From: Gammaproteobacteria bacterium
GTDB taxonomy: Bacteria > Pseudomonadota > Gammaproteobacteria > Pseudomonadales > Halieaceae
Assembly (NCBI GenBank): GCA_030426545.1
Contig: JAUHYL010000003.1
Location: forward strand, 1-64,000
DNA length: 64,000 nucleotides
Reading direction: 5' to 3'
The notes beneath the pieces were generated by a model that saw nothing but the letters and a program-made list of their open reading frames with translations, made no database searches and was not told where the DNA came from. Every line of letters begins with the position of its first letter. The stretch's first letter is position 1. The position numbers and the translations under genes were made by a program. This document shows positions 1 through 64,000 of the stretch, in pieces.

Positions 1-329
1 CCCACACGCAGCGCGCCGCAGCCGCCGGGTGTCTGAATACTGCTGACCCTGCCCTGGGCAAGCGCGGCGCTGTCGCTACCGAGCAGCAGGCGCTGCATAC
101 CCTGATTGAAGGCCTCGTCACCCGCCGCCGGCAGGTAGGCCTTGGTCACCTCCTCTGCCTCCAGCGCATGTTGCGCGCGGCGCACTGCCTCGAATACGGG
201 ACACAAGCCGGCATCGTCCATGTAAATTCCCACCGTCAGATCGACCTTGTCGGGGTTGGTGTCTGCGCGGGCGGCGGCGGCCAGGCCGAGAATCGGGTCG
301 ACGGGAAGTTGATCGAGTTTCTGTAACAT
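1..329 (-). CDS. Aromatic amino acid / aspartate aminotransferase, N-terminal part (cut by window edge)
   Basis: About 109 codons are present, reading from an ATG at 329 off the left edge of the window. The N-terminus shows the class I fold-type aminotransferase pattern around GIYMDDAG and PVFEAVRRAQ, typical of AspC/TyrB enzymes, which transfer amino groups from aromatic amino acids or aspartate to 2-oxoglutarate using PLP. The PLP lysine lies outside the window. An AGAGG ribosome binding site precedes the start, 30 nt after the pepD stop on the same strand, so the two may be co-transcribed. TyrB and AspC cannot be told apart from this fragment. Confidence 0.85.
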   Translation of the reverse strand, partial: MLQKLDQLPVDPILGLAAAARADTNPDKVDLTVGIYMDDAGLCPVFEAVRRAQHALEAEEVTKAYLPAAGDEAFNQGMQRLLLGSDSAALAQGRVSSIQTPGGCGALRV

Positions 330-359
330 GCAGGAAGCCTCTGGTTAAAGACGCGGACG

Positions 360-1802
360 TTAAAGTTCCGCCAGTAAAGCGGTCAGGAATTGCCAGAACG
401 GTGCGACCGTATCAATCTGCAGGCGTTCCGCCGGCGAGTGGGCACCGCGAATGGTAGGGCCGAACGAGAGTATGTCCAGTTCGGGTCGTTTGCTTTTCAG
501 GATGCCGCATTCCAGCCCGGCGTGAATGGCTTTCACAGCCGGGTCAACGCCAAACAACTGCTGGTGCAGTTGCCGCGCGCGGGCCAGTAGTTCGCTATCA
601 AAATCCGGCTGCCAGCCGGGATAGCCCGACACAGTTTCAACGTCGAGCTGGAAGGCTCTCGCCAGTGCCCGTACAGACTGTTGCAGGGGCAGGCTTTGCG
701 CCTCGTTGAAGAAACGATAGCTGGCTTCGAGGAACAACGCACCCGCGTGCAGACGGAACACCGCCAGGTTAATGCTGAGATCGACCAGGTCCGCCGGCGA
801 CTGGGCATTGTAGGCCAGTGCCCCGTGCGGGAATGCGGCGATGAGATCCAGCACCGACGCGGAGTCGGCCTCACTGAGCACGGCGGTGGGGGTCGCCGTT
901 TGCAAATCCAGTTGCAAACCATGATCCGCCGCAGGCAGAAATTCCCGCAGGCGTTGCTGTAAACCCGGCAAGCGCTCACGCAGCAGGGCGGCGGATTCCG
1001 CCGGCAGGGCCACGCGTACGCTGCCCTCCCGCGGAATCACATTGTGCGCCACGCCCGCCTCCGCGTCAGCCAGTGACAGCCCGGGCAGCTCCAGCAGCGC
1101 CTGGGCCAGAATCTTGATGGCATTCCCCAACTGTTCATGAATCTGGATCCCGGAGTGCCCGCCAGCCAGCCCGCCGAGCGTCAGCTGCCAGTGCTCGGCG
1201 GAAGCGTTTGCCGGCTGCAGGGGAAATTGCCGCCGCAACTTCCAGCCGCCGCCACCGGCACAGCCGACGAACAGCTCCTGCCAGTCCTCGGTGTCCAGGT
1301 TCAGCATGCGGGCGCCCTCCAGCAGCGCCGGGTCCAGTTGCAGCGCACCGTTGAGACCGGTTTCTTCATCCACGGTAAACAACAGGGCCAGCGGCGGATG
1401 CTCAACCGTGTTGTCCGTCATCAACGCCATGGCGGCGGCACACCCCACACCGTTATCCGCGCCCAGGGTGGTACGGTCCGCCGACAGCCAGCCGTCACGC
1501 ACCTGCAGCGACAAGGGGTCTGTGTCGAAGTCATGCTGCGTGTCGGCGCTCTTGACGGTCACCATATCCAGGTGATTCTGGATAATGACCCGTTCGCGGC
1601 GCTCCCGCCCGGGACTGCCGGCGACATCCACGCGCAGGTTGCCCACACTATCGGTGCGCCAGACATGGCCCTCGGCCGTGGCCAGGTCGATAAGGTATTG
1701 CCGAATGGCCGCTTCTTTACCGGAGGGCCGCGGAATCTGCGTGATGGCGTAGAAATGGTCCCACAGGTGCGGTGGGTCAGATGGGAAGTCAGTCGGTTTC
1801 AT
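360..1802 (-). CDS. pepD: Aminoacyl-histidine dipeptidase (Xaa-His dipeptidase, M20C)
   Basis: A 480-aa cytosolic metallodipeptidase that hydrolyses dipeptides such as carnosine-type Xaa-His. The M20 metal site is visible: H77-x-D79, D116 in GADNG, the E146-E147 pair in DEETG, and D170 in NLDTED, with a conserved HAGLECG segment near the C-terminus. Length is normal for PepD (about 485 aa). It starts at ATG 1802 and is followed after 30 nt by the aminotransferase. Several long reading frames on the opposite strand are high-GC shadows. Confidence 0.93.
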   Translation of the reverse strand: MKPTDFPSDPPHLWDHFYAITQIPRPSGKEAAIRQYLIDLATAEGHVWRTDSVGNLRVDVAGSPGRERRERVIIQNHLDMVTVKSADTQHDFDTDPLSLQVRDGWLSADRTTLGADNGVGCAAAMALMTDNTVEHPPLALLFTVDEETGLNGALQLDPALLEGARMLNLDTEDWQELFVGCAGGGGWKLRRQFPLQPANASAEHWQLTLGGLAGGHSGIQIHEQLGNAIKILAQALLELPGLSLADAEAGVAHNVIPREGSVRVALPAESAALLRERLPGLQQRLREFLPAADHGLQLDLQTATPTAVLSEADSASVLDLIAAFPHGALAYNAQSPADLVDLSINLAVFRLHAGALFLEASYRFFNEAQSLPLQQSVRALARAFQLDVETVSGYPGWQPDFDSELLARARQLHQQLFGVDPAVKAIHAGLECGILKSKRPELDILSFGPTIRGAHSPAERLQIDTVAPFWQFLTALLAEL

Positions 1803-1934
1803 GAGCGCGCGGATTATACCTCACGCCCGGGTTGGCGGCATTTTTCACATCAAGGCACCGTATTTTTTACGGGTGAGTTGCGGGCAACAAACTATACTTA
1901 GACTGACGAGAACTTTTCCTGCCCCGAGTCGATT

Positions 1935-2123
1935 ATGAAAAGACTGGATGATAACAAGGTGAGCCTGGTGGACTTCATGCGCAGCATCAAGTTCAAAGGC
2001 CGCAAGCAGCAGGACGACGCCGAGGCAGTGTCAACGCACTTCGCCCACTTCTATCCCCAGGCTCGCCCCGCGGAAAACACTACCGACGCCGAAGAGCACG
2101 AACTGGTGCGCAGCGCCAACTAG
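1935..2123 (+). CDS. Small hypothetical protein, 62 aa
   Basis: Not recognised. The protein is polar and charged with no membrane segment: a basic N-terminal third (MKRLDDNK ... KFKGRKQQ) followed by an acidic tail. It starts at ATG 1935, divergently from pepD, with a possible -10 (TATACT, near 1893) about 40 nt upstream. A clean start, the stand-alone position and the amphipathic FMRSIKFKG segment argue for a real gene, but coding potential at 62 codons is weak evidence. Confidence 0.5.
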   Translation: MKRLDDNKVSLVDFMRSIKFKGRKQQDDAEAVSTHFAHFYPQARPAENTTDAEEHELVRSAN

Positions 2124-2282
2124 CAACCCCGCTGCGCGGATCTTCCGTTCACCCTGCACCCGGCAGCGTGGCCACTACCCGCCGAAAGCACCGGCCCGAC
2201 CGCCGGGTCCGCCTGTCAGACAAACGCAGCCCGCCATTTAGCGGCACGCCTGGTTCGAAAAGGAATTGTGAGGAGGTAACCG

Positions 2283-3143
2283 TCAGTAAGACGGCTGTAC
2301 TGAAACCAGTGAGCCCAGGTGCCGGCTGCGACAGATTGCCCAGCGTTCATGGGGCTCCACCAGATGGTTTGCCACTACCGCAAAGACCAGCGGGTTGAAG
2401 GGAAAGCCCACATGACTGGCTAACACGGCCACGTTGGTTACGTAGCGCGGATCGCCCTGACACTTCGCAATACCTGCACCCACGATGCCATCGCTCTCGC
2501 TGTATAGCGCCAGCACCGGTACACGCAGTTTGCCGCTGCGGTAGGTGTGTTGTACCCAGCGCGCCAGCGCCAACTCGTCGATATCGTTGTCGTAGAGACG
2601 CCCCATCACGCTGTACAGGGCTGTGCCGCGCGGATCGCCGTAGGGCGTACCCAGCGTGATCACCTGGCGTATCCATTGCGGGTAACGGTGAGCCAGCGCC
2701 ACGGCATACAGGCCGCCAAGGCTCCAACCGATCAGTGTCAGCTTGCGCCCGCTGGCGATAAACTCCTGTTCAACCCGGGCGGCGATCGTTTCTTCCATCT
2801 GTGAACGATGCGCCAGAAAGTCATCGATATTCTGCGAGCGCACTTCGGAGGCGTTGCGGCCGAGCCCCCAGGGGATGGCATTGTAACCGCGACCATTGAG
2901 GAATTTACGCAGCCGCGACGTGGAGCCGTCGGCACCCATAAAGCCCGGGATGGTCATGATGGTGTGACCGTCGCCACGGGGCAGCGTCTTCAGCAGGGGT
3001 GCCAGCGCGGCGCTTGTACCCATCTCCAGGAATACACGGCTCAACTCCAGCGCACTGTGCCGCAGGCGCGGTGGACGCGGATTGGGAATAAAAGCTGGAC
3101 TGGTGACCTCCATCGGCCCCCCGGTAGGCTGTGACCACAACAT
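2283..3143 (-). CDS. Alpha/beta hydrolase, lipase-like
   Basis: A 286-aa protein (276 aa if it starts at the ATG at 3113, which follows a G-rich stretch). The nucleophile elbow GWSLGG holds the catalytic Ser, with a likely Asp in YSESDGIV and His in ASHVGFPFNP, in the usual Ser-Asp-His order. An oxyanion-type motif is seen in TIPGFMGADGS. The fold resembles esterases/lipases acting on acyl esters; substrate is unknown. There is no clear signal peptide. The stop codon lies inside a small hairpin (CCGTC-AGTAA-GACGG, 2280-2294) that may act as a 3' stem. Confidence 0.8.
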   Translation of the reverse strand: MLWSQPTGGPMEVTSPAFIPNPRPPRLRHSALELSRVFLEMGTSAALAPLLKTLPRGDGHTIMTIPGFMGADGSTSRLRKFLNGRGYNAIPWGLGRNASEVRSQNIDDFLAHRSQMEETIAARVEQEFIASGRKLTLIGWSLGGLYAVALAHRYPQWIRQVITLGTPYGDPRGTALYSVMGRLYDNDIDELALARWVQHTYRSGKLRVPVLALYSESDGIVGAGIAKCQGDPRYVTNVAVLASHVGFPFNPLVFAVVANHLVEPHERWAICRSRHLGSLVSVQPSY

Positions 3144-3388
3144 ATTGTGGCACTATCCATGGGGTAATACAGGGAAACCTGCCTGCAGCGGTTTAATTAT
3201 TCATGACGCCCACTCCTCAACCCCCGCGCTGCGCTTGCCAGAACACGCCTTGACCCAAGGCCCGCACATCGCGAAGATGCTCCCGGAATCCGCGCCCAGG
3301 GGCGCGGCGACCCGCTAGCTTTAAGCATTCCGGAGGACGGCGACTCGCCACCCGGGATTCGTCCACTACCCACAGCCGTGTAAAGCAC

Positions 3389-4120
3389 ATGCCACCCAAG
3401 CGCGATAACCTCTACTCAAACCCCGTCGCCGACCCCGGCGTCTTCACCTTCGACGACAAGGTTGCCCGCGTTTTCCCCGACATGATCAAGCGCTCCGTAC
3501 CCGGCTACACCACCATCGTCGCCATGACCGGCCTGCTGGCCGCGCGTTACGCCACATCCGCCAGCCGGCTGTACGATCTGGGCTGCTCGCTGGGGGCATC
3601 GACCCTGTCCATGCGACAGAACGTCCACCACGCCGACTGCCACATCGTCGGCGTGGATAACTCCCCGGATATGCTGGAGCGCTGCCGCGCGGTCATGGAC
3701 ACGGACAGCCATGACATTCCCGTCGACCTCGTGTGTGCCGATCTCCAGGACATCGCTATTGAGAACGCCTCCGTCGTTGTTCTCAATTTCACCCTGCAGT
3801 TCGTTCCGATCGAGCAGCGCGACAGCATCATCCAGCGCATCTTTGACGGCCTGCAACCCGGCGGCATCCTGGTTCTGTCAGAAAAAGTCAGCTTTGAGGA
3901 CCCGCACCTGGACGCGCTGAACATCGAACTGCACGAACAGTTCAAACTCGCCAACGGGTACAGCGAACTGGAAGTCGCGCAGAAGCGCACGGCGCTGGAA
4001 AACGTGCTGCTTCCCGAGACCCTGGCGGCGCACAGGTTGCGCGCGCAGAAAGCCGGGTTTACCAGCTGCGATGTCTGGTTTCAGTGTTTCAATTTCGCAT
4101 CGCTGGTCGCACTGAAGTAA
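3389..4120 (+). CDS. cmoA: Carboxy-S-adenosyl-L-methionine synthase
   Basis: A 243-aa Rossmann methyltransferase-fold enzyme that makes carboxy-SAM from SAM and prephenate for modification of uridine 34 in tRNA. The SAM-binding loop is [12 protein letters not shown], followed by the acidic strand end [10 protein letters not shown] and a conserved FTLQF segment typical of CmoA. Length matches the family (about 247 aa). It starts at ATG 3389, and cmoB follows 7 nt after its stop, the standard pair. Confidence 0.95.
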
Positions 4121-4127
4121 GCCCGCG

Positions 4128-5105
4128 ATGATCATCGACTATCAACCGTTGATTGAACACTGGCGCGGCGGCGAGTTGGACGCGTGGTCACAGCAACTGG
4201 CCACGCAGATCGAGGCGGGCATGTCGCAACAGCGCTACGGCGACCTGCCGCGCTGGCTGGAGGCACTGCACTCGCTGCCCGCCATCGAGGCCGGCACAGT
4301 GCACCTGCGCAGCGGTCCGGTGGGCGCCGCAACCACAACGCCGCTGCCGGCAGAAACCCGCAATGCACTGCAGGCGGAACTGATGAACTTGCACCCCTGG
4401 CGCAAAGGCCCCTTCGACCTGTTTGGCGTGCACATCGATACCGAGTGGCGCTCTGACTGGAAGTGGGACCGCCTCAAACCGGGACTGGAAGATCTCGATG
4501 GACGACGTGTGCTGGACGTGGGTTGCGGCAGCGGCTATCACTGCTGGCGGATGCTGGGAGACGGTGCTGCCGAGGTGATCGGTATCGACCCGACACCCCT
4601 GTTCATCGTGCAGTTCTGGGCGCTACAGCGGTACCTGCAGCAACCGCATATCTGGGTGCTGCCAATGGGCATAGAACAGGTGCCGCCCCGACTCGCCGCC
4701 TTTGACACGGTGTTTTCCATGGGCGTGCTCTACCACCGCCGATCTCCCATCGATCACCTGCAGGAACTGAAAGACTGCCTGCGCCCGGGCGGCCAACTGC
4801 TGCTGGAGACACTGGTCATCGACGGCGGCCCCGGCGCAACCCTCATGCCCGAGGGCCGCTACGCGCGTATGGGCAACGTGTGGTTTTTACCGAGCTGCGA
4901 CACGCTGCTTGGCTGGCTGCGCAAGCTTGGCTTCGGCGATGTCAATTTGGTAGATGTGAATGTAACGACAACAGAAGAACAGCGCTCCACGGACTGGATG
5001 CGCTTTCACTCGCTGGCCAATTTTCTCGACCCGGAGGATGCCAGCAAAACCGTTGAGGGCTATCCCGCCCCGCGCCGCGCCATTGTGACAGCGACGGCGC
5101 CTTAG
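4128..5105 (+). CDS. cmoB: tRNA U34 carboxymethyltransferase
   Basis: A 325-aa SAM-fold protein that uses carboxy-SAM to convert 5-hydroxyuridine at the wobble position into uridine-5-oxyacetic acid in tRNA. Motif I is VLDVGCGSGYHCWRM; the MGVLYHRRSP segment and the basic patch near WRSDWKWDR are typical of CmoB. Length agrees with the family (about 323 aa). It is directly downstream of cmoA and probably translated from the same mRNA. Confidence 0.96.
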   Translation: MIIDYQPLIEHWRGGELDAWSQQLATQIEAGMSQQRYGDLPRWLEALHSLPAIEAGTVHLRSGPVGAATTTPLPAETRNALQAELMNLHPWRKGPFDLFGVHIDTEWRSDWKWDRLKPGLEDLDGRRVLDVGCGSGYHCWRMLGDGAAEVIGIDPTPLFIVQFWALQRYLQQPHIWVLPMGIEQVPPRLAAFDTVFSMGVLYHRRSPIDHLQELKDCLRPGGQLLLETLVIDGGPGATLMPEGRYARMGNVWFLPSCDTLLGWLRKLGFGDVNLVDVNVTTTEEQRSTDWMRFHSLANFLDPEDASKTVEGYPAPRRAIVTATAP

Positions 5106-5147
5106 CTCGCAGAGTGACGCCAACATCTCCGCCGGCCGGGCACGGCT

Positions 5148-7622
5148 TCAGTGCAGCGCCTTTTCCATGCGGTGCTCGTGAAACACAAACTCAAACACCT
5201 CGCGATAATTGCGTGCGAAGTGTACGTTGATGCCTTCACGCAGATAGTCCGGCAGTTCCTCGAAATCGCGCCGATTGGCGTGAGGAAGAATCAGCTCCAT
5301 GATCTTGCTGCGCCGCGCGGCAATCACCTTTTCGCGGATACCGCCAACCGGCAATACCTGCCCGGTGAGCGTCAGCTCGCCGGTCATGGCAAGCGGGCGC
5401 TTGATGCGCTCCTTGCGCGCCAGCGACACCAGTGCAGTCGCCATGGTGATGCCTGCGCTGGGGCCGTCTTTCGGCGTGGCGCCCTCCGGCACGTGCAGGT
5501 GCACCATGCTCATGTCGAAAAAGTCCAGGTCGCAGCCATAGTCCTTCAGGTGTGCCACCACATAACTGTAGGCAATCTCCGCCGACTCGCGCATCACATC
5601 ACCCAGCCTTCCGGTGAGTTTGAAGCCGCGGTTGAGCGTGTGAATCTGTGAGGATTCAATGGGCAAGGTGGCGCCGCCCATGGCCGTCCAGGCGAGACCC
5701 GTGGCCACACCGAGCCCGCGCAGCGGACGCTCCGGCGAGAAGGGCGGCTTGCCGAGCAGCTCTTCAATGTCTTTTTTACCGACGCGCAATTTCTCCTCGT
5801 CGTCTTCGAGCATGCTGACGATGGATTTGCGCATGATGCGCGCGAGCTGTTTCTCCAGCGAGCGAACGCCCGCCTCGCGACAGTAGGACTCAATGACGTA
5901 CTTGAGGCCAGCGTCGTTGATCTTCAACTGTTCGTCCTCCAGGCCGTGACGTTTGAGCTGCTTGGGCCACAGGTGCTTTTTGGCGATGGACAGTTTCTCT
6001 TCCGCCACGTAACCGGACAGGCGCAGCGTTTCCATGCGATCCAGCAGCGGGCCGGGAATGGAATCAAGCTGGTTGGCGGTACAGATAAACAACACCTTGG
6101 ACAGATCGACACGCAGGTCCAGGTAGTGATCGAGGAACTCGCTGTTTTGCTCCGGATCCAGCACTTCAAGCAGCGCCGACGCCGGGTCCCCCTGGAAGGA
6201 GGCACCGATCTTGTCTATCTCGTCGAGCATGATCACCGGGTTGGATACCTGCACCTCTTTCAGCGCCTGCACAAACTTGCCCGGCATGGCGCCGATATAG
6301 GTGCGCCGGTGACCTTTGATCTCCGCCTCGTCGCGCATGCCACCGAGACTGAAGCGATAAAACTCACGCCCCAGCGCATCGGCAACCGAGCGCCCGATAC
6401 TGGTCTTGCCCACGCCGGGCGGACCCACCAGCAGCAGGATGGAACCGGAAATCTCGCCTCTGAAAGCGCCCACCGCGAGAAACTCCAGAATGCGTTTCTT
6501 GACATCCTCCAGACCCTCGTGATGCTCCTGTAGCACCTCGCGCGCATGTTTCAATTCCAGGTTGTCTTCGGAGTGCACGCCCCACGGTACCGAGGTTGCC
6601 CAATCGAGATAGTTGCGCGTAACGCCGTACTCGGGTGACCCTGTTTCCAGCAGGGAGAGTTTGCGCATCTCGTCGTCTATGCGTTTGGCCACCGCCTCGG
6701 GCATGTCCATTTCGCTGATGCGTTGTTCGAACATCTCAACGTCTGAGGTGCGGTCGTCCTTGGAGATACCCAGTTCTTTCTGAATAATCTTCAGCTGTTC
6801 ACGCAGGAAGAACTCGCGCTGCTGGTCCGAGACTTTCTCGTTCACCTGGCTGGTGATCTGGCCCTGCAGCTCCGCGACCTCGCGCTCCTTGCGCAGCAGC
6901 GTAAGCACTTTTTCCATACGCGAGCTGAGCGGCAGTGTGTCGAGAATTTCCTGCAGTTGATCACCGTTGGCGGTGGTCAAAGCGGCGGAGAAATCCGCCA
7001 GCAGGCTGGGCTGCGCGGGGCTGAAGTTCGCCAGGTACTGCTTCAATTCCTCGCTGTAAAGCGGGTTTAACGGCAGCAGCTCCTTGATCTCCTTGATCAG
7101 GGCCATGGCGTAGGCTTTGGTCTCGTCGGAGTCCTTGTCGCCCTGGCTGCGCGGGTATTCCACCTGCGCCAGGTAAGGCGGCTTGTCATTCAGCCAGCGC
7201 ACGATGCGAAAGCGCTTCACCCCCTGGGCGAGAAACTGACCGGCCTGCTGCTGCTCCGCCATGGGCGGTTGGTGCAGGCGCACCACACAGCCGATCTCGG
7301 GAAACTGGCGCGGATCGACGGGGCTACTGTCGTCCTTGCGCTCGACGTAGGACAAGCCGATCAAGCGGTTGCCCGATTTACTGATACCCTCCAGCGTGCT
7401 CCCCCACTCCTGCGGGTTGATCGCCACGGGCTGTACCTGGCCGGGAAAGAAGGGCCGTTTGGGCACGGGCATGAGGTACAGGGTGTCTGGCAGCACGTCA
7501 TCGGCTACCGCCGGTGAGGAATTTCCCTCCTCCTGCGTGAAATACCCGGCATCCTCGCCAGACTCAGACATCGTGTCACCGGGGGACTCGTCATCCTTCC
7601 CGCTTATATCCTGTTCGCTCAT
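5148..7622 (-). CDS. lon: ATP-dependent Lon protease
   Basis: An 824-aa AAA+ serine protease for misfolded and regulatory proteins. After about 45 acidic N-terminal residues come the LON substrate-binding domain, a coiled-coil linker, the AAA+ module (Walker A GPPGVGKT, K406; Walker B VIMLDEID) and the protease domain with catalytic S722 in KDGPSAG and K765 in GGIREKVIA, spaced 43 residues as in E. coli Lon. I chose the ATG at 7622 over an upstream GTG (7661) because GGGGTG precedes it. The acidic N-terminal extension differs from E. coli Lon, and this may be a second Lon-type paralogue such as those in Pseudomonas. A sigma-32 promoter lies just upstream. Confidence 0.93.
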   Translation of the reverse strand: MSEQDISGKDDESPGDTMSESGEDAGYFTQEEGNSSPAVADDVLPDTLYLMPVPKRPFFPGQVQPVAINPQEWGSTLEGISKSGNRLIGLSYVERKDDSSPVDPRQFPEIGCVVRLHQPPMAEQQQAGQFLAQGVKRFRIVRWLNDKPPYLAQVEYPRSQGDKDSDETKAYAMALIKEIKELLPLNPLYSEELKQYLANFSPAQPSLLADFSAALTTANGDQLQEILDTLPLSSRMEKVLTLLRKEREVAELQGQITSQVNEKVSDQQREFFLREQLKIIQKELGISKDDRTSDVEMFEQRISEMDMPEAVAKRIDDEMRKLSLLETGSPEYGVTRNYLDWATSVPWGVHSEDNLELKHAREVLQEHHEGLEDVKKRILEFLAVGAFRGEISGSILLLVGPPGVGKTSIGRSVADALGREFYRFSLGGMRDEAEIKGHRRTYIGAMPGKFVQALKEVQVSNPVIMLDEIDKIGASFQGDPASALLEVLDPEQNSEFLDHYLDLRVDLSKVLFICTANQLDSIPGPLLDRMETLRLSGYVAEEKLSIAKKHLWPKQLKRHGLEDEQLKINDAGLKYVIESYCREAGVRSLEKQLARIMRKSIVSMLEDDEEKLRVGKKDIEELLGKPPFSPERPLRGLGVATGLAWTAMGGATLPIESSQIHTLNRGFKLTGRLGDVMRESAEIAYSYVVAHLKDYGCDLDFFDMSMVHLHVPEGATPKDGPSAGITMATALVSLARKERIKRPLAMTGELTLTGQVLPVGGIREKVIAARRSKIMELILPHANRRDFEELPDYLREGINVHFARNYREVFEFVFHEHRMEKALH

Positions 7623-7672
7623 TGGCACCCCGTTTTCACTGCGTGGACACTGCGTGGCCACTACCTGACTAA

Positions 7673-7700
7673 CTATGGGGTTCTGTGCTGAAAATTCAAG
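7673..7700 (-). promoter_or_regulatory. Sigma-32 heat-shock promoter of lon
   Basis: On the minus strand, CTTGAAT (7700-7694), a 13-nt spacer and CCCCATAG (7680-7673) match the heat-shock consensus CTTGAAA-N13-CCCCATNT almost exactly. It sits about 50 nt upstream of the lon ATG at 7622, facing the gene, as expected for a sigma-32-controlled protease. Confidence 0.8.
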
Positions 7701-7861
7701 CGGCGGGGGCAGCGAGCAGGGTCACTCCCCGGGATTTCCCGGGAAGTTGGGATCAATTGGCGCAGTCGTTGCAATTCCTGATGAGCCACCGTGGCAGAAC
7801 TGCAGTCCGAATGACCACGGCCTTACGGATATAGCAGGAAAGTATCGCAACCACACCCGAC

Positions 7862-8584
7862 TCAGCGGAACATTTTTTCAAAAGCAAGTTCCAGCTCACG
7901 GTGCGCATTCGCGGGGAGAAACGTGCCGTGGGCAGCAATCAGCTGATCGAACTCAAATGTCAGCAGGCGCTGGAACTCCTTTTCCATCGCCTGCCTGTCT
8001 TCAACCAACAGCTTCATCCAGAACGGGCCAATCAGGGTTTCGCAGGGAAAACCAATGCGCGGCATCATCTTGCGCATCAACCAGCTGGTGTGGGGGGTAT
8101 GGGGCTCGGTGCGGTAGCTCTGCACAGCATCACAGGTGATCAGGATGTTCGAGCCGCCACGCTCTAGCAGGAGGGCGCCCTCGGGCTCTTTCATCTGCGC
8201 AAACGCAAACAGGGTGGCGCTGCCAAACGGAAGCTCCCCGCCCTCGCGCAATACATGGTTGATGGCCGGCTCGGTATACGTGGTGCCGCCTTCGAACGAC
8301 CAGAACGGAACCTTGTACCGATCGACATAGAACGCATCATCCATGCCGTGAAAAGGGCCGAGGCGCAGCACCGCAGCCACCTCTCCCAATGCTTCCAGCG
8401 CAGCCAGTCCAGGCTCGTCCATGCGGACAGGATTGATAAGCGACAGTTTGCCCTGATCGCGCACAATCACCATATTGCGCGTTAAGCGCATGCCCAGCAT
8501 CATTTTTACGCAGCCGTAAACGACGAACAGATCCTCGGCGATTTGCTTGGGCGCATCGTGCTGCAGTGCGGCGGGATATTTCAT
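7862..8584 (-). CDS. Metallo-beta-lactamase-fold-like protein (DUF4336-like)
   Basis: A 240-aa soluble protein of unknown function. The order of segments (EDLFVVYG, NMVIVRDQGKLSLINPVR, LGPFHGMDDAFY, NILITCDAVQ, DQLIAAHGTFL) resembles a degenerate metallo-beta-lactamase fold. The classic HxHxDH metal motif is replaced by FHGMDD, so zinc hydrolase activity is doubtful; a DUF4336-type relationship is likely. It starts at ATG 8584 and is monocistronic between lon and a divergent aminotransferase. Confidence 0.6.
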   Translation of the reverse strand: MKYPAALQHDAPKQIAEDLFVVYGCVKMMLGMRLTRNMVIVRDQGKLSLINPVRMDEPGLAALEALGEVAAVLRLGPFHGMDDAFYVDRYKVPFWSFEGGTTYTEPAINHVLREGGELPFGSATLFAFAQMKEPEGALLLERGGSNILITCDAVQSYRTEPHTPHTSWLMRKMMPRIGFPCETLIGPFWMKLLVEDRQAMEKEFQRLLTFEFDQLIAAHGTFLPANAHRELELAFEKMFR

Positions 8585-8750
8585 AAGGCGTGGTCCTGGT
8601 TTGCGTCAGGCTGCGTTGCCGACTCGGGTACATTGAATACCGGTTGAGCAACTCGACTCAGCCCCCGTTTCTGCCTTGACAGATACGGAGGAAAGTCAGA
8701 CAAGCATAGCGCATACGGTGCACACGGCGTGGACTGATCGTTGGCGAAAT

Positions 8751-8780
8751 TTACCGCGCCCTAAAGCATTCCGCTATAAT
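8751..8780 (+). promoter_or_regulatory. Candidate sigma-70 promoter for the aminotransferase
   Basis: A perfect -10 TATAAT (8775-8780) is preceded 18 nt upstream by a weak -35, TTACCG (8751-8756). Transcription would begin about 60 nt before the GTG start at 8851. Confidence 0.55.
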
Positions 8781-8850
8781 CCGCGCTGGCCGCAGCCCGG
8801 GCTGGGTTTGCGCGCCATCGGCAGACGCAGCACAGGATGAGGACAAGGGC

Positions 8851-10128
8851 GTGCATATTGATGAACTGGGGGCGGAGCAGGTAGCGACCGCGTTGTCGCA
8901 ACTGCAACAACAGTACGAGGCGCTGCGCCAGAATAACCTGTCGCTGGACCTGACTCGCGGCAAACCCGGGCCGGAGCAACTGGCGCTGTCGGACGCGCTG
9001 GACGGCATCCTGGAGGGCGACTACCGCGCCGCCGACGGTACCGACACGCGCAACTACGGCGGCCTGGAAGGCCTGCCGGAAGCGCGCGCCTTGTTTGGCA
9101 GCATACTGGGTGCGCCCGCGGAGGAAACGCTGATTGGCGGCAATGCCAGCCTGACCCTGATGAACAACATCATCGACCTGGCCCTGAATGAGGGCCTGCG
9201 CGGGCCCGATACTGCCTGGGGCAACAGCGACGATGTGAAGTTTCTCTGTCCTGCGCCCGGCTATGACCGCCACTTTGCGATCTGCGAGCACCTGGGTATC
9301 GAGATGATCACCGTCCCCATGCTGGACACAGGGCCAGACATGGATATCGTGGAAGCGCTGGTGTCGGAAGACAGCAGCATTCGCGGCATGTGGTGCGTGC
9401 CCCGCTTTGCCAATCCCACCGGCTGTGTTTACAGCGATGCAACCGTGGAGCGCATCGCCGGCCTCGGGAAACTGGCGGCAGCGCACTTCCTGGTGCTGTG
9501 GGACAACGCCTATGCCGTGCACACGCTGTACGAAGACGCCCCGCCGCTGGCATCGATCCGCGAGGCCTGCCTGCGCCAGGGCACACTGGATTGCGTGTTC
9601 CAGTTGGGCTCCACATCCAAGATCACCTTCGCCGGAGCGGGCGTCAGTTTCGCTGCGAGCAGCCCCGACAATATTGCTGCACTGTCCAGGCACCTGAGTT
9701 TCCGTACCATCGGGCCGGACAAGGTGAACCAGCTGCGGCACGTGCGCTTTCTGCAAAGCCTGGACAACCTGCAAGTCCACATGGCGGCGCACGCCGACAT
9801 CATTCGCCCGAAATTCGAAGCCGTGCTGGCGACCCTTGAACGGGAACTGGCGGGCACCGGCATGGGCACCTGGCTGGCGCCACGCGGAGGCTATTTCATC
9901 GCTTTCGACACACGGCCGGGCCTGGCGCGGGAAGTGGTGCGGCTGGCGAGTGACATCGGCGTGAAGCTGACGCCGGCGGGGGCGACCTTCCCCTATGGTG
10001 ACGATCCCAACGACTGCAATATCCGGCTTGCGCCTACGTTTCCCTCACAGGCAGACGTCGAGGCAACGGCCGAGGCCTTCGTTATTTGTGTGAAGTTGGC
10101 AAGCCTGCGACAGAAAGCCGCCGCTTGA
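8851..10128 (+). CDS. PLP-dependent aminotransferase, AspT-like (class I/II, PF12897 type)
   Basis: A 425-aa aminotransferase resembling the actinobacterial-type aspartate aminotransferases of PF12897, which use aspartate/2-oxoglutarate. PLP residues are visible: the N-terminal LTRGKPG, N188 in ANPTG, D218-N-A-Y221, and the Schiff-base K257 in STSKITFAG. It starts at GTG 8851, behind GAGGACAAGG. The gene stands alone. Substrate specificity (aspartate versus another amino acid) is inferred from family only. Confidence 0.85.
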   Translation: MHIDELGAEQVATALSQLQQQYEALRQNNLSLDLTRGKPGPEQLALSDALDGILEGDYRAADGTDTRNYGGLEGLPEARALFGSILGAPAEETLIGGNASLTLMNNIIDLALNEGLRGPDTAWGNSDDVKFLCPAPGYDRHFAICEHLGIEMITVPMLDTGPDMDIVEALVSEDSSIRGMWCVPRFANPTGCVYSDATVERIAGLGKLAAAHFLVLWDNAYAVHTLYEDAPPLASIREACLRQGTLDCVFQLGSTSKITFAGAGVSFAASSPDNIAALSRHLSFRTIGPDKVNQLRHVRFLQSLDNLQVHMAAHADIIRPKFEAVLATLERELAGTGMGTWLAPRGGYFIAFDTRPGLAREVVRLASDIGVKLTPAGATFPYGDDPNDCNIRLAPTFPSQADVEATAEAFVICVKLASLRQKAAA

Positions 10129-10160
10129 TGGCCCGGCATTAACAACCGCCGGCGCCGTGT

Positions 10161-10910
10161 CTAGTCGACGTAGTTCTGGCCCCACAGCGAACGGATGTAG
10201 TTCACCAGGTCCCACACGTCGTTCTCGGCGCGCAGCACACCGGCAAAGCCCTGCATGGTAGGGCCGGTACCGTTGGCGATGCTGTCATACAGGTCTGTCT
10301 CTGTGGTGCCGTAGACATACTCATCAGGGTCGGTCAGGTCGGTTGCACCGGGCATGCGGCGGCCGGCCTCCAGTGCGTCCTCATCAAGACGGGCCTCGAG
10401 AGAATCCTCGTCTTCGTCGAGCAGTTCATCGTAGGTCTCGTACTCGTCGTAGTCCTCTACTTCATAGCCCCAGGGATCACTCTCGTCGTTATAGATCTCG
10501 TCAATGGCGGAGGTCAGATCATCCAGTACATCGGACTTTAGCTGCTCATCCTCGCTGATGATTTCTTCATCGGGTCGCTCGGCATAGTCCGGCCAGTAGT
10601 CCTCGGGCTCCTCGAGAAAATCCGGTTCCTCTTCGACATCTGTGGAAGGCCGGAGAATATCCAGCAGGGGATCGTCGACATCCACCGGATCTTCGCTGTA
10701 CAGATCGGTGTATTGCTCCGACGGATCCCAGCCGTGGCACTCGGTACAGTGCTGCTCAAAGAGATCGGCGCCATTCAACAGCGACAGGTCGTCGGGGGGG
10801 ACGGGATTGGCGAACACGGCCGAAGTGAAGCACGCGAACAGGCAGAACAGTGCCGCGCGAAGCGCTCGATAAAACGCAAACAGGAAATGCAAAGGCAGGA
10901 ACCGCGACAC
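10161..10910 (-). CDS. Secreted c-type cytochrome with a long acidic insertion
   Basis: A 249-aa protein with an N-terminal signal segment (about residues 1-34, cut near AVFA-NP). One heme site, C55TECH59, follows directly. The cytochrome c core resumes only near residue 182 (GRRMPGATDLTD), with a likely axial Met219 in TMQGF and a C-terminal helix DVWDLVNYIRSLW. Between them lies about 115 residues extremely rich in Asp and Glu with many Tyr. Cytochrome c cores normally have 30-40 residues there. It would be a periplasmic electron carrier; partner unknown. It ends close to the aminotransferase (convergent), and a DUF1820 gene lies 17 nt upstream on the same strand. Confidence 0.75.
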   Translation of the reverse strand: MSRFLPLHFLFAFYRALRAALFCLFACFTSAVFANPVPPDDLSLLNGADLFEQHCTECHGWDPSEQYTDLYSEDPVDVDDPLLDILRPSTDVEEEPDFLEEPEDYWPDYAERPDEEIISEDEQLKSDVLDDLTSAIDEIYNDESDPWGYEVEDYDEYETYDELLDEDEDSLEARLDEDALEAGRRMPGATDLTDPDEYVYGTTETDLYDSIANGTGPTMQGFAGVLRAENDVWDLVNYIRSLWGQNYVD

Positions 10911-10927
10911 CTGGGAAACGCCGGAGA

Positions 10928-11269
10928 TTACTCTTCCCCGCCCTGCTGCCCGGGAGGCGAACCGGCAAAGGGGAAACTGGCGACGTTGCCTTCCACGGGC
11001 GTGAAGTCAGACACCTTGCCGCTGCCTTCCTTATCAACCTCGTCAATGCGAATGATCGATTGCAGGGGAATGTAGCTGCGACTGACACCGCCAAACTCGT
11101 GCTTCAACTTCTCTTCACTCGGATCGACCAGGATCTGCGACCGTTCACCGAAGACAAAATCCTCGACTTCAATGAAACCCCACATATCGCTCTGGTATAT
11201 CTGGCGCGCGAAGACCTCGAACACCTGGCCGCCGTTCTGGAAGATCACCTTGTACACGGGTTGATATGA
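10928..11269 (-). CDS. DUF1820 family protein
   Basis: A 113-aa protein beginning MSYQPVYKVIF and containing GFIEVEDFVFGE and YIPLQSIIRIDEV, the pattern of the gammaproteobacterial DUF1820 family (often annotated only as conserved). Function is unknown. A longer frame begins at 11332, but the ATG at 11269 fits the family N-terminus. The cytochrome c gene begins 17 nt downstream, so the two are likely co-transcribed. Confidence 0.85.
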   Translation of the reverse strand, partial: SYQPVYKVIFQNGGQVFEVFARQIYQSDMWGFIEVEDFVFGERSQILVDPSEEKLKHEFGGVSRSYIPLQSIIRIDEVDKEGSGKVSDFTPVEGNVASFPFAGSPPGQQGGEE

Positions 11270-11686
11270 CATGTTTGCTATCTGCGTGAGCTGCGCTGGT
11301 TGTGAATTTCCCGCCCCTGCGGGGGCGCGCAATAGTATCAGCTAAACGCCAGAATACCAGTCTGGAGGACGGGGGGACAGACCTCAAAAGCAACTCTCAC
11401 CCATTCAGTCGTTGCCCGGGTGTGGCTTGCGCCGGGTTTGCCCATCACACGTCAAGACTCCCGGCATTGCCTCCTTACTATGTCAGCATTTTTTACAGGT
11501 GCAGCTTGTCCTGCTCCGCACGGCTCCCGTAAGCTGTTGAAGGCGCTGAATATCACGCCCTGATGGCGCGAACCTTGCTTCGTCGGCAACGTGCCTACGC
11601 AGTTACATCTGGGTTCGCCAGCACGCCGGGTGTGTGCACACAGTGTGCGCCCGGGCCCAACACCGCTAACCTGTCGGAGACAGACC
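11270..11686. other. 417-bp divergent intergenic region with a perfect 12-bp palindrome
   Basis: This region separates the minus-strand DUF1820 gene from the plus-strand PEP-CTERM-like gene. No convincing gene or RNA was seen. The only structure I can support is the perfect palindrome TGTGTGCACACA at 11631-11642, about 45 bp before the ATG at 11687, a possible operator. Confidence 0.4.
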
Positions 11687-12346
11687 ATGATCAACAACCC
11701 CCTCAAGGCGACACTGATCACCCTGCTGTTCCCTGTGATTGCCTGGTCAAATGCGACACAGGCCTCTCTGATAGGCGACGCGGTGGATTGCAGCTTCGCC
11801 GGCAGTTCGCTGGGCTTCGGCGTCAGCGGTCCCTGTTCAACCTCTAGTCAGTCGCTGGTGCCGGGGCCGGCGCTGGTCAACGAGAACGGTGTGTCTGATC
11901 CTGAGTTTTACATCGCGGCGTCCATCATCAGCGTCTTTGACGTAGTGGGATCCGTGGATATATCCGCCAATTCGATCACCCTGCTGCCACTGCAAATGCT
12001 CGCCGGGATTCCGATTTCGCTGCAGGTGGACTTTGTGTCCCTGGATTGGCTCGGTATGCCCGATGGCGTTATCACCGATGTGCTGGTCAATGTCTCCAAT
12101 ATAGAGTCAAGCAGCCAACCGGGCACAACCGGCGTTGCGGTCACTCACGGCGAACATTCCCTGAGCGTCATGCTGGAAGACGTGTTGATGACCCCAGGGG
12201 CCCGCGTGGAAGTGGAACTGATTACCAGCCATGCGCAGGTTCCTGCGGCGTCGCCGCTGCTCTTACTGCTACTTGGGCTGGCGGTGTTGGCGGCATGGGG
12301 CAGGATAACTGCACCCCAGCGAGCGCTGCTTGCCCCGGTTGTGTAA
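11687..12346 (+). CDS. Secreted protein with PEP-CTERM/VPxxA-like sorting tail
   Basis: A 219-aa protein with an N-terminal signal peptide (cut near ATQA-SL), a beta-rich extracellular-type body of small and hydroxyl residues, and a C-terminal tail: QVPAASP, a strongly hydrophobic Leu run, then AWGRITAPQR. This order (short Pro motif, membrane helix, basic end) matches PEP-CTERM/VPLPA-type signals, which are processed by exosortase for cell-surface or EPS-associated proteins. No exosortase gene is in the window. Body function is unknown. I chose the ATG at 11687; the frame is open to 11591, but the signal peptide begins here. Confidence 0.7.
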   Translation: MINNPLKATLITLLFPVIAWSNATQASLIGDAVDCSFAGSSLGFGVSGPCSTSSQSLVPGPALVNENGVSDPEFYIAASIISVFDVVGSVDISANSITLLPLQMLAGIPISLQVDFVSLDWLGMPDGVITDVLVNVSNIESSSQPGTTGVAVTHGEHSLSVMLEDVLMTPGARVEVELITSHAQVPAASPLLLLLLGLAVLAAWGRITAPQRALLAPVV

Positions 12347-12461
12347 TGGAATGCTCAGCCGCCGGTCTGCGCTGCCTGCTGCGTTAGCAGCCGCAGGTGG
12401 TCGCGTCCCTGGCGATCTCAGCGTGCCTGGCAGGGCAGCCGCAGCCAGCGGACTAAAACAC

Positions 12462-12489
12462 TTCTGCTTGCCCCGAGTCGCTGTATAAT
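12462..12489 (+). promoter_or_regulatory. Candidate sigma-70 promoter of the miaB operon
   Basis: A consensus -10 TATAAT (12484-12489) lies 46 nt before the miaB GTG, with a weak -35 TTCTGC (12462-12467) at 16-nt spacing. It is the only good -10 in the 188-bp gap. Confidence 0.55.
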
Positions 12490-12534
12490 CCCCACCCGCC
12501 AAATTGTCCCGCAGGCTTGAGTGCCTGAACCCCT

Positions 12535-13872
12535 GTGACCAAGAAACTCTACATCAAGACCCACGGCTGCCAGATGAACGAGTACGACTCCTCGCGCATG
12601 CGCGATCTGCTGCGCGAAAGCCACGACCTGGTGCCCACGGACAACCCTGAAGACGCGGATGTAATTCTGCTAAATACCTGTTCTATAAGGGAAAAAGCGC
12701 AAGAAAAAGTCTTTCACCAGCTGGGCCGCTGGAAGCCGCTGAAGCAGAAAAACCCCGACCTGGTGATCGGTGTGGGCGGCTGCGTTGCCAGTCAGGAGGG
12801 CGAAGCCATTGGCCAGCGCGCGCCCTATGTCGACCTTGTGTTCGGCCCCCAGACCCTGCACCGCCTGCCCGAGATGCTGGCCAAACGCGAACAGCAGTCC
12901 GGCCCGGGTGGCACGCTGGTCGTCGATATCAGCTTTCCGGAAATCGAAAAGTTCGACCGTCTGCCGGAACCCGAAGTGGACGGGCCCACCGCCTTCGTCT
13001 CGATCATGGAGGGCTGCAGCAAGTACTGCACGTTCTGCGTGGTGCCCTACACCCGCGGGGAAGAGGTGTCGCGCCCACTGGATGACGTGGTCGCCGAAAT
13101 CGCGCACCTGGCCGAGGGTGGCGTGCGTGAAGTCAACCTGCTGGGGCAGAACGTCAATGCCTACCGCGGCCTGGACCACCGCGGTGAAGTGGTCGATTTC
13201 GCCGAGTTGCTGCACTTCGTCGCGCGCATACCCGGCATCGAGCGCATTCGCTACACCACCTCTCACCCGGTGGAGTTCTCCGATGCTCTCATTGAAGCCT
13301 ACGCGCAACTGCCACAGCTGGTGGATCACCTGCACCTGCCGGTTCAGAGCGGTTCCGACCGTATACTGGCAGCGATGAAGCGCGGCCACACGGCGCTGGA
13401 ATACAAATCGAAGATTCGTCGTCTGCGCAAGATTCGACCGAACATCAGTATTTCCTCGGATTTCATCATCGGCTTCCCGGGTGAGACCGAGGCAGATTTT
13501 GCTGCCACCATGCAGCTCATCGAGGACATCGGCTTCGATGTGTCGTTCAGTTTTGTGTACAGCGCGCGCCCGGGTACGCCGGCGGCGGAACTGCCCGACG
13601 CAACAGACGAACAGGTCAAAAAGCAGCGACTCCAGATTCTGCAGGGGCGCATCGCCCAGCAGGCAGCGGCCATCAGCCGCGCCATGGTCGGCAGCAGCCA
13701 GCGCATCCTGGTCACCGGGGTGTCGAAAAAAGACCCGGGACAACTGCAGGGTCGCACTGAAAACAATCGGCCGGTCAATTTTTCCGCCACCGACGCTTCC
13801 CTCATCGGGCAATTTGTCGACGTGGAGATCATCGAGGCCCTGCCCAACTCCCTGCGCGGAACCCTGATCTAG
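12535..13872 (+). CDS. miaB: tRNA-2-methylthio-N6-dimethylallyladenosine synthase
   Basis: A 445-aa radical-SAM methylthiotransferase that adds methylthio to i6A37 in tRNA. It shows the N-terminal UPF0004 cysteines ([28 protein letters not shown]), the radical-SAM cluster motif CSKYCTFC (CxxxCxxC) and a C-terminal TRAM domain. It starts at GTG 12535 (encoding [12 protein letters not shown], the family N-terminus). First gene of the conserved miaB-phoH-ybeY-corC-lnt order. A 495-codon open frame on the opposite strand is a shadow. Confidence 0.97.
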
Positions 13873-13962
13873 GCCCCGGACCGTCAGGCGCACGGTTGAC
13901 GGGGCCGATTTCCGGTATATCCTTAACATTAACTCTACTGCCCAGGCGGGCGACAGGACACA

Positions 13963-15003
13963 TTGAACAGCGAACCCCCCCCTGAACCGTCTACGACGGT
14001 GACCGAGACCACCCTCACCCTGGAACCCAATGACGCGCGCCACCTGGCCATCTTGTGCGGCCAACTGGATGCTCACCTGCGCCAGATTGAAGGGCGACTG
14101 GGCGTGCAGATCAGCGCGCGCGGAAACCAGTTCCGGATCGCCGGGCCCGCGGCCCATACCACGACCGCCAGGCAGCTACTGACGCACCTGTACGACGAGG
14201 TCTGCCAGGGCGTGGGGTTGAGCCCGGAATCCCTGCACCTGCAGTTGCAACAGGCGGGGCTGGAGCACCTCGGCGAGAGCAAAGACGGCGCTCCCGTGGA
14301 GGCGATACAGGTCATCCGTACCAAGCGCGCCTCCATCAAGCCCCGCGGCCGCAACCAGCAGGCCTACGTGCGAACCATCAAGCACAACGATCTCAATTTC
14401 GGCATCGGCCCGGCCGGCACCGGCAAAACCTACCTGGCAGTGGCCTGCGCGGTGGAGTCGCTGCTGGAAGAGCGCGTGCGCCGCATCCTGCTGGTACGTC
14501 CCGCGGTGGAAGCGGGCGAAAAACTCGGCTTCCTGCCGGGAGACCTGGCGCAAAAAATTGACCCGTACCTGCGCCCGCTGTACGACGCCCTGTATGAAAT
14601 GCTCGGCTTCGATACGGTCAACAAGTATATCGAGCGCAACATCATCGAAGTTGCGCCGCTGGCATTCATGCGCGGCAGGACCCTGAATAACGCCTTTATC
14701 ATTCTCGACGAGGCGCAAAACACCACGCGCGAACAAATGAAGATGTTCCTCACCCGCATCGGCTTCGGCTCGACGGCAGTGATCACTGGCGATGCCACCC
14801 AGATCGACCTGCCCCGCGGCGCCCAGTCCGGCCTGACCCACGTCAGCAACATTCTCGATGACGTCGACGGCATTGCCTTTACCTACTTCGGCAACAAAGA
14901 CGTGGTGCGCCACCCGCTGGTACAGCGTGTGGTGGAGGCCTACGATCGCGCCGAGGACAAGGCCACGCCGCTGGACAGCAGCAGTTCGCGGGACAAGGGA
15001 TGA
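13963..15003 (+). CDS. ybeZ: PhoH-like ATPase (YbeZ)
   Basis: A 346-aa P-loop NTPase of the PhoH family, thought to act with the YbeY RNase in rRNA processing. An N-terminal KH-like region comes first (about residues 20-100), then Walker A GPAGTGKTYLA and Walker B AFIILDEAQN. The start codon is TTG 13963, preceded by AGGACA. It overlaps ybeY by 4 nt (ATGA), indicating translational coupling. Confidence 0.94.
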   Translation: MNSEPPPEPSTTVTETTLTLEPNDARHLAILCGQLDAHLRQIEGRLGVQISARGNQFRIAGPAAHTTTARQLLTHLYDEVCQGVGLSPESLHLQLQQAGLEHLGESKDGAPVEAIQVIRTKRASIKPRGRNQQAYVRTIKHNDLNFGIGPAGTGKTYLAVACAVESLLEERVRRILLVRPAVEAGEKLGFLPGDLAQKIDPYLRPLYDALYEMLGFDTVNKYIERNIIEVAPLAFMRGRTLNNAFIILDEAQNTTREQMKMFLTRIGFGSTAVITGDATQIDLPRGAQSGLTHVSNILDDVDGIAFTYFGNKDVVRHPLVQRVVEAYDRAEDKATPLDSSSSRDKG

Positions 15004-15497
15004 TCCTCACCGTGGATATCCAGTCTGCCAGCGTCGAACCCGTACCCGAAGAGGACGACATACGGGGTTGGCTTGCGGCTGCACTGGATGGACGCTGCCC
15101 GCAGGCGCGCTGCGAAGTCAGCGTGCGCCTGGTGGATCGCGAGGAGATGACCACGCTCAATACCACCTACCGCGGGAAGACCGGTGCGACCAATGTCCTG
15201 TCCTTCCCCGCCGACCTGCCCGCCGTCAGCAATGACGACTTGCCGGGCGACGGCTTACTGGGCGATATCGTCATCTGCGCGCCGGTGGTGCGCGAAGAAG
15301 CGGCCGACCAGGGAAAGTCCACGCAGGCACACTGGGCGCACATGACAGTACACGGCGCCCTGCACCTGCTGGGCTACGACCACATTGACGACCAGGATGC
15401 CGAGGTGATGGAAGCGCTGGAAACCGCCATCCTGAGTCAGCTTGAATACCCCTGCCCCTATCACGAAACCCTGGAAGGAGAGCACACAAAACCATGA
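15000..15497 (+). CDS. ybeY: Endoribonuclease YbeY (16S rRNA maturation)
   Basis: A 165-aa zinc-dependent RNase for 16S rRNA 3'-end maturation and ribosome quality control. The metal motif HGALHLLGYDH (HxxxHxxxxxH) and the upstream NTTYRGKTGATNVLSFP segment identify it. It begins inside the phoH stop (ATGA) and its own stop overlaps the corC start the same way, so three genes are coupled. Confidence 0.97.
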   Translation: MILTVDIQSASVEPVPEEDDIRGWLAAALDGRCPQARCEVSVRLVDREEMTTLNTTYRGKTGATNVLSFPADLPAVSNDDLPGDGLLGDIVICAPVVREEAADQGKSTQAHWAHMTVHGALHLLGYDHIDDQDAEVMEALETAILSQLEYPCPYHETLEGEHTKP

Positions 15498-16339
15498 GCG
15501 AAGACCGATCCGCCAACGAAACGGGTGACCGTTCCTGGCTGGACAAGATTGGGTTGTTCTTCACTTCCGAGCCGCGCAATCGCGGTGACCTGGAAGACAT
15601 CCTGTCGCTGGCGGCGGACAACGACGTCGTCGACGAGGACGCGCGCAGCATCATGGAAGGTGCAATGAAGGTCAGCGATATGCAGGCCCGTGACATCATG
15701 GTGCCGCGGGCACAGATGCGCGTGATCAAGGCGGACAGCAGCCTGGAAGAGATCCTGCCGCAGATCACCGAATCGGCGCACTCGCGCTACCCGGTGATAG
15801 ACGACAGTCCGGACGAGGTACTGGGCATCCTGCTGGCCAAGGATCTGCTGCCGCAGATCCTGGAGCCGGAGCAGGAGAACTTCGATGTGGCAAACCTGTT
15901 ACGGCCGACCATGGTGGTGCCGGAGAGCAAACGCCTCAACGTGCTGCTGCGGGAATTCCGCGAGAATCGAAACCACATGGCCATCGTGATCGACGAGTAC
16001 GGCGGCGTTGCCGGCCTGGTCACTATTGAGGATGTGCTGGAGGAAATTGTCGGCGAGATCGAGGACGAAACTGACGCCCAGGCCGACCGCTTTATCCGCA
16101 AGATATCCGCCGACGATTTCCTCGTCAAAGCGCTGACACCCATCGATGACTTTAACGATTACTTCGACTGCAAATTCAGCGACGAGGAATTCGACACCAT
16201 CGGCGGCCTGGTGATTCAGGCTTTCGGGCACATGCCCGCACGCAACGAGGTGGCCACCATCGACAACTTCGAATTCAAAGTGATCAACGCCGACCAGCGC
16301 AAGATACACAGCCTGCGCATGCGCCCCCTGGCCAGTTGA
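15494..16339 (+). CDS. corC: CBS-domain protein CorC/YbeX
   Basis: A 281-aa cytosolic protein of the CorC/HlyC family, linked to Mg/Co efflux and, in E. coli as YbeX, to ribosome metabolism. After an acidic N-terminus come MQARDIMVPRAQM and two CBS domains (roughly residues 70-190), ending with VIDEYGGVAGLVTIEDVLEEIVGEI, then the C-terminal CorC/HlyC transporter-associated domain. There are no membrane helices. Length is typical (292 aa in E. coli). Confidence 0.95.
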   Translation: MSEDRSANETGDRSWLDKIGLFFTSEPRNRGDLEDILSLAADNDVVDEDARSIMEGAMKVSDMQARDIMVPRAQMRVIKADSSLEEILPQITESAHSRYPVIDDSPDEVLGILLAKDLLPQILEPEQENFDVANLLRPTMVVPESKRLNVLLREFRENRNHMAIVIDEYGGVAGLVTIEDVLEEIVGEIEDETDAQADRFIRKISADDFLVKALTPIDDFNDYFDCKFSDEEFDTIGGLVIQAFGHMPARNEVATIDNFEFKVINADQRKIHSLRMRPLAS

Positions 16340-16349
16340 CGCTGCGCCA

Positions 16350-17867
16350 GTGAACCACGTTGGAGCCGGCCTTAGCCCACGCTTTGTCATACTGGTAGCG
16401 CCGCTGGCGGGTGTGCTCGTCACCCTGTCGATGGCGCCTTTCAACCTGTGGCCTGCGGGCATTCTGAGTTGTGCCCTGTACTCCTACCTGCTGTGCACCT
16501 GCACGGCGCGCCGCGCCCTGTGGCGCGGCTGGTTGTTCGGACTGGGCATGTTCGGCAGCGGCGTCTCCTGGGTCTATGTCAGCATTCACGTGCACGGCTA
16601 CGCCCCTATTCCGCTGGCGGTGACACTGACTGCGCTGTTTTGTGCCGGACTGGCCCTGCTGCACGCGCTATTTGCCTGGACGTATGTGCGCTTTGTGCGC
16701 TCGCTACCCGGCGGCATGTTGCTGGGCTTCGCCTCGCTGTGGGTCCTGTTCGAGTGGCTGCGCGACTGGCTGCTCACAGGCTTCCCCTGGCTCTACCTCG
16801 GCTACGGCCACATCGACACCTGGATTTCCGGCTGGGCGCCGCTCACCGGCGTCTTCGGGCTGTCTTTCATCGTGGCCATCACCGGCTCCTGCCTGTTCCT
16901 CGCCTGGCGCAGCCGCCAGACAATAGCGATGACCACCTACGCCGTGGTGATCATCACCCTGTGGGCCGGCGGCGCCGTGCTGAAACCCACCCAGTGGGTT
17001 GCCCGCGCCAGCGAAGAGCCGCTGACGGTGGCCATCGTGCAGCCGAACGTGCCGCAGGAAAACAAGTGGAATCCGCACTGGTACGGCCCCATCCTGGATA
17101 ACCTGAAGCAGGCCACCGACCCGCAACTGGGTGCAGACATCGTCATCTGGCCTGAATCGGCCGTGCCCAATTACTTCCAGAATGCGCAAAACTTCCTGCA
17201 GCCACTGGCCGAACGCGCGGCGCTGGCCGGCACCACCGTGATTACCGGCATCCCCTATCGCCCCGAGCCCGGTGGCAGGTACTACAACGCAATTGCCGCG
17301 CTGGGCCATGGCGAGGGTGTTTACCTGAAGCAACGCCTGGTGCCCTTCGGCGAATACGTGCCGCTGGAAGACCAGTTGCGCGGCGTGATCGCCTTCTTCG
17401 ACCTGCCCATGTCCGCCTTCAGCCCCGGGCCCGCTGCGCAAAAACCGCTGCGTGCCGGCGCCTACCGCGTGGCTCCCTTCATCTGCTACGAAATCGTTTA
17501 TAGCGGTCTGGTTGCACGCAACGCCGGCAATGCCGACATCATCGTCACCATCAGTAACGACACCTGGTTCGGCGATTCCATAGGCCCGCTGCAGCACCTG
17601 CAAATCGCCCAGATGCGCGGGCTGGAGGTAGGGCGCTACGTACTGCGCGGCACCAACAACGGCGTCTCTGCAATTATTGACCACCAGGGCCGCATCGTTG
17701 ACCAGACCGAACGCTTTGTCAGCACAACGCTGGTGGGTAAGGCTGAAGTGATGCTGGGCGAAACGCCCTACGCCAGCTTTGGTAACACGCCGATACTCGC
17801 CGCCTGTTCAATCGGTCTTATCCTGATGGCCCTGATGTACTTCAGCTTCTGGCGCGACCTGGACTGA
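16350..17867 (+). CDS. lnt: Apolipoprotein N-acyltransferase
   Basis: A 505-aa inner-membrane enzyme that adds the third acyl chain to lipoproteins. It has about six N-terminal membrane segments (to about residue 210), then a periplasmic nitrilase-like domain with the Glu-Lys-Cys triad: E in VIWPESAVP, K in YLKQRLVPFGEYVP, and C in PFICYEIVYSG. A final membrane segment precedes the C-terminus. It starts at GTG 16350, 10 nt after corC, completing the operon. Confidence 0.96.
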   Translation: MNHVGAGLSPRFVILVAPLAGVLVTLSMAPFNLWPAGILSCALYSYLLCTCTARRALWRGWLFGLGMFGSGVSWVYVSIHVHGYAPIPLAVTLTALFCAGLALLHALFAWTYVRFVRSLPGGMLLGFASLWVLFEWLRDWLLTGFPWLYLGYGHIDTWISGWAPLTGVFGLSFIVAITGSCLFLAWRSRQTIAMTTYAVVIITLWAGGAVLKPTQWVARASEEPLTVAIVQPNVPQENKWNPHWYGPILDNLKQATDPQLGADIVIWPESAVPNYFQNAQNFLQPLAERAALAGTTVITGIPYRPEPGGRYYNAIAALGHGEGVYLKQRLVPFGEYVPLEDQLRGVIAFFDLPMSAFSPGPAAQKPLRAGAYRVAPFICYEIVYSGLVARNAGNADIIVTISNDTWFGDSIGPLQHLQIAQMRGLEVGRYVLRGTNNGVSAIIDHQGRIVDQTERFVSTTLVGKAEVMLGETPYASFGNTPILAACSIGLILMALMYFSFWRDLD

Positions 17868-17896
17868 CGGCGCACAGTAGGTAACCGCCAGCGGCG

Positions 17897-18262
17897 TTAA
17901 TGCGTCCCGCTGGCAAGCAGAAACGCTTCCAGCTTCTTGTCGGTACCAAACACGTGGCGTTTCAGCCACTCGGTGAGAAAGGTCGCCGTCAGCTGGCGAT
18001 AGACCTCGTCAAACTCCTCGCCGCGCTCCAGCAGTTCCAGAATCTCGCCGCGAAAGCGCTGGTGCGCCTCTACATGTTCGGCGAGGTCGGGGTAGTTGAG
18101 CCGGGCCATATACAGCTCTTCCAGGGCGAAGTGGCTCTCGGTGTATTCCTTTAGGCGCAGCAGCACGGTGACGTCAGCGTCCGGCTGCTTGATTTGATCC
18201 AGGATGTCGAACAACACCTGATGCTGCGCATCCTGCCAGAGAATGTCACTGGTTTTGCGCAT
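17897..18262 (-). CDS. Bacteriohemerythrin
   Basis: A 121-aa four-helix di-iron O2-binding protein. The ligand pattern is present: H14 in DAQHQVLFDIL, HxxxE in SHFALEEL, HxxxH in EHVEAHQRF and the final H-VFGTDKKL. Such proteins store or sense O2. It is convergent with lnt and divergent from leuS. Confidence 0.88.
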   Translation of the reverse strand: MRKTSDILWQDAQHQVLFDILDQIKQPDADVTVLLRLKEYTESHFALEELYMARLNYPDLAEHVEAHQRFRGEILELLERGEEFDEVYRQLTATFLTEWLKRHVFGTDKKLEAFLLASGTH

Positions 18263-18318
18263 GGCTATAGCATGAACCTGTTTTTACCTCGCTGCCATGA
18301 TTTTGCACATTTTTTTGA

Positions 18319-21192
<2,874 letters not shown>

Positions 21193-21210
21193 CGGCCACC
21201 CGGAGTTCTC

Positions 21211-21747
21211 ATGCCCTGGCGCAACGCACGTATTCTGTTCCTGCTCGGCGCAATCGCCCTGCTCTGTGCCTGCGGTTTTCAACTGCGCGGCGCCGATAAC
21301 AGCAGTACCCTGCTGCCCACCGAGTGGCGCAGCATGCATCTGGTCACAGGAAATCCCAACAGCGAGTTCGCCCGGGTACTGGTGACACAGTTTGAAGTCA
21401 ACAATGTGCAATGGTCGGAGCGCGAATCGGCCAATTACATTCTGCTGCTGGGGCCGGAGGAATTTCGCCAGCGCAATCTCTCGCTCAACTCCGAGGCACG
21501 CGCCGCCGAATTTGAGCTGACCATGCGCGCCCGGTTCACCGTGCAACACGCCGATCGCAGCGTGGCCATGGAAGAGACCATCGCCTCGGTGGTGAATCAA
21601 ATGGAAAACGATCCGCGCAATGTGGTGGGCAAGTCTGAAGAAATTCGCCTGTTGCGGCAGGAGATGCGCCGGGAACTGGCGCAGCAGATCTTGCGCCGCA
21701 TCGGTTTCTTTGCCGCCAGCCTGCAAGCCAACAGCGAGTCCACCTGA
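21211..21747 (+). CDS. lptE: LPS-assembly lipoprotein LptE
   Basis: A 178-aa outer-membrane lipoprotein that plugs the LptD barrel for LPS export. A signal peptide ends in a lipobox (LLCAC, lipidated Cys near residue 21), directly followed by GFQLRG, the family hallmark. Gene order leuS-lptE-holA is conserved in gammaproteobacteria. Confidence 0.95.
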   Translation: MPWRNARILFLLGAIALLCACGFQLRGADNSSTLLPTEWRSMHLVTGNPNSEFARVLVTQFEVNNVQWSERESANYILLLGPEEFRQRNLSLNSEARAAEFELTMRARFTVQHADRSVAMEETIASVVNQMENDPRNVVGKSEEIRLLRQEMRRELAQQILRRIGFFAASLQANSEST

Positions 21748-21752
21748 GCGGA

Positions 21753-22760
21753 ATGCAACTGCGGCCCGAACAACTCGGCAACCAGCTCGAAAAACAACTA
21801 CTGCCTGTCTACCTCGTCAGCGGAGATGAAACACTGCTGATACAGGAGTGTTGCGACCTTATCCGCGCCAGGGCGCGGCAGGCGGGGTGCAGTGAACGCC
21901 AGCTTGTTCACATCGGCAACAAAAAATCCGACTGGGACGCACTGCTGCACGGTGCCAGCGAGATGTCGCTGTTCGCCGAACGCAAACTCATCGAGTTGCG
22001 CATCCCCAGCGGCAAACCCGGCGCAGATGGCAGCAAGGCGCTGGCCGCCTACCTCGATATGGCAAGTGGTGATGACGTGCTGCTGGTCGTTGCCGGCAAA
22101 ATCGACAAGCAATCGCAGAACAGTAAATGGTACAAGGCGCTGGACAAGGCGGGGGCAACCGTCCAGGTGTGGCCGATTAAAAGCAGTGAGCTACCGCGCT
22201 GGATGCAGCAACGCCTGCACGCGGCGGGGCTGCAGATCGACACCGATGCGCTGCAACTCCTGTGCGAACGGGTAGAGGGCAACCTGCTGGCCGCCGTGCA
22301 GGAGATTGAAAAACTGAAGCTGCTGGCCACCGACAATCACATCAGCGTTGACACGGTAACTGCCGCTGTCGCCGACAACGCCCGCTACAACGTGTTCGGC
22401 CTTGCCGACAGCGCCCTCAGCGGCGACGCCAGCGCCAGCCTGCGCATGCTGCACGGCCTGCGCGGCGAGGGCACGGAACCCACCGTCGCCCTGTGGGCCC
22501 TGGCCCGCGAGATCCGCACCCTGTACGACGCACGCACCGACTGCGACAAGGGCAGCAGCCCGCAACAGGCGCTGGGCGCACGCAGGGTCTGGAAAAGCCG
22601 CATGGCGGTGATGCAGTCCGCCCTCTCCCGCCACAGCAGTGACTCGCTCGCCGACCTCATCCAGCAGGCGGCCCTCACCGACGGCAGCATCAAGGGCTAC
22701 GCTGACGGCAACCCCTGGGATCGACTGGAGCGTCTTGTTACGTCCCTTTGTCGGGTTTAG
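21753..22760 (+). CDS. holA: DNA polymerase III subunit delta
   Basis: A 335-aa clamp-loader subunit that opens the beta clamp. The N-terminus QLRPEQLGNQLEKQLLPVYLVSGDETLLIQE is typical of HolA, and the segment ASEMSLFAERKLIELR corresponds to the clamp-opening region. It starts at ATG 21753, 5 nt after the lptE stop. Confidence 0.94.
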   Translation: MQLRPEQLGNQLEKQLLPVYLVSGDETLLIQECCDLIRARARQAGCSERQLVHIGNKKSDWDALLHGASEMSLFAERKLIELRIPSGKPGADGSKALAAYLDMASGDDVLLVVAGKIDKQSQNSKWYKALDKAGATVQVWPIKSSELPRWMQQRLHAAGLQIDTDALQLLCERVEGNLLAAVQEIEKLKLLATDNHISVDTVTAAVADNARYNVFGLADSALSGDASASLRMLHGLRGEGTEPTVALWALAREIRTLYDARTDCDKGSSPQQALGARRVWKSRMAVMQSALSRHSSDSLADLIQQAALTDGSIKGYADGNPWDRLERLVTSLCRV

Positions 22761-22942
22761 TTTTTTCGCCTGGCGCGTTTGGTGCTTTTTCCAGTCTGTT
22801 CGGCGCTAGCCGCCAGGACGGCTGACACACTCACCCTGGTACCCCCAAACCCACTGGCTGTGTGATTTTGCCTGCCTGTGCGGGACAACTGCGGAATCGG
22901 TTTGCTGTGAGCGCCGATTCAGCAAACTGATACGGCTTGAGC

Positions 22943-22977
22943 TTGCCTTCAAATACCGGTACTGTATATTTGTACAG
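22943..22977 (+). promoter_or_regulatory. LexA-controlled promoter of imuA (SOS box)
   Basis: The perfect LexA box CTGTATATTTGTACAG (22962-22977) overlaps the -10 TATATT (22965-22970). A -35 TTGCCT (22943-22948) sits at 16-nt spacing. LexA binding would block RNA polymerase. The imuA ATG is 108 bp downstream. This lies in the 324-bp gap after holA, which otherwise shows only the hairpin described separately. Confidence 0.9.
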
Positions 22978-22981
22978 TACA

Positions 22982-23001
22982 TTGGGAAACTGCCCTCCCA
23001 A
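22982..23001 (+). promoter_or_regulatory. Leader hairpin of imuA
   Basis: Perfect 6-bp stem TTGGGA/TCCCAA with an 8-nt loop AACTGCCC, located just after the LexA box in the 5' leader. No U-run follows, so it is not an ordinary terminator. The imuB leader carries a near-identical hairpin (loop CTCTGCCC). Confidence 0.5.
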
Positions 23002-23084
23002 AGAAAAACCAGCGTAAAGAGTAAAACCGCATAAAACCGGCGGACAACTTTCGATGCATCGGGGGCAGTTAGAAGAGGCAAGCT

Positions 23085-23819
23085 ATGAACGACATGCTCC
23101 AGCAGGTTATCAACCGCCGCGATACCTGGCGCGGCCATCACCGCTACTTTGACGCCCAGGGAGCCCCGGCCAACAGTGAATGGCCCGGCAACAGCGGGCT
23201 GGCCACCGGCTATCACACACTGGATGAAGCCCTGCAGCAAGGTGGCTGGCCACTGGACGGCACGGTCGAACTGCTCAGCGATGGCTGCGGGCTGGGGGCC
23301 ATGGGGCTGTTCCTGCCCGCCATGGAACGCCTGAGCGAACAGCAGCGCTGGCAGGTGTTTATCGCCCCACCCTATATCCCCTACGCGCCGCTACTGGCCG
23401 CCCGGGGCATAGACACCGGGCAGATACTGCTGGTGCACCCGCAAAACAGGCAGGATTTGCTGTGGGCCACTGAACAGGCCCTGCGCAGCACCACCTGTAG
23501 CGCCGTATTCAGCTGGCTGGGCGCGCAGGAGTACCGCTACAGCGAGTTGCGCAAGCTGCAACTGGCCGCGGCCAGTGGCGACACCCTGGCGGTGCTGTTT
23601 CGCCCGGTAGAAGCCGGCCTCAACCACGCGCCTGCCAGCCTGCGTCTGCAGATGCGCGCCTATCGCAAGGTACATATCCTGAAACAGCGCGGCGGCAATC
23701 AGGGCATGGACGTGGAATTGCCCGCGGCGGGAGACGTGCCGGAACAGCCGCAACTGTGGGAACTGCCGGTATGGAACGACAACACACAGCCCGGGGCGCT
23801 GGGGGCGCCGCCTGCCTGA
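23085..23819 (+). CDS. imuA: ImuA, RecA-like translesion mutagenesis protein
   Basis: A 244-aa member of the ImuA/SulA-like family, a RecA-fold protein without a proper Walker A that supports ImuB-DnaE2 translesion synthesis. Visible landmarks are the LATGYHTLDEAL-QGGWPLDGTVELL segment, corresponding to the RecA/ImuA beta-strand start, then GLGAMGLFLPAMERL and RWQVFIAPPYIPYAPLLAARGID. It sits directly behind a LexA box but is not followed by imuB, which is 7 kb away. Confidence 0.88.
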   Translation: MNDMLQQVINRRDTWRGHHRYFDAQGAPANSEWPGNSGLATGYHTLDEALQQGGWPLDGTVELLSDGCGLGAMGLFLPAMERLSEQQRWQVFIAPPYIPYAPLLAARGIDTGQILLVHPQNRQDLLWATEQALRSTTCSAVFSWLGAQEYRYSELRKLQLAAASGDTLAVLFRPVEAGLNHAPASLRLQMRAYRKVHILKQRGGNQGMDVELPAAGDVPEQPQLWELPVWNDNTQPGALGAPPA

Positions 23820-23892
23820 GCGCGCGGGGCGGGGAAAAGGTCGATATACTTCCAGTGTTAACCCTACTCAGCAAGCCACTAAGGAAGGAATC

Positions 23893-24327
23893 ATGCAGGA
23901 TTTTCCACATCACTACCGGGTCAACGCGCACAGCGGCCCGACAGAAAACGTCATCATCCACGCAGACGACATGCCGGAGCTGGTATCGGCCCCGCCGCGG
24001 GAATTTGGCGGGCCAGGCAACCAGTGGTCACCGGAGCATTTGCTCACAGCCGCCGTGGCAGACTGCTTTATACTGACATTTCGCGCGGTCGCCCAGGCTT
24101 CGAAACTGGACTGGAGCAAGCTGGAGGTATCCGCCGAGGGCACGCTGGATCGCGTAGAACGGACGATGCAATTTACCGGCTTTGCAGTCTCTGCAAAACT
24201 CACGGTAGCCGCGGGCACGGATCCGGCCAAGGCAGAGAAAGTGTTGCAAAAATCGGAGGAAAACTGCCTGATCACCAATTCGCTGCAGGCAGAGGTGCAC
24301 CTCAACACAGAAGTCATCACAGGTTGA
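23893..24327 (+). CDS. OsmC/Ohr family protein
   Basis: A 144-aa OsmC-fold peroxidase-like protein. GNQWSPEHLLTAAVADCFILTF holds the first conserved Cys and SEENCLITNSL the second, as in organic-hydroperoxide reductases. It starts at ATG 23893 behind AAGGAAGG and is followed 3 nt later by a GFA-family gene, then a macrodomain gene, forming a three-gene unit. Confidence 0.88.
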   Translation: MQDFPHHYRVNAHSGPTENVIIHADDMPELVSAPPREFGGPGNQWSPEHLLTAAVADCFILTFRAVAQASKLDWSKLEVSAEGTLDRVERTMQFTGFAVSAKLTVAAGTDPAKAEKVLQKSEENCLITNSLQAEVHLNTEVITG

Positions 24328-24330
24328 CGC

Positions 24331-24801
24331 ATGCTAAACATCCCGGCAACAGGTAGCTGCCAGTGCGGCGCGGTAACCTACACCCTGAGCGCAGAGCCGC
24401 TGTTCACCTACGCCTGCCACTGCCACACCTGCCAGAAACGCACCGGCAGCGCCTGCGCAGTGGCCCTGGTGGTCGCGTTGGATACACTGGCCATAGAGGG
24501 CGAGTTGACGGCCTGGTCGCGCGTTTCCGATAAGGGCGAAACGAATACACGCTACAACTGCGCCGCCTGCGGCAACACTGTCCACGGCGTGGGTGAAGCC
24601 AACCCGGCGCTGACCAAGCTGCAGTCCGGGACACTGGACGACCCGCGCGCAGTAGAACCTGAAGTACACATGTGGACGCGCAGCAGGCAGGCCTGGCTGA
24701 AGCTGCCCGATGACATACCGCAATACACAACACAACCGGATGATCCGCTACAACTGCTGCAGGCGGCGATGGACTACCGCGCAAGCAGGGACGGCGCATA
24801 G
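24331..24801 (+). CDS. GFA (CENP-V) family zinc protein, copy 1
   Basis: A 156-aa protein of the glutathione-dependent formaldehyde-activating/CENP-V fold. Zinc cysteines are seen in GSCQCGAVTY, CHCHTCQKRTGS and CAACGNTV. Whether such proteins really act on formaldehyde is uncertain for the wider family. It starts 3 nt after osmC and ends 3 nt before the macrodomain gene. Confidence 0.85.
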   Translation: MLNIPATGSCQCGAVTYTLSAEPLFTYACHCHTCQKRTGSACAVALVVALDTLAIEGELTAWSRVSDKGETNTRYNCAACGNTVHGVGEANPALTKLQSGTLDDPRAVEPEVHMWTRSRQAWLKLPDDIPQYTTQPDDPLQLLQAAMDYRASRDGA

Positions 24802-24804
24802 TCC

Positions 24805-25329
24805 ATGGACAATGTCAGCCTCAGGCAAGGGGATATCACCCGTGCTGAAGTGGATGCCATCATCAATGCCGCAAATCCCCAGATGCTGGGCGGGGGCGGT
24901 GTGGATGGCGCCATTCACCAGGCGGCCGGGCCGGCGCTGCTAACCGCGTGCCGCGAAGTGCCTGCCATTGACGGTGTGCGCTGCCCGATCGGTGAAGCCC
25001 GCATCACAGCGGCGGGAAAGCTGAAGGCCGACTACGTGATTCACACGGTAGGCCCGCGCTACGGCATCGACCCACAGCCGCAGGAATTACTCGCCTGCGC
25101 ATACCGCAACAGTTTTCAACTCGCCCTTGAAAACCACTGCACCAGCGTTGCCGTACCTGCCGTGTCCTGTGGCGTTTACGGCTACCCGTTACAGGAAGCG
25201 GCAGACATCGCAGTGGACGTCAGCTGCGCACCGCACTTCGGCGCACTGAACATCTGCTTCTACCTGTTCAGTGACGAGCTGTTTCAGATATTCCATGCAG
25301 CGCTGCAAAGAAGGACAGGGATGAACTAA
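24805..25329 (+). CDS. Macrodomain protein (O-acetyl-ADP-ribose deacetylase-like)
   Basis: A 174-aa macrodomain that binds ADP-ribose. [19 protein letters not shown] is the ligand-binding and catalytic loop (Asn-Ala-Ala-Asn and [10 protein letters not shown]) as in YmdB, which deacetylates O-acetyl-ADP-ribose or removes ADP-ribose from proteins. [12 protein letters not shown] is the second loop. Last gene of the osmC-GFA-macro unit. Confidence 0.92.
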
Positions 25330-25377
25330 CGTTCTTATTGCCCTTTAAAAAACCACCCGACCATTTGCGTTATCACG

Positions 25378-25947
25378 CTAGGTATTCTTCGCAGTATTCT
25401 GCCCCGCAAGCCATACAGTGCGCGGTAAACGATAAAGGCAGTGCTCGCACAGGCGACTGTCACGGCCTACTGCCGGATGCAAGAAGTTCTCCCCGCTATC
25501 AATCATCCCGGTCTTTTCCATCACCCGGCGCGAGGCAAGGTTGATCACGCTGGTAAACGAGACGATCTCTTCAAGCCCCAGTTGCTCAAAGCCAGCGCCA
25601 AGCGCTGCGCGCGCCGCTTCCGTGGCATAACCCCGCCCCCAGTGGGCCCTCGCCAATCGCCAGCCAATTTCCGTACAGGGATTGAAAGGCAAATCGTAGT
25701 TGGGTACTTCCAGGCCAACGAAGCCGACAAACTCGGTACTGCGCTTCAGCGCCACCGCCCACAGGCCCCAGCCTCGTTCGGCAAGGCGCGACTCACAGTG
25801 GTCGGCAAATGCGTCACTCGCTTTGGCATCCAGCGTCGAGGGGAAGTAGCGCATGACGTCAGGGTCGGCATTTAGCGCCGCAAACGGCGCGCGATCCTCG
25901 GGGCGCCACTGCCTCAGCAGCAAGCGCGGGGTGTCCAGTTCAAGCAT
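25378..25947 (-). CDS. GNAT acetyltransferase (RimJ/RimL type)
   Basis: A 189-aa N-acetyltransferase. It opens LDTPRLLLRQWRPEDRAPF, as in RimJ/RimL-like enzymes, and has the acetyl-CoA loop ARAHWGRGYATEAARA and a C-terminal NLASRRVMEKTGM. Substrate is unknown (ribosomal protein or small amine). It is convergent with the macrodomain gene and heads no operon. Confidence 0.88.
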   Translation of the reverse strand: MLELDTPRLLLRQWRPEDRAPFAALNADPDVMRYFPSTLDAKASDAFADHCESRLAERGWGLWAVALKRSTEFVGFVGLEVPNYDLPFNPCTEIGWRLARAHWGRGYATEAARAALGAGFEQLGLEEIVSFTSVINLASRRVMEKTGMIDSGENFLHPAVGRDSRLCEHCLYRLPRTVWLAGQNTAKNT

Positions 25948-26060
25948 AAGTCAGCGCTCCAGCAGAATGCCTGCCACCGCCATAGCAGGTTGCCCCCGAA
26001 AACGTTATTGCTGTTTGCAATTCACTGCCACAGGCACCGGCCCGTGAAAACCGTTTCGTC

Positions 26061-26465
26061 CTATTGAAGTTTGGCGCCGGGGCGAACGATGAACCAACTT
26101 GCCGCCACCAGAACGCCGAACAAAGTATAACAAAGGACAAACACCCACTCCGGCGCGGAGTAGTAGAGAATGGATTGCAACCAATGCTGTATGAATGAGC
26201 CGGCGTAAGTTTCGGCTCCCGCTCTCGCTCGCAGCGCCATCTCCCAGGTAGTGAGCGGACAAACAACGCCCGCCCATGCCTGTGCCACCACCACGGCAAT
26301 AGCAGCCAGGTGCAGCAGGCGAAACCAGCGGTTTCTCACCCAACGCCAGCGCATGAAGTAGCCCGCGTAGATCATGGCAAGGCCCATCACAACGAATACA
26401 ACAAACAGGAAGTGCGCTACGAGAATGGCGTCAGCGAGAAGAAGGTAGAGAGCGCTTTCTGTCAT
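26061..26465 (-). CDS. DUF2784 membrane protein
   Basis: A 134-aa inner-membrane protein with about four helices. The N-terminal LLADAILVAHFLFVVFVV, the central RNRWFRLLHLAAI and the CPLTTWE segment are the conserved parts of DUF2784. Function is unknown. It lies 36 nt downstream of dgkA on the same strand. Confidence 0.85.
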   Translation of the reverse strand: MTESALYLLLADAILVAHFLFVVFVVMGLAMIYAGYFMRWRWVRNRWFRLLHLAAIAVVVAQAWAGVVCPLTTWEMALRARAGAETYAGSFIQHWLQSILYYSAPEWVFVLCYTLFGVLVAASWFIVRPGAKLQ

Positions 26466-26501
26466 CGTGTTGAGTGAAACTGCGCCGCCGCAATCGACAA
26501 G

Positions 26502-26885
26502 TTAAAAAAGAGCCAGCAGACGCGGCAGGAATATCACCAGCCCAATGGCTACCGCACCCAGCGCAGCCAGTAGCACAGCCCCTGCCGCGATATCCTTCGA
26601 CTTTTCCACCAACGGATGAAACTCAGGCGAGGCCACGTCACACAGGTATTCAAACGCGGTGTTGAGCGCCTCGGCCACCCAGACCACCGTGATGGCCATG
26701 ATCAACGCCAGCCATTCGTAAACACTGATCTGAAAAATCGCGCCCGCGGCGATGACACCAACGGTGGCAAAGGCATGAATCCAGGCATTGTGTTGATCAC
26801 GCAGCATCCCGCGAATGCCACGCAACGCGAACGACACACTGCGTATGCGCCCGGAAAAAGAGAATGTGTCAGTGTGTTCACGCAT
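26502..26885 (-). CDS. dgkA: Diacylglycerol kinase family protein (DgkA/undecaprenol kinase-like)
   Basis: A 127-aa trimeric-type membrane kinase with three helices. It contains the catalytic motif EALNTAFEYLCD and KSKDIAAGAVLL, and an N-terminal amphipathic stretch. It phosphorylates diacylglycerol or undecaprenol with ATP. The sequence looks closer to the undecaprenol-kinase branch than to E. coli DgkA, but this is judged by eye. Confidence 0.88.
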   Translation of the reverse strand: MREHTDTFSFSGRIRSVSFALRGIRGMLRDQHNAWIHAFATVGVIAAGAIFQISVYEWLALIMAITVVWVAEALNTAFEYLCDVASPEFHPLVEKSKDIAAGAVLLAALGAVAIGLVIFLPRLLALF

Positions 26886-26961
26886 GCGCGTTCATCGTGC
26901 GATCAAGCTGCAAGCTTCAGGCGGATGACTGCACGCGCGCACTGGCGCAGTCCTTATGCGC

Positions 26962-27300
26962 TCAGTCATGCTGCAAGTCCGCGTCAGCAATGCCGAATTC
27001 GGCACGAATGAAGGGCTTCACATCACCAGGGCCGGTGACTTCAAGCTCACTTGCCGCACCGTCACCTCGACGTTTCAAACTGAAAAAAGGACAGCAAAGC
27101 TGTTCCAGCTCACAGAACTCGGCAAGGGACTCGTCCACGTTTCCATCAAACCTGGCGCGATAGCCGTCAGCGAGCTCCACGAACCTGGCGACCCGTGGCC
27201 TCAACTGCAGCGCCAGTTCCCGATGGCGCTGGCGCTGCGCTGACGTCAATGCCGATAGATCGCAGAACAGTGTTACCTCGGTGTCATCAGGCGGCTGCAT
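26962..27300 (-). CDS. Hypothetical protein with ELEQLCCPFF motif
   Basis: A 112-aa soluble protein not assigned to a named family. The striking element is a vicinal Cys-Cys in LAEFCELEQLCCPFFS near the centre, plus a third Cys shortly before. Similar E-x-x-CCPFL stretches occur in small proteins of unknown role that I recall near metal-related genes, which is only a hint. I chose the ATG at 27300 (GGAG 9 nt upstream) over GTG 27315. Confidence 0.6.
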   Translation of the reverse strand: MQPPDDTEVTLFCDLSALTSAQRQRHRELALQLRPRVARFVELADGYRARFDGNVDESLAEFCELEQLCCPFFSLKRRGDGAASELEVTGPGDVKPFIRAEFGIADADLQHD

Positions 27301-27440
27301 TCGTTGTTTCTCCACGCAGAAGGCTGCTCAGGGGAGCGTAACACTGGGGGATGTAGATGTTAACGCAGGATCAAGGGGCGCTCTGTACATTCTCACCGTT
27401 TGCACCATAATCAAATGATTCTTCTAATAACAACGAGTAA

Positions 27441-29843
27441 ATGGCCATGACAATCGTCAGAACGGCAATTGCTTCGCTCGCCATCACCACATCATTCACC
27501 TCCACGGCCACTTTCGGCCAGGGCCTGGTATTGGAGGAGGTCATAGTAACGGCGCAGAAACGCGCGCAAAACCTTCAGGACGTTCCGATCGCGGTGGCCG
27601 CAGTCAGTGGCAAAAAGATCAATGATATTGGCATCACAGATTTGCAGGAAGTCACGCTGTATACACCGAATGTCAATATCAACTCGGGCGCGGCTCAACC
27701 CAACCTGTTCGTTCGCGGTGTGGGTTCGGGAACCAACGCCGGTTTCGAGCAATCGGTGGGCTTGTACATTGACGGCGTCTACTCAGGGCGTGGACAGTTG
27801 GCCGGTGTACCCCTGACCATGGATCTCGACCGTGTCGAAATCCTGAAGGGCCCGCAGGGCATCCTGTTTGGCAAGAACACCGTCGCCGGGGCGATCAATA
27901 TCACCAGCGCACAACCTACCGACGAGTTCATGGCTTCCATCGATGTGCTGTATGAACCCGACCACGGCGAGGAGATTGTCACACTGGTAGTTAACGGCCC
28001 ACTCTCGGATAACCTCACCGGGCGGGCTGCAGTCAGACGCTTTGCCATGGATGGTTGGTGGAAGAATGAATTCACCGGCGACGAGGGGCCTGAACAGGAG
28101 AACTGGTACGGGCGTGGCGCGTTGCGCTGGCAGGCCGACAGGCTCGACGTGACCGCCAAGTACGAATACGGCGACTTCGACCGGCAGAATGGGCCTCAGG
28201 TGGTCTACCAGTCGGACCAGCCCACGAATTTCCTCGGGGAAGACGTTTTTCCAATCCTGAGTGATCGCAATCGCGGCTATGTTGATCAGGGGTCCGGCGA
28301 CGTCACCGAAACCAATGTGTTTGCCTTGACGGTCAACTGGGAGGCGGAATTTGCCACGCTTACCTCCATTTCCGCCTACTCGGCCTACGATACGTTTCGC
28401 GAGCAGGACTCTGATTACAGTGCAACAACGGCCCTGAACAGGGAACTGGATGAAGAGTTTGAGCAGGTCAGCCAGGAACTGCGCCTGGTCTCCCCCGGTG
28501 GCGAAATGATCGACTGGATCGTCGGCGCCTACTACCAGGAGTCCGAGCTCGATATCAGTCGATTGAATGTAGGCCTGGATTTCGCACTACTGGGGCCCCT
28601 GTCTGTCCCCCCGCTGGTGAACACACTGCCGCCGGAACCCAACTGGTTCAACCAGGACGCCGACAGTTGGGCCGTGTTCGCGCAGGCAACCTGGAACCTG
28701 TCTGACAGCGTGCGCACCACGTGGGGTATTCGTTACAACGAGGAAGAAAAGACGTTATTGAAGGGCAGCGTGGCAGACGGGCTGGGCGCGCGCGCGGGCA
28801 CAACCGCCGGCATCGCAGACACCATCGTGCTGGCCAACCCGGCGAACGGTGGTCTCATTTCCGATGTTCGCAGCCACCAGTTTCCCTCGACCCTGCGCAA
28901 GGAAGACAAAGTCACCTGGTCGGGCAATATTCAGTGGGATTTCAACGAAGATTCCATGGTGTATGCCTCTGTCAGTACCGGGTTCAAGGGCGGAGGCTTT
29001 GACGAAACCTACAGCGGCGCGGATGGCACGATTCGCACGGGCGATGTTTTCACCGGTGAACCTGATGGTGGCGTTATTCTGACGGGTATCACCGTCGATG
29101 ACCTGGCCTACGACGATGAGACCGTGCTGGCCTACGAAATCGGCGCCAAGACAACCCTCGCAGATGGCGCAGCCACGCTCAATCTGGCCCTGTTTCTTAT
29201 GGAATACGATAATCTGCAGGTCAGCTCTCTGGTGGGCGACGTCTTTACCGTCGGCAACGCCGGTAAGGCAACCAGCCAGGGCGTAGAGCTTGACGGCCGC
29301 TGGCGCCTGACGGAACAACTCACCGTGGGTGCCGCGGTGGCCTATCTGGACGCCACCTACGATGAGTTTGAGGGCGCCACCTGCACCGTTCCACAGTCGA
29401 GCGATCCAACCAACAATCCGGGGTGCCTGCGTGAGGATGGCAGCAATATCGCTGCCGGAGAATCGGGGGGACAAGACCTGCAGGGGGAGACCTTGTTGTT
29501 TGCGCCCGAGTGGAGCGCAAATTTCAATCTCGAGTACCTACAACCGCTGAGTGAGAGCCTCGCGATGCGGACCAACTTCGACATCAATTATCGCGACGAA
29601 TTTTACTCCGCGCTCGACCTGGACCCGAATACGCTGCACGAATCAACCACCCAGCTGAATCTGCGAGTCGGCATAGGCAGCATCGACGGCACCTGGTCAG
29701 TCGCCATCGTGGCGAAAAATTTGACCGACGAGGAAACCATGGTCTGGCGCAACGACGTGGCGCTCACGAACAGCAATAGCTACTTCGGCGTACCTGAGCG
29801 CCCGCGTTCAATCGCCATACAGGGGCGTTACAGTTTCTTTTGA
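27441..29843 (+). CDS. TonB-dependent outer-membrane receptor 1
   Basis: An 800-aa receptor. A signal peptide (about residues 1-26) is followed by a TonB box-like region, EEVIVTAQKR, and the plug domain (QDVPIAVAAVSG, FVRGVGSGTNAGFEQSVGLYIDGVY, RVEILKGPQGILFGKNTVAGAINI). A long beta-barrel then runs to the terminal aromatic GRYSFF. This TBDR subtype is common in marine gammaproteobacteria and sphingomonads; the ligand is not predictable from sequence. The 125 bp upstream contain AATCA-AA-TGATT but no convincing Fur box. It stands alone. Confidence 0.9.
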   Translation: MAMTIVRTAIASLAITTSFTSTATFGQGLVLEEVIVTAQKRAQNLQDVPIAVAAVSGKKINDIGITDLQEVTLYTPNVNINSGAAQPNLFVRGVGSGTNAGFEQSVGLYIDGVYSGRGQLAGVPLTMDLDRVEILKGPQGILFGKNTVAGAINITSAQPTDEFMASIDVLYEPDHGEEIVTLVVNGPLSDNLTGRAAVRRFAMDGWWKNEFTGDEGPEQENWYGRGALRWQADRLDVTAKYEYGDFDRQNGPQVVYQSDQPTNFLGEDVFPILSDRNRGYVDQGSGDVTETNVFALTVNWEAEFATLTSISAYSAYDTFREQDSDYSATTALNRELDEEFEQVSQELRLVSPGGEMIDWIVGAYYQESELDISRLNVGLDFALLGPLSVPPLVNTLPPEPNWFNQDADSWAVFAQATWNLSDSVRTTWGIRYNEEEKTLLKGSVADGLGARAGTTAGIADTIVLANPANGGLISDVRSHQFPSTLRKEDKVTWSGNIQWDFNEDSMVYASVSTGFKGGGFDETYSGADGTIRTGDVFTGEPDGGVILTGITVDDLAYDDETVLAYEIGAKTTLADGAATLNLALFLMEYDNLQVSSLVGDVFTVGNAGKATSQGVELDGRWRLTEQLTVGAAVAYLDATYDEFEGATCTVPQSSDPTNNPGCLREDGSNIAAGESGGQDLQGETLLFAPEWSANFNLEYLQPLSESLAMRTNFDINYRDEFYSALDLDPNTLHESTTQLNLRVGIGSIDGTWSVAIVAKNLTDEETMVWRNDVALTNSNSYFGVPERPRSIAIQGRYSFF

Positions 29844-29907
29844 GGTAGCTGCCCCGGTCTCTCAACAGCAGCGACGCGGTTGACCTGTAGTCCGTTCGAC
29901 TGATCCG

Positions 29908-30105
29908 TCAGATAGATTCGTTCTCGTCATGAGCGGAAACGATCAGATGGCCTTCGACATCCAACAGCACCTGGAGCGTTATGGGCCTGCAACACACCTG
30001 GCAGTCTTCTATGTACTGCTCCCCCGCCTCCTCCTGATCGATCAGTATCTCGATGGATTCACCACAGTACGGACAACTAACTTTCTGCTCGACCAGAGAC
30101 CTCAT
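29908..30105 (-). CDS. CPXCG-motif cysteine-rich protein
   Basis: A 65-aa zinc-ribbon-like protein. VSCPYCGESIEILID followed by ECQVCCRP-type spacing (IEDCQVCCRPI) defines the CPXCG family. Function is unknown. The open frame extends to TTG 30129, but ATG 30105 (MRSLVEQK) fits family length. Confidence 0.85.
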   Translation of the reverse strand: MRSLVEQKVSCPYCGESIEILIDQEEAGEQYIEDCQVCCRPITLQVLLDVEGHLIVSAHDENESI

Positions 30106-30238
30106 GGCTTCATGCTCGAACTGGCGCAAAAATCATCTTCAGCAGCGCTGACTGACATATCTGCACAGCGCGACAACTGCGCAACCGCAGTGCATTGCGC
30201 ACCCAGTGCCGGCAGTATCTGCTCAAGGAGAGTTTTCT

Positions 30239-30619
30239 TCATTCACCCAACCCTGGCTGATGGAGGCCAAACATGTTGCCCTCGGTATCAATTGCCAGAG
30301 AGATATACCCGTACTCGCCAATCGATTCTTTTGGCCTCTGTATGCGTCCGCCATTGGGCACTACACGCGATTCTTCTACCGCGCAATCCTGACAGCTGAA
30401 ATAGATCAGAGTGCTGTTGCCCCCCGGCGGGAAACCCGGCATTTTCACCAGAGCACCCGAAGCCCCATACGCGGCAAGGCTCTGGGGGAACGCCCACATC
30501 TCCAGGTTCGGATTGTTCAGTCGTTTCAGACGACATTCGAAAACGGCTTCATAGAAGTTTCTGGCGCGATCAATATCACCGACATAGATTTCAAACCAGC
30601 TTGCGGGGTTGTTACTCAT
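30239..30619 (-). CDS. VOC-family (glyoxalase-like) protein
   Basis: A 126-aa vicinal-oxygen-chelate domain. FEIYVGDIDRARNFYEAVF is the characteristic first beta-alpha unit, and a second half repeats the fold, ending in SLAIDTEGNMFGLHQP. Possible metalloenzyme or binding protein; substrate unknown. Transcribed away from imuB. Confidence 0.85.
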   Translation of the reverse strand: MSNNPASWFEIYVGDIDRARNFYEAVFECRLKRLNNPNLEMWAFPQSLAAYGASGALVKMPGFPPGGNSTLIYFSCQDCAVEESRVVPNGGRIQRPKESIGEYGYISLAIDTEGNMFGLHQPGLGE

Positions 30620-30831
30620 ATCGACACCTTGATCAGCGAGTTCATCGGAACCGTCAGTGGCGAGCGCCGTTTGCGATGGGAGCAGTTTACCTAATCTCTG
30701 TCTCCTTCGGGAATCAAGCAGTCTGTCATTAAAAATTCACCCAACACCTGCAACTCCAATGCTCGCAAGACAGAACATGATTGATGAAACGTACCGTTAA
30801 GCGACAGGTCAGTCGTGATCACGTTGGACAA

Positions 30832-30867
30832 TTGCCATCGTTCTGCTAATACTGTATATATGTACAG
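30832..30867 (+). promoter_or_regulatory. LexA-controlled promoter of imuB (SOS box)
   Basis: The perfect LexA box CTGTATATATGTACAG (30852-30867) overlaps a -10 TATATA (30855-30860). A -35 TTGCCA (30832-30837) lies at 17-nt spacing. The layout is the same as at imuA. The imuB ATG is 153 bp downstream; the remaining gap (30620-31020) shows only the leader hairpin. Confidence 0.9.
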
Positions 30868-30882
30868 TATTAATGTTACCGT

Positions 30883-30900
30883 GGGGACTCTGCCCTCCCC
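30883..30900 (+). promoter_or_regulatory. Leader hairpin of imuB
   Basis: Perfect 5-bp stem GGGGA/TCCCC with an 8-nt loop CTCTGCCC, in the 5' leader of imuB. It matches the imuA leader hairpin in loop length, in CTGCCC and in the GGGA/TCCC stem core. No U-tract follows. Confidence 0.5.
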
Positions 30901-31020
30901 TCCAACAGGACAAGTTTACAAGCCGGAGCATGAAACCAGTGGCCGTACGCGCGGCCACCTGTCGGAAGCGCCAGCAAATCACCGAACTACAGCTGCTGAA
31001 ACACCACACGGGGCGACGCC

Positions 31021-32454
31021 ATGAGCCTGTGGCTGTGCCTGCGTTTTGAGCAGTTGCCCCTGCAATGCCTGAGCCGCAGCGAGGAACAGCCGGTGACGGT
31101 GTTATCGTCACAGCGGGTGTTGCGCGCCAATGACTGCGCCGCGGCGCTGGGCATTCGCGAGGGGCAGGGCACCGCCACGGTGCGCGCGCTGGCCGGGGAT
31201 GAGCCGGTGCAGTTGCTGGAGCGTGACGAGGCCGCCGAGGCGCGCTGCCTGCAACAATTGTGCTGCTGGGCTTACAGCATCACGCCTACCCTGCACACCT
31301 GGCGGGAAGACTGCCTGCAACTGGAGATTGAAGGCTGCCTGACCCTGTTCCAGGGGCTGGATGCACTGCTGGCGGAAGTGGAAAGCGGCCTTGGCAGCCG
31401 CGGTTTTCGGGCGCGCTGCGGGTTGGCGCCCACGCCCGGTGGCGCCTGGTTGCTGTCCTTTGCGGCAGACGAGAGTGCACGGGCTGTGCAACAGCCGCTG
31501 GAGGAGCGGCTCGCCGCCCTGCCCCTGGCGCTACTGGTGGATTTCAGCAGCACCGTCGACTCCCTGCGCCGGGCGGGGTTGCATACGTTTGAAGATATTC
31601 TCGCCCTGTCGCCCCGCGCCCTGGGCCGTCGCTGCGGCAAGACATTTACCGATTTTCTGCAGCAGGTGCTGGGGCGGCGCGAGGATATCCGCCCGGACTA
31701 CCAGCCCCCCGCCACCTTCAGCGACGAATACTGGTTCGGCTACGAGGTAAAAACCAATGACGAGTTGATGCCGGCAGTGCAGCGCCTGCTGCAGTCACTG
31801 TGCAGCTTCCTGCGCAATACCCAGCTGCGCAGCAGCGAGATCACCTGGCGCCTGATCGGCATCGACCAAACGCTGCGCGATGTACGCGTCTGCAGCGCCA
31901 GTAGTCACAGCAACTGGCAGAACTGGTTTCAACTCAGCCGCCTGCGTTTTGAACAGCTGGAACTCAGCGGCGGCGTGGAGGGCCTGGCGCTGGAGTGCAA
32001 CAGCCTGCTTCCGGGGCAACTGGAGAACATTGACCTGTTCGCCCCACGCAATCAACGCGAACCCCTGGCCGCCCTGCTGGACAGACTACAGAACCGCCTC
32101 GGGATGCAGGCCATTAAACAGGTGGGCTGCCGCGACGAGCATCTGCCGGAGCACGCGGTGTTTGCGAGCAACGACGTCAGCGTCCAGCAACCGCACAGCA
32201 ACGGCATTGAACCCTGCGCCCAGCGGCCCTTCTGGTTGATGCCTGAACCGCAACCGTTAAAGCACAGCGGCCAACGCCTGTACTGGAGCGGCGCACTGGA
32301 ACTGGTTTACGGCCCGGAACGTATCGAAGACAACTGGTGGCGCGAGGCGGTGAGTCGTGATTATTACATCGCCGCCAGTGCCGGCGGGCAGCAGTACTGG
32401 GTGTTCTGCGAACGCTTCAGCAGCCGCTGGTATATCCACGGCGTCTTTGCCTGA
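31021..32454 (+). CDS. imuB: ImuB, catalytically inactive Y-family polymerase-like protein
   Basis: A 477-aa mutasome hub that contacts the beta clamp and recruits DnaE2. The N-terminus MSLWLCLRFEQLPLQCLSR replaces the polymerase DxDxFFA motif, so the metal-binding Asp is missing, as known for ImuB. Helix-hairpin-helix elements lie around LRRAGLHTFEDILALSPRALGRRCG. The end, DYYIAASAGGQQYWVF ... RWYIHGVFA, is the conserved ImuB tail. It starts at ATG 31021 and stops 2 bp from the converging ACT gene. Confidence 0.93.
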   Translation: MSLWLCLRFEQLPLQCLSRSEEQPVTVLSSQRVLRANDCAAALGIREGQGTATVRALAGDEPVQLLERDEAAEARCLQQLCCWAYSITPTLHTWREDCLQLEIEGCLTLFQGLDALLAEVESGLGSRGFRARCGLAPTPGGAWLLSFAADESARAVQQPLEERLAALPLALLVDFSSTVDSLRRAGLHTFEDILALSPRALGRRCGKTFTDFLQQVLGRREDIRPDYQPPATFSDEYWFGYEVKTNDELMPAVQRLLQSLCSFLRNTQLRSSEITWRLIGIDQTLRDVRVCSASSHSNWQNWFQLSRLRFEQLELSGGVEGLALECNSLLPGQLENIDLFAPRNQREPLAALLDRLQNRLGMQAIKQVGCRDEHLPEHAVFASNDVSVQQPHSNGIEPCAQRPFWLMPEPQPLKHSGQRLYWSGALELVYGPERIEDNWWREAVSRDYYIAASAGGQQYWVFCERFSSRWYIHGVFA

Positions 32455-32456
32455 CG

Positions 32457-32867
32457 CTAGCCCTGTAGCGCGGCCAGCGTCTGCACGGCGTGCTCAGCCT
32501 GTGCGGCTGGCACGTAAACATGGTCGTGATAATAGCCCGCCACAACATTGGCGCTGATTCCGGCCTGCGCGAGTGCAGCAGACACCGCCGCGGTCAGCCC
32601 GACGGCCTGCAGGCTGGAGTGCACGGCAAACGTAATACAGCGCATGGGATGCGCGCAGGAGAAGCCCGCCTCCCCGGCCGCGTCACGATCAAGTACCAGC
32701 GTGACGCCTTCTTCCTCGCGCACCATCACCCGGGGAGACAGGGAGACCAAGCCGGGCAAGTCGGCTTCCGTGCAGGTGCAGAATACAAACTCACCCGCTA
32801 GCAGCCGGGGAGAAAGCGTACGCAAAAGTGCGCTGAGGTCGCGCTCACCATCATCGGTTGCAGGCAT
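32457..32867 (-). CDS. ACT-domain protein
   Basis: A 136-aa protein of two ACT-like units: LLAGEFVFCTC (first strand) and CITFAVHSSLQAVGLTAAVSAALAQAGISANVVAGYYHDHVYVP (second). This family of small stand-alone ACT proteins is thought to bind amino acids. The ATG at 32867 is preferred over TTG 32873. Confidence 0.8.
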   Translation of the reverse strand: MPATDDGERDLSALLRTLSPRLLAGEFVFCTCTEADLPGLVSLSPRVMVREEEGVTLVLDRDAAGEAGFSCAHPMRCITFAVHSSLQAVGLTAAVSAALAQAGISANVVAGYYHDHVYVPAAQAEHAVQTLAALQG

Positions 32868-32993
32868 AGGCAAGTGTCTACAGTCTCAATTCTCAGTATC
32901 GATAGCCGCTGTCATTCGTGTTTCGCATGACGACAGGGCGTAATTCCCCGCGCAATCATTTTGCGCGTCATACCAGCGTCATTGTTCTCTCTA

Positions 32994-33248
32994 TCAGCGG
33001 GAGGATTCGGTAATCTTCTCCAGCTCGTAGATCGCCTCAGCCACGTTCTCCATACGGCTTTCCAGAATGGCCTGCGCGTCGTATAACCCGCGATTGTAAA
33101 AGAAGGGGCCAATTTCACCGGCAAAAAAATCGAGCAGAAACCCGGCATCAAACTGGCCGATCTCCTGGTCCAGTTCTTCCTGGAAATACAGCTGGATGCG
33201 ACGGCATATGGCCTCGCGCTCTTCCCTGGAAAATTCGATATCCGCCAT
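32994..33248 (-). CDS. DUF2164 family protein
   Basis: An 84-aa acidic protein with the DUF2164 signature: FSREEREAICRRIQLYFQEELDQEIGQFDAGFLLDFFAGEIGPFFYNRGLYDA. Function unknown; mostly helical and soluble. It starts 6 nt after the stop of the flavin-reductase-like gene, with which it is likely co-transcribed. Confidence 0.9.
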   Translation of the reverse strand: MADIEFSREEREAICRRIQLYFQEELDQEIGQFDAGFLLDFFAGEIGPFFYNRGLYDAQAILESRMENVAEAIYELEKITESSR

Positions 33249-33254
33249 CGCCTG

Positions 33255-33800
33255 CTAATCCTTGAAGATTCCGGTCGCCTTATCATCGAGGCTGCTGACA
33301 TTGTTCTCGCGCCAGTACTCAACAACGCCCTCCGGGCCCTTGTTCTCCGCCCACTTTCTGAGCGTTGGCCGCTCACGCTTGAAGCTGTACTCGGGCACCG
33401 CGTACCCACAGGAGGTCATGACAAGCGCCAGCTCCAGCACAAAGACCTGTCGCGCACCCGGGTGATCGGGAAACAGGGCAGCCATTTCGGCCCACTGGTC
33501 GTCGCGGGGGTGAACCGCCCGTGCCGTACCGTACAGGCGTAGAATAAGTGGCTGCTTATCGAACGAGCAGAACATGATCGTCATACGCCCGTTTTCCAGC
33601 ACGTGCGCAGCCGATTCGTTGCCGCTGCCGGTGAGGTTCAGCCAGGCAACCCGCCGGGTATCCAGCACGCGCAGGCTGTCCATGCCCTTGGGTGACACGT
33701 TGACAAAACCCTCTGCGCCGGCGGTGCCAACAAAAAACATCTGCTGCCTGCCGATAAAGTCGATGAGTTTATCGTCGAGTTGTTCAAATTGTTCAGCCAC
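33255..33800 (-). CDS. Pyridoxamine 5'-phosphate oxidase-family protein
   Basis: A 181-aa split-barrel FMN-binding protein: FIGRQQMFFVGTAGAEGFVNVSPKG and VAWLNLTGSGNESAAHVLENGRMTIMFCSF are the FMN-site strands. Starts at GTG 33800 behind GGGGAG. Likely an oxidoreductase of unknown substrate. Confidence 0.88.
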   Translation of the reverse strand: MAEQFEQLDDKLIDFIGRQQMFFVGTAGAEGFVNVSPKGMDSLRVLDTRRVAWLNLTGSGNESAAHVLENGRMTIMFCSFDKQPLILRLYGTARAVHPRDDQWAEMAALFPDHPGARQVFVLELALVMTSCGYAVPEYSFKRERPTLRKWAENKGPEGVVEYWRENNVSSLDDKATGIFKD

Positions 33801-33842
33801 GGCAGTTCTCCCCGGTCACTCCATCGCGCAATGATGAGTACT

Positions 33843-34223
33843 CTAGCACGGCGGGCTGTCTTCCCTGTCGATGTAGGCGCTCTCCACGAAGCGCGGTGAA
33901 CAAATAGCAAGAAATACCAGGTCACCGCTCCCGGTATTGGTGATGCGCTGACACAGACCGGCGGGAATGATCACCACATCGCCCGGGCCAACCTGGCAGG
34001 GCGCAAGCCCCTCGACGTCAACCATGCCCTCACCCTGCAGCAGCACATAGCGTTCTGCGATTCCTTCAAGCAGGTGCCAACGGGTTGTGATGCCGGGCTC
34101 TACACGCGCCCGGGCAATCGAAACGTCCGCATCATCCACAGCATTCGACAACTCATTGATATGGCAGCCTTCGACGAAAAAATACTCTGCCGCCGGGTCA
34201 ATGTGGGTAACCGTTGCTTTCAA
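33843..34223 (-). CDS. Cupin-domain protein (cytosolic)
   Basis: A 126-aa small beta-barrel. RWHLLEGIAERYVLLQGEGMVDVEG and VGPGDVVIIPAGLCQRITNTG are the two cupin motifs. In the first, His and Glu are present; the second lacks the usual His. Start chosen at TTG 34223 behind AGGGGA; a longer frame begins at TTG 34259. Confidence 0.75.
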   Translation of the reverse strand: MKATVTHIDPAAEYFFVEGCHINELSNAVDDADVSIARARVEPGITTRWHLLEGIAERYVLLQGEGMVDVEGLAPCQVGPGDVVIIPAGLCQRITNTGSGDLVFLAICSPRFVESAYIDREDSPPC

Positions 34224-34308
34224 ACTAACACTTCCCCTGCAATCCAGAACAAGCTCCAACCCGGAACCGCAGCTCGAGCATCACGTCTGCGGGGTTTTGG
34301 CGGAAGCA

Positions 34309-34695
34309 TTAAGGTATGGCGTCGGATGCGCCCAGGTATCTGCACACAACCGCACCGGCCAGGCAGACAATACCGACGAGATCCGCCACCATGACCTTGT
34401 GCAGCGCCGCGTTATAGCCGCCCACCAGCCACAGAACAACCAGAAAGCCGACCATGGACAGCCCTGCCAGCACCATCGCAGCGACCTGGTATCCCGGCAC
34501 GAAAAGCGAGTAAAGAACAAAGCCACCGATAATACCGAACAGCAGCGCGCGGTGACGCAGCAGGATTTCCAGGTCGTTCCCAACCACCTCGATGCCATAG
34601 GCCTGCGACAGGCGACCGGCAGACAGCACACCCATAACCGGTAAGAAGTTGATTATCCCTACCATGAGCAGCAACAGACCCTGGAGTTTTGTCAT
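34309..34695 (-). CDS. Small integral membrane protein
   Basis: A 128-aa protein with about four hydrophobic helices and few charged residues, starting at ATG 34695 inside the stop of the upstream monooxygenase gene (ATGA overlap). It resembles membrane proteins sometimes misnamed phosphopantetheine adenylyltransferase; I have no function to offer. Confidence 0.75.
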   Translation of the reverse strand: MTKLQGLLLLMVGIINFLPVMGVLSAGRLSQAYGIEVVGNDLEILLRHRALLFGIIGGFVLYSLFVPGYQVAAMVLAGLSMVGFLVVLWLVGGYNAALHKVMVADLVGIVCLAGAVVCRYLGASDAIP

Positions 34696-35018
34696 CGTTC
34701 GTACCCGTAATCGCGCTCAATTTTCGCCACCCGCAGGCGGTAGGCGCGGTAGAAGTCGGTTTGACCCAGCGCCTGCGCGACGCGGTGTTCGGCGTGCTCA
34801 CGCCACGCCTTTATTGCTTCTTCGGATTCCCACACCGACAGGGACAGCGCTTTGCCGGTGTCGTCACTACTGGTGAAGTGTTCGAAAGCGACAAAGCCGG
34901 GCATATCGCTGGCCAACGCCAGCATCTTCTGCGCGTAGTCAGCATAGCGCTCGTCGTGCGTTTCATCACGCCAGGATTCGAAAACCACCATGTACATAGG
35001 TGACAGAGTATAGAGCAT
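34692..35018 (-). CDS. Antibiotic biosynthesis monooxygenase-like (ABM) protein
   Basis: A 108-aa ferredoxin-like ABM fold: MYMVVFESWRDETHDERYADYAQKMLAL, FVAFEHFTS and SLSVWESEEAIKAWREHAEHR. Such dimers are heme-degrading or quinol-oxidising enzymes or of unknown role. The true start may be the internal ATG at 34997. The downstream membrane gene overlaps by 4 nt. Confidence 0.8.
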   Translation of the reverse strand: MLYTLSPMYMVVFESWRDETHDERYADYAQKMLALASDMPGFVAFEHFTSSDDTGKALSLSVWESEEAIKAWREHAEHRVAQALGQTDFYRAYRLRVAKIERDYGYER

Positions 35019-35093
35019 CGTTACCGCGTGAGTACGTCTTGAGCCGTTGGCGACGCCCTGCTAGGGTGCTGCCATCGTCCGCCCGGGATAATC

Positions 35094-37079
35094 ATGATGT
35101 CACACGCCGTATCCGCACCCCGATTCGCCACCCTCTTCTGTGCCCTGGTGCTAATGAGCGCCTGCACCGATGAACCGCCACCAGAGAACAGCCCGGGCAG
35201 CCAGGGTAACTCCCCCGCCACCGCTGCAACCCTCGCGGCCAATCAGGCAGTGACTGAATCCCTGGATCTCGCTTCCGGGCAGGACTTTGAGGATGCAAGG
35301 CGCGGGCTCATCGCCACACCCGACGCGTTGCGGGTATCCATGCCTGACGGCACATCTGTTTGGGACATGCCTGCCTATCAGTTCGTGCAGGGCGCTGCGC
35401 CAGGCAGTGTCAACCCAAGCCTGTGGCGGCAGGCACAGCTGAACAATATCCACGGCCTGTTCAAGGTCACCGACGGCGTGTACCAGCTGCGTGGGTTCGA
35501 TCTCTCCAACATGAGCATCATCATGGGCGAGCGCGGCTGGATCGTCGTGGATCCACTGACCACAAAGGAAACTGCGCGCGCCGCTATCGATTTCGCACGC
35601 GAGCACCTGGGCGAGAAACCCATAACCGCGGTCATCTACACGCACTCCCACATCGACCACTTCGGCGGCGTCCTGTCAGTGCTCGAGGACAGCGGGAATA
35701 CCGAGATCATTGCACCGTCTGGATTCATGGAAGAGGCAATGAGCGAGAACGTGATCGCCGGCACGACCATGGGCCGCCGCTCAATGTTCATGTACGGCTC
35801 CCAGCTTGAACGTTCCGCCCGCGGCCACGTTGATTCCGGCCTGGGCAAAAGCCCGGCCCTGGGCAGCCCGGGCATCGTCGCCCCCACGCGAATTATCTCG
35901 CGCACGGGCGAACGGCACATCATCGACGGGGTGGAGTTTATCTTTCAGAACGCACCCGGTTCGGAGGCACCGGCGGAGCTGACCTTCTACCTGCCACAGA
36001 AGAAGGCGTTCTGTGGCGCGGAACTCGTGTCGCGCAACATGCATAATCTGTACACGCTGCGCGGGGCGAAGGTGCGCGACGCCCGCAAGTGGAGCGCGTA
36101 CATCGATGAAGCGCTGCAGCTTTTCGGCGAGGCCGAAGTCTACTTCGCCAGCCACCATTGGCCCCTGTGGGGCACGGCGGCCATCAACGACTTTCTGAAG
36201 AAGCAGCGCGACGGGTACCGCTATATCCACGACCAGACGTTGCGCCTGGCGTCCCAGGGGCACACACCCGGCGAGATCGCCGAGCGCATACAATTGCCTT
36301 CTTCGCTGGCCAGCAGTTTCCCCAACCGCGGCTACTACGGCACGCTGAAGCACAACGCGCGGGCGGTCTACCAGGGCTATTTCGGCTGGTACGACGGCAA
36401 TCCCGCCAATCTCGACCCGCTCCCTGACGAGACATCCGCACCGCGCTATATCGACTTGATGGGCGGCATAGACGCAGTGCTGCGGCACGCGCAGGTTGCC
36501 TTTGACCAGGGTGATTACCGCTGGGGCGCGGAGCTGTTGAACAAGGCGGTGTTCGCACACCCGGATAACGCGGACGCCCGCGCACTCTTGGCCAACACCT
36601 ACGACCAACTGGCCTACCAGGCGGAGTCCGGTCCCTGGCGCGACGTGTACCTCACTGCGGCACTGGAACTGCGCAGCGGACCTCCGCAGCGGGGCATCGG
36701 TATTGCCAATGCGACCGACATGCTGCGCGAGACGCCTCTCGCAGAGTTCTTCCAGGTTATGGCAGTCATGCTCAACGGGCCGAAAGCCGACGGCAAGTCA
36801 TACACCTTCAACTTTGAGTTTACTGATCGCGGTGAAGTTCACGTGCTACACCTTGAAAACGCGGTACTGCAGCACCGCACCGGTGAACCCGCGGAGTCTG
36901 CAAACGCCACGGTACGCATAACGCACGACCTCTTTCTGAAGATACTCACACGCCAGGCAGGCATTCGGGACACCCTGTTTTCTGATGAAGTGTCCCTGGA
37001 GGGCAGCGAGATTGACCTGGTGCGCTTCTTTGCGTTACTCGACACGCCTGACGAGGTGTTCAATATTGTGACGCCCTAG
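35094..37079 (+). CDS. Alkyl sulfatase, SdsA/BDS1 type, predicted lipoprotein
   Basis: A 661-aa zinc hydrolase that releases sulfate from alkyl sulfates such as SDS. A signal peptide ends in a lipobox-like LMSAC. The metallo-beta-lactamase domain has THSHIDHFGG (HxHxDH), and the later conserved FASHHWPLWG segment of this family. The helical dimerisation domain and a C-terminal SCP2-like domain (about residues 535-660) follow. A possible Tat/Sec distinction cannot be made. Divergent from the ABM gene with a short 75-bp gap. Confidence 0.92.
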   Translation: MMSHAVSAPRFATLFCALVLMSACTDEPPPENSPGSQGNSPATAATLAANQAVTESLDLASGQDFEDARRGLIATPDALRVSMPDGTSVWDMPAYQFVQGAAPGSVNPSLWRQAQLNNIHGLFKVTDGVYQLRGFDLSNMSIIMGERGWIVVDPLTTKETARAAIDFAREHLGEKPITAVIYTHSHIDHFGGVLSVLEDSGNTEIIAPSGFMEEAMSENVIAGTTMGRRSMFMYGSQLERSARGHVDSGLGKSPALGSPGIVAPTRIISRTGERHIIDGVEFIFQNAPGSEAPAELTFYLPQKKAFCGAELVSRNMHNLYTLRGAKVRDARKWSAYIDEALQLFGEAEVYFASHHWPLWGTAAINDFLKKQRDGYRYIHDQTLRLASQGHTPGEIAERIQLPSSLASSFPNRGYYGTLKHNARAVYQGYFGWYDGNPANLDPLPDETSAPRYIDLMGGIDAVLRHAQVAFDQGDYRWGAELLNKAVFAHPDNADARALLANTYDQLAYQAESGPWRDVYLTAALELRSGPPQRGIGIANATDMLRETPLAEFFQVMAVMLNGPKADGKSYTFNFEFTDRGEVHVLHLENAVLQHRTGEPAESANATVRITHDLFLKILTRQAGIRDTLFSDEVSLEGSEIDLVRFFALLDTPDEVFNIVTP

Positions 37080-37103
37080 CCGGCAACGCGCACGCACCTG
37101 CGT

Positions 37104-37829
37104 CTACTCAGCCAACTCAAGCTCACGCAGCAGCGGCGGCTTGATGATGCTGGTCCAGATGCTGTACCCCTCGTCACTCAGGTGCAGACCGTCAAACAGG
37201 TAATTGTCGGGCTCCGGCTCACCTGAAGCATTGAGCAGTGCAGGGCCTGTATCGATAACATAAAGCCCTGGCTGGCTGTTGCTCCACTGGGTGATGAGTT
37301 GGTTGGTTTCCTGCGCCAGCTCCCAGACTTCCCAACGCAGCGGCGAAGGCGTGATGGCAATAAAATAGATGGGCACGTCAGGCTGCGCGTCACGAACCGT
37401 TGATACAAACGCCTGGTAGCTGCGCAACAGTACCTCGGGCGGTTTGGTACTGCCCGGGTGAAGATCGTTGGTGCCGGCAAATACCACCACCGCACGTGGA
37501 TTGAAGTTGTTCACCAGGCGCTCGGCGTAGTACACCACGTCATTCAGCTTTGCGCCGCCAAAACCGTTCTGGATCACCGGTATCGGAGCCATATCCTCAG
37601 CCAGGGTGCGCCAGAGGCGGATACTGGAGCTGCCGACAAACACCACCGCCTGACCCGGCGCAAATTGCTCGGCAGAGCGCTCCTCCAACGCCTGGATATT
37701 CTCTTCCCAGACGGCCGGGTCTTCGCTGGCTGACTTGTTGATCTCCTGATAAAACTGAAATGCCGGCCACGCCAGGATGGCGAACGCGACCAGCAAGAAA
37801 CCTGCGAATACCTTGAACGATTTGCTCAC
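37104..37829 (-). CDS. SGNH/GDSL-family hydrolase
   Basis: A 241-aa protein with one N-terminal membrane anchor. The SGNH blocks are visible: VVFVGSSSIRLW (Ser), IQNGFGGAKLNDV (Gly), VVVFAGTNDLHPG (Asn) and FDGLHLSDEGY (Asp-x-x-His). It likely hydrolyses an ester in the periplasm. Start at GTG 37829 behind GAGG; this overlaps the GNAT stop by GTGA. The open frame reaches 37919, but that region is inside the GNAT gene. Confidence 0.88.
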   Translation of the reverse strand: MSKSFKVFAGFLLVAFAILAWPAFQFYQEINKSASEDPAVWEENIQALEERSAEQFAPGQAVVFVGSSSIRLWRTLAEDMAPIPVIQNGFGGAKLNDVVYYAERLVNNFNPRAVVVFAGTNDLHPGSTKPPEVLLRSYQAFVSTVRDAQPDVPIYFIAITPSPLRWEVWELAQETNQLITQWSNSQPGLYVIDTGPALLNASGEPEPDNYLFDGLHLSDEGYSIWTSIIKPPLLRELELAE

Positions 37830-38362
37830 GTTAGTTCCTCGTTGCTGTCTGATAGCAGTACCTGCCAATAGCCGACGTCGATCCAGCGCCCAAACTTGTG
37901 GCCCACTTCCTTGAAACACGCCACCTGCTGCATACCGAATTTCTCATGCAGGGCAACGCTGGCGGCATTGGGCAACGCGATACCGGCCATGACCGCGTGC
38001 AGTTTGCGTTTCTGCATAAATGCAAAAAGATGCCGGTAGAGCAAGCTGCCCAGGCCGCTTCCACACACGTTGTGATCAAGATACACCGATATTTCAACGG
38101 AACTACGATAGGCGCAACGACTGTTCCACGGCGTGGCGTAAGCGTATCCGATGATGCGATCTTCCAGCTCCGCAACCAGCCAGCACAATTCCGCTTCCTC
38201 TACCGAGTTCAGGCGATCGACCATTTCCCCGCTTTCCAGCGACGCCTCTTCAAAGCTGGTAGAAGTGTTTTCCACGTAGTAGTTGTAGATGCGCGCGATG
38301 GCGGCGCAGTCGGCGGCACAAGCGAGCCTGACGTTGACGCTGCCCGTATCGACTGTCGCCAT
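37826..38362 (-). CDS. GNAT acetyltransferase (phosphinothricin acetyltransferase-like)
   Basis: A 178-aa GNAT enzyme: VRLACAADCAAIARIYNYYVENTSTSFEE at the N-terminus and NVCGSGLGSLLYRHLF as the CoA loop recall the phosphinothricin/methionine-sulfone acetyltransferase group. Its last codons overlap the SGNH start by 4 nt (GTGA). Confidence 0.88.
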   Translation of the reverse strand: MATVDTGSVNVRLACAADCAAIARIYNYYVENTSTSFEEASLESGEMVDRLNSVEEAELCWLVAELEDRIIGYAYATPWNSRCAYRSSVEISVYLDHNVCGSGLGSLLYRHLFAFMQKRKLHAVMAGIALPNAASVALHEKFGMQQVACFKEVGHKFGRWIDVGYWQVLLSDSNEELT

Positions 38363-38421
38363 GGCTCAAGCGGCCCCGCCAGGTACTGCGCGACCGACTA
38401 TAGCGCCGCTACCCTGCACCG

Positions 38422-38835
38422 CTATTCAGCCATATCGGGCAGCGTATCGAAGGAGGGGCCAGCCACTTCAAGCTTCAGCCAGGGCAGCTTCTCCTTGCAG
38501 AACACTTCCACCACGGGCGCAAAGTCTTCCGGATGCTCCAGGGTGCCGATCAGCAAATGTATTTCACCCGGTATCTGTTCAGACTGGTAAGCCATCGGCG
38601 TCCCGCAGGCACCGCAGAACATGCGTTGCACTCCGGGCGACGAAGTGTAGCGACTGAACTCTCCCGCGGTGAGAGAAAAAGCTGCTTCCTCACAGCCGAG
38701 AAACGTCGCTACCGCGCCAGCCACATGGCGCCGGCAGTCACTGCAGTGGCAGTGCCCGACCCACTTGGGGGGCTGTGAAACGCTGTAGCGCACTGCGCCA
38801 CACATACAGTGGCCATGAAAAGGGGTTGTGCTCAC
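38422..38835 (-). CDS. GFA (CENP-V) family zinc protein, copy 2
   Basis: A 137-aa member of the same fold as the gene at 24331: GHCMCGAVRY, CHCSDCRRH and CGACGTPMAY carry the zinc cysteines. The start is GTG 38835 behind GGAGCG. Divergence from copy 1 is large, so the two are not a recent duplication. Confidence 0.85.
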   Translation of the reverse strand: MSTTPFHGHCMCGAVRYSVSQPPKWVGHCHCSDCRRHVAGAVATFLGCEEAAFSLTAGEFSRYTSSPGVQRMFCGACGTPMAYQSEQIPGEIHLLIGTLEHPEDFAPVVEVFCKEKLPWLKLEVAGPSFDTLPDMAE

Positions 38836-38853
38836 GTTGGACGCTCCCTCGCT

Positions 38854-39477
38854 CTATTCGGGTTTGACCGCGGCAACAAACACCGGCTTCTTTTCTCCGG
38901 GTACCCACTCCTGCAGCACCCTGAAGCCCGTCCTGGTGAGCTGCCCGGTTAGTTGTTCCTGGCTGAACACGCTGAGCACCGGCAGCAGGCCCATTAGCCC
39001 GCCCAGCCGCGACAGGTGCCGCGCCGGCGTATCCATATCGGCGATACAGGCAGTACTGGAGAAAAACATCCCGCCGGGTGGAAGCAATGCATAGACCTTT
39101 TCCAGGGCGCCCTGCCAGTCCTTTAGCAGATGCAGGATGCTCATTCCCAGCACCACATCAAAGGAGGCATCGGGCGCCTCGAATTCGGCGAACGCGCGAC
39201 ACTGGAATTCGAGGTTGTCCATACCTTCGCCCTCCGCCTTGGCGCGCGCGATCTCGATCATGCGCGAGGAGAAATCCAGCGCCAGATAGCTGCGCACATG
39301 CGGGCTTAGCAGTAGCGCGGTGGAGCCTGTGCCACAACCGAACTCGAGAACGCGAACACGGGTGTCGAGATGCTCACGCACCAGCCGCAGTTTCTCCAGG
39401 TAGACCGCTTCATCAGCCAGCGGCAGGCGCGAATAACGATTGGCCGTCAGATTCCAGAACCTGGAGGAACGATCCAC
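38854..39477 (-). CDS. Class I SAM-dependent methyltransferase
   Basis: A 207-aa Rossmann enzyme: VRVLEFGCGTGSTALLL (motif I), YLALDFSSRMIEIARAKA (acidic end of strand 2) and FDVVLGMSILHLL (motif II). Substrate is unknown; small-molecule methyltransferase likely. Start GTG 39477 after AAGGAG. Confidence 0.88.
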   Translation of the reverse strand: MDRSSRFWNLTANRYSRLPLADEAVYLEKLRLVREHLDTRVRVLEFGCGTGSTALLLSPHVRSYLALDFSSRMIEIARAKAEGEGMDNLEFQCRAFAEFEAPDASFDVVLGMSILHLLKDWQGALEKVYALLPPGGMFFSSTACIADMDTPARHLSRLGGLMGLLPVLSVFSQEQLTGQLTRTGFRVLQEWVPGEKKPVFVAAVKPE

Positions 39478-39499
39478 ACATACTCCTTGTTGATTGTCT

Positions 39500-39745
39500 T
39501 TAGCTACCCAGTAGCTTCAGCGCCAGGTAAGGCACCGCGGAAAATACCAGCACAAGGATCTTGTACTGGCCGATAACCTGCACGTAAAGCGCGATCAATG
39601 CGGCTTCATCCATGCCGAGGAGTTTCTGGTGTAGCGCGATGACCGTGCCACGGCCCACAGTCACAAACGTCGCCATCACCAGCAGCAGCACAACGTGCAG
39701 TACCAGCGTCCATCCCAGAAAGCTCGTTAAGGCTGTCATGTCCAT
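39500..39745 (-). CDS. Small two-helix membrane protein (DUF6868-like)
   Basis: An 81-aa protein with an N-terminal hydrophobic helix, an amphipathic middle and a C-terminal hydrophobic helix ending PYLALKLLGS. Start ATG 39745 (MDMTALTSFLGW) behind GGAGAGAGA. The pattern recalls DUF6868; function unknown. Confidence 0.75.
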   Translation of the reverse strand: MDMTALTSFLGWTLVLHVVLLLVMATFVTVGRGTVIALHQKLLGMDEAALIALYVQVIGQYKILVLVFSAVPYLALKLLGS

Positions 39746-39805
39746 ACCGTTCTCTCTCCAGGCGGGGGCGATCATTATCCGGCGCAGATCCTGCACCGGC
39801 AAGTG

Positions 39806-40156
39806 TCAGCGTACGTCCTTTACGAAATCCATTGCACTGCGTATCACCGGCTCCAGGTCGGCGACGTCAAATTTATCCCGGGCCCGAAAGTTAATACAGC
39901 CCTTGCCGGTTTTGATACGCGGATAGCGCGTCTTGAAGGACGCAATGTGTTGCGGCGCACAGGTATACAAAGAAATGTACTGTTTCTGGTTGGCCAGCGC
40001 CACCCAGCCACCCGATTCACGCTCATAAGTGGGCATCTTGTAGCGCATGGATTCGGTGGCATCGGGGTACAACGCACGAATGTGGTCGCGCAGCGCAGCA
40101 AAACGTTCAGCGCGATCATCGGGAACGGCGGCAAGGTATTCCTCGAGGCTGGGCAT
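39806..40156 (-). CDS. DUF1801 / YdhG-like protein
   Basis: A 116-aa protein of the DUF1801 group (some annotated as iron chaperones): LEEYLAAVPDDRAERFAALRDHI, MRYKMPTYER and QKQYISLYTC. Start chosen at ATG 40156 (MPSLEEYLA); the frame opens at GTG 40195. Confidence 0.82.
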   Translation of the reverse strand: MPSLEEYLAAVPDDRAERFAALRDHIRALYPDATESMRYKMPTYERESGGWVALANQKQYISLYTCAPQHIASFKTRYPRIKTGKGCINFRARDKFDVADLEPVIRSAMDFVKDVR

Positions 40157-40200
40157 CGGCTTACCCCGGACGCCTGGTGGCACGGGTGGCGCCACACGTC

Positions 40201-40638
40201 TCAGGGCAGGTCACAGTATCGTCCCTCGGGATCGTCGGCCGGCAGCACAGTATTGGGGACGCCCTCGGCGCCTGCATAAAACACAATAATCTCTACGGGC
40301 GCCTGCAAGGCGACCCCACGGTGCACCGTTCGCATTACCTCAACCACAGATTCGCCAGCGCGCATGACGCGTTTTTTACCAGCGGCAGTCTCTACCTCGA
40401 TCTCCCCCCGCAGTACGTATCCCATGGTGGGCACCGGGTGACAATGAAAAGGCGGGCTGTCGCCCTCTTCGATGCGCAGTATGACCGAGGTAACCTGGGC
40501 ATCACCCCCTGGATACTCGAGCTTACCGCCGGCCCAGTCGGTGCCTGTCTGTATATGGGCCGGCGATTCGGCGGCCGCGTAGCCGCTCGACAACGCCAGC
40601 AAAACAGCGCCGAGGTAACTGCATAGGGTTTTCATCAC
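40201..40638 (-). CDS. Exported cupin protein
   Basis: A 145-aa protein with a clear signal peptide (cut near GYAAA-ES) and one cupin barrel: PPFHCHPVPTMGYVLRGEIEVE (HxH...E metal motif) and VMRAGESVVEVMRTVHRG. A periplasmic metal-binding cupin; substrate unknown. Start ATG 40638 behind GGAG. Confidence 0.85.
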   Translation of the reverse strand: MMKTLCSYLGAVLLALSSGYAAAESPAHIQTGTDWAGGKLEYPGGDAQVTSVILRIEEGDSPPFHCHPVPTMGYVLRGEIEVETAAGKKRVMRAGESVVEVMRTVHRGVALQAPVEIIVFYAGAEGVPNTVLPADDPEGRYCDLP

Positions 40639-40791
40639 TTTACTCCACTACGGATTTGCCGCGCCGGCGAATGGTGCTTAGCCAGGTGGTGACTGCCGGG
40701 CATTAGCCATCGACCGCCGAGTCACCGCATTGGCCGCTAGCCGCCATCGCCAGCTGATCAATGGAAGCAGTATAGACAAGCGTGCCAAGCA

Positions 40792-41202
40792 TCAGGAAAA
40801 GTGCACTGGACAACACCAGTTCGCTCGCCAGCGGGCGCGCTTTTCCTCTGCGCCCAGCCCGCTGGTGTCCGTCTCAACCGGCTGCGGGAACTGCTCGGTA
40901 CGTTGCAGACAGCGAACATTCACCGCGCCGTAGGTTTCACCTTCAATCTCAGCCGTTACACACACTACTGCCGCACAGTTCGCACACTCGTGGAACCGCG
41001 CTCCTGCCCCGCCCTGCTCAACCACTCGATGTAGCGCCTGCCTTAGCGCAGTTACCTTCAGCGCGCTGCCCTGCTTGGAGACCCACACAGCCTGTTTGCC
41101 CCGGCAGTAATCACACTGGCAGGCGCGCGGTACAAGACTCAGGTCAACCGTGCGCCAGACCACCGAGAGATTGTTACAGGCGCAGGCAGCGGAAAGTGTC
41201 AC
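40792..41202 (-). CDS. GFA-like zinc protein, copy 3
   Basis: A 136-aa relative of the GFA fold: CACNNLSVVWR, CQCDYCRGKQAVWVSK and FHECANCAAVVCVTAE carry the cysteines. It is the most divergent of the three in the window. Start uncertain: GTG 41202 or GTG 41280. A 150-bp gap to the exported cupin shows nothing I can support. Confidence 0.65.
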   Translation of the reverse strand: MTLSAACACNNLSVVWRTVDLSLVPRACQCDYCRGKQAVWVSKQGSALKVTALRQALHRVVEQGGAGARFHECANCAAVVCVTAEIEGETYGAVNVRCLQRTEQFPQPVETDTSGLGAEEKRARWRANWCCPVHFS

Positions 41203-41305
41203 GGCAGCCCTGCCGCTGGCTGCCCTATCGGCACCGCAGTTCGACTTCTGGCTAGCTCCGCCAGGCGACGTGAGAGACAAACAGCCACAAAGATGCGGTC
41301 AGTCC

Positions 41306-41650
41306 TCAGGGTCGGTATTTCTCTGCCGGATTCGGGCATTGCTCGTCCACCTTGGCCATGACCTTGTCCTGCAGTGTTTTATCCTTGTCGATCTCCGGGT
41401 ACTTGCGCGGCAGGTCTTCAAAACACAGGGTTGATGAATCGATAATGCCCATCATATTGCCCTGCACTTCCATCAGCCTGGAGAAGTCGCCGCTGGCCTG
41501 CGCCTTGCTGAGTTCCTGCAGCGACTGTTCCACGAGCTTGTACGGCTCTTCCAGGCAGCCGCACACGTCGTCGGCGGCGGCGTCAAGATCGACTGCGAAG
41601 GCGTTATGGGTAAGCAGTGATAACGAAAGGAATAGAATAGATTTAGTCAT
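41306..41650 (-). CDS. Hypothetical exported protein
   Basis: A 114-aa protein with a signal peptide (MTKSILFLSLSLLTHNAFA-V) and four cysteines, two near the mature start (CGC). A mostly helical acidic body follows. No family recognised. Start ATG 41650; the longer frame to 41737 is unlikely. Confidence 0.65.
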   Translation of the reverse strand: MTKSILFLSLSLLTHNAFAVDLDAAADDVCGCLEEPYKLVEQSLQELSKAQASGDFSRLMEVQGNMMGIIDSSTLCFEDLPRKYPEIDKDKTLQDKVMAKVDEQCPNPAEKYRP

Positions 41651-41833
41651 GGCGTGTCCTGTGCGCTTGGTGGATTTTCGACCGGCCCTCGCCACGCACC
41701 GCCCTCCCGGGAACGCAACGATCCGGCCACTGAACATCCTCCGTTTTGCCCTATATCCCGTGACTTATCAAGCAAAACGAGCGTTGCCGCCACACAAATC
41801 CGCCGTCTATGCCAGTGACTCATACACTCCGCG

Positions 41834-42484
41834 TCAGTGACTGATAGACTCCGCGATCAGGTTGTTGACCGAATGCGGTAACAGGGACGACCACAATGAG
41901 CGCGTCCACAGATAGAGCAGCCCAAACACCAGGCCATAGATAAACATCAGGCCGCCCAGCTGTACCATTTCTGCAGCAGACTTCTCACCGGAAATCAGCC
42001 ACAGCGGCACATGCATACCCGCGAACAACAGTGCACTGATCACCACGGCTGCCGCACCGCGCAAGCGCGTCGTGAGGTAATCCACAGCCACGCGTCGAAA
42101 CAACAACTCCTCCGCGATGGGGGACAGCACGATCACGTTCAACCACGCGTGTACGCCGAACGGCAGCTGCATTGGCATGCCGCTGTGTGCGAGCCACAGC
42201 AACGCGGAGGCGCCGATGCCGACAGCAACACCGCCCTGCCAGTGGGCCACGATGCCAAACCTGTCTTGCCCGGGCGGCCGACAGCGCCAGAGCCAGTAAC
42301 AGGCGGGCACTGTAAACGCGGCAAAACGCACCACAGCGCGCAAGACCGGGTGATCAAACGGCGCGCCGTACACCTCCATGAGCGCACACCAGGCTGCCCA
42401 TGCGCCGATGGCCAACAGCAGGCAGGCGGCAAAACGTCTATCGTTCCTCGAAATAAACGCTCTCCCCGGTAGCGCGGAGCTCAA
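41834..42484 (-). CDS. CPBP-family intramembrane protease
   Basis: A 216-aa membrane protein with about six helices. Active-site motif EELLFRR (EExxxR) in SPIAEELLFRRVAVDYL and conserved His in SALLFAGMHVPLWL and LLPHSVNNL define the CAAX/bacteriocin-processing (Abi) family. Role here unknown. Confidence 0.87.
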   Translation of the reverse strand: MSSALPGRAFISRNDRRFAACLLLAIGAWAAWCALMEVYGAPFDHPVLRAVVRFAAFTVPACYWLWRCRPPGQDRFGIVAHWQGGVAVGIGASALLWLAHSGMPMQLPFGVHAWLNVIVLSPIAEELLFRRVAVDYLTTRLRGAAAVVISALLFAGMHVPLWLISGEKSAAEMVQLGGLMFIYGLVFGLLYLWTRSLWSSLLPHSVNNLIAESISH

Positions 42485-42526
42485 CCTCCGCGCTTCTGTT
42501 GGTCGGTCTGCGCATCGATGTCTCTA

Positions 42527-42766
42527 CTACAACTCGTTGCCGTGGGCGTCACATTCCAGTTCCCTGAATCTTGACTCACTCTGGCGCAATTGTCGCCTCC
42601 ACTTGTCCATCTGGCTGGCCTTGCCACCCTTGCGCCTGAGATCCTGGTAGCGCTCAATCTTGTTGTCGAGCGCGCGGCATGTCTGCAGGCTGCCAACCTG
42701 GGCGAACACCGGCGCTGCCAGCGTCAGCGTTACAGCAACGGCAACCATCGTCTTCTGCTTCATCAT
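42527..42766 (-). CDS. Hypothetical small exported protein
   Basis: A 79-aa protein with a signal peptide (cut near VFAQ) followed by a basic, helical body with two cysteines, QTCRALDNKIERYQDLRRKGG and FRELECDAHG. Start ATG 42766 is well supported by GGAGG. No family recognised. It is divergent from dnaE2. Confidence 0.65.
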   Translation of the reverse strand: MMKQKTMVAVAVTLTLAAPVFAQVGSLQTCRALDNKIERYQDLRRKGGKASQMDKWRRQLRQSESRFRELECDAHGNEL

Positions 42767-42871
42767 GGTTTGCACCTCCGTGTGCGATGAATCGACCAAT
42801 CTACCCGCTACTATCTCCCGGTGAAACGGGCAAATGCGTTCAGGCGCTTGAAATCCTGGCATTTTGTATTA

Positions 42872-42887
42872 CTGTATATTTATACAG
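42872..42887 (+). promoter_or_regulatory. LexA box of dnaE2
   Basis: Perfect LexA operator CTGTATATTTATACAG (42872-42887), only 20 bp before the chosen ATG at 42908. It overlaps a -10 TATATT (42875-42880); the -35 is poor. The leader would be very short and lacks the hairpin seen at imuA and imuB. Confidence 0.9.
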
Positions 42888-42907
42888 TCTATGGTTTCCC
42901 TGTTCAC

Positions 42908-45900
42908 ATGTCCTATGCAGAGCTGCACTGCCTGAGCTGCTACAGCTTCCTGCGCGGCGCCTCCCACCCCCATGAGCTGGTGGAGCGCGCTGCGGAGCTG
43001 GGCTATACAGCGCTGGCCATCACCGACGAGTGCTCGCTCTCCGGCGTGGTGAAGGCCCATGTCGCGGTGAAGGCGATTGCCGCAAGGGAGGTCGCTGCCC
43101 GACAGGCCGCCGCCAAAGCGCTCGCCGGGACAGGTAGCACGGCAACCCCGATCACGTCACAGACAACCACCCCACAAGCCGCCACGGCAACAGACTCTGC
43201 GGCCCGGGAGGCACCACCACCCGGGGCTGCACCGAAACTGATCATCGGCAGCGAGCTGTTACTGGAAGAGGGCCTGCGCCTGGTGGCGCTGGTGCCCAAT
43301 CGCGCCGCCTACGCCGAGCTTTCCGGCCTGATCAGCATGGCGCGTCGACGCAGCCCGAAGGGGGAATATCGCGTCAGCCTGCGCGACGTCATCTTTCACC
43401 TGAAGCGCTGTTTGTTGATCTGGCTGCCGCGCAGTAACGATGACAACCACCGCGCCTATGGCCTGCAGCTCAGCCGCCTGTGCCGGGGGCGCCTGTGGCT
43501 GGGCATCAGCCACCTGCTGGGCAACGATGAAGTGCGGCGCTACCATGCCCTGCACGGCATGGCACAGGAATTGGGCATTCCCATGGTGGCCTGTGGCGAT
43601 GTCCGTATGCACACCGCCACGCGCAAGCCACTGCACGACGTATTTACCGCACTGCGACACAACACCAGTATCGACAAACTGGGCAGTCGCCGCCTCGCCA
43701 ACAGCCAGCCACACCTGCGCACACTGCGCAGCCTGTCGCGCCTCTACCCTCCCGCCCTGCTGGCTGAGTCCGTGCATATCGCCAGCCTGTGCAATTTCAG
43801 TCTCGATGAGCTGCGTTACGAATACCCGGAGGAAGTGGTGCCCGAAGGTCACAACGCCAACAGCTACCTGCGCGAGCTGGTGGCAGAGGGGGCGAAGGTG
43901 CGCTGGCCCGCGGGCGTTCCACCGGACATACGGGCGCGCATCGATACCGAGCTGCAACTGATAAGCGAGCTTGAATACGAGTATTACTTCCTCACCGTCT
44001 ACGACATCGTACAGTTCGCGCGTCAACGCGACATTCTCTGCCAGGGGCGCGGCTCCGCCGCCAACTCGGTGGTGTGCTACTGCCTGTTTATCACCGAGGT
44101 CTCGCCGGAGCAGATCTCCCTGTTGTTCGAGCGCTTTATTTCGAAGGAGCGCGACGAACCGCCGGATATCGACGTGGATTTCGAGCACGAACGGCGCGAA
44201 GAGGTGATTCAGTACATCTATAGAAAGTACAGCCGCCGCCGCGCCGCCCTCGCCGCCACACTCATCACCTATCGCTCACGCAGCGCGGTACGCGACGTGG
44301 GCAAAGCGCTGGGGCTGGATCCTGTGTTCGTCGACGACCTGGCCAAATCCATGGCCTGGTGGGATCGCACCAATGACCTGGCGAAACGCTTTGAGGAACA
44401 GGGCGTGGCGGGGCACAGCAAACAGGCGGAGTTGTTTTATTCCCTGGTGCAACAAATTCTCGGCTTCCCCCGTCACCTGTCACAGCACGTTGGCGGCTTT
44501 GTTATCACGCGCAGCCCCATTTCCACGCTGGTGCCGGTGGAGAACGCCAGCATGGCCGAGCGCACGGTCATCCAGTGGGACAAGGAAGATATCGAGGCAT
44601 TGGGCCTGCTCAAGGTCGATGTGCTCGCCCTGGGCATGTTGTCGGCTATCCGCAAAAGCCTGCAGATGGTCAACCGCTACTGCCCCGCCATCAAAACCGT
44701 CAGTGATATACCGAAAGAGTGCGCCGCTACCTATCGCATGCTGCAACAGGCCGATACGGTAGGCGTGTTCCAGATCGAATCCCGCGCGCAGATGTCCATG
44801 TTGCCGCGCCTGAAGCCGGCAACGTTCTATGACCTGGTGATTGAGATCGCTATCGTGCGCCCCGGCCCCATACAGGGCGACATGGTGCACCCCTATCTCA
44901 GGCGCAAGCAGGGCCTGGAGCCGATCACCTACCCCAACGATGCCATCAGGGAAGTACTGGATCGCACGCTGGGTGTGCCTATCTTCCAGGAGCAGGTGAT
45001 CAAGCTGGCCATGGTAGCGGCGGGCTTTTCCGGCGGCGAGGCGGATCAACTGCGCCGGGCTATTGCCAACTGGGGCAGAAACAGCAAGCTGCTCACCTTT
45101 GAGAAGAAGCTCACCAAAGGCATGATAGAGCGCGGCTACGACGAGGATTTTGCACGCCGCCTGTTCGACCAGATCAAGGGCTTCGCCGGCTACGGCTTTC
45201 CGGAGTCCCACTCCGCCAGCTTTGCCCTGCTCGCCTATGTTTCCTCGTGGCTGAAGCGGCATCACCCGGCGGCGTTTTTCGCCGGCCTGCTCAACAGCCA
45301 GCCCATGGGCTTTTACACACCCTCACAATTGCTGCAGGACGCCCGTCGCCACGACGTGACGGTGTTACCGATTGACGTCAATCATTCACGCTGGGATCAC
45401 CAGTTGCTGGATGCCGGCGACAAACCGCAGGCGCAACCGCCCATACGCCTGGGCCTGCGCCTGGTGAAGGGGCTGAGCCGGGAGGGCGCGCAGCGGCTGG
45501 AGGAGGCCCGCCGCACGGGAGCCTTCCGCCAGATCAGTGACCTGCGCCAGCGCGCAAAGCTGGACAAACGCGACATGGAAGCGCTGGCGGATGCCGATGC
45601 GCTGCAATCCCTGAGCGGCCACCGCCACCAGTCCCAGTGGCAGATTATGGCGCTGGAGGCACCACGGCCCCTGCTGCAGGCAGAACAACACCAGCCCGGG
45701 CGCTATTTCGACGACGGAGTACAGCTGCCGGCCCCGGGTATCGCAGAGGAGGTACTGTCAGATTATCGCGCCACCGGCGTCACCCTGCGCGCCCACCCCA
45801 TGAGCCTGCTGCGGGGCCAGCAGCCTTTCAACCGCTGCAAGCGCCACGTGGATCTGGCGGCGCTGGGCAACAAGCGCTTTGTGCGTATCGCCGGGCTGGT

Positions 45901-46156
45901 GACCTGCCGCCAGCGGCCGGGCAGTGCCTCGGGCGTACTGTTCCTCACCCTGGAGGACGAAACCGGCAACAGCAACATCGTGGTGTGGAAGCGCACTCAG
46001 GAGCAATTCCGCCAGGCCCTGATGACGGGCCGGTTACTGCTGGTGAACGGCATCGTGGAGCAGAAAGACGGCGTTATTCACGTTATCGCCGGCGCCTTGT
46101 TCGATCACACCGCGGCGCTGGACAAGCTGCGCATCAAATCGCGGGATTTCCACTGA
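42908..46156 (+). CDS. dnaE2: Error-prone DNA polymerase DnaE2 (ImuC)
   Basis: A 1082-aa C-family polymerase for SOS translesion synthesis. PHP domain at the N-terminus (YAELHCLSCYSFLRGASHP), polymerase core with metal Asp pair D420 and D422 in PPDIDVDF, a helix-hairpin-helix and a C-terminal OB fold (RIAGLVTCRQRPGSASGVLFLTLED). An Ala/Thr-rich low-complexity insertion of about 55 residues (residues about 45-100) interrupts the PHP domain. I chose ATG 42908 because the longer frame (42821) would start before its own promoter and LexA box. Confidence 0.94.
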   Translation: MSYAELHCLSCYSFLRGASHPHELVERAAELGYTALAITDECSLSGVVKAHVAVKAIAAREVAARQAAAKALAGTGSTATPITSQTTTPQAATATDSAAREAPPPGAAPKLIIGSELLLEEGLRLVALVPNRAAYAELSGLISMARRRSPKGEYRVSLRDVIFHLKRCLLIWLPRSNDDNHRAYGLQLSRLCRGRLWLGISHLLGNDEVRRYHALHGMAQELGIPMVACGDVRMHTATRKPLHDVFTALRHNTSIDKLGSRRLANSQPHLRTLRSLSRLYPPALLAESVHIASLCNFSLDELRYEYPEEVVPEGHNANSYLRELVAEGAKVRWPAGVPPDIRARIDTELQLISELEYEYYFLTVYDIVQFARQRDILCQGRGSAANSVVCYCLFITEVSPEQISLLFERFISKERDEPPDIDVDFEHERREEVIQYIYRKYSRRRAALAATLITYRSRSAVRDVGKALGLDPVFVDDLAKSMAWWDRTNDLAKRFEEQGVAGHSKQAELFYSLVQQILGFPRHLSQHVGGFVITRSPISTLVPVENASMAERTVIQWDKEDIEALGLLKVDVLALGMLSAIRKSLQMVNRYCPAIKTVSDIPKECAATYRMLQQADTVGVFQIESRAQMSMLPRLKPATFYDLVIEIAIVRPGPIQGDMVHPYLRRKQGLEPITYPNDAIREVLDRTLGVPIFQEQVIKLAMVAAGFSGGEADQLRRAIANWGRNSKLLTFEKKLTKGMIERGYDEDFARRLFDQIKGFAGYGFPESHSASFALLAYVSSWLKRHHPAAFFAGLLNSQPMGFYTPSQLLQDARRHDVTVLPIDVNHSRWDHQLLDAGDKPQAQPPIRLGLRLVKGLSREGAQRLEEARRTGAFRQISDLRQRAKLDKRDMEALADADALQSLSGHRHQSQWQIMALEAPRPLLQAEQHQPGRYFDDGVQLPAPGIAEEVLSDYRATGVTLRAHPMSLLRGQQPFNRCKRHVDLAALGNKRFVRIAGLVTCRQRPGSASGVLFLTLEDETGNSNIVVWKRTQEQFRQALMTGRLLLVNGIVEQKDGVIHVIAGALFDHTAALDKLRIKSRDFH

Positions 46157-46262
46157 CCTGCCACGCGGCAAGCAGCCTTCAGGCTGTGACCGGGCAGGAT
46201 CGGGACAGCCGCGTGCGCAAGGGTCGACGTTCACTCCAGGCCGTACAGCGCAGAAGCTGCGC

Positions 46263-46276
46263 TTGACCCCGGTCAA
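46263..46276 (+). promoter_or_regulatory. FNR/DNR-type box upstream of TonB receptor 2
   Basis: TTGACCCCGGTCAA is a perfect TTGAC-N4-GTCAA palindrome of the FNR/DNR family. A good -10, TAGAAT (46317-46322), lies with its centre 50 bp downstream, consistent with an activator at about -60 (class I). The receptor ATG is at 46395. This suggests induction under low oxygen or nitric oxide. Confidence 0.65.
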
Positions 46277-46394
46277 AAAAGCCGCAGTGAGGCGCACAAA
46301 TGTTGCGCGAACCCCTTAGAATGCACGGAGCCAGAACCGCGTGCAACTCAGACTGTGCCAGCCCGACTGCGCCAATCCAGACAAAGGAACATAA

Positions 46395-48473
46395 ATGTCA
46401 CCCCCACAACCGTTAGCAACGCGGCAGCTACCCTGGGCCGTCAGCCTCGCCCTTACTGCGATCGCGAGCCCCGCACAGGCCGAGCGCACCCAGGTCGGTC
46501 CCATGGAGGAGATGGTGGTAACCGCCAGCCGCAGTGCCGAGCGGGTGATGGACAGTCCCGCATCCCTGAGCATACTGAATGAGGAAGATATCGCCCGGGC
46601 AACCACTCCGCTACTGGCAGACCTGATGCGCGACCTGCCGGGAATCAGGGTCAGCGATTCCGGCCAACCCGGTCTCAGCCGCATTCGCATACGCGGCGAG
46701 GAGTCGCGACGCACGGCAATCCTTATCAATGGGCAAGAGGTAACCGACCACTACGAGGTCGGGACCCCCCTCACGCTGCATCCCACCATGGTCGAACGCG
46801 TGGAAGTGATTCGCGGCTCCGGCAGCGTCCTGTACGGCTCTCGGGCGCTCAGTGGTGTGGTCAACTTCCTCACGCGCAAGGGCGGTACCGAGCCTGTAGA
46901 AGCCACCGTGTCCGGCGGTTACAACGGCGCCACCCGCGGCGAGGATTTGTTTGCCAGCGTCTACGGCAACGTCTCGGGCCTGGAATACCGATTCGCCTGG
47001 TCAGATAGCGATCACGAGGAGCGGCAGTCACCCGAGGGCGAAATTGAAAACACCGCGTTTGATAGCAATAGCCTGTACGCCTACCTGGGACGCGGTTTCG
47101 GGGATCATCGTTTCGAATATATCTACGACAACTACGAATCGAGCAGTGACATCTTTGTCGAGGAAGCGGTGCGCACCTCCCCGCCCCTGCTGGATTTCTA
47201 TCTTGAAACGCCACAACGTGATCGGCAACGGCACAGCGTCTTTTACAACTGGGAAATCGACAACAGCTGGCTGCGCCTGATATCCGCCAATGCATCCACA
47301 CAGCAGAGTGATCGTCACTTTTACACGCGCACTGAGCTGGACATCTACGTACGCGATATCAATAACTTCAGCGAACTGAATACAGACGGCGCACTGCTGC
47401 AGTTTGATCTGCAACCCGTCGGCGGACACAGCCTGATCGCAGGCATCCAGTACCTCAACGATGACGTCGACCAGACACGCCACGTCGACACCGTGTCCTC
47501 AGCGCCACCCATTCCCAGCGGGACAGAAATCATCAACGACCGGGCGAACATCGAGACCTGGGCCTGGTTCGTGCAGGATCAGTGGTCACTTCACCCGGAC
47601 GTGACGCTCACGGCTGGTCTGCGCCAGTACTTCGTCGAAGGAGAGCTGGAAGACAGCAACCGCGAAAGCCTCACGCCGGGTTCATTGGACAAGGATGACG
47701 AACTGATTGGCAGCCTCGGTCTGGTATGGGCCACCTCGGACACGCTGAGCCTGCGCGCCAACGTCTCCGAGGGCTACGTTTACCCCTCCTTGCTACAGCT
47801 TGCCACTGGCGCCTACGCCGGCTCACGCTTTGTGAACCCGGAACCAGGCCTCACACCGGAAACCTCGATCAACTACGAACTGGGCCTGCGCCTGCAGCGC
47901 ACTGATCTGACGCTGGATGCCACCGCTTTCTATACCGAATCAGATGACTACATCGACGACCTGCCCTGCACGGCCCAGGACAATTGTCCCGGCAGCCGCG
48001 ACCGCAGGTACCTGAATGTCGGCGAATCGACCGCGCACGGTATCGAGTTATTCACTTCTTACACCGGGCTACCGGCAAACCTGGAAACCTACGGCAACCT
48101 CACCTGGATGGAACGGCGCAATGACTATGAAAATTTCTCCACCCGGGATACCGGTATTCCGCAATTCAGCGGCCGCGCGGGCCTGCGTTGGGCGGGCTCT
48201 GTAGAGCGTCTGCAGGGTGTTTGGGTTGATGGCTATCTGCGCGGTGAAACCAAATCGGATCTCGAGGAGCCGGGCACCGTGCGCAATGTACTGGAATCGA
48301 AATCAGGTTGGGTGACTGCCAACATCGCAGGCGGCATCAACTTTGGCCGCGATACCCGCTACCAGTTGTCGGTGGAATTGTTCAACCTGTTCGACAAAAC
48401 GTATATCGCTTCAGGTGAAAACCTCTACGGCATTGAACGCAGCGCGGCGCTTAAACTTACCGTGAGTATGTAA
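46395..48473 (+). CDS. TonB-dependent outer-membrane receptor 2
   Basis: A 692-aa receptor: signal peptide (cut near AQA), TonB-box-like EEMVVTASRSAER, plug domain with IRIRGEESRRTAILINGQEV and VEVIRGSGSVLYGSRALSGVVNF, then a 22-strand barrel ending LKLTVSM. The subtype resembles FepA/CirA/BtuB-like receptors. Because it is controlled by a DNR/FNR-like box and next to nirS and CuA/heme-copper genes, it could import copper or heme for denitrification; ligand is inference. It converges on nirS with a shared terminator. Confidence 0.88.
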   Translation: MSPPQPLATRQLPWAVSLALTAIASPAQAERTQVGPMEEMVVTASRSAERVMDSPASLSILNEEDIARATTPLLADLMRDLPGIRVSDSGQPGLSRIRIRGEESRRTAILINGQEVTDHYEVGTPLTLHPTMVERVEVIRGSGSVLYGSRALSGVVNFLTRKGGTEPVEATVSGGYNGATRGEDLFASVYGNVSGLEYRFAWSDSDHEERQSPEGEIENTAFDSNSLYAYLGRGFGDHRFEYIYDNYESSSDIFVEEAVRTSPPLLDFYLETPQRDRQRHSVFYNWEIDNSWLRLISANASTQQSDRHFYTRTELDIYVRDINNFSELNTDGALLQFDLQPVGGHSLIAGIQYLNDDVDQTRHVDTVSSAPPIPSGTEIINDRANIETWAWFVQDQWSLHPDVTLTAGLRQYFVEGELEDSNRESLTPGSLDKDDELIGSLGLVWATSDTLSLRANVSEGYVYPSLLQLATGAYAGSRFVNPEPGLTPETSINYELGLRLQRTDLTLDATAFYTESDDYIDDLPCTAQDNCPGSRDRRYLNVGESTAHGIELFTSYTGLPANLETYGNLTWMERRNDYENFSTRDTGIPQFSGRAGLRWAGSVERLQGVWVDGYLRGETKSDLEEPGTVRNVLESKSGWVTANIAGGINFGRDTRYQLSVELFNLFDKTYIASGENLYGIERSAALKLTVSM

Positions 48474-48483
48474 TCCAACGATC

Positions 48484-48516
48484 AAAAAAAACGGCGCCGG
48501 AAGGCGCCGTTTTTTC
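48484..48516. terminator. Bidirectional Rho-independent terminator
   Basis: AAAAAACGGCGCC-GGAA-GGCGCCGTTTTTT: a 13-bp perfect stem with tetraloop GGAA flanked by A-run and T-run, serving both the converging TonB receptor and nirS transcripts. Confidence 0.95.
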
Positions 48517-48529
48517 TAGCTGCGCGAAA

Positions 48530-50368
<1,839 letters not shown>

Positions 50369-50406
50369 TCATTCACGTATAAACGCGTTGCGGATAGACC
50401 TGGCTC

Positions 50407-51948
50407 CTAGCTATCGGAGGCTATCACATTGGCGGCCTTTCCCTGGCGTGCTTCTTGACGCTTGCGCTTGTCCACCAACGGCGGACAGCGCTGATCATCC
50501 CAGTAGGTCACCTGACATTCCAGACAGTAATGGCACTCGTTGTCGAGGATCTCGCCGGTGGGCTTGATCGCATCGATCTGGCACTGGCTGGCACAGGCCT
50601 GACAGGGGCTGCCACACTCGCTGCGTCGGCGCAGCCAGTCAAAAATCTTGAAATTGGTGATAAAGCTGAGACCAGCGCCAAGCGGGCATAGATACTTGCA
50701 GTAGAACTTGCTGTTAACAGCCGATACTGCAAGCAATGCCACAGCCCACAACACGTACTGGGGTTGGCGCATAAAATACAGCACAAACGTCGTCTTGAAC
50801 GGTTCCACCTCGGCCAGTCGAGCCGCATTGGCCATGGAGTCCAGCGACAGGCCGACCAGCGCAATCAGGATAAGGTACTTGATCGCCCACAGTCGCTCAT
50901 GCAGCGGTTGCGGTAACTGGTAACCTTCTACGCCCAGTCGAGTGGCGAGCTTGCTGATCAAATCCTGAGCGGCCCCGAAGGGGCACAGCCATCCGCAGAA
51001 CACTCCGCGCCCCCAGAGCAGGATACTGACGGCAACGAACGCCCAGAGCACAAAGATGACAGGCTCTATAAGAAGAGTGTCCCAGGAAAAGCCGCCGCCC
51101 AGACTGTGAAAGAACGCCAGCAGGTTCACCACCGAGAGCTGGGCGGAACAATAAAAGCCGATAAAGAACACGGTGAACAAAAGGTACCCCGTTCGCACCC
51201 GGTGAAACAGCCTGGTGCGTTTTACCAGGCTGTCCTGAAAGAACAGCACGGCGAACAGTACCACCAGCGCCACCGATACCACGCCCAGCTCGAAAGCGCG
51301 CTCCATCCACAGCTGCTTCCACGGTGGAAAATCATCATATCCCCCATCGATTGTCGTCTGCACCGCCACTGTCGTCGGCGCTTCAGACTCCGCCGAGACA
51401 GTACTGGGCAGGCCATAGCTCTGCACGACCCGGCGCGCCGCCTTGGTGATGGAACTGGTGATCACCATGGTGGTGATCGTGGCGCCACTGATGCCGTCGA
51501 TGCCAACGTAGCCCTCGCGCCCGCGCGCGCCGACGCGAATACGGTCGGCACTGTGCTTACCGACAAACTGCGCGACAAACTCCTGTAGATGCTGGTCTGA
51601 TACGCCGATAACGAGAATTGGCTCCTCGTGGTGCAGAATAGTGGCGCCCGCTATCCGCCCGGCCGCATCCAGACCAACCAGCATATCGACTGGCTTGCCG
51701 GAATAGGCAGCAATCGGCGACACCGCAGCGGTTGAGAAGGCGTACCCGAGCGGCGCGCTACCGCTGCGCACCAGCACGGCAGGAACGGCACCATCAAGCG
51801 CAGAGATTTCGGTGGCATCGGGAAAAACAGCCTGTACATCAGTAAGGCCTGGATCGGCGGCGTGGACTGCAGCCGACACCCACCCCCATGCTAGGATGCC
51901 CAGCATGGCGAACGTAAAGCGGACATCACTGCTGCATTTTCTGGCCAT
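50407..51948 (-). CDS. NirI/NosR-like membrane flavo-iron-sulfur protein
   Basis: A 513-aa inner-membrane protein. A periplasmic FMN-binding domain comes first, with the flavinylation motif GISGATITTMV. About six helices follow, bearing CGWLCPFGAAQD and CKYLCPLGA, and then cytosolic [4Fe-4S] motifs CGSPCQACASQC and CHYCLECQ. NosR/NirI proteins pass quinol electrons to periplasmic denitrification enzymes or support their expression. This one is shorter than typical NosR (about 700 aa). Start ATG 51948 behind GGAAGG. It lies upstream of nirS, in the same direction, so NirI-like is preferred; NosR cannot be excluded. Confidence 0.82.
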   Translation of the reverse strand: MARKCSSDVRFTFAMLGILAWGWVSAAVHAADPGLTDVQAVFPDATEISALDGAVPAVLVRSGSAPLGYAFSTAAVSPIAAYSGKPVDMLVGLDAAGRIAGATILHHEEPILVIGVSDQHLQEFVAQFVGKHSADRIRVGARGREGYVGIDGISGATITTMVITSSITKAARRVVQSYGLPSTVSAESEAPTTVAVQTTIDGGYDDFPPWKQLWMERAFELGVVSVALVVLFAVLFFQDSLVKRTRLFHRVRTGYLLFTVFFIGFYCSAQLSVVNLLAFFHSLGGGFSWDTLLIEPVIFVLWAFVAVSILLWGRGVFCGWLCPFGAAQDLISKLATRLGVEGYQLPQPLHERLWAIKYLILIALVGLSLDSMANAARLAEVEPFKTTFVLYFMRQPQYVLWAVALLAVSAVNSKFYCKYLCPLGAGLSFITNFKIFDWLRRRSECGSPCQACASQCQIDAIKPTGEILDNECHYCLECQVTYWDDQRCPPLVDKRKRQEARQGKAANVIASDS

Positions 51949-52048
51949 TGGCGCCTTCCATTTCCCCGTTGACGCCAGGCGACACACGCTGGCGCATCCG
52001 CGCCCCGCCACCTTTGTCACGGGACTACGTGAAACTTACTGCGGTGCG

Positions 52049-52381
52049 GTGTTACTTGCCGCGTTGGCAGCCCTGGCACCGCTGGCGATCGCCAGCAGTC
52101 AGGATAACCAGGTCAACGAGCGACTGCCGGTCAGCGTTGCGGAGCGAGAGGCTCACTGGGGTGTCGATTGCACGGCCCTGTTCACGCAACTATCCAGCGG
52201 CGCACTTCCCTGTCCTGTAACAGACGATACACAGCGTGAACTGGAGTTGTGTAGCTTCATCCACCAGCCTCCGGGCGATGATCATGGTCAGCCATGCCCC
52301 GATTACCGGGTTCTGTTGCAGCGGGCGAGGCAGTCCACCTGCCAGGACCTGCAGGCCTACACGCAACAACTGGATTGCTGA
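52049..52381 (+). CDS. Hypothetical exported six-cysteine protein
   Basis: A 110-aa product with an N-terminal hydrophobic segment (VLLAALAALAPLAIAS) like a signal peptide and six cysteines in the mature part (GVDC, LPCP, LCSF, QPCPDY, STCQ, LDC at the C-terminus). It starts at GTG 52049 with a weak ribosome site; the frame is open from 51812, inside nirI on the other strand. It fills the 434-bp gap between nirI and the FNR box. Not recognised; moderate chance of being a shadow. Confidence 0.4.
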   Translation: MLLAALAALAPLAIASSQDNQVNERLPVSVAEREAHWGVDCTALFTQLSSGALPCPVTDDTQRELELCSFIHQPPGDDHGQPCPDYRVLLQRARQSTCQDLQAYTQQLDC

Positions 52382-52426
52382 AGCACACCCCAGCGCCACC
52401 AATAACAGCGAGGCGCTCATCCTTCC

Positions 52427-52468
52427 TTGACCGAGGTCAACATTCCACAAGTTTCAAGTGGCTATGAT
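52427..52468 (+). promoter_or_regulatory. FNR/DNR-type promoter of the norSY-like operon
   Basis: TTGACCGAGGTCAA (52427-52440), a perfect TTGAC-N4-GTCAA palindrome, is centred 32 bp before the -10 TATGAT (52463-52468). This is exactly the class II arrangement (activator at about -41.5). The first gene starts at 52536. Confidence 0.78.
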
Positions 52469-52535
52469 GATCCGACTCGCCTCTGCCGCCTATCCAGCGG
52501 TGGGCGCAATCTCTGGTCCGTGGAAGGAGCAAGTC

Positions 52536-52688
52536 ATGCAGGATCCTATAGAAGAATCAGAACAGATACCCATGATGCAGAAACTGCTGGATAACCCGTT
52601 TCTGCTGCTTTTTATCGGCGTTGCCACTCCCGCACTGCTTTACCTGGTATGGGGATTAGCCGAGATCTTCACCATTCCCGTGCGCTAG
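52536..52688 (+). CDS. 50-aa single-helix membrane peptide
   Basis: A short protein with one transmembrane helix (NPFLLLFIGVATPALLYLVWGLAEI). It starts at ATG 52536 behind GGAGC and ends 27 nt before the CuA subunit. Small subunits of this kind accompany many heme-copper enzymes, suggesting an accessory subunit of the NorSY-like complex. Not assigned to a named family. Confidence 0.7.
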   Translation: MQDPIEESEQIPMMQKLLDNPFLLLFIGVATPALLYLVWGLAEIFTIPVR

Positions 52689-52715
52689 GCACGGATCGAT
52701 CCAGGAGAGCAGCCA

Positions 52716-53258
52716 ATGTCCAGCCTTTCGCCCCCCGGTAAGAAACTGTGGTGGAAAGAACCCATCCATCGCTCGGAACTGATATGGATTTCGCTTGTGT
52801 TCGTGTGGGGGCTGGTCATGACCTTCATGATGCCCTACTGGCACGTGGTGGGAAAACAGAACCTCGGCACTGAAACCTACAAAAGCACCGCCGAACAGTT
52901 CCAGGCATCAACCGAGGCCTTTGTAGAGCAATACACCGTGCGCACGGAGGGGCCGCGCAATTTTCCGGTAGTAGCGCCCCCGGCAGGCGGCGATGTCTAC
53001 CTGATCTCACGCTTGTGGGATTGGTGGCCGATACTGCAGCTTAAGAAAGGCGAGACTTACCGCTTTCACCTTTCCTCCCTGGACTGGCAGCACGGTTTTT
53101 CTCTGCAACCGGCGAACATCAATATCCAGGTAGTGCCCGGCTACGAGCACGTCTTTAACCTGACCCCTACAGAAACCGGCGAATACTCGGTTATCTGCAA
53201 TGAATACTGCGGCATCGGCCATCACCTGATGATCGGAAAAATCTACGTCGTTGACTAA
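52716..53258 (+). CDS. norS: CuA-containing heme-copper enzyme subunit II (NorS-like)
   Basis: A 180-aa protein: one N-terminal helix (about residues 21-40), then a periplasmic cupredoxin. All CuA ligands are visible: H126 in DWQHGF, C161-N-E163-Y-C165, H169 and M172. It would accept electrons from a cytochrome c and pass them to subunit I. Together with the SCO gene and a Gln-substituted subunit I, this matches the NorSY-SenC arrangement known in nitrifiers (an NO reductase, sNOR type) rather than an ordinary oxidase. Symbol by analogy. Confidence 0.75.
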   Translation: MSSLSPPGKKLWWKEPIHRSELIWISLVFVWGLVMTFMMPYWHVVGKQNLGTETYKSTAEQFQASTEAFVEQYTVRTEGPRNFPVVAPPAGGDVYLISRLWDWWPILQLKKGETYRFHLSSLDWQHGFSLQPANINIQVVPGYEHVFNLTPTETGEYSVICNEYCGIGHHLMIGKIYVVD

Positions 53259-53273
53259 TAAGGGATAAGGGAA

Positions 53274-54968
53274 ATGGCTAATACAACTTTCAGAACCTGC
53301 CCGGACACCGGCCTCAAATTCAACGGCGCAACCGAGTCACTGCTCAAGGCGAATGCGGTGGCGGCGGTTGTATTCCTGCTGATCGGAGGGTTTTACGGCT
53401 TGTTGGTCGGGCTGACCCGCTGGCAGGCCGTGCACCTGCTGGGCGCACAGGATTTTTACATGGTATTGACGGCCCACGGCCTCAACGTGTTGATTTTCTG
53501 GATCATCTTTTTCGAGATCGCCATCCTGTACTTCGCATCGTCAGTCCTGCTCGGTTGTCGACTTGCGACGCCGAAATGGGCGTGGGCGGGCTTCGCCCTG
53601 ATGGTGATCGGTGCAGTCATGAACAACGTTGTTGTCATGCAGGGTCAGTCCAGCGTGATGATGACCTCCTACGCGCCGATGGAGGCGCACCCGCTGTTTT
53701 ACCTCAGCCTCATCCTGTTCGCGGTTGGCGCATTGATAGGGTGCTTCGTGTTTTTCGGCACTCTTGTAGTGGCGAAATCAGAGAAGACCTATGAGGGTTC
53801 TGTGCCGCTGGTCACGTTTGGTGCCATCACGGCAGCCATCATCGCGGTTTTCACCATCGTCAGCGGCGCGATCATCCTCCTGCCCACTTTCCTGTGGAGT
53901 GTGGGCCTGGTGGGAGAGATTGACGCACTGGCCTACCGCCTGATCTGGTGGGCTTTCGGCCACTCATCGCAACAGATCAATGTCGCGGCACACGTGTCGG
54001 TGTGGTACGCAATCGCCGCGATCCTGTTCGGTGCCAGGCCGTTGTCGGAGAAGGTCAGCCGCACCGCCTTCTTCATGTACATCCTGTTCCTGCAGATTGC
54101 CAGCGCTCACCACCTGCTTGTAGACCCGGGCGTCAGTTCCAACTTCAAAATGTTCAACACCAGCTATGCCATGTACCTCGCCGTGATGGCTTCCATGGTG
54201 CACGGGCTGACGGTTCCAGGCTCCATCGAAGCGGCGCAGCGTGCCCGCGGGCACCGCGCCGGATTGTTCACGTGGCTGCGCAAGGCACCCTGGGGCAACC
54301 CGGTATTCTCGGGCATGTTTATCTCACTTGTCGGCTTTGGCTTCCTCGGGGGCATTACCGGCGTGGTGATGGGCGCTGAGCAGATCAACCTGCTGGTCCA
54401 CAACACGCTGTATGTGCCCGGGCACTTTCACGCCACGGTAGTGGTGGGCACTACGCTGACCTTCATGGCCCTGACCTACTGGCTGGTACCGGTGTTGTTC
54501 CGGCGCGAGATCATCCTGAAGGGCCTGGCCAAGTGGCAGCCCTACCTGTTCGGTCTGGGAATGTCTGGCGTGTCACTGTTTCTGATGGGAGCGGGCACCC
54601 TCGGTGTGCCGCGCCGCCACTGGGACATCGGCTTTGCCGCAACCGGGGGTGTAACCCACGAGTTTCCTGCCGCGGCCTACACCATGCTGGCGCTCAACGG
54701 CATGTCGGTGATCGTAGCCGTAATCGGAGGCGCCGCCTTCTGCGTCATTATCGTCGGTTCCCTCCTGTTCGGTAAAAAGCTGGGCGACCAGAAAATGGAT
54801 GAACAGTGGATCGCCACGCCAGTGACCGACGAGGAGTACGCCGCGGACGGCGGCAGCGCTTACGCTATTCCGGGCACAATCGTCCTGGCAATGATATTCT
54901 TCATCAGCTTCGCCCTGTACTACTTCATCAACTGGAAGTACCTGGCGGAAACCTGGGGAATCAGCTAA
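53274..54968 (+). CDS. norY: Heme-copper subunit I with Tyr-to-Gln active site, predicted NO reductase (NorY-like)
   Basis: A 564-aa protein with about 12-14 helices. All metal ligands are present: low-spin heme H68, CuB/FeB site H230 plus H279-H280, and H384-F-H386. In oxygen reductases of the A and B families the first CuB His is followed four residues later by the cross-linked Tyr (H-x3-Y); here the stretch is H230-S-S-Q-Q234. Loss of that Tyr is expected for NO reductases derived from oxygen reductases, such as sNOR/NorY. The gene lies behind a DNR-type promoter with nirS next door. NO reductase activity is inferred; O2 reduction is less likely. Confidence 0.72.
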   Translation: MANTTFRTCPDTGLKFNGATESLLKANAVAAVVFLLIGGFYGLLVGLTRWQAVHLLGAQDFYMVLTAHGLNVLIFWIIFFEIAILYFASSVLLGCRLATPKWAWAGFALMVIGAVMNNVVVMQGQSSVMMTSYAPMEAHPLFYLSLILFAVGALIGCFVFFGTLVVAKSEKTYEGSVPLVTFGAITAAIIAVFTIVSGAIILLPTFLWSVGLVGEIDALAYRLIWWAFGHSSQQINVAAHVSVWYAIAAILFGARPLSEKVSRTAFFMYILFLQIASAHHLLVDPGVSSNFKMFNTSYAMYLAVMASMVHGLTVPGSIEAAQRARGHRAGLFTWLRKAPWGNPVFSGMFISLVGFGFLGGITGVVMGAEQINLLVHNTLYVPGHFHATVVVGTTLTFMALTYWLVPVLFRREIILKGLAKWQPYLFGLGMSGVSLFLMGAGTLGVPRRHWDIGFAATGGVTHEFPAAAYTMLALNGMSVIVAVIGGAAFCVIIVGSLLFGKKLGDQKMDEQWIATPVTDEEYAADGGSAYAIPGTIVLAMIFFISFALYYFINWKYLAETWGIS

Positions 54969-55000
54969 CCCCCGCGGCGCCATTACACAGACGGTGTTCG

Positions 55001-55810
55001 ATGCACATATTCTTCAGGCCGGTTATAGCCGGCCTTTTTCTTTCAGCATGGGCGCTGCACTCAGGTGCAGCGCCCACACTGTCAGGCTTCAGCCACGATG
55101 AAGCCCTCGCCTACAGCCAGGCGGTTATCGGCACCACGCCGACCGGAATAAAGCTACAAACGGAGGACGGCAGCGCGCTGGCGCTGGCGGATTACCGCGG
55201 GAAGCCGCTGGTCATCAGCCTCATCTTCACCAGTTGCCACCACATTTGTCCTTCCACTACGCAGCACCTTGCTGAGGTTGTAGAAAAGGCGCGTGCGGTA
55301 CTCGGCGAAGACAGTTTCAACGTCCTTACAGTGGGTTTCGACACAGCCAACGATACGCCTGAACGCATGGCGCAGTTTCGGCGCGAGACCGGCGTAGCAG
55401 ATAGCCACTGGCAGTTCGCCGCCGGCAGCGCCCCGGACATGCAATCGCTGGTTGAACAGCTCGGCTTCATCTACGCGCCCTCATCGAGGGGCTTTGACCA
55501 CCTGATCCAGGCGTCTGTGCTGGACGCCGAGGGCGCCGTTTACCGTCAGGTCTACGGCATCACGTTTCCCACGCCTACGCTGGTTGAACCGCTCAAACAA
55601 CTGGTGTTCGGCGAGCCCCGTGAGCAATCCACGCTGGATTATTTGCAAAATCGTATCCGCCTTTTCTGCACGGTCTACGATCCGGCAACGGACAGTTACC
55701 ACATTGATGTCTCGGTGTTTATCGGCACCTTCGTCGGCATCGTCGTGTCCATCGTTTTTGGCAGTGTACTGGTCAGGGAATGGCGCCGCAGCCTGAAGGC
55801 CGGACGATGA
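55001..55810 (+). CDS. senC: SCO1/SenC copper chaperone with C-terminal membrane helix
   Basis: A 269-aa periplasmic thioredoxin-fold protein that delivers copper to CuA. A signal sequence is followed by SLIFTSCHHICPSTTQHL with the CxxxC copper motif and the conserved His in RGFDHLIQAS. Unlike most SCO proteins it ends in an additional membrane helix (VFIGTFVGIVVSIVFGSVL) with a basic tail. Start ATG 55001 (MHIFFRPV). Its stop overlaps the next start (ATGA). Confidence 0.85.
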   Translation: MHIFFRPVIAGLFLSAWALHSGAAPTLSGFSHDEALAYSQAVIGTTPTGIKLQTEDGSALALADYRGKPLVISLIFTSCHHICPSTTQHLAEVVEKARAVLGEDSFNVLTVGFDTANDTPERMAQFRRETGVADSHWQFAAGSAPDMQSLVEQLGFIYAPSSRGFDHLIQASVLDAEGAVYRQVYGITFPTPTLVEPLKQLVFGEPREQSTLDYLQNRIRLFCTVYDPATDSYHIDVSVFIGTFVGIVVSIVFGSVLVREWRRSLKAGR

Positions 55811-57351
55811 AAGCACTGCTAAAAAAGGGCTTCCACCAGGCAGACCGCCTGTTTTCCAACGTGTTTACGCCGCAGTGGAACCCGCTGTACCAACTCGGCG
55901 CCCTGTCATTTTTCTACTTCTGGATCGTGGCGATCACCGGCGTCTACCTGTTTATCTTTTTCGAGACCAGCATACACGGCGCCTATGCCTCGATAGAGCG
56001 CATCACCCATGAGCAGTGGTTCGTCGGCGGGGTGATGCGCAGCTTTCACCGCTATGCCTCCGCTGCCATGGGAATTAGCGTGACGTTGCACCTGCTGCGA
56101 GAATACGCCATGGATCGCTACAGCGGCCCGCGGTGGTTCAGCTGGGTGACGGGCATTCCGCTGCTGTGGCTACTGTTCGCCGCCGCCATCGGCGGTTACT
56201 GGCTGGTTTGGGACCAACAGGCGCAGTACATCGCGATTCTTACGGCGGAGTTTCTGGACTGGCTACCCATCATGGTCGATCCCATGGCGAGTAACTTTCT
56301 CAACGAGTCCACCCTGAGCAATCGCCTGTTCTCGCTGCTGGTGTTTCTGCACATAGGCATTCCGCTGGCGCTGCTGCTGGGCATGTTCATCCATATCAAG
56401 CGTATCAGCGCAGCGCGTACCAACCCGGCCAAGGGGCTTGCGGCGGGGACTCTGCTGGCAATGCTGGCCGTCTCGTTGTGGAAGCCGGCGCTGAGTCAGG
56501 CCCCGGCGAACCTCGACCGGGCGGTTACCGAGGTCGGTCTGGATTGGGTCTTTCTCAATACCTATCCGTTGATCGACAGCTGGGGCCCTGGGCAGACCTG
56601 GGCGCTGCTGGTTGGACTGTCCTGCCTGCTTACCATCGTGCCCTGGTTGCCATCGCGGCGGCCCGAACAAACGCCCATTGCGGTGGTTGATCCAGAGAAC
56701 TGCAACGGCTGTGGCTGGTGTCTGGCAGATTGCCCCTATGAAGCCGTGACGATGAAGGAGCATGACTTCAAGAGTGGACACCAACAGTCGGTGGTGGATC
56801 CGGACCTGTGTCTTAGCTGTGGCATTTGCGCGGGCGCCTGCCCCTCGTCTTCCCCCTTCCGCCATGTCGACGAACTGACCACGGGGATCAGCATTCCCGG
56901 TTTCCACATCAAGGAACTGCTGTCACTGACAGAGAACAAGCTGGCGGTACTGGCAACCGGCGCGCCACGCATCATGCTCTACGGCTGCGATCACGGCAGC
57001 GTTGTGGAGCCCATGGCATCTGACTCTGTCGCTGCGATCAGCATGCCCTGCTCCGCGCTTGTGCCCCCAGCCTTCGTCGACTACGTATTGCGCAAGAATC
57101 TCGCCGACGGCGTTGTGATCAGCGGCTGCTGTGAAGGCGACTGCCACTACCGCCTGGGTAACAGCTGGCTGGAGCAGCGCTTCAGCCAGGAGCGCATGCC
57201 GATACTGCGCACGCGGGTACCGCGAGAGCGGGTCAGGTTACGCTGGCTGGGCGAGCAGGGCACGGCACAACTCAGAGAAGAGATCGACGCTTTCCAACGC
57301 GATCTTACGGCAGAGACGGTGGTGACGTTACAGGAGGCGCCCAATGGCTAA
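55807..57351 (+). CDS. Cytochrome b - 2[4Fe-4S] ferredoxin - MvhD fusion protein
   Basis: A 514-aa three-module protein. Residues about 1-230: cytochrome b N-terminal (bc1/b6) domain with four His at the 14-residue spacing of the two b hemes, H81/H95 and H182/H196. Residues about 290-350: two [4Fe-4S] clusters (C299-x2-C302-x2-C305-x3-C309-P and C335-x2-C338-x2-C341-x3-C345-P). Residues about 385-500: a FlpD/MvhD-like [2Fe-2S] domain with LYGCDHGSVV and VVISGCCEGDCHYRLGN. It links membrane quinone/heme chemistry to a soluble low-potential Fe-S relay. Start overlaps SCO by ATGA; the next ORF overlaps its stop by 8 nt. Role unproven. Confidence 0.85.
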   Translation: MKALLKKGFHQADRLFSNVFTPQWNPLYQLGALSFFYFWIVAITGVYLFIFFETSIHGAYASIERITHEQWFVGGVMRSFHRYASAAMGISVTLHLLREYAMDRYSGPRWFSWVTGIPLLWLLFAAAIGGYWLVWDQQAQYIAILTAEFLDWLPIMVDPMASNFLNESTLSNRLFSLLVFLHIGIPLALLLGMFIHIKRISAARTNPAKGLAAGTLLAMLAVSLWKPALSQAPANLDRAVTEVGLDWVFLNTYPLIDSWGPGQTWALLVGLSCLLTIVPWLPSRRPEQTPIAVVDPENCNGCGWCLADCPYEAVTMKEHDFKSGHQQSVVDPDLCLSCGICAGACPSSSPFRHVDELTTGISIPGFHIKELLSLTENKLAVLATGAPRIMLYGCDHGSVVEPMASDSVAAISMPCSALVPPAFVDYVLRKNLADGVVISGCCEGDCHYRLGNSWLEQRFSQERMPILRTRVPRERVRLRWLGEQGTAQLREEIDAFQRDLTAETVVTLQEAPNG

Positions 57352-57838
57352 GGCCTCCCGCTACCTCGGCCAGGCGCTTCTCTACGCCCTGTTTTTTCTG
57401 CCGATCGCATGGCTGACCCACCAGCCCACGCACACCCACCTCGAGCCGGGTATGGCGGAACTGAAGATCGCGGTGCGCCACGCCGGTAAGATTATCGGCC
57501 AATGCGGCACCGACAACAGCGCGCCAGAGGTGCTGTTACCAGAACATGTCACGCGCCCCGAAATTTGTCCGCGAGAACGCTCGCCGCTGCAGCTGGAGTT
57601 GCTGCTGGACGGCGAAACACTGTACCGTGCCACCGTTGCCCCTTCCGGGCTGCACAACGACGGGGTATCGAGTATGTACCGGCGCTTCCGCGTACCTGCC
57701 GGCAGGCACCACCTGGCGTTGCGCATGAACGACGACGCTGCCCGCGAAGGTGCCACCTGGGAACTCGTAGCGCCTATCGAGCTGGCACCCGCGCAGGTAC
57801 TGGTAGCGACTTTTAAGGAAGGATTCAGACTACAGTGA
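57344..57838 (+). CDS. Membrane-anchored periplasmic protein of unknown function
   Basis: A 164-aa protein with an N-terminal membrane segment (ALLYALFFLPIAWL) and a beta-rich soluble part containing CGTDNSAPEVLLPEHV, ICPRERSPL and PSGLHNDGVSSMYRRF; two cysteines and several His. It starts inside the fusion gene's stop region (8-nt overlap) and its own stop overlaps the next start (GTGA), so it is coupled on both sides. This placement implies a dedicated assembly or subunit role. No family recognised. Confidence 0.72.
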   Translation: MAKASRYLGQALLYALFFLPIAWLTHQPTHTHLEPGMAELKIAVRHAGKIIGQCGTDNSAPEVLLPEHVTRPEICPRERSPLQLELLLDGETLYRATVAPSGLHNDGVSSMYRRFRVPAGRHHLALRMNDDAAREGATWELVAPIELAPAQVLVATFKEGFRLQ

Positions 57839-59223
57839 CAGCGGATGACAACTACAGCCTGGCGGTGCCACAGGATGCGCGCCGCCTGCTGGCCCTTGGC
57901 TGGTTGTGGCTCTGCGTGCTGGCGCTGCTCGGCGCCGGTGTATTCTCACTGCTACTGGTCCTGGCACGTACGCCCTACCTGTCGGACATTATTCCCTGGA
58001 TAGGCTTTTTCCACTCCGCGCTGGTGGTGCACGTGGACCTGTCGGTACTGGTATGGAGCCTGGCCTTCGGCGGCATGTTGTGGAGCCTGAATCAGCGTGC
58101 GGGACACTCCTCTATCGCGTGGATTGCGCTGGTGCTCGCCAGTGTGGGCGCCGCAATCATCATCGCATCGCCGTTCGTGCGCGACGCACAACCGCTGATG
58201 AGCAACTATATTCCCGTTCTGCAACACCCGGTATTTTTCACCGGCCTGTTCACTTTCGCTATCGGCTTTACACTGCTGGTGATCAACAGCATGGTATTCA
58301 TGGCGCCGGTTGGGCCACTTATGAGCGCGCGCGGTGCGCTGCGCTTCGGTCTCAATACCGCGGCCGTGTCGGCGGCGGTCGCGATGATCTGCTTCCTCTG
58401 GTCCTACCTGCAGATTCCCGACTACCTGATGGGACGCTCCTTCTTCGAACTGCTTTTTTGGGGTGGCGGCCATGTACTGCAGTTCACCTACACATTATTA
58501 ATGCTGGTCTGCTGGCTCTGGCTGGCGCACGCGGCGGGACTCCGCCTGCCGGTAACACCGCGCGTGGTGCTGGTCATACTCTTCGTCGGACTGGCCTGCG
58601 TCTTCGTGTCGCCCCTCATTTACCTTGCCTGGCCCATCACGTCGGCAGAACACGTGAAACTGTTTACCTGGCTGATGCGCTGGGGAGGCAGCCTGGGTAC
58701 CCTGCCCCTAGCGTTGGCGATTATCATTGCACTGTTGCGCTACGGCGGTGAAACCGGGCAGGAAATCCTCGCGCGTTCTGCATTGCAGTGCTCGCTGTTT
58801 CTATTCGGCATTGGCGGCATTATCGGCTTTATGATCAGCGGCAGCGATGTCACGATACCAGCGCACTATCACGGCTCAATTGTCGGTGTAACGCTGGCGA
58901 TGATGGGGGTGTGCTATCTGCTGTTACCCAAACTCGGATACCCACTGCACAATCAACGACTGGCGACGTGGCAGCCGGTGATCTACGCGGGAGGGCAATT
59001 GATGCACGTCGCCGGACTGGTATGGTCGGGCGGTTACGGCGTGCAACGCAAGGTTGCCGGCGCGGAACAGGGACTGGACTCTATCGAGCGGATACTCGGT
59101 ATGGGGCTAATGGGGCTGGGTGGACTGGTGTCCTCCATCGGCGGCCTGTTGTTCCTGATTATCGTGTTGCGCGCCCTGTTGCGGGTTAAGGACAATGCGC
59201 ATCAGACTGAACGTGGACAGTGA
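57835..59223 (+). CDS. Divergent heme-copper oxidase-like subunit I lacking the His-His pair
   Basis: A 462-aa membrane protein with about 12 helices. It keeps the likely low-spin heme His (H66 in VVHVDLSVLVW), one His at the helix VI copper position (H213 in GGGHVLQF) and H344-Y-H346. No His-His pair exists in the protein; only H273 (TSAEHVKLF) is in the right region. No Tyr at +4 of H213 (F217; Q216 at +3). The binuclear metal centre is therefore altered or lost. Start GTG 57835 coupled by GTGA. It may be a heme-only electron carrier or an unusual NO/O2 enzyme; unclear. Confidence 0.72.
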   Translation: MTADDNYSLAVPQDARRLLALGWLWLCVLALLGAGVFSLLLVLARTPYLSDIIPWIGFFHSALVVHVDLSVLVWSLAFGGMLWSLNQRAGHSSIAWIALVLASVGAAIIIASPFVRDAQPLMSNYIPVLQHPVFFTGLFTFAIGFTLLVINSMVFMAPVGPLMSARGALRFGLNTAAVSAAVAMICFLWSYLQIPDYLMGRSFFELLFWGGGHVLQFTYTLLMLVCWLWLAHAAGLRLPVTPRVVLVILFVGLACVFVSPLIYLAWPITSAEHVKLFTWLMRWGGSLGTLPLALAIIIALLRYGGETGQEILARSALQCSLFLFGIGGIIGFMISGSDVTIPAHYHGSIVGVTLAMMGVCYLLLPKLGYPLHNQRLATWQPVIYAGGQLMHVAGLVWSGGYGVQRKVAGAEQGLDSIERILGMGLMGLGGLVSSIGGLLFLIIVLRALLRVKDNAHQTERGQ

Positions 59224-59361
59224 CAGGACCATGATCAGAACGAAAAACACGAGATTACGCTGTGGCAGTGGTTCGCCATGCAGCCGCTCAAGAAGCAGCA
59301 GCAATCGATCGCAGACGACATACAAGATGATGCCAACGGCGGTAAACAGCAGTATTTCCAC
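59107..59361 (-). CDS. Small two-helix membrane protein overlapping the oxidase-like gene
   Basis: An 84-aa protein with two hydrophobic helices (VEILLFTAVGIILYVVCD and LVFFVLIMVLSLSTFSLMRIVL) joined by a polar loop. Start GTG 59361 is preceded by GGGAGG on the minus strand. Its last 117 bp overlap the 3' end of the convergent oxidase-like gene, an unusual length. The hydrophobic pattern fits a real membrane protein, but part of it may be forced by the opposite gene. Confidence 0.5.
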   Translation of the reverse strand: MEILLFTAVGIILYVVCDRLLLLLERLHGEPLPQRNLVFFVLIMVLSLSTFSLMRIVLNPQQGAQHDNQEQQAADGGHQSTQPH

Positions 59362-59394
59362 GATCAGCCTCCCAATTTTTAACGATGGTGCAAT

Positions 59395-59955
59395 ATGCGA
59401 GAACACAACACAATGAGGCAAAACAAGAAAACCCGGAGCACGGGTATCGCGCTGGTGCTTGCCATCGTGTTACCGCTGGGACTGGCCGGGTGCAGCGAGA
59501 AGCGCTTCCAGGCGCCACTGGCCGTGGATTTCAATCTGCCTGCGTTGGACGGCAGCGGCAACGTCACCTTGTCAGAATTTCGCGGTGACGTGGTCTACCT
59601 CAGCTTCTGGGCATCCTGGTGCGTCCCCTGCCGGGCGGAAATGCCGCATCTGCAGGAACTCTGGCAACAACACCGCGACGACGGCTTCCAGGTGATCGGC
59701 ATCAATGTAGACGATGATCCGCAGAAAGCGATCGACTTTGCCGCGGAGCACGGCATTGAATTTCCCCTGGTAAGCGACGAGTCACGCGCGGTCAGCAGGC
59801 AGTACCGCGTTGCCGGTTACCCGACACACTACATCGTCGGGCGGGACGGACGGGTGCATTTCTCAGCGCTTGGATTTACCGAGGATGATGCCCTGGCGGT
59901 GACGGTGGAGGTACAGACCCTGCTGAGGGGCTCAGCCGATGGAGCAGATTTATAG
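59395..59955 (+). CDS. TlpA-like thiol-disulfide lipoprotein
   Basis: A 186-aa protein (180 aa if it starts at ATG 59413). Signal peptide ends in a lipobox, GLAGCSE. The thioredoxin-like domain has the active site WCVPC in SFWASWCVPCRAEMPHL, and IDFAAEHGIEFPLVSDES, GYPTHYIVGRDG. It likely reduces disulfides in the periplasm, for example on cytochrome c or CuA proteins. Its 3' end overlaps the converging heme A synthase by 80 bp. Confidence 0.87.
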   Translation: MREHNTMRQNKKTRSTGIALVLAIVLPLGLAGCSEKRFQAPLAVDFNLPALDGSGNVTLSEFRGDVVYLSFWASWCVPCRAEMPHLQELWQQHRDDGFQVIGINVDDDPQKAIDFAAEHGIEFPLVSDESRAVSRQYRVAGYPTHYIVGRDGRVHFSALGFTEDDALAVTVEVQTLLRGSADGADL

Positions 59956-60880
59956 CGGTCAGCAGCAGCCCTGCGGCCAGCGCGTTGTGTAGCGTCAACA
60001 TCAGCAGCGGTAGCGCGAACCAAATATTCGACACGCCCAGCAACAGCTGGCCTATTGAGAAGGCAGCGAGCGTCGCCAGCGTTGCGCCCAGCTCGCGTTG
60101 CGACTTCAGCGCGCGCACCAGCCACGCCAGATATGCGGCAGTGAGCAACGCCAGCAGACGATGGGTCATGCTCATCAGTCCAAGCGCCTCACTGGCTATG
60201 ACTTTGCCATTTGCATCCAGCGCAATGTCACGCGCCGGATTAAACGCGTCCGGTATGTCAGCGACCCTCAGCTCGGGCTGACAGTCGATCAAACCCGGAC
60301 AGTTTGCCGACGCGTAGTTCGCGCTGCTCCAGCCACCGAGAACAATTTGCAGCGCTATCATTGCCATGCCCACGCGCGCCCAGACGCGCCAGCGCCCGGC
60401 CACCGCATTCTCTTCAATCTGTTCTGCCTCACGTTGCATCATCCACCAGAGCAGCCCCAGCATGGCCATACCGCCGAGAAGGTTGCCCATTGTAATCAGC
60501 GGGTTGCTGCGCGTCGGTGTGTAATATCCGAGCAAAGACAGGAATACGGTAATCAGCAGCACCGCTGTCGGAACGGCGACACCCACTGTCCGCTGTGCTC
60601 CCCTGCGCAGGGCGGCCACGAAAATGCCAACAACCAGAACACCCAGGATGCTGGCGATGTAGCGGTGAGCAATCCGTGCGCCACGATGCGCCATATCCTG
60701 ACCCTGCGTGGTCAGTACCGTAACGCCCTTCTTCTCCAACTCGGCATCCAGCTGCGCGTAACACGCGGGCCAGGGTTCGCAGCCAATGCCCACCTCCGCC
60801 AGGCGGATATAGGCAGAGAGTATTACCGTTATCAGGGTAAGCAGAACTGAAAGCGAGATCAGTGAACGGTAGATGGGCAA
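59876..60880 (-). CDS. ctaA: Heme A synthase (COX15/CtaA)
   Basis: A 334-aa membrane enzyme that oxidises heme O to heme A for heme-copper enzymes. It has eight helices with the ligand His in AHRGARIAHRYIAS and MTHRLLALL, LHNALAAGL, and the conserved GxGCEPWPAC segment. Start TTG 60880 (LPIYRSLISL) avoids overlap with the MscS gene; a TTG at 60967 would extend it by 29 aa. Proximity to the NorSY-like genes is consistent with a need for heme a, although heme type there is not shown. Confidence 0.9.
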   Translation of the reverse strand: MPIYRSLISLSVLLTLITVILSAYIRLAEVGIGCEPWPACYAQLDAELEKKGVTVLTTQGQDMAHRGARIAHRYIASILGVLVVGIFVAALRRGAQRTVGVAVPTAVLLITVFLSLLGYYTPTRSNPLITMGNLLGGMAMLGLLWWMMQREAEQIEENAVAGRWRVWARVGMAMIALQIVLGGWSSANYASANCPGLIDCQPELRVADIPDAFNPARDIALDANGKVIASEALGLMSMTHRLLALLTAAYLAWLVRALKSQRELGATLATLAAFSIGQLLLGVSNIWFALPLLMLTLHNALAAGLLLTAINLLHRLSPSAGSVPPPSPPGHHPR

Positions 60881-60930
60881 TCCCCCCGTAAGGCAACAGT
60901 CGCCGGCAAACGCTTCCGCCGGGGCATGAT

Positions 60931-62577
60931 TTAACGCTGCGGTGGTGTCGCTGGCGCCGGGTACCAATCCTCGGGCGGCACGACCTTCGGCGCAGCAGGA
61001 TCAGACTCATAGTTCGGCGACATGATCTGCACGCCGTACTCGTTAAACACGTCCTGGATATTCGCATGCAGCAGGCTGTACACGCGCATTAGCTGCGACA
61101 CATCGCGGCAATAGGCGTTCAACTGGTAGGTCACCGCAAAATCGCCTATCACGGTCTGCAAAACGAAGGGTTCCGGATCGGATTCCAGGCCTGCCGTGCG
61201 CGATGCAGCCATTTTCAGCATGGCTTCTACCTGGCGCCAGGGTGTATCGAAGCCGATGCCGACATCGGTGTGCAGCACCAGGCCCTGCTGTTTTTCGTAG
61301 GTGCTGTAATTGACCACGGCGCTGGACAGCACCTCGGAGTTGGAGATGTTGATCTCCTCGTTCTTCAGCGAGCGCAAAGTAGTGGACAGCGCCCGCACAG
61401 CAACCACCTCCCCGGTGTACTCGCCGATGCGTACGCGATCGCCTTCACGAAATGCGCCGCGATAGGTCAGGCTATAACCCGCCAGCATGTTTGCCACGAA
61501 CGACGATGAACCGATGGAAAACACCACGCCGAGAAAAATACTGACGCCCTTGAACGCCTCGGAATCGGAGCCGGGGATATAGGGGTAGGCCACCACCAGG
61601 GCAAACGCGATGATAAGGATGCGCACGATGCGGTAGGTGGGTAGCGCCCAGTCACGGTCGAAGCTGTTGAGTCGAATCCAGCCGCGGTCGATGCGCTCGA
61701 AGAAGGTTCGCGTGGCCTGCAGCACGAAGCGCACCACGAAAAATAGAATCACCAGGAAGACCAGGTCGGGCACGGATGCAACAAAGCCGTTACCCATTTT
61801 TTGCAGCGGGTTGAGTATCAGCTGGAAAATGCTGGCGGCGAAGGGGCGCGTCCAGGGGTAAAGGCCCAGGGCGGAATTGAGCCAGGTCAGCACAATCGCG
61901 ATCAACGTCAGCGCGCGCACGCCACGCAGTAAACCGCCCAGCCAACTCCAGAGCTGGGCCGCGTCGATCACGCGATGGGAAGCGCGTTCGATATGCTCTA
62001 TACGTCGTTTGACGACGCGCTCTATCAGACGATTGAGCCACGCAAACAGTGCACTTACCGCAAACACCAACAAGGCCGCGAACAGCGAAATACCGAGTAG
62101 AATCCCGGTGCTTCTCAGCAGGCTGCGTGAACTGCGCGCCTCCCGATAGGCTTCAATGGCTTGCGTTAGCCGCGCCGTCGTGGCCTCGGCGAGCACGGCC
62201 AGTGGCACCTGCTCTATCTCAGCATCGGCCTGCACAAGACCGGTTACCATCTCGCCATCAATATAGATGCGCACGCGATCACCCTGCACTTCGGTGGTAA
62301 CGGCGCTGGCGTCGATTAAAGGATCGTCGGCCAGTTCGATCAGGCGCTCGCGGATCTGCCTGGCCCGCTCCGTCGCAGGCAGTGCGGAAACGCCGCGGAC
62401 GCGGAACAGGGTTTCACCGTCCAGCTGCACCTCGGACACCAGCACCGCCTGGGCGCTGCCCAGCGTCTCCGCGCCAGGAGTGGGAGCCGCACCCGCGTCA
62501 GCGCGGGCGGTGCCAGCGAACAGGGGCAGGCAAGATAAACCGAGCAGAGTGCACAGCGTCAGGAGGTGTTTGCGCAT
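60931..62577 (-). CDS. MscS-family mechanosensitive channel
   Basis: A 548-aa protein: signal peptide (cut near GTARA-DA), a periplasmic domain of about 130 residues, then several membrane helices and the MscS core (SIGSSSFVANMLAGYSLTYRGAFREGDRVRIGEYTGEVVAV) with the C-terminal beta domain. Larger than E. coli MscS (286 aa), like MscM-type channels; role in osmotic shock. It ends 50 nt before ctaA's chosen start on the same strand. Confidence 0.9.
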   Translation of the reverse strand: MRKHLLTLCTLLGLSCLPLFAGTARADAGAAPTPGAETLGSAQAVLVSEVQLDGETLFRVRGVSALPATERARQIRERLIELADDPLIDASAVTTEVQGDRVRIYIDGEMVTGLVQADAEIEQVPLAVLAEATTARLTQAIEAYREARSSRSLLRSTGILLGISLFAALLVFAVSALFAWLNRLIERVVKRRIEHIERASHRVIDAAQLWSWLGGLLRGVRALTLIAIVLTWLNSALGLYPWTRPFAASIFQLILNPLQKMGNGFVASVPDLVFLVILFFVVRFVLQATRTFFERIDRGWIRLNSFDRDWALPTYRIVRILIIAFALVVAYPYIPGSDSEAFKGVSIFLGVVFSIGSSSFVANMLAGYSLTYRGAFREGDRVRIGEYTGEVVAVRALSTTLRSLKNEEINISNSEVLSSAVVNYSTYEKQQGLVLHTDVGIGFDTPWRQVEAMLKMAASRTAGLESDPEPFVLQTVIGDFAVTYQLNAYCRDVSQLMRVYSLLHANIQDVFNEYGVQIMSPNYESDPAAPKVVPPEDWYPAPATPPQR

Positions 62578-62743
62578 GAACTTCCCATCAACAAGATCGT
62601 CGAAACAGGCCGTGGCCTGCGCTGCCTCAATTAAACCCGTATGGCGGGCTTTTATCTACAGGCTGCGCAATCTCGCGTCATCGTGCAATCCGGACCACAG
62701 CCAAACCCGATTTCGCCACCAACCATCCCGGTTGTGAGGCTGC

Positions 62744-62760
62744 CGGCGGCACAGCCGCCG
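62744..62760 (-). terminator. Possible 3' stem-loop after argG
   Basis: CGGCGGC-ACA-GCCGCCG, a perfect 7-bp stem directly following the argG stop. It has no U-run, so a Rho-independent role is doubtful; it may protect the 3' end. Confidence 0.35.
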
Positions 62761-63984
62761 TCAGAGCATGCTGCGGCCCTTGCTCGCTGCAATCCGCATG
62801 CGCAATGCGTTCAGTTTGATGAAGCCTTCCGCGTCAGCCTGGTTGTAGGCACCCGCGTCTTCTTCGAAGGTGGCAATGCTTTCGTCAAACAGGCTATCAG
62901 CGGACTGCCTGCCAGCAACAATGACATTGCCCTTGTAAAGCTTCAGGCGCACTTTGCCATTCACCACCTGTTGGGAATCGTCGATAGCGGCCTGTAACAT
63001 TTTCCGCTCGGGGCTCCACCAGTAACCGTTGTAGATCAGCCGGGCGTAGCGCGGCATCAGGTCATCCTTGAGATGGGTCACCTCGCGGTCCAGCGTCAAC
63101 GATTCAATCGCACGGTGTGCCTTCAGCATGATGGTGCCGCCTGGTGTTTCATAGCAGCCCCGGGACTTCATGCCCACATAGCGGTTTTCGACAATGTCGT
63201 CGCGACCAATGCCGTTGGCGCCGCCCACCTTGTTCAGCGTTTCCAGTATGGTCGCCGGGCTCATCGATTGGCCATCAATCGCCACTATATCGCCGCCCAG
63301 AAAATCGAGTTCGATATAGGTGGGCTGGTCTGGCGCCGCTTCAGGGCTCACGCTCCAGCGCCACATATCCTCCTCCGGCTCGTTCCAGGGATTCTCCAGC
63401 AGGTCGCCTTCGTAGGAAATATGCAGCAGATTGGCATCCATTGAGTACGGTGATTTTTTCTTTGCGCTGGCAAAGTCCACGGGTATGGCGTGGTCCTCGC
63501 AGTACTTCATCAGTGATTCACGCGAGCCCAGGTCCCATTCTCGCCAGGGCGCAATCACCTGTATGCCTGGCTTCAATGCATAGGCGCCCAGTTCAAAGCG
63601 CACCTGGTCATTGCCCTTACCCGTGGCGCCGTGAGAAATGGCATCGGCGCCCGTCTCGTTGGCAATTTCGATCAGGCGTTTGGCGATCAGGGGCCGTGCA
63701 ATCGAGGTACCCAGCAGATACTCACCCTCGTACACGGTATTGGCACGAAACATAGGGAACACGAAATCACGCACAAATTCCTCGCGCAGATCGTCGATGT
63801 AGATTTCCTTGATGCCCATCGCTTCCGCCTTGGCGCGGGCAGGCTCGACTTCCTCGCCCTGGCCGATATCCGCGGTGAACGTGACAACTTCACAGTCGTA
63901 GGTCTCCTGCAGCCAGCGGGCGATCACCGAGGTATCCAGGCCCCCTGAATAGGCGAGCACTACTTTATTGATTTCCGAGGACAT
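62761..63984 (-). CDS. argG: Argininosuccinate synthase
   Basis: A 407-aa cytosolic enzyme joining citrulline and aspartate using ATP in arginine synthesis. PP-loop near the N-terminus [13 protein letters not shown], and [13 protein letters not shown] and [14 protein letters not shown] are typical. Start ATG 63984 (MSSEINKVV) behind GGAGCAG is preferred over TTG 63996. It reads toward the MscS gene; 183 bp separate them. Confidence 0.97.
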
Positions 63985-64000
63985 GCACTGCTCCAAATAT

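Follow-up and report, generated by a model that had tools for sequence, protein, structure and literature searches.

A cytochrome b–ferredoxin–FlpD fusion and its partner gene accompany a putative eNOR-type nitric oxide reductase in Proteobacteria

The seven-gene cluster described here (g1–g7) appears to encode an NO reductase of the eNOR type together with a two-gene unit, g5–g6, dedicated to that enzyme, a joint reading that we hold with moderate confidence. The cluster lies in a window of 64,000 nt, the whole stretch of DNA that was analyzed, from a Halieaceae-like gammaproteobacterium, and the region may be a denitrification island in which nirS makes NO. Switched on by an FNR/DNR activator, g1–g3 (small transmembrane, CuA and catalytic subunits) would reduce this NO to N2O as an eNOR-family enzyme, with g4–g7 forming the accessory half of the cluster. 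Loci were compared among the best 80 of 129 g5 relatives, many of which are short and which, being related, are not mutually independent; presence and absence were scored in 398 genomes spread over the phylum.

Layout and control of the cluster

ORF and Pfam reading confirmed the predicted set of seven plus-strand genes, spanning 52536–59223. Four coupled junctions had been claimed; we count three overlaps, g4/g5 (ATGA, 4 nt), g5/g6 (8 nt) and g6/g7 (GTGA, 4 nt), the remaining three junctions, between g1 and g4, being gaps of 27, 15 and 32 nt. The features are as follows.

48530–50281, minus strand: nirS, cytochrome cd1 nitrite reductase (PF02239, E 8e-144, plus a cytochrome c domain)
50407–51948, minus strand: nirI/nosR-like polyferredoxin with an FMN-binding domain (PF12801, PF04205)
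52427–52440, plus strand: FNR/DNR-type site TTGACCGAGGTCAA, an exact match that recurs in relatives
52536–52688, plus strand: g1, 50-aa peptide with a single transmembrane segment, probable eNOR small subunit
52716–53258, plus strand: g2, subunit II with CuA ligands (CNEYCGxGHHxM); PF00116 just under cut-off
53274–54968, plus strand: g3, catalytic heme-copper subunit I, apparently of the eNOR type (PF00115)
55001–55810, plus strand: g4, SCO1/SenC-type copper chaperone (PF02630, 48.6 bits against a cut-off of 22.8)
55016–55035, plus strand: terminator-like hairpin of 8 bp followed by TTTTTCTTT, at the g3/g4 junction within the first g4 codons
55807–57351, plus strand: g5, fusion of a bc1-like cytochrome b (two b hemes), two predicted [4Fe-4S] clusters and an FlpD/MvhD domain with a predicted [2Fe-2S] cluster (Pfam)
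57344–57838, plus strand: g6, 164-aa membrane-anchored beta-sandwich protein with invariant C54 and C75
57835–59223, plus strand: g7, paralogue of heme-copper subunit I that lacks the His-His pair of CuB (PF00115, 39.2 bits)
59876–60967, minus strand: ctaA-like (heme A synthase) neighbour (PF02628, COX15-CtaA, E 4.5e-35)

The class II FNR/DNR promoter of the original prediction is well borne out: the site ahead of g1 matches TTGACN4GTCAA exactly, and TATGAT at 52463–52468, on a direct reading, would set the centre of the box at −41.5, the usual spacing for class II activation. An exact TTGAYN4RTCAA was found upstream in 36 of 60 relatives (0.06 expected), and a site with at most one mismatch in 52 of 60 (2.2 expected), the expectations coming from shuffles that, here as in the hairpin counts below, preserve base composition only, for loci that share kinship. 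These counts strongly support the view that the site is not due to chance and that the cluster would be under DNR-type control. Pfam also confirmed that genes for cytochrome d1/NirS and a short NosR/NirI-like polyferredoxin run divergently on the minus strand, the latter protein scoring 618 bits with the NosR model, under its cut-off of 1000. The expected company of nirS did not hold up across relatives, as nirS lies on the flanks of only 18 and nirI of 16 of the 80 loci (best 80 of 129, many short), and nirS was dropped as a constant neighbour. No NosZ match over cut-off was found in the draft genome with TIGR04244 and TIGR04246, the latter giving weak matches only, to g2 and another CuA-like stretch; because the named controls gave no clear positive with these models, the absence of nosZ is provisional.

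The hairpin after g3 bears on whether the seven genes act as one. Of 66 relatives, 32 carry a hairpin at the g3/g4 junction, where the shuffles would give 0.2, and each other junction has one in 0 to 4 loci; predicted terminator-like hairpins are missing in about half of the loci. Its position divides the structural genes g1–g3 from the accessory genes g4–g7, and its conservation argues that the two groups are not made in equal amounts, so that the single respiratory complex originally proposed is not supported. Of the proposed single operon, the seven genes on one strand remain, set against a terminator-like hairpin after g3 at a junction where hairpins are conserved in relatives.

The reductase genes g1–g3

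The enzyme of R. marinus is the characterized eNOR, or 'ba3-a1', heme-copper NO reductase. The genes g1–g3 resemble the corresponding genes of Thermus and Thermomicrobium in having a small transmembrane peptide, a CuA subunit II and a subunit I with Gln four residues after a CuB His. The Thermus and Thermomicrobium subunits I are about 45% identical to g3 over 99–100% of its length, with a QQ motif common to both, the Thermus protein differing in that Lys replaces the second His of HFH. Similar small peptides precede these eNOR-like genes at the position of g1, which was itself found at 61 of 80 g5 loci (best 80 of 129, some too short to reach g1); g1 is therefore a probable small subunit of eNOR.

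Searches of the draft genome found no NO-reductase-like heme-copper protein other than g3, whose six metal-binding His (H68, H230, H279, H280, H384 and H386) are conserved without exception in 61 of 61 sequences. The solved structures closest to the g3 profile are those of B-type ba3 oxidases (E 7e-51 to 1e-42), all others being no better than 1e-7. Although g2 stays under the cut-off of TIGR02866 (E 2e-12), its CuA residues H126, C161, C165, H169 and M172 are kept in 61–62 of 62 rows. A complete heme and CuB ligand set in g3 together with a CuA-bearing subunit II are among the features by which eNOR membership is recognized. In database records, eNOR subunit I is labelled as cytochrome oxidase.

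The position that separates eNOR from sNOR is occupied in g3 by Q234, at CuB His+4 and the place of the oxidase Tyr, which is Gln in all 61 sequences, including that of the window; according to PMC8756737 (Table A4), Gln marks eNOR and Asn marks sNOR at this active-site position. By that criterion, g2–g3 carry the eNOR signature instead of being the NorS/NorY-like pair originally named, and an sNOR (NorSY) identity is ruled out. A seven-subunit complex built on NorSY is accordingly very improbable. The order of CuA subunit, COX1 and SenC does resemble norSY-senC of the ammonia oxidizers, where norS, norY and senC stand together (PMC6967387); however, this cluster has the active-site Gln rather than the Asn of PMC8756737 and the additional genes g5–g7, one of which, g7, occurs without the enzyme, and it has a conserved hairpin after g3.

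The g5–g6 unit and its company with eNOR

The original prediction tied genes 5–7 to the reductase, and for g5–g6 this holds. Of 61 g5 loci whose sequence reaches 5 kb or more upstream, 58 have g3 ahead of g5 on the same strand; in the other three cases g3 sits elsewhere in the genome. Among the 398 genomes, 29 have both g5 and g3, from totals of 34 for g5 and 30 for g3; in the one genome with g3 only, the contig ends shortly after g4. Distances among g5 sequences are rank-correlated with those of g3 (0.72) and g4 (0.80). The partner gene g6 goes with g5 in 72 of 73 loci, adjoining it in 70 and fused to it in 2; at one locus (L091), g5 lacks both g6 and g3 and follows another COX1-like gene (by eye, from N-termini), g3 being found elsewhere in the genome. 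The pair accompanies eNOR across Alpha-, Beta- and Gammaproteobacteria, and this co-occurrence supports g5–g6 as a candidate unit dedicated to eNOR in Proteobacteria. The whole set g1–g7 is present at a locus of the isolate Seongchinamella sediminis U0301 (L053), whereas a plasmid locus of Defluviimonas sp. SAOS-178 (L191) has no annotated g7.

The ligands of g5 are almost fully conserved, with heme His H95, H182 and H196 in 81 of 81 sequences and H81 in 79 of 80, and with all eight ferredoxin Cys and four FlpD Cys in 81 of 81. A model of a fused g5 homologue matches bc1 cytochrome b with Z 17–22 over about 255 residues, so that fold and the four heme His are shared with cytochrome b of bc1/b6f. 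It differs from bc1 cytochrome b in its added C-terminal ferredoxin and FlpD domains and in D246-W247 (80 and 81 of 81), at what we take to be the PEWY position; no Rieske or cytochrome c1 gene of the bc1 complex was found by Pfam among g1–g7. Likewise, g5 resembles FlpD/MvhD of Hdr/hydrogenase systems in a PF02662 match over cut-off with four invariant Cys, but carries the domain fused to a membrane cytochrome b.

For g6, neither a family match nor a recognized redox domain was found in Pfam and NCBIfam, although AlphaFold2 predicts its fold with a pLDDT of 92.9 and C54 and C75 are invariant in 60 rows. Searches against the PDB returned no informative match (best E 0.038 in one; in a second, best Z 9.3 to human HGSNAT, followed by unrelated beta sandwiches). 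CtaG/Cox11 gave no family match and was not among the structure matches listed, the fold being a beta sandwich without a specific match. In L064, L067 and L078, g5 and g6 form one ORF. Ligands, fold and fusion would make g5–g6 one transmembrane electron-transfer unit, in which electrons may pass from a cytoplasmic FlpD [2Fe-2S] and two [4Fe-4S] clusters to two b hemes and on to the outer face with the g6 beta domain, these cluster types, topology and path being predicted from sequence and model.

Maturation, electron supply and heme A

What these electrons serve may be judged from the surrounding genes. Tentatively, we favor a role in maturing the copper and heme-A centres of eNOR together with SCO (g4), which on the basis of its family would load CuA, over a role in turnover. 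This leaning draws on the conserved hairpin after g3, which should make g4–g7 scarcer than the enzyme, and on the eNOR-like genes of Thermus and Thermomicrobium, which lack adjoining g5–g6.

It is less probable that g5–g6 is the direct donor of eNOR, passing electrons from quinol at an outer site or from cytoplasmic Fe-S/NADH through the b hemes and g6 to CuA and thereby bypassing bc1. Such a donor would account for the close association with eNOR (29 genomes with both), the ligands for two b hemes and an Fe-S chain, the intact CuA of g2, and a g5 paralogue on 29 of 80 loci (best 80 of 129) that, in the three examined by Pfam, joins Fer2, FAD and NAD domains to the same cytochrome b; D246-W247 at the presumed PEWY place would also be consistent with a site for quinol and with a part in turnover. 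Against it are the hairpin in 32 of 66 loci, the lack of a recognized redox domain in g6, the absence of g5–g7 from the genes annotated beside the Thermus and Thermomicrobium eNOR-like genes, and the absence of any Thermus/Thermomicrobium plasmid among the g5 matches listed (20 of 31). Since a CuA subunit permits ordinary cytochrome c input, g5–g6 may serve neither as donor nor in maturation. Among the papers listed in a literature search, none gave a description of a cytochrome b-Fd-MvhD gene with an NO reductase that could be tied to this cluster; the text of PMC6431628 ties the ba3-a1 operon to its Figure 5, on oxidase gene clusters, which may show these genes. We regard it as doubtful that g5–g6, with the NADH-binding cytochrome b paralogue where present, forms an undescribed bc1-like complex leading from Fe-S/NADH or quinol to eNOR.

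Heme A genes are frequent neighbours. The single PF02628 match in the genome was taken as the ctaA-like ORF, for which no NCBIfam match was found and whose homologues occupy the corresponding position in relatives; ctaA or ctaB occurs on 70 of 80 g5 loci (best 80 of 129), a count by eye places ctaB between g3 and g4 at 30 of 66 loci, and a heme o synthase stands beside the eNOR-like genes in Thermomicrobium and Defluviimonas. This company, the ferredoxin-like domains of g5 and the occasional placement of g7 after ctaA would suit a g5 (with g6) that passes electrons to CtaA, providing heme A for eNOR at low oxygen, much as mitochondrial Cox15 needs ferredoxin. We consider this unlikely, as CtaA is present in 276 of 398 genomes and g5 in only 34, such a common gene being weak evidence as a neighbour, and neither ctaA nor ctaB was found on the examined flanks of the alphaproteobacterial loci L070, L072, L077 and L082.

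The association with the reductase does not extend to g7, which occurs in 58 of the 398 genomes. Of these, 29 have no g3 and 24 have neither g3 nor g5; the expectation that genes 5–7 occur only with the reductase therefore fails for g7, and an eNOR-specific subunit is ruled out. Like heme-copper subunit I, g7 belongs to PF00115 and keeps the two His of the low-spin heme, the His of the high-spin heme and a single CuB His (roles by alignment with g3), H66, H213, Q216, H344 and H346 being conserved in 46 of 46; it differs in lacking the CuB His-His pair, and with only H213 left of three CuB His it falls outside the catalytic heme-copper reductases. It is a CuB-less and probably heme-binding heme-copper paralogue, one that accompanies genes of heme-A oxidases and reductases more broadly. 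In relatives it is often near ctaA/ctaB or SCO genes (partly named by eye) and adjoins ctaA/ctaB of aa3-oxidase clusters (named by eye from N-termini), and CtaA is present in 54 of the 58 g7 genomes (counted by eye); g7 is perhaps a heme-A assembly helper, and it suggests that CuB-less heme-copper paralogues form a larger family located near heme-A genes.

The eNOR type has been little studied, and the job of its conserved partner genes is probably electron feed or enzyme assembly. This NO reductase, recognized only recently, yields the greenhouse gas N2O; a partner set conserved across three proteobacterial classes, with g5 present in 29 of the 30 eNOR genomes in the phylum-wide sample, can serve as a useful genomic marker for it. 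Both the electron source of eNOR and the assembly of its copper and heme centres under low oxygen can be tested in isolates. If the bc1-like complex proves true, Proteobacteria would have a dedicated NO-respiration chain that needs neither bc1 nor free cytochrome c.

Gene layout and identity of the NO reductase

All seven plus-strand ORFs of the original prediction were found in the window, together with a hairpin after the third.

52536-52688, +: g1, small transmembrane peptide; no Pfam match
52716-53258, +: g2, CuA subunit II; Pfam COX2, slightly below the cut-off
53274-54968, +: g3, subunit I; Pfam COX1
55001-55810, +: g4; Pfam SCO1-SenC
55016-55035: hairpin and T run, within the first codons of g4
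55807-57351, +: g5; Pfam Cytochrome_B, Fer4 and FlpD
57344-57838, +: g6, anchored beta-sandwich protein; no Pfam match
57835-59223, +: g7, COX1 paralogue; Pfam COX1

The predicted tight spacing holds in part, with overlaps at three junctions (4, 8 and 4 nt) rather than four and gaps of 27, 15 and 32 nt at the others. The divergent nirS/nirI-like genes were identified as nirS and a short NosR/NirI-like protein. Upstream of nirS lie two plus-strand ORFs, named by eye as a DnaE2-like polymerase (42821-46156) and a TonB-receptor-like protein (46395-48473). Between nirI and the FNR/DNR site, a small plus-strand ORF (~52010-52381), absent from the original prediction, has a signal-peptide-like start and several Cys; its homologues in relatives (32-52% identity) neighbour either nirI-like genes or g1.

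The metal ligands of g3 (H68, H230, H279, H280, H384 and H386) are invariant in 61/61 sequences including the window's, as is Q234, four residues past the first CuB His. According to PMC8756737, Gln at the position of the oxidase Tyr marks eNOR and Asn marks sNOR (NorSY), so that the NorSY-like identity proposed earlier has to give way to eNOR. The CuA ligands of g2 are kept in 61-62 of 62 sequences. Thermus and Thermomicrobium plasmid proteins share ~45% identity and the QQ motif with g3; in the homologues examined from Deinococcus, Haloarcula, Sinorhizobium, Methylobacterium and Geobacillus, Tyr stands where eNOR has Gln. The Thermus thermophilus plasmid subunit I (L192, 12001-13686) reads GHFK against GHFH in the others, and one low-spin heme ligand seems to be replaced in it. 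The COX1 family is represented at five places in the window's draft genome (97.85% complete), namely g3, g7, two aa3-like and one cbb3-type, with no cNOR or qNOR among them. The biochemistry of eNOR was reportedly described in PNAS in 2024. The nearest solved relatives of g3 are B-type ba3 oxidases, which agrees with the grouping of eNOR (also called ba3-a1) with B-type oxidases in PMC11388526 and PMC8879329. The eNOR family and its distribution among Proteobacteria are already on record (PMC8756737, PMC10734462, PMC8114936), as is the presence of SCO in the ba3-a1 operon of Magnetospirilli (PMC6431628).

Distribution of the core and accessory genes

The best 80 of the 129 relatives that a g5-alignment scan of 84,980 species genomes turned up were retained, with Halieaceae, Porticoccaceae, Rhodospirillaceae, Rhodocyclaceae, Accumulibacter, Burkholderiales and Hyphomicrobium among their titles. 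Among these best 80 of 129, g3 lies upstream of g5 on the same strand at 58 of the 61 loci with at least 5 kb upstream (seven of the 58 at >2.5 kb), and g6, at the 73 loci with at least 900 bases downstream, lies after g5 in 65 and before it in 5, with two fusions and one absence, bearing out for g5 and g6 (adjoining or fused in 72/73) the expected co-occurrence with the reductase. The three loci without g3 (L078, L091, L121) belong to genomes that carry it elsewhere. At L091, where another COX1-like gene precedes g5, g6 is also missing, and the lack of both genes there counts against a strict dedication of g5 to eNOR.

In a survey of 398 Pseudomonadota genomes (g5, E<=1e-40; g3, E<=1e-60), g5 was found in 34, g3 in 30 and both in 29, which are not 29 independent events because many belong to few families. 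Four of the five g5-only genomes (G261, G276, G283, G364, G415) are 69 to 82% complete; the other, G283, has 96% completeness, 6% contamination and ~730 contigs. In the g3-only genome, G210, the contig stops just past g4, and a search for g6 found none. A complete Defluviimonas isolate plasmid (L191, NZ_CP156080.1) has the order g1-g2-g3-heme o synthase-SCO-g5-g6-hemerythrin, with g1, g2 and g6, annotated as hypothetical, assigned by place; the hemerythrin-family gene directly follows g6. The Thermus and Thermomicrobium loci encode a small peptide, a CuA subunit and subunit I, as in g1-g3, with none of g5-g7 among their annotated genes, implying that the core is more widespread than the accessory set.

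The distribution of g7 is broader. It shares a locus with g5 at 39/46 long-flank loci (best 80 of 129 relatives) and occurs in 58/398 genomes, comprising 29 of the 30 with g3, five g5-only and 24 with neither; g7 is therefore not eNOR-specific, contrary to its proposed place as a fixed part of the reductase set. CtaA is present in 54/58 g7 genomes (counted by eye) versus 276/398 overall. In some eNOR-less relatives g7 adjoins ctaA, ctaB and other cox genes, named by eye, with ctaA at L040 and L042 also supported by tblastn; ctaA falls within 1.5-kb flanks at 9/30 g7 loci of the survey, the window's included. Since H66, H213, Q216, H344 and H346 are kept in 46/46 sequences and the CuB His-His pair is missing, g7 should bind hemes without forming a normal binuclear centre. 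A wider family of such CuB-less paralogues (L038-L042, L200-L228) includes several loci adjoining ctaA/ctaB, SCO or ABC-transporter genes, several named by eye.

Regulatory elements of the cluster

The predicted FNR/DNR-type site is an exact match starting at 52427. It recurs upstream of the cluster exactly in 36/60 relatives (0.06 expected from shuffles) and with at most one mismatch in 52/60 (2.2 from shuffles).

Around the window's hairpin (54966-55060) the folding z is -3.3. Terminator-like sites in the scanned stretch show no excess over shuffles (4 vs 6.3), so the case depends on conservation. By a first criterion, 35/67 sequences including the window's have a hairpin after g3 (2.3 expected); by a stricter one, 32/66 relatives do (0.2 expected), against 0/61 after g1, 3/61 after g2, 0/72 after g4, 0/78 after g5, 4/76 after g6 and 0/59 after g7. 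Its place is constant and its sequence varies from one group of loci to another. From this pattern we infer that partial termination sets g1-g3 above g4-g7.

Anatomy and proposed role of g5-g6

No description of a g5-g6 module with eNOR was found in the literature searched, which does not prove its absence. Three heme His of g5 are kept in 81/81 sequences and the fourth in 79/80, as are all eight ferredoxin and four FlpD Cys (81/81). Asp246 (80/81) and Trp247 (81/81) occupy what we take to be the place of PEWY, the bc1 quinol site. g6, a transmembrane helix and beta sandwich with two invariant Cys, forms a single ORF with g5 at L064, L067 and L078. A model of the natural L078 fusion (pLDDT 85.0) has six long helices followed by the Fe-S domains, and ~255 of its residues align with bc1 cytochrome b at Z 17 to 22; on the bc1 topology, the Fe-S domains would lie on the cytoplasmic side. 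A second, longer g5-like gene adjoins the eNOR cluster at 29/80 loci; the three examined (L084, L101, L122) pair the g5-type cytochrome b with Fer2, FAD and NAD domains, and all four heme His are kept in 12 aligned. The membrane module is thus combined with different cytoplasmic redox heads.

Past the hairpin the order is SCO, g5, g6, frequently with ctaB or ctaA, and ctaA and/or ctaB flank 70/80 g5 loci. This company, mostly maturation factors, fits a low dosage of g4-g7, and the two together lead us to prefer for g5-g6 the role of a transmembrane reductase in the construction of eNOR's copper and heme centres, a reading that we judge quite possible and hold tentatively. Direct electron donation by g5-g6 to eNOR ranks below it and is, in our judgement, rather unlikely. 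The nearby ctaA/ctaB genes also suggest that the window's eNOR may contain heme A; that g5-g6 is the reductase of heme A synthase ranks lower still, and we consider it improbable. As a reductase for eNOR assembly, g5-g6 would pass electrons across the membrane while the copper and heme centres are built.
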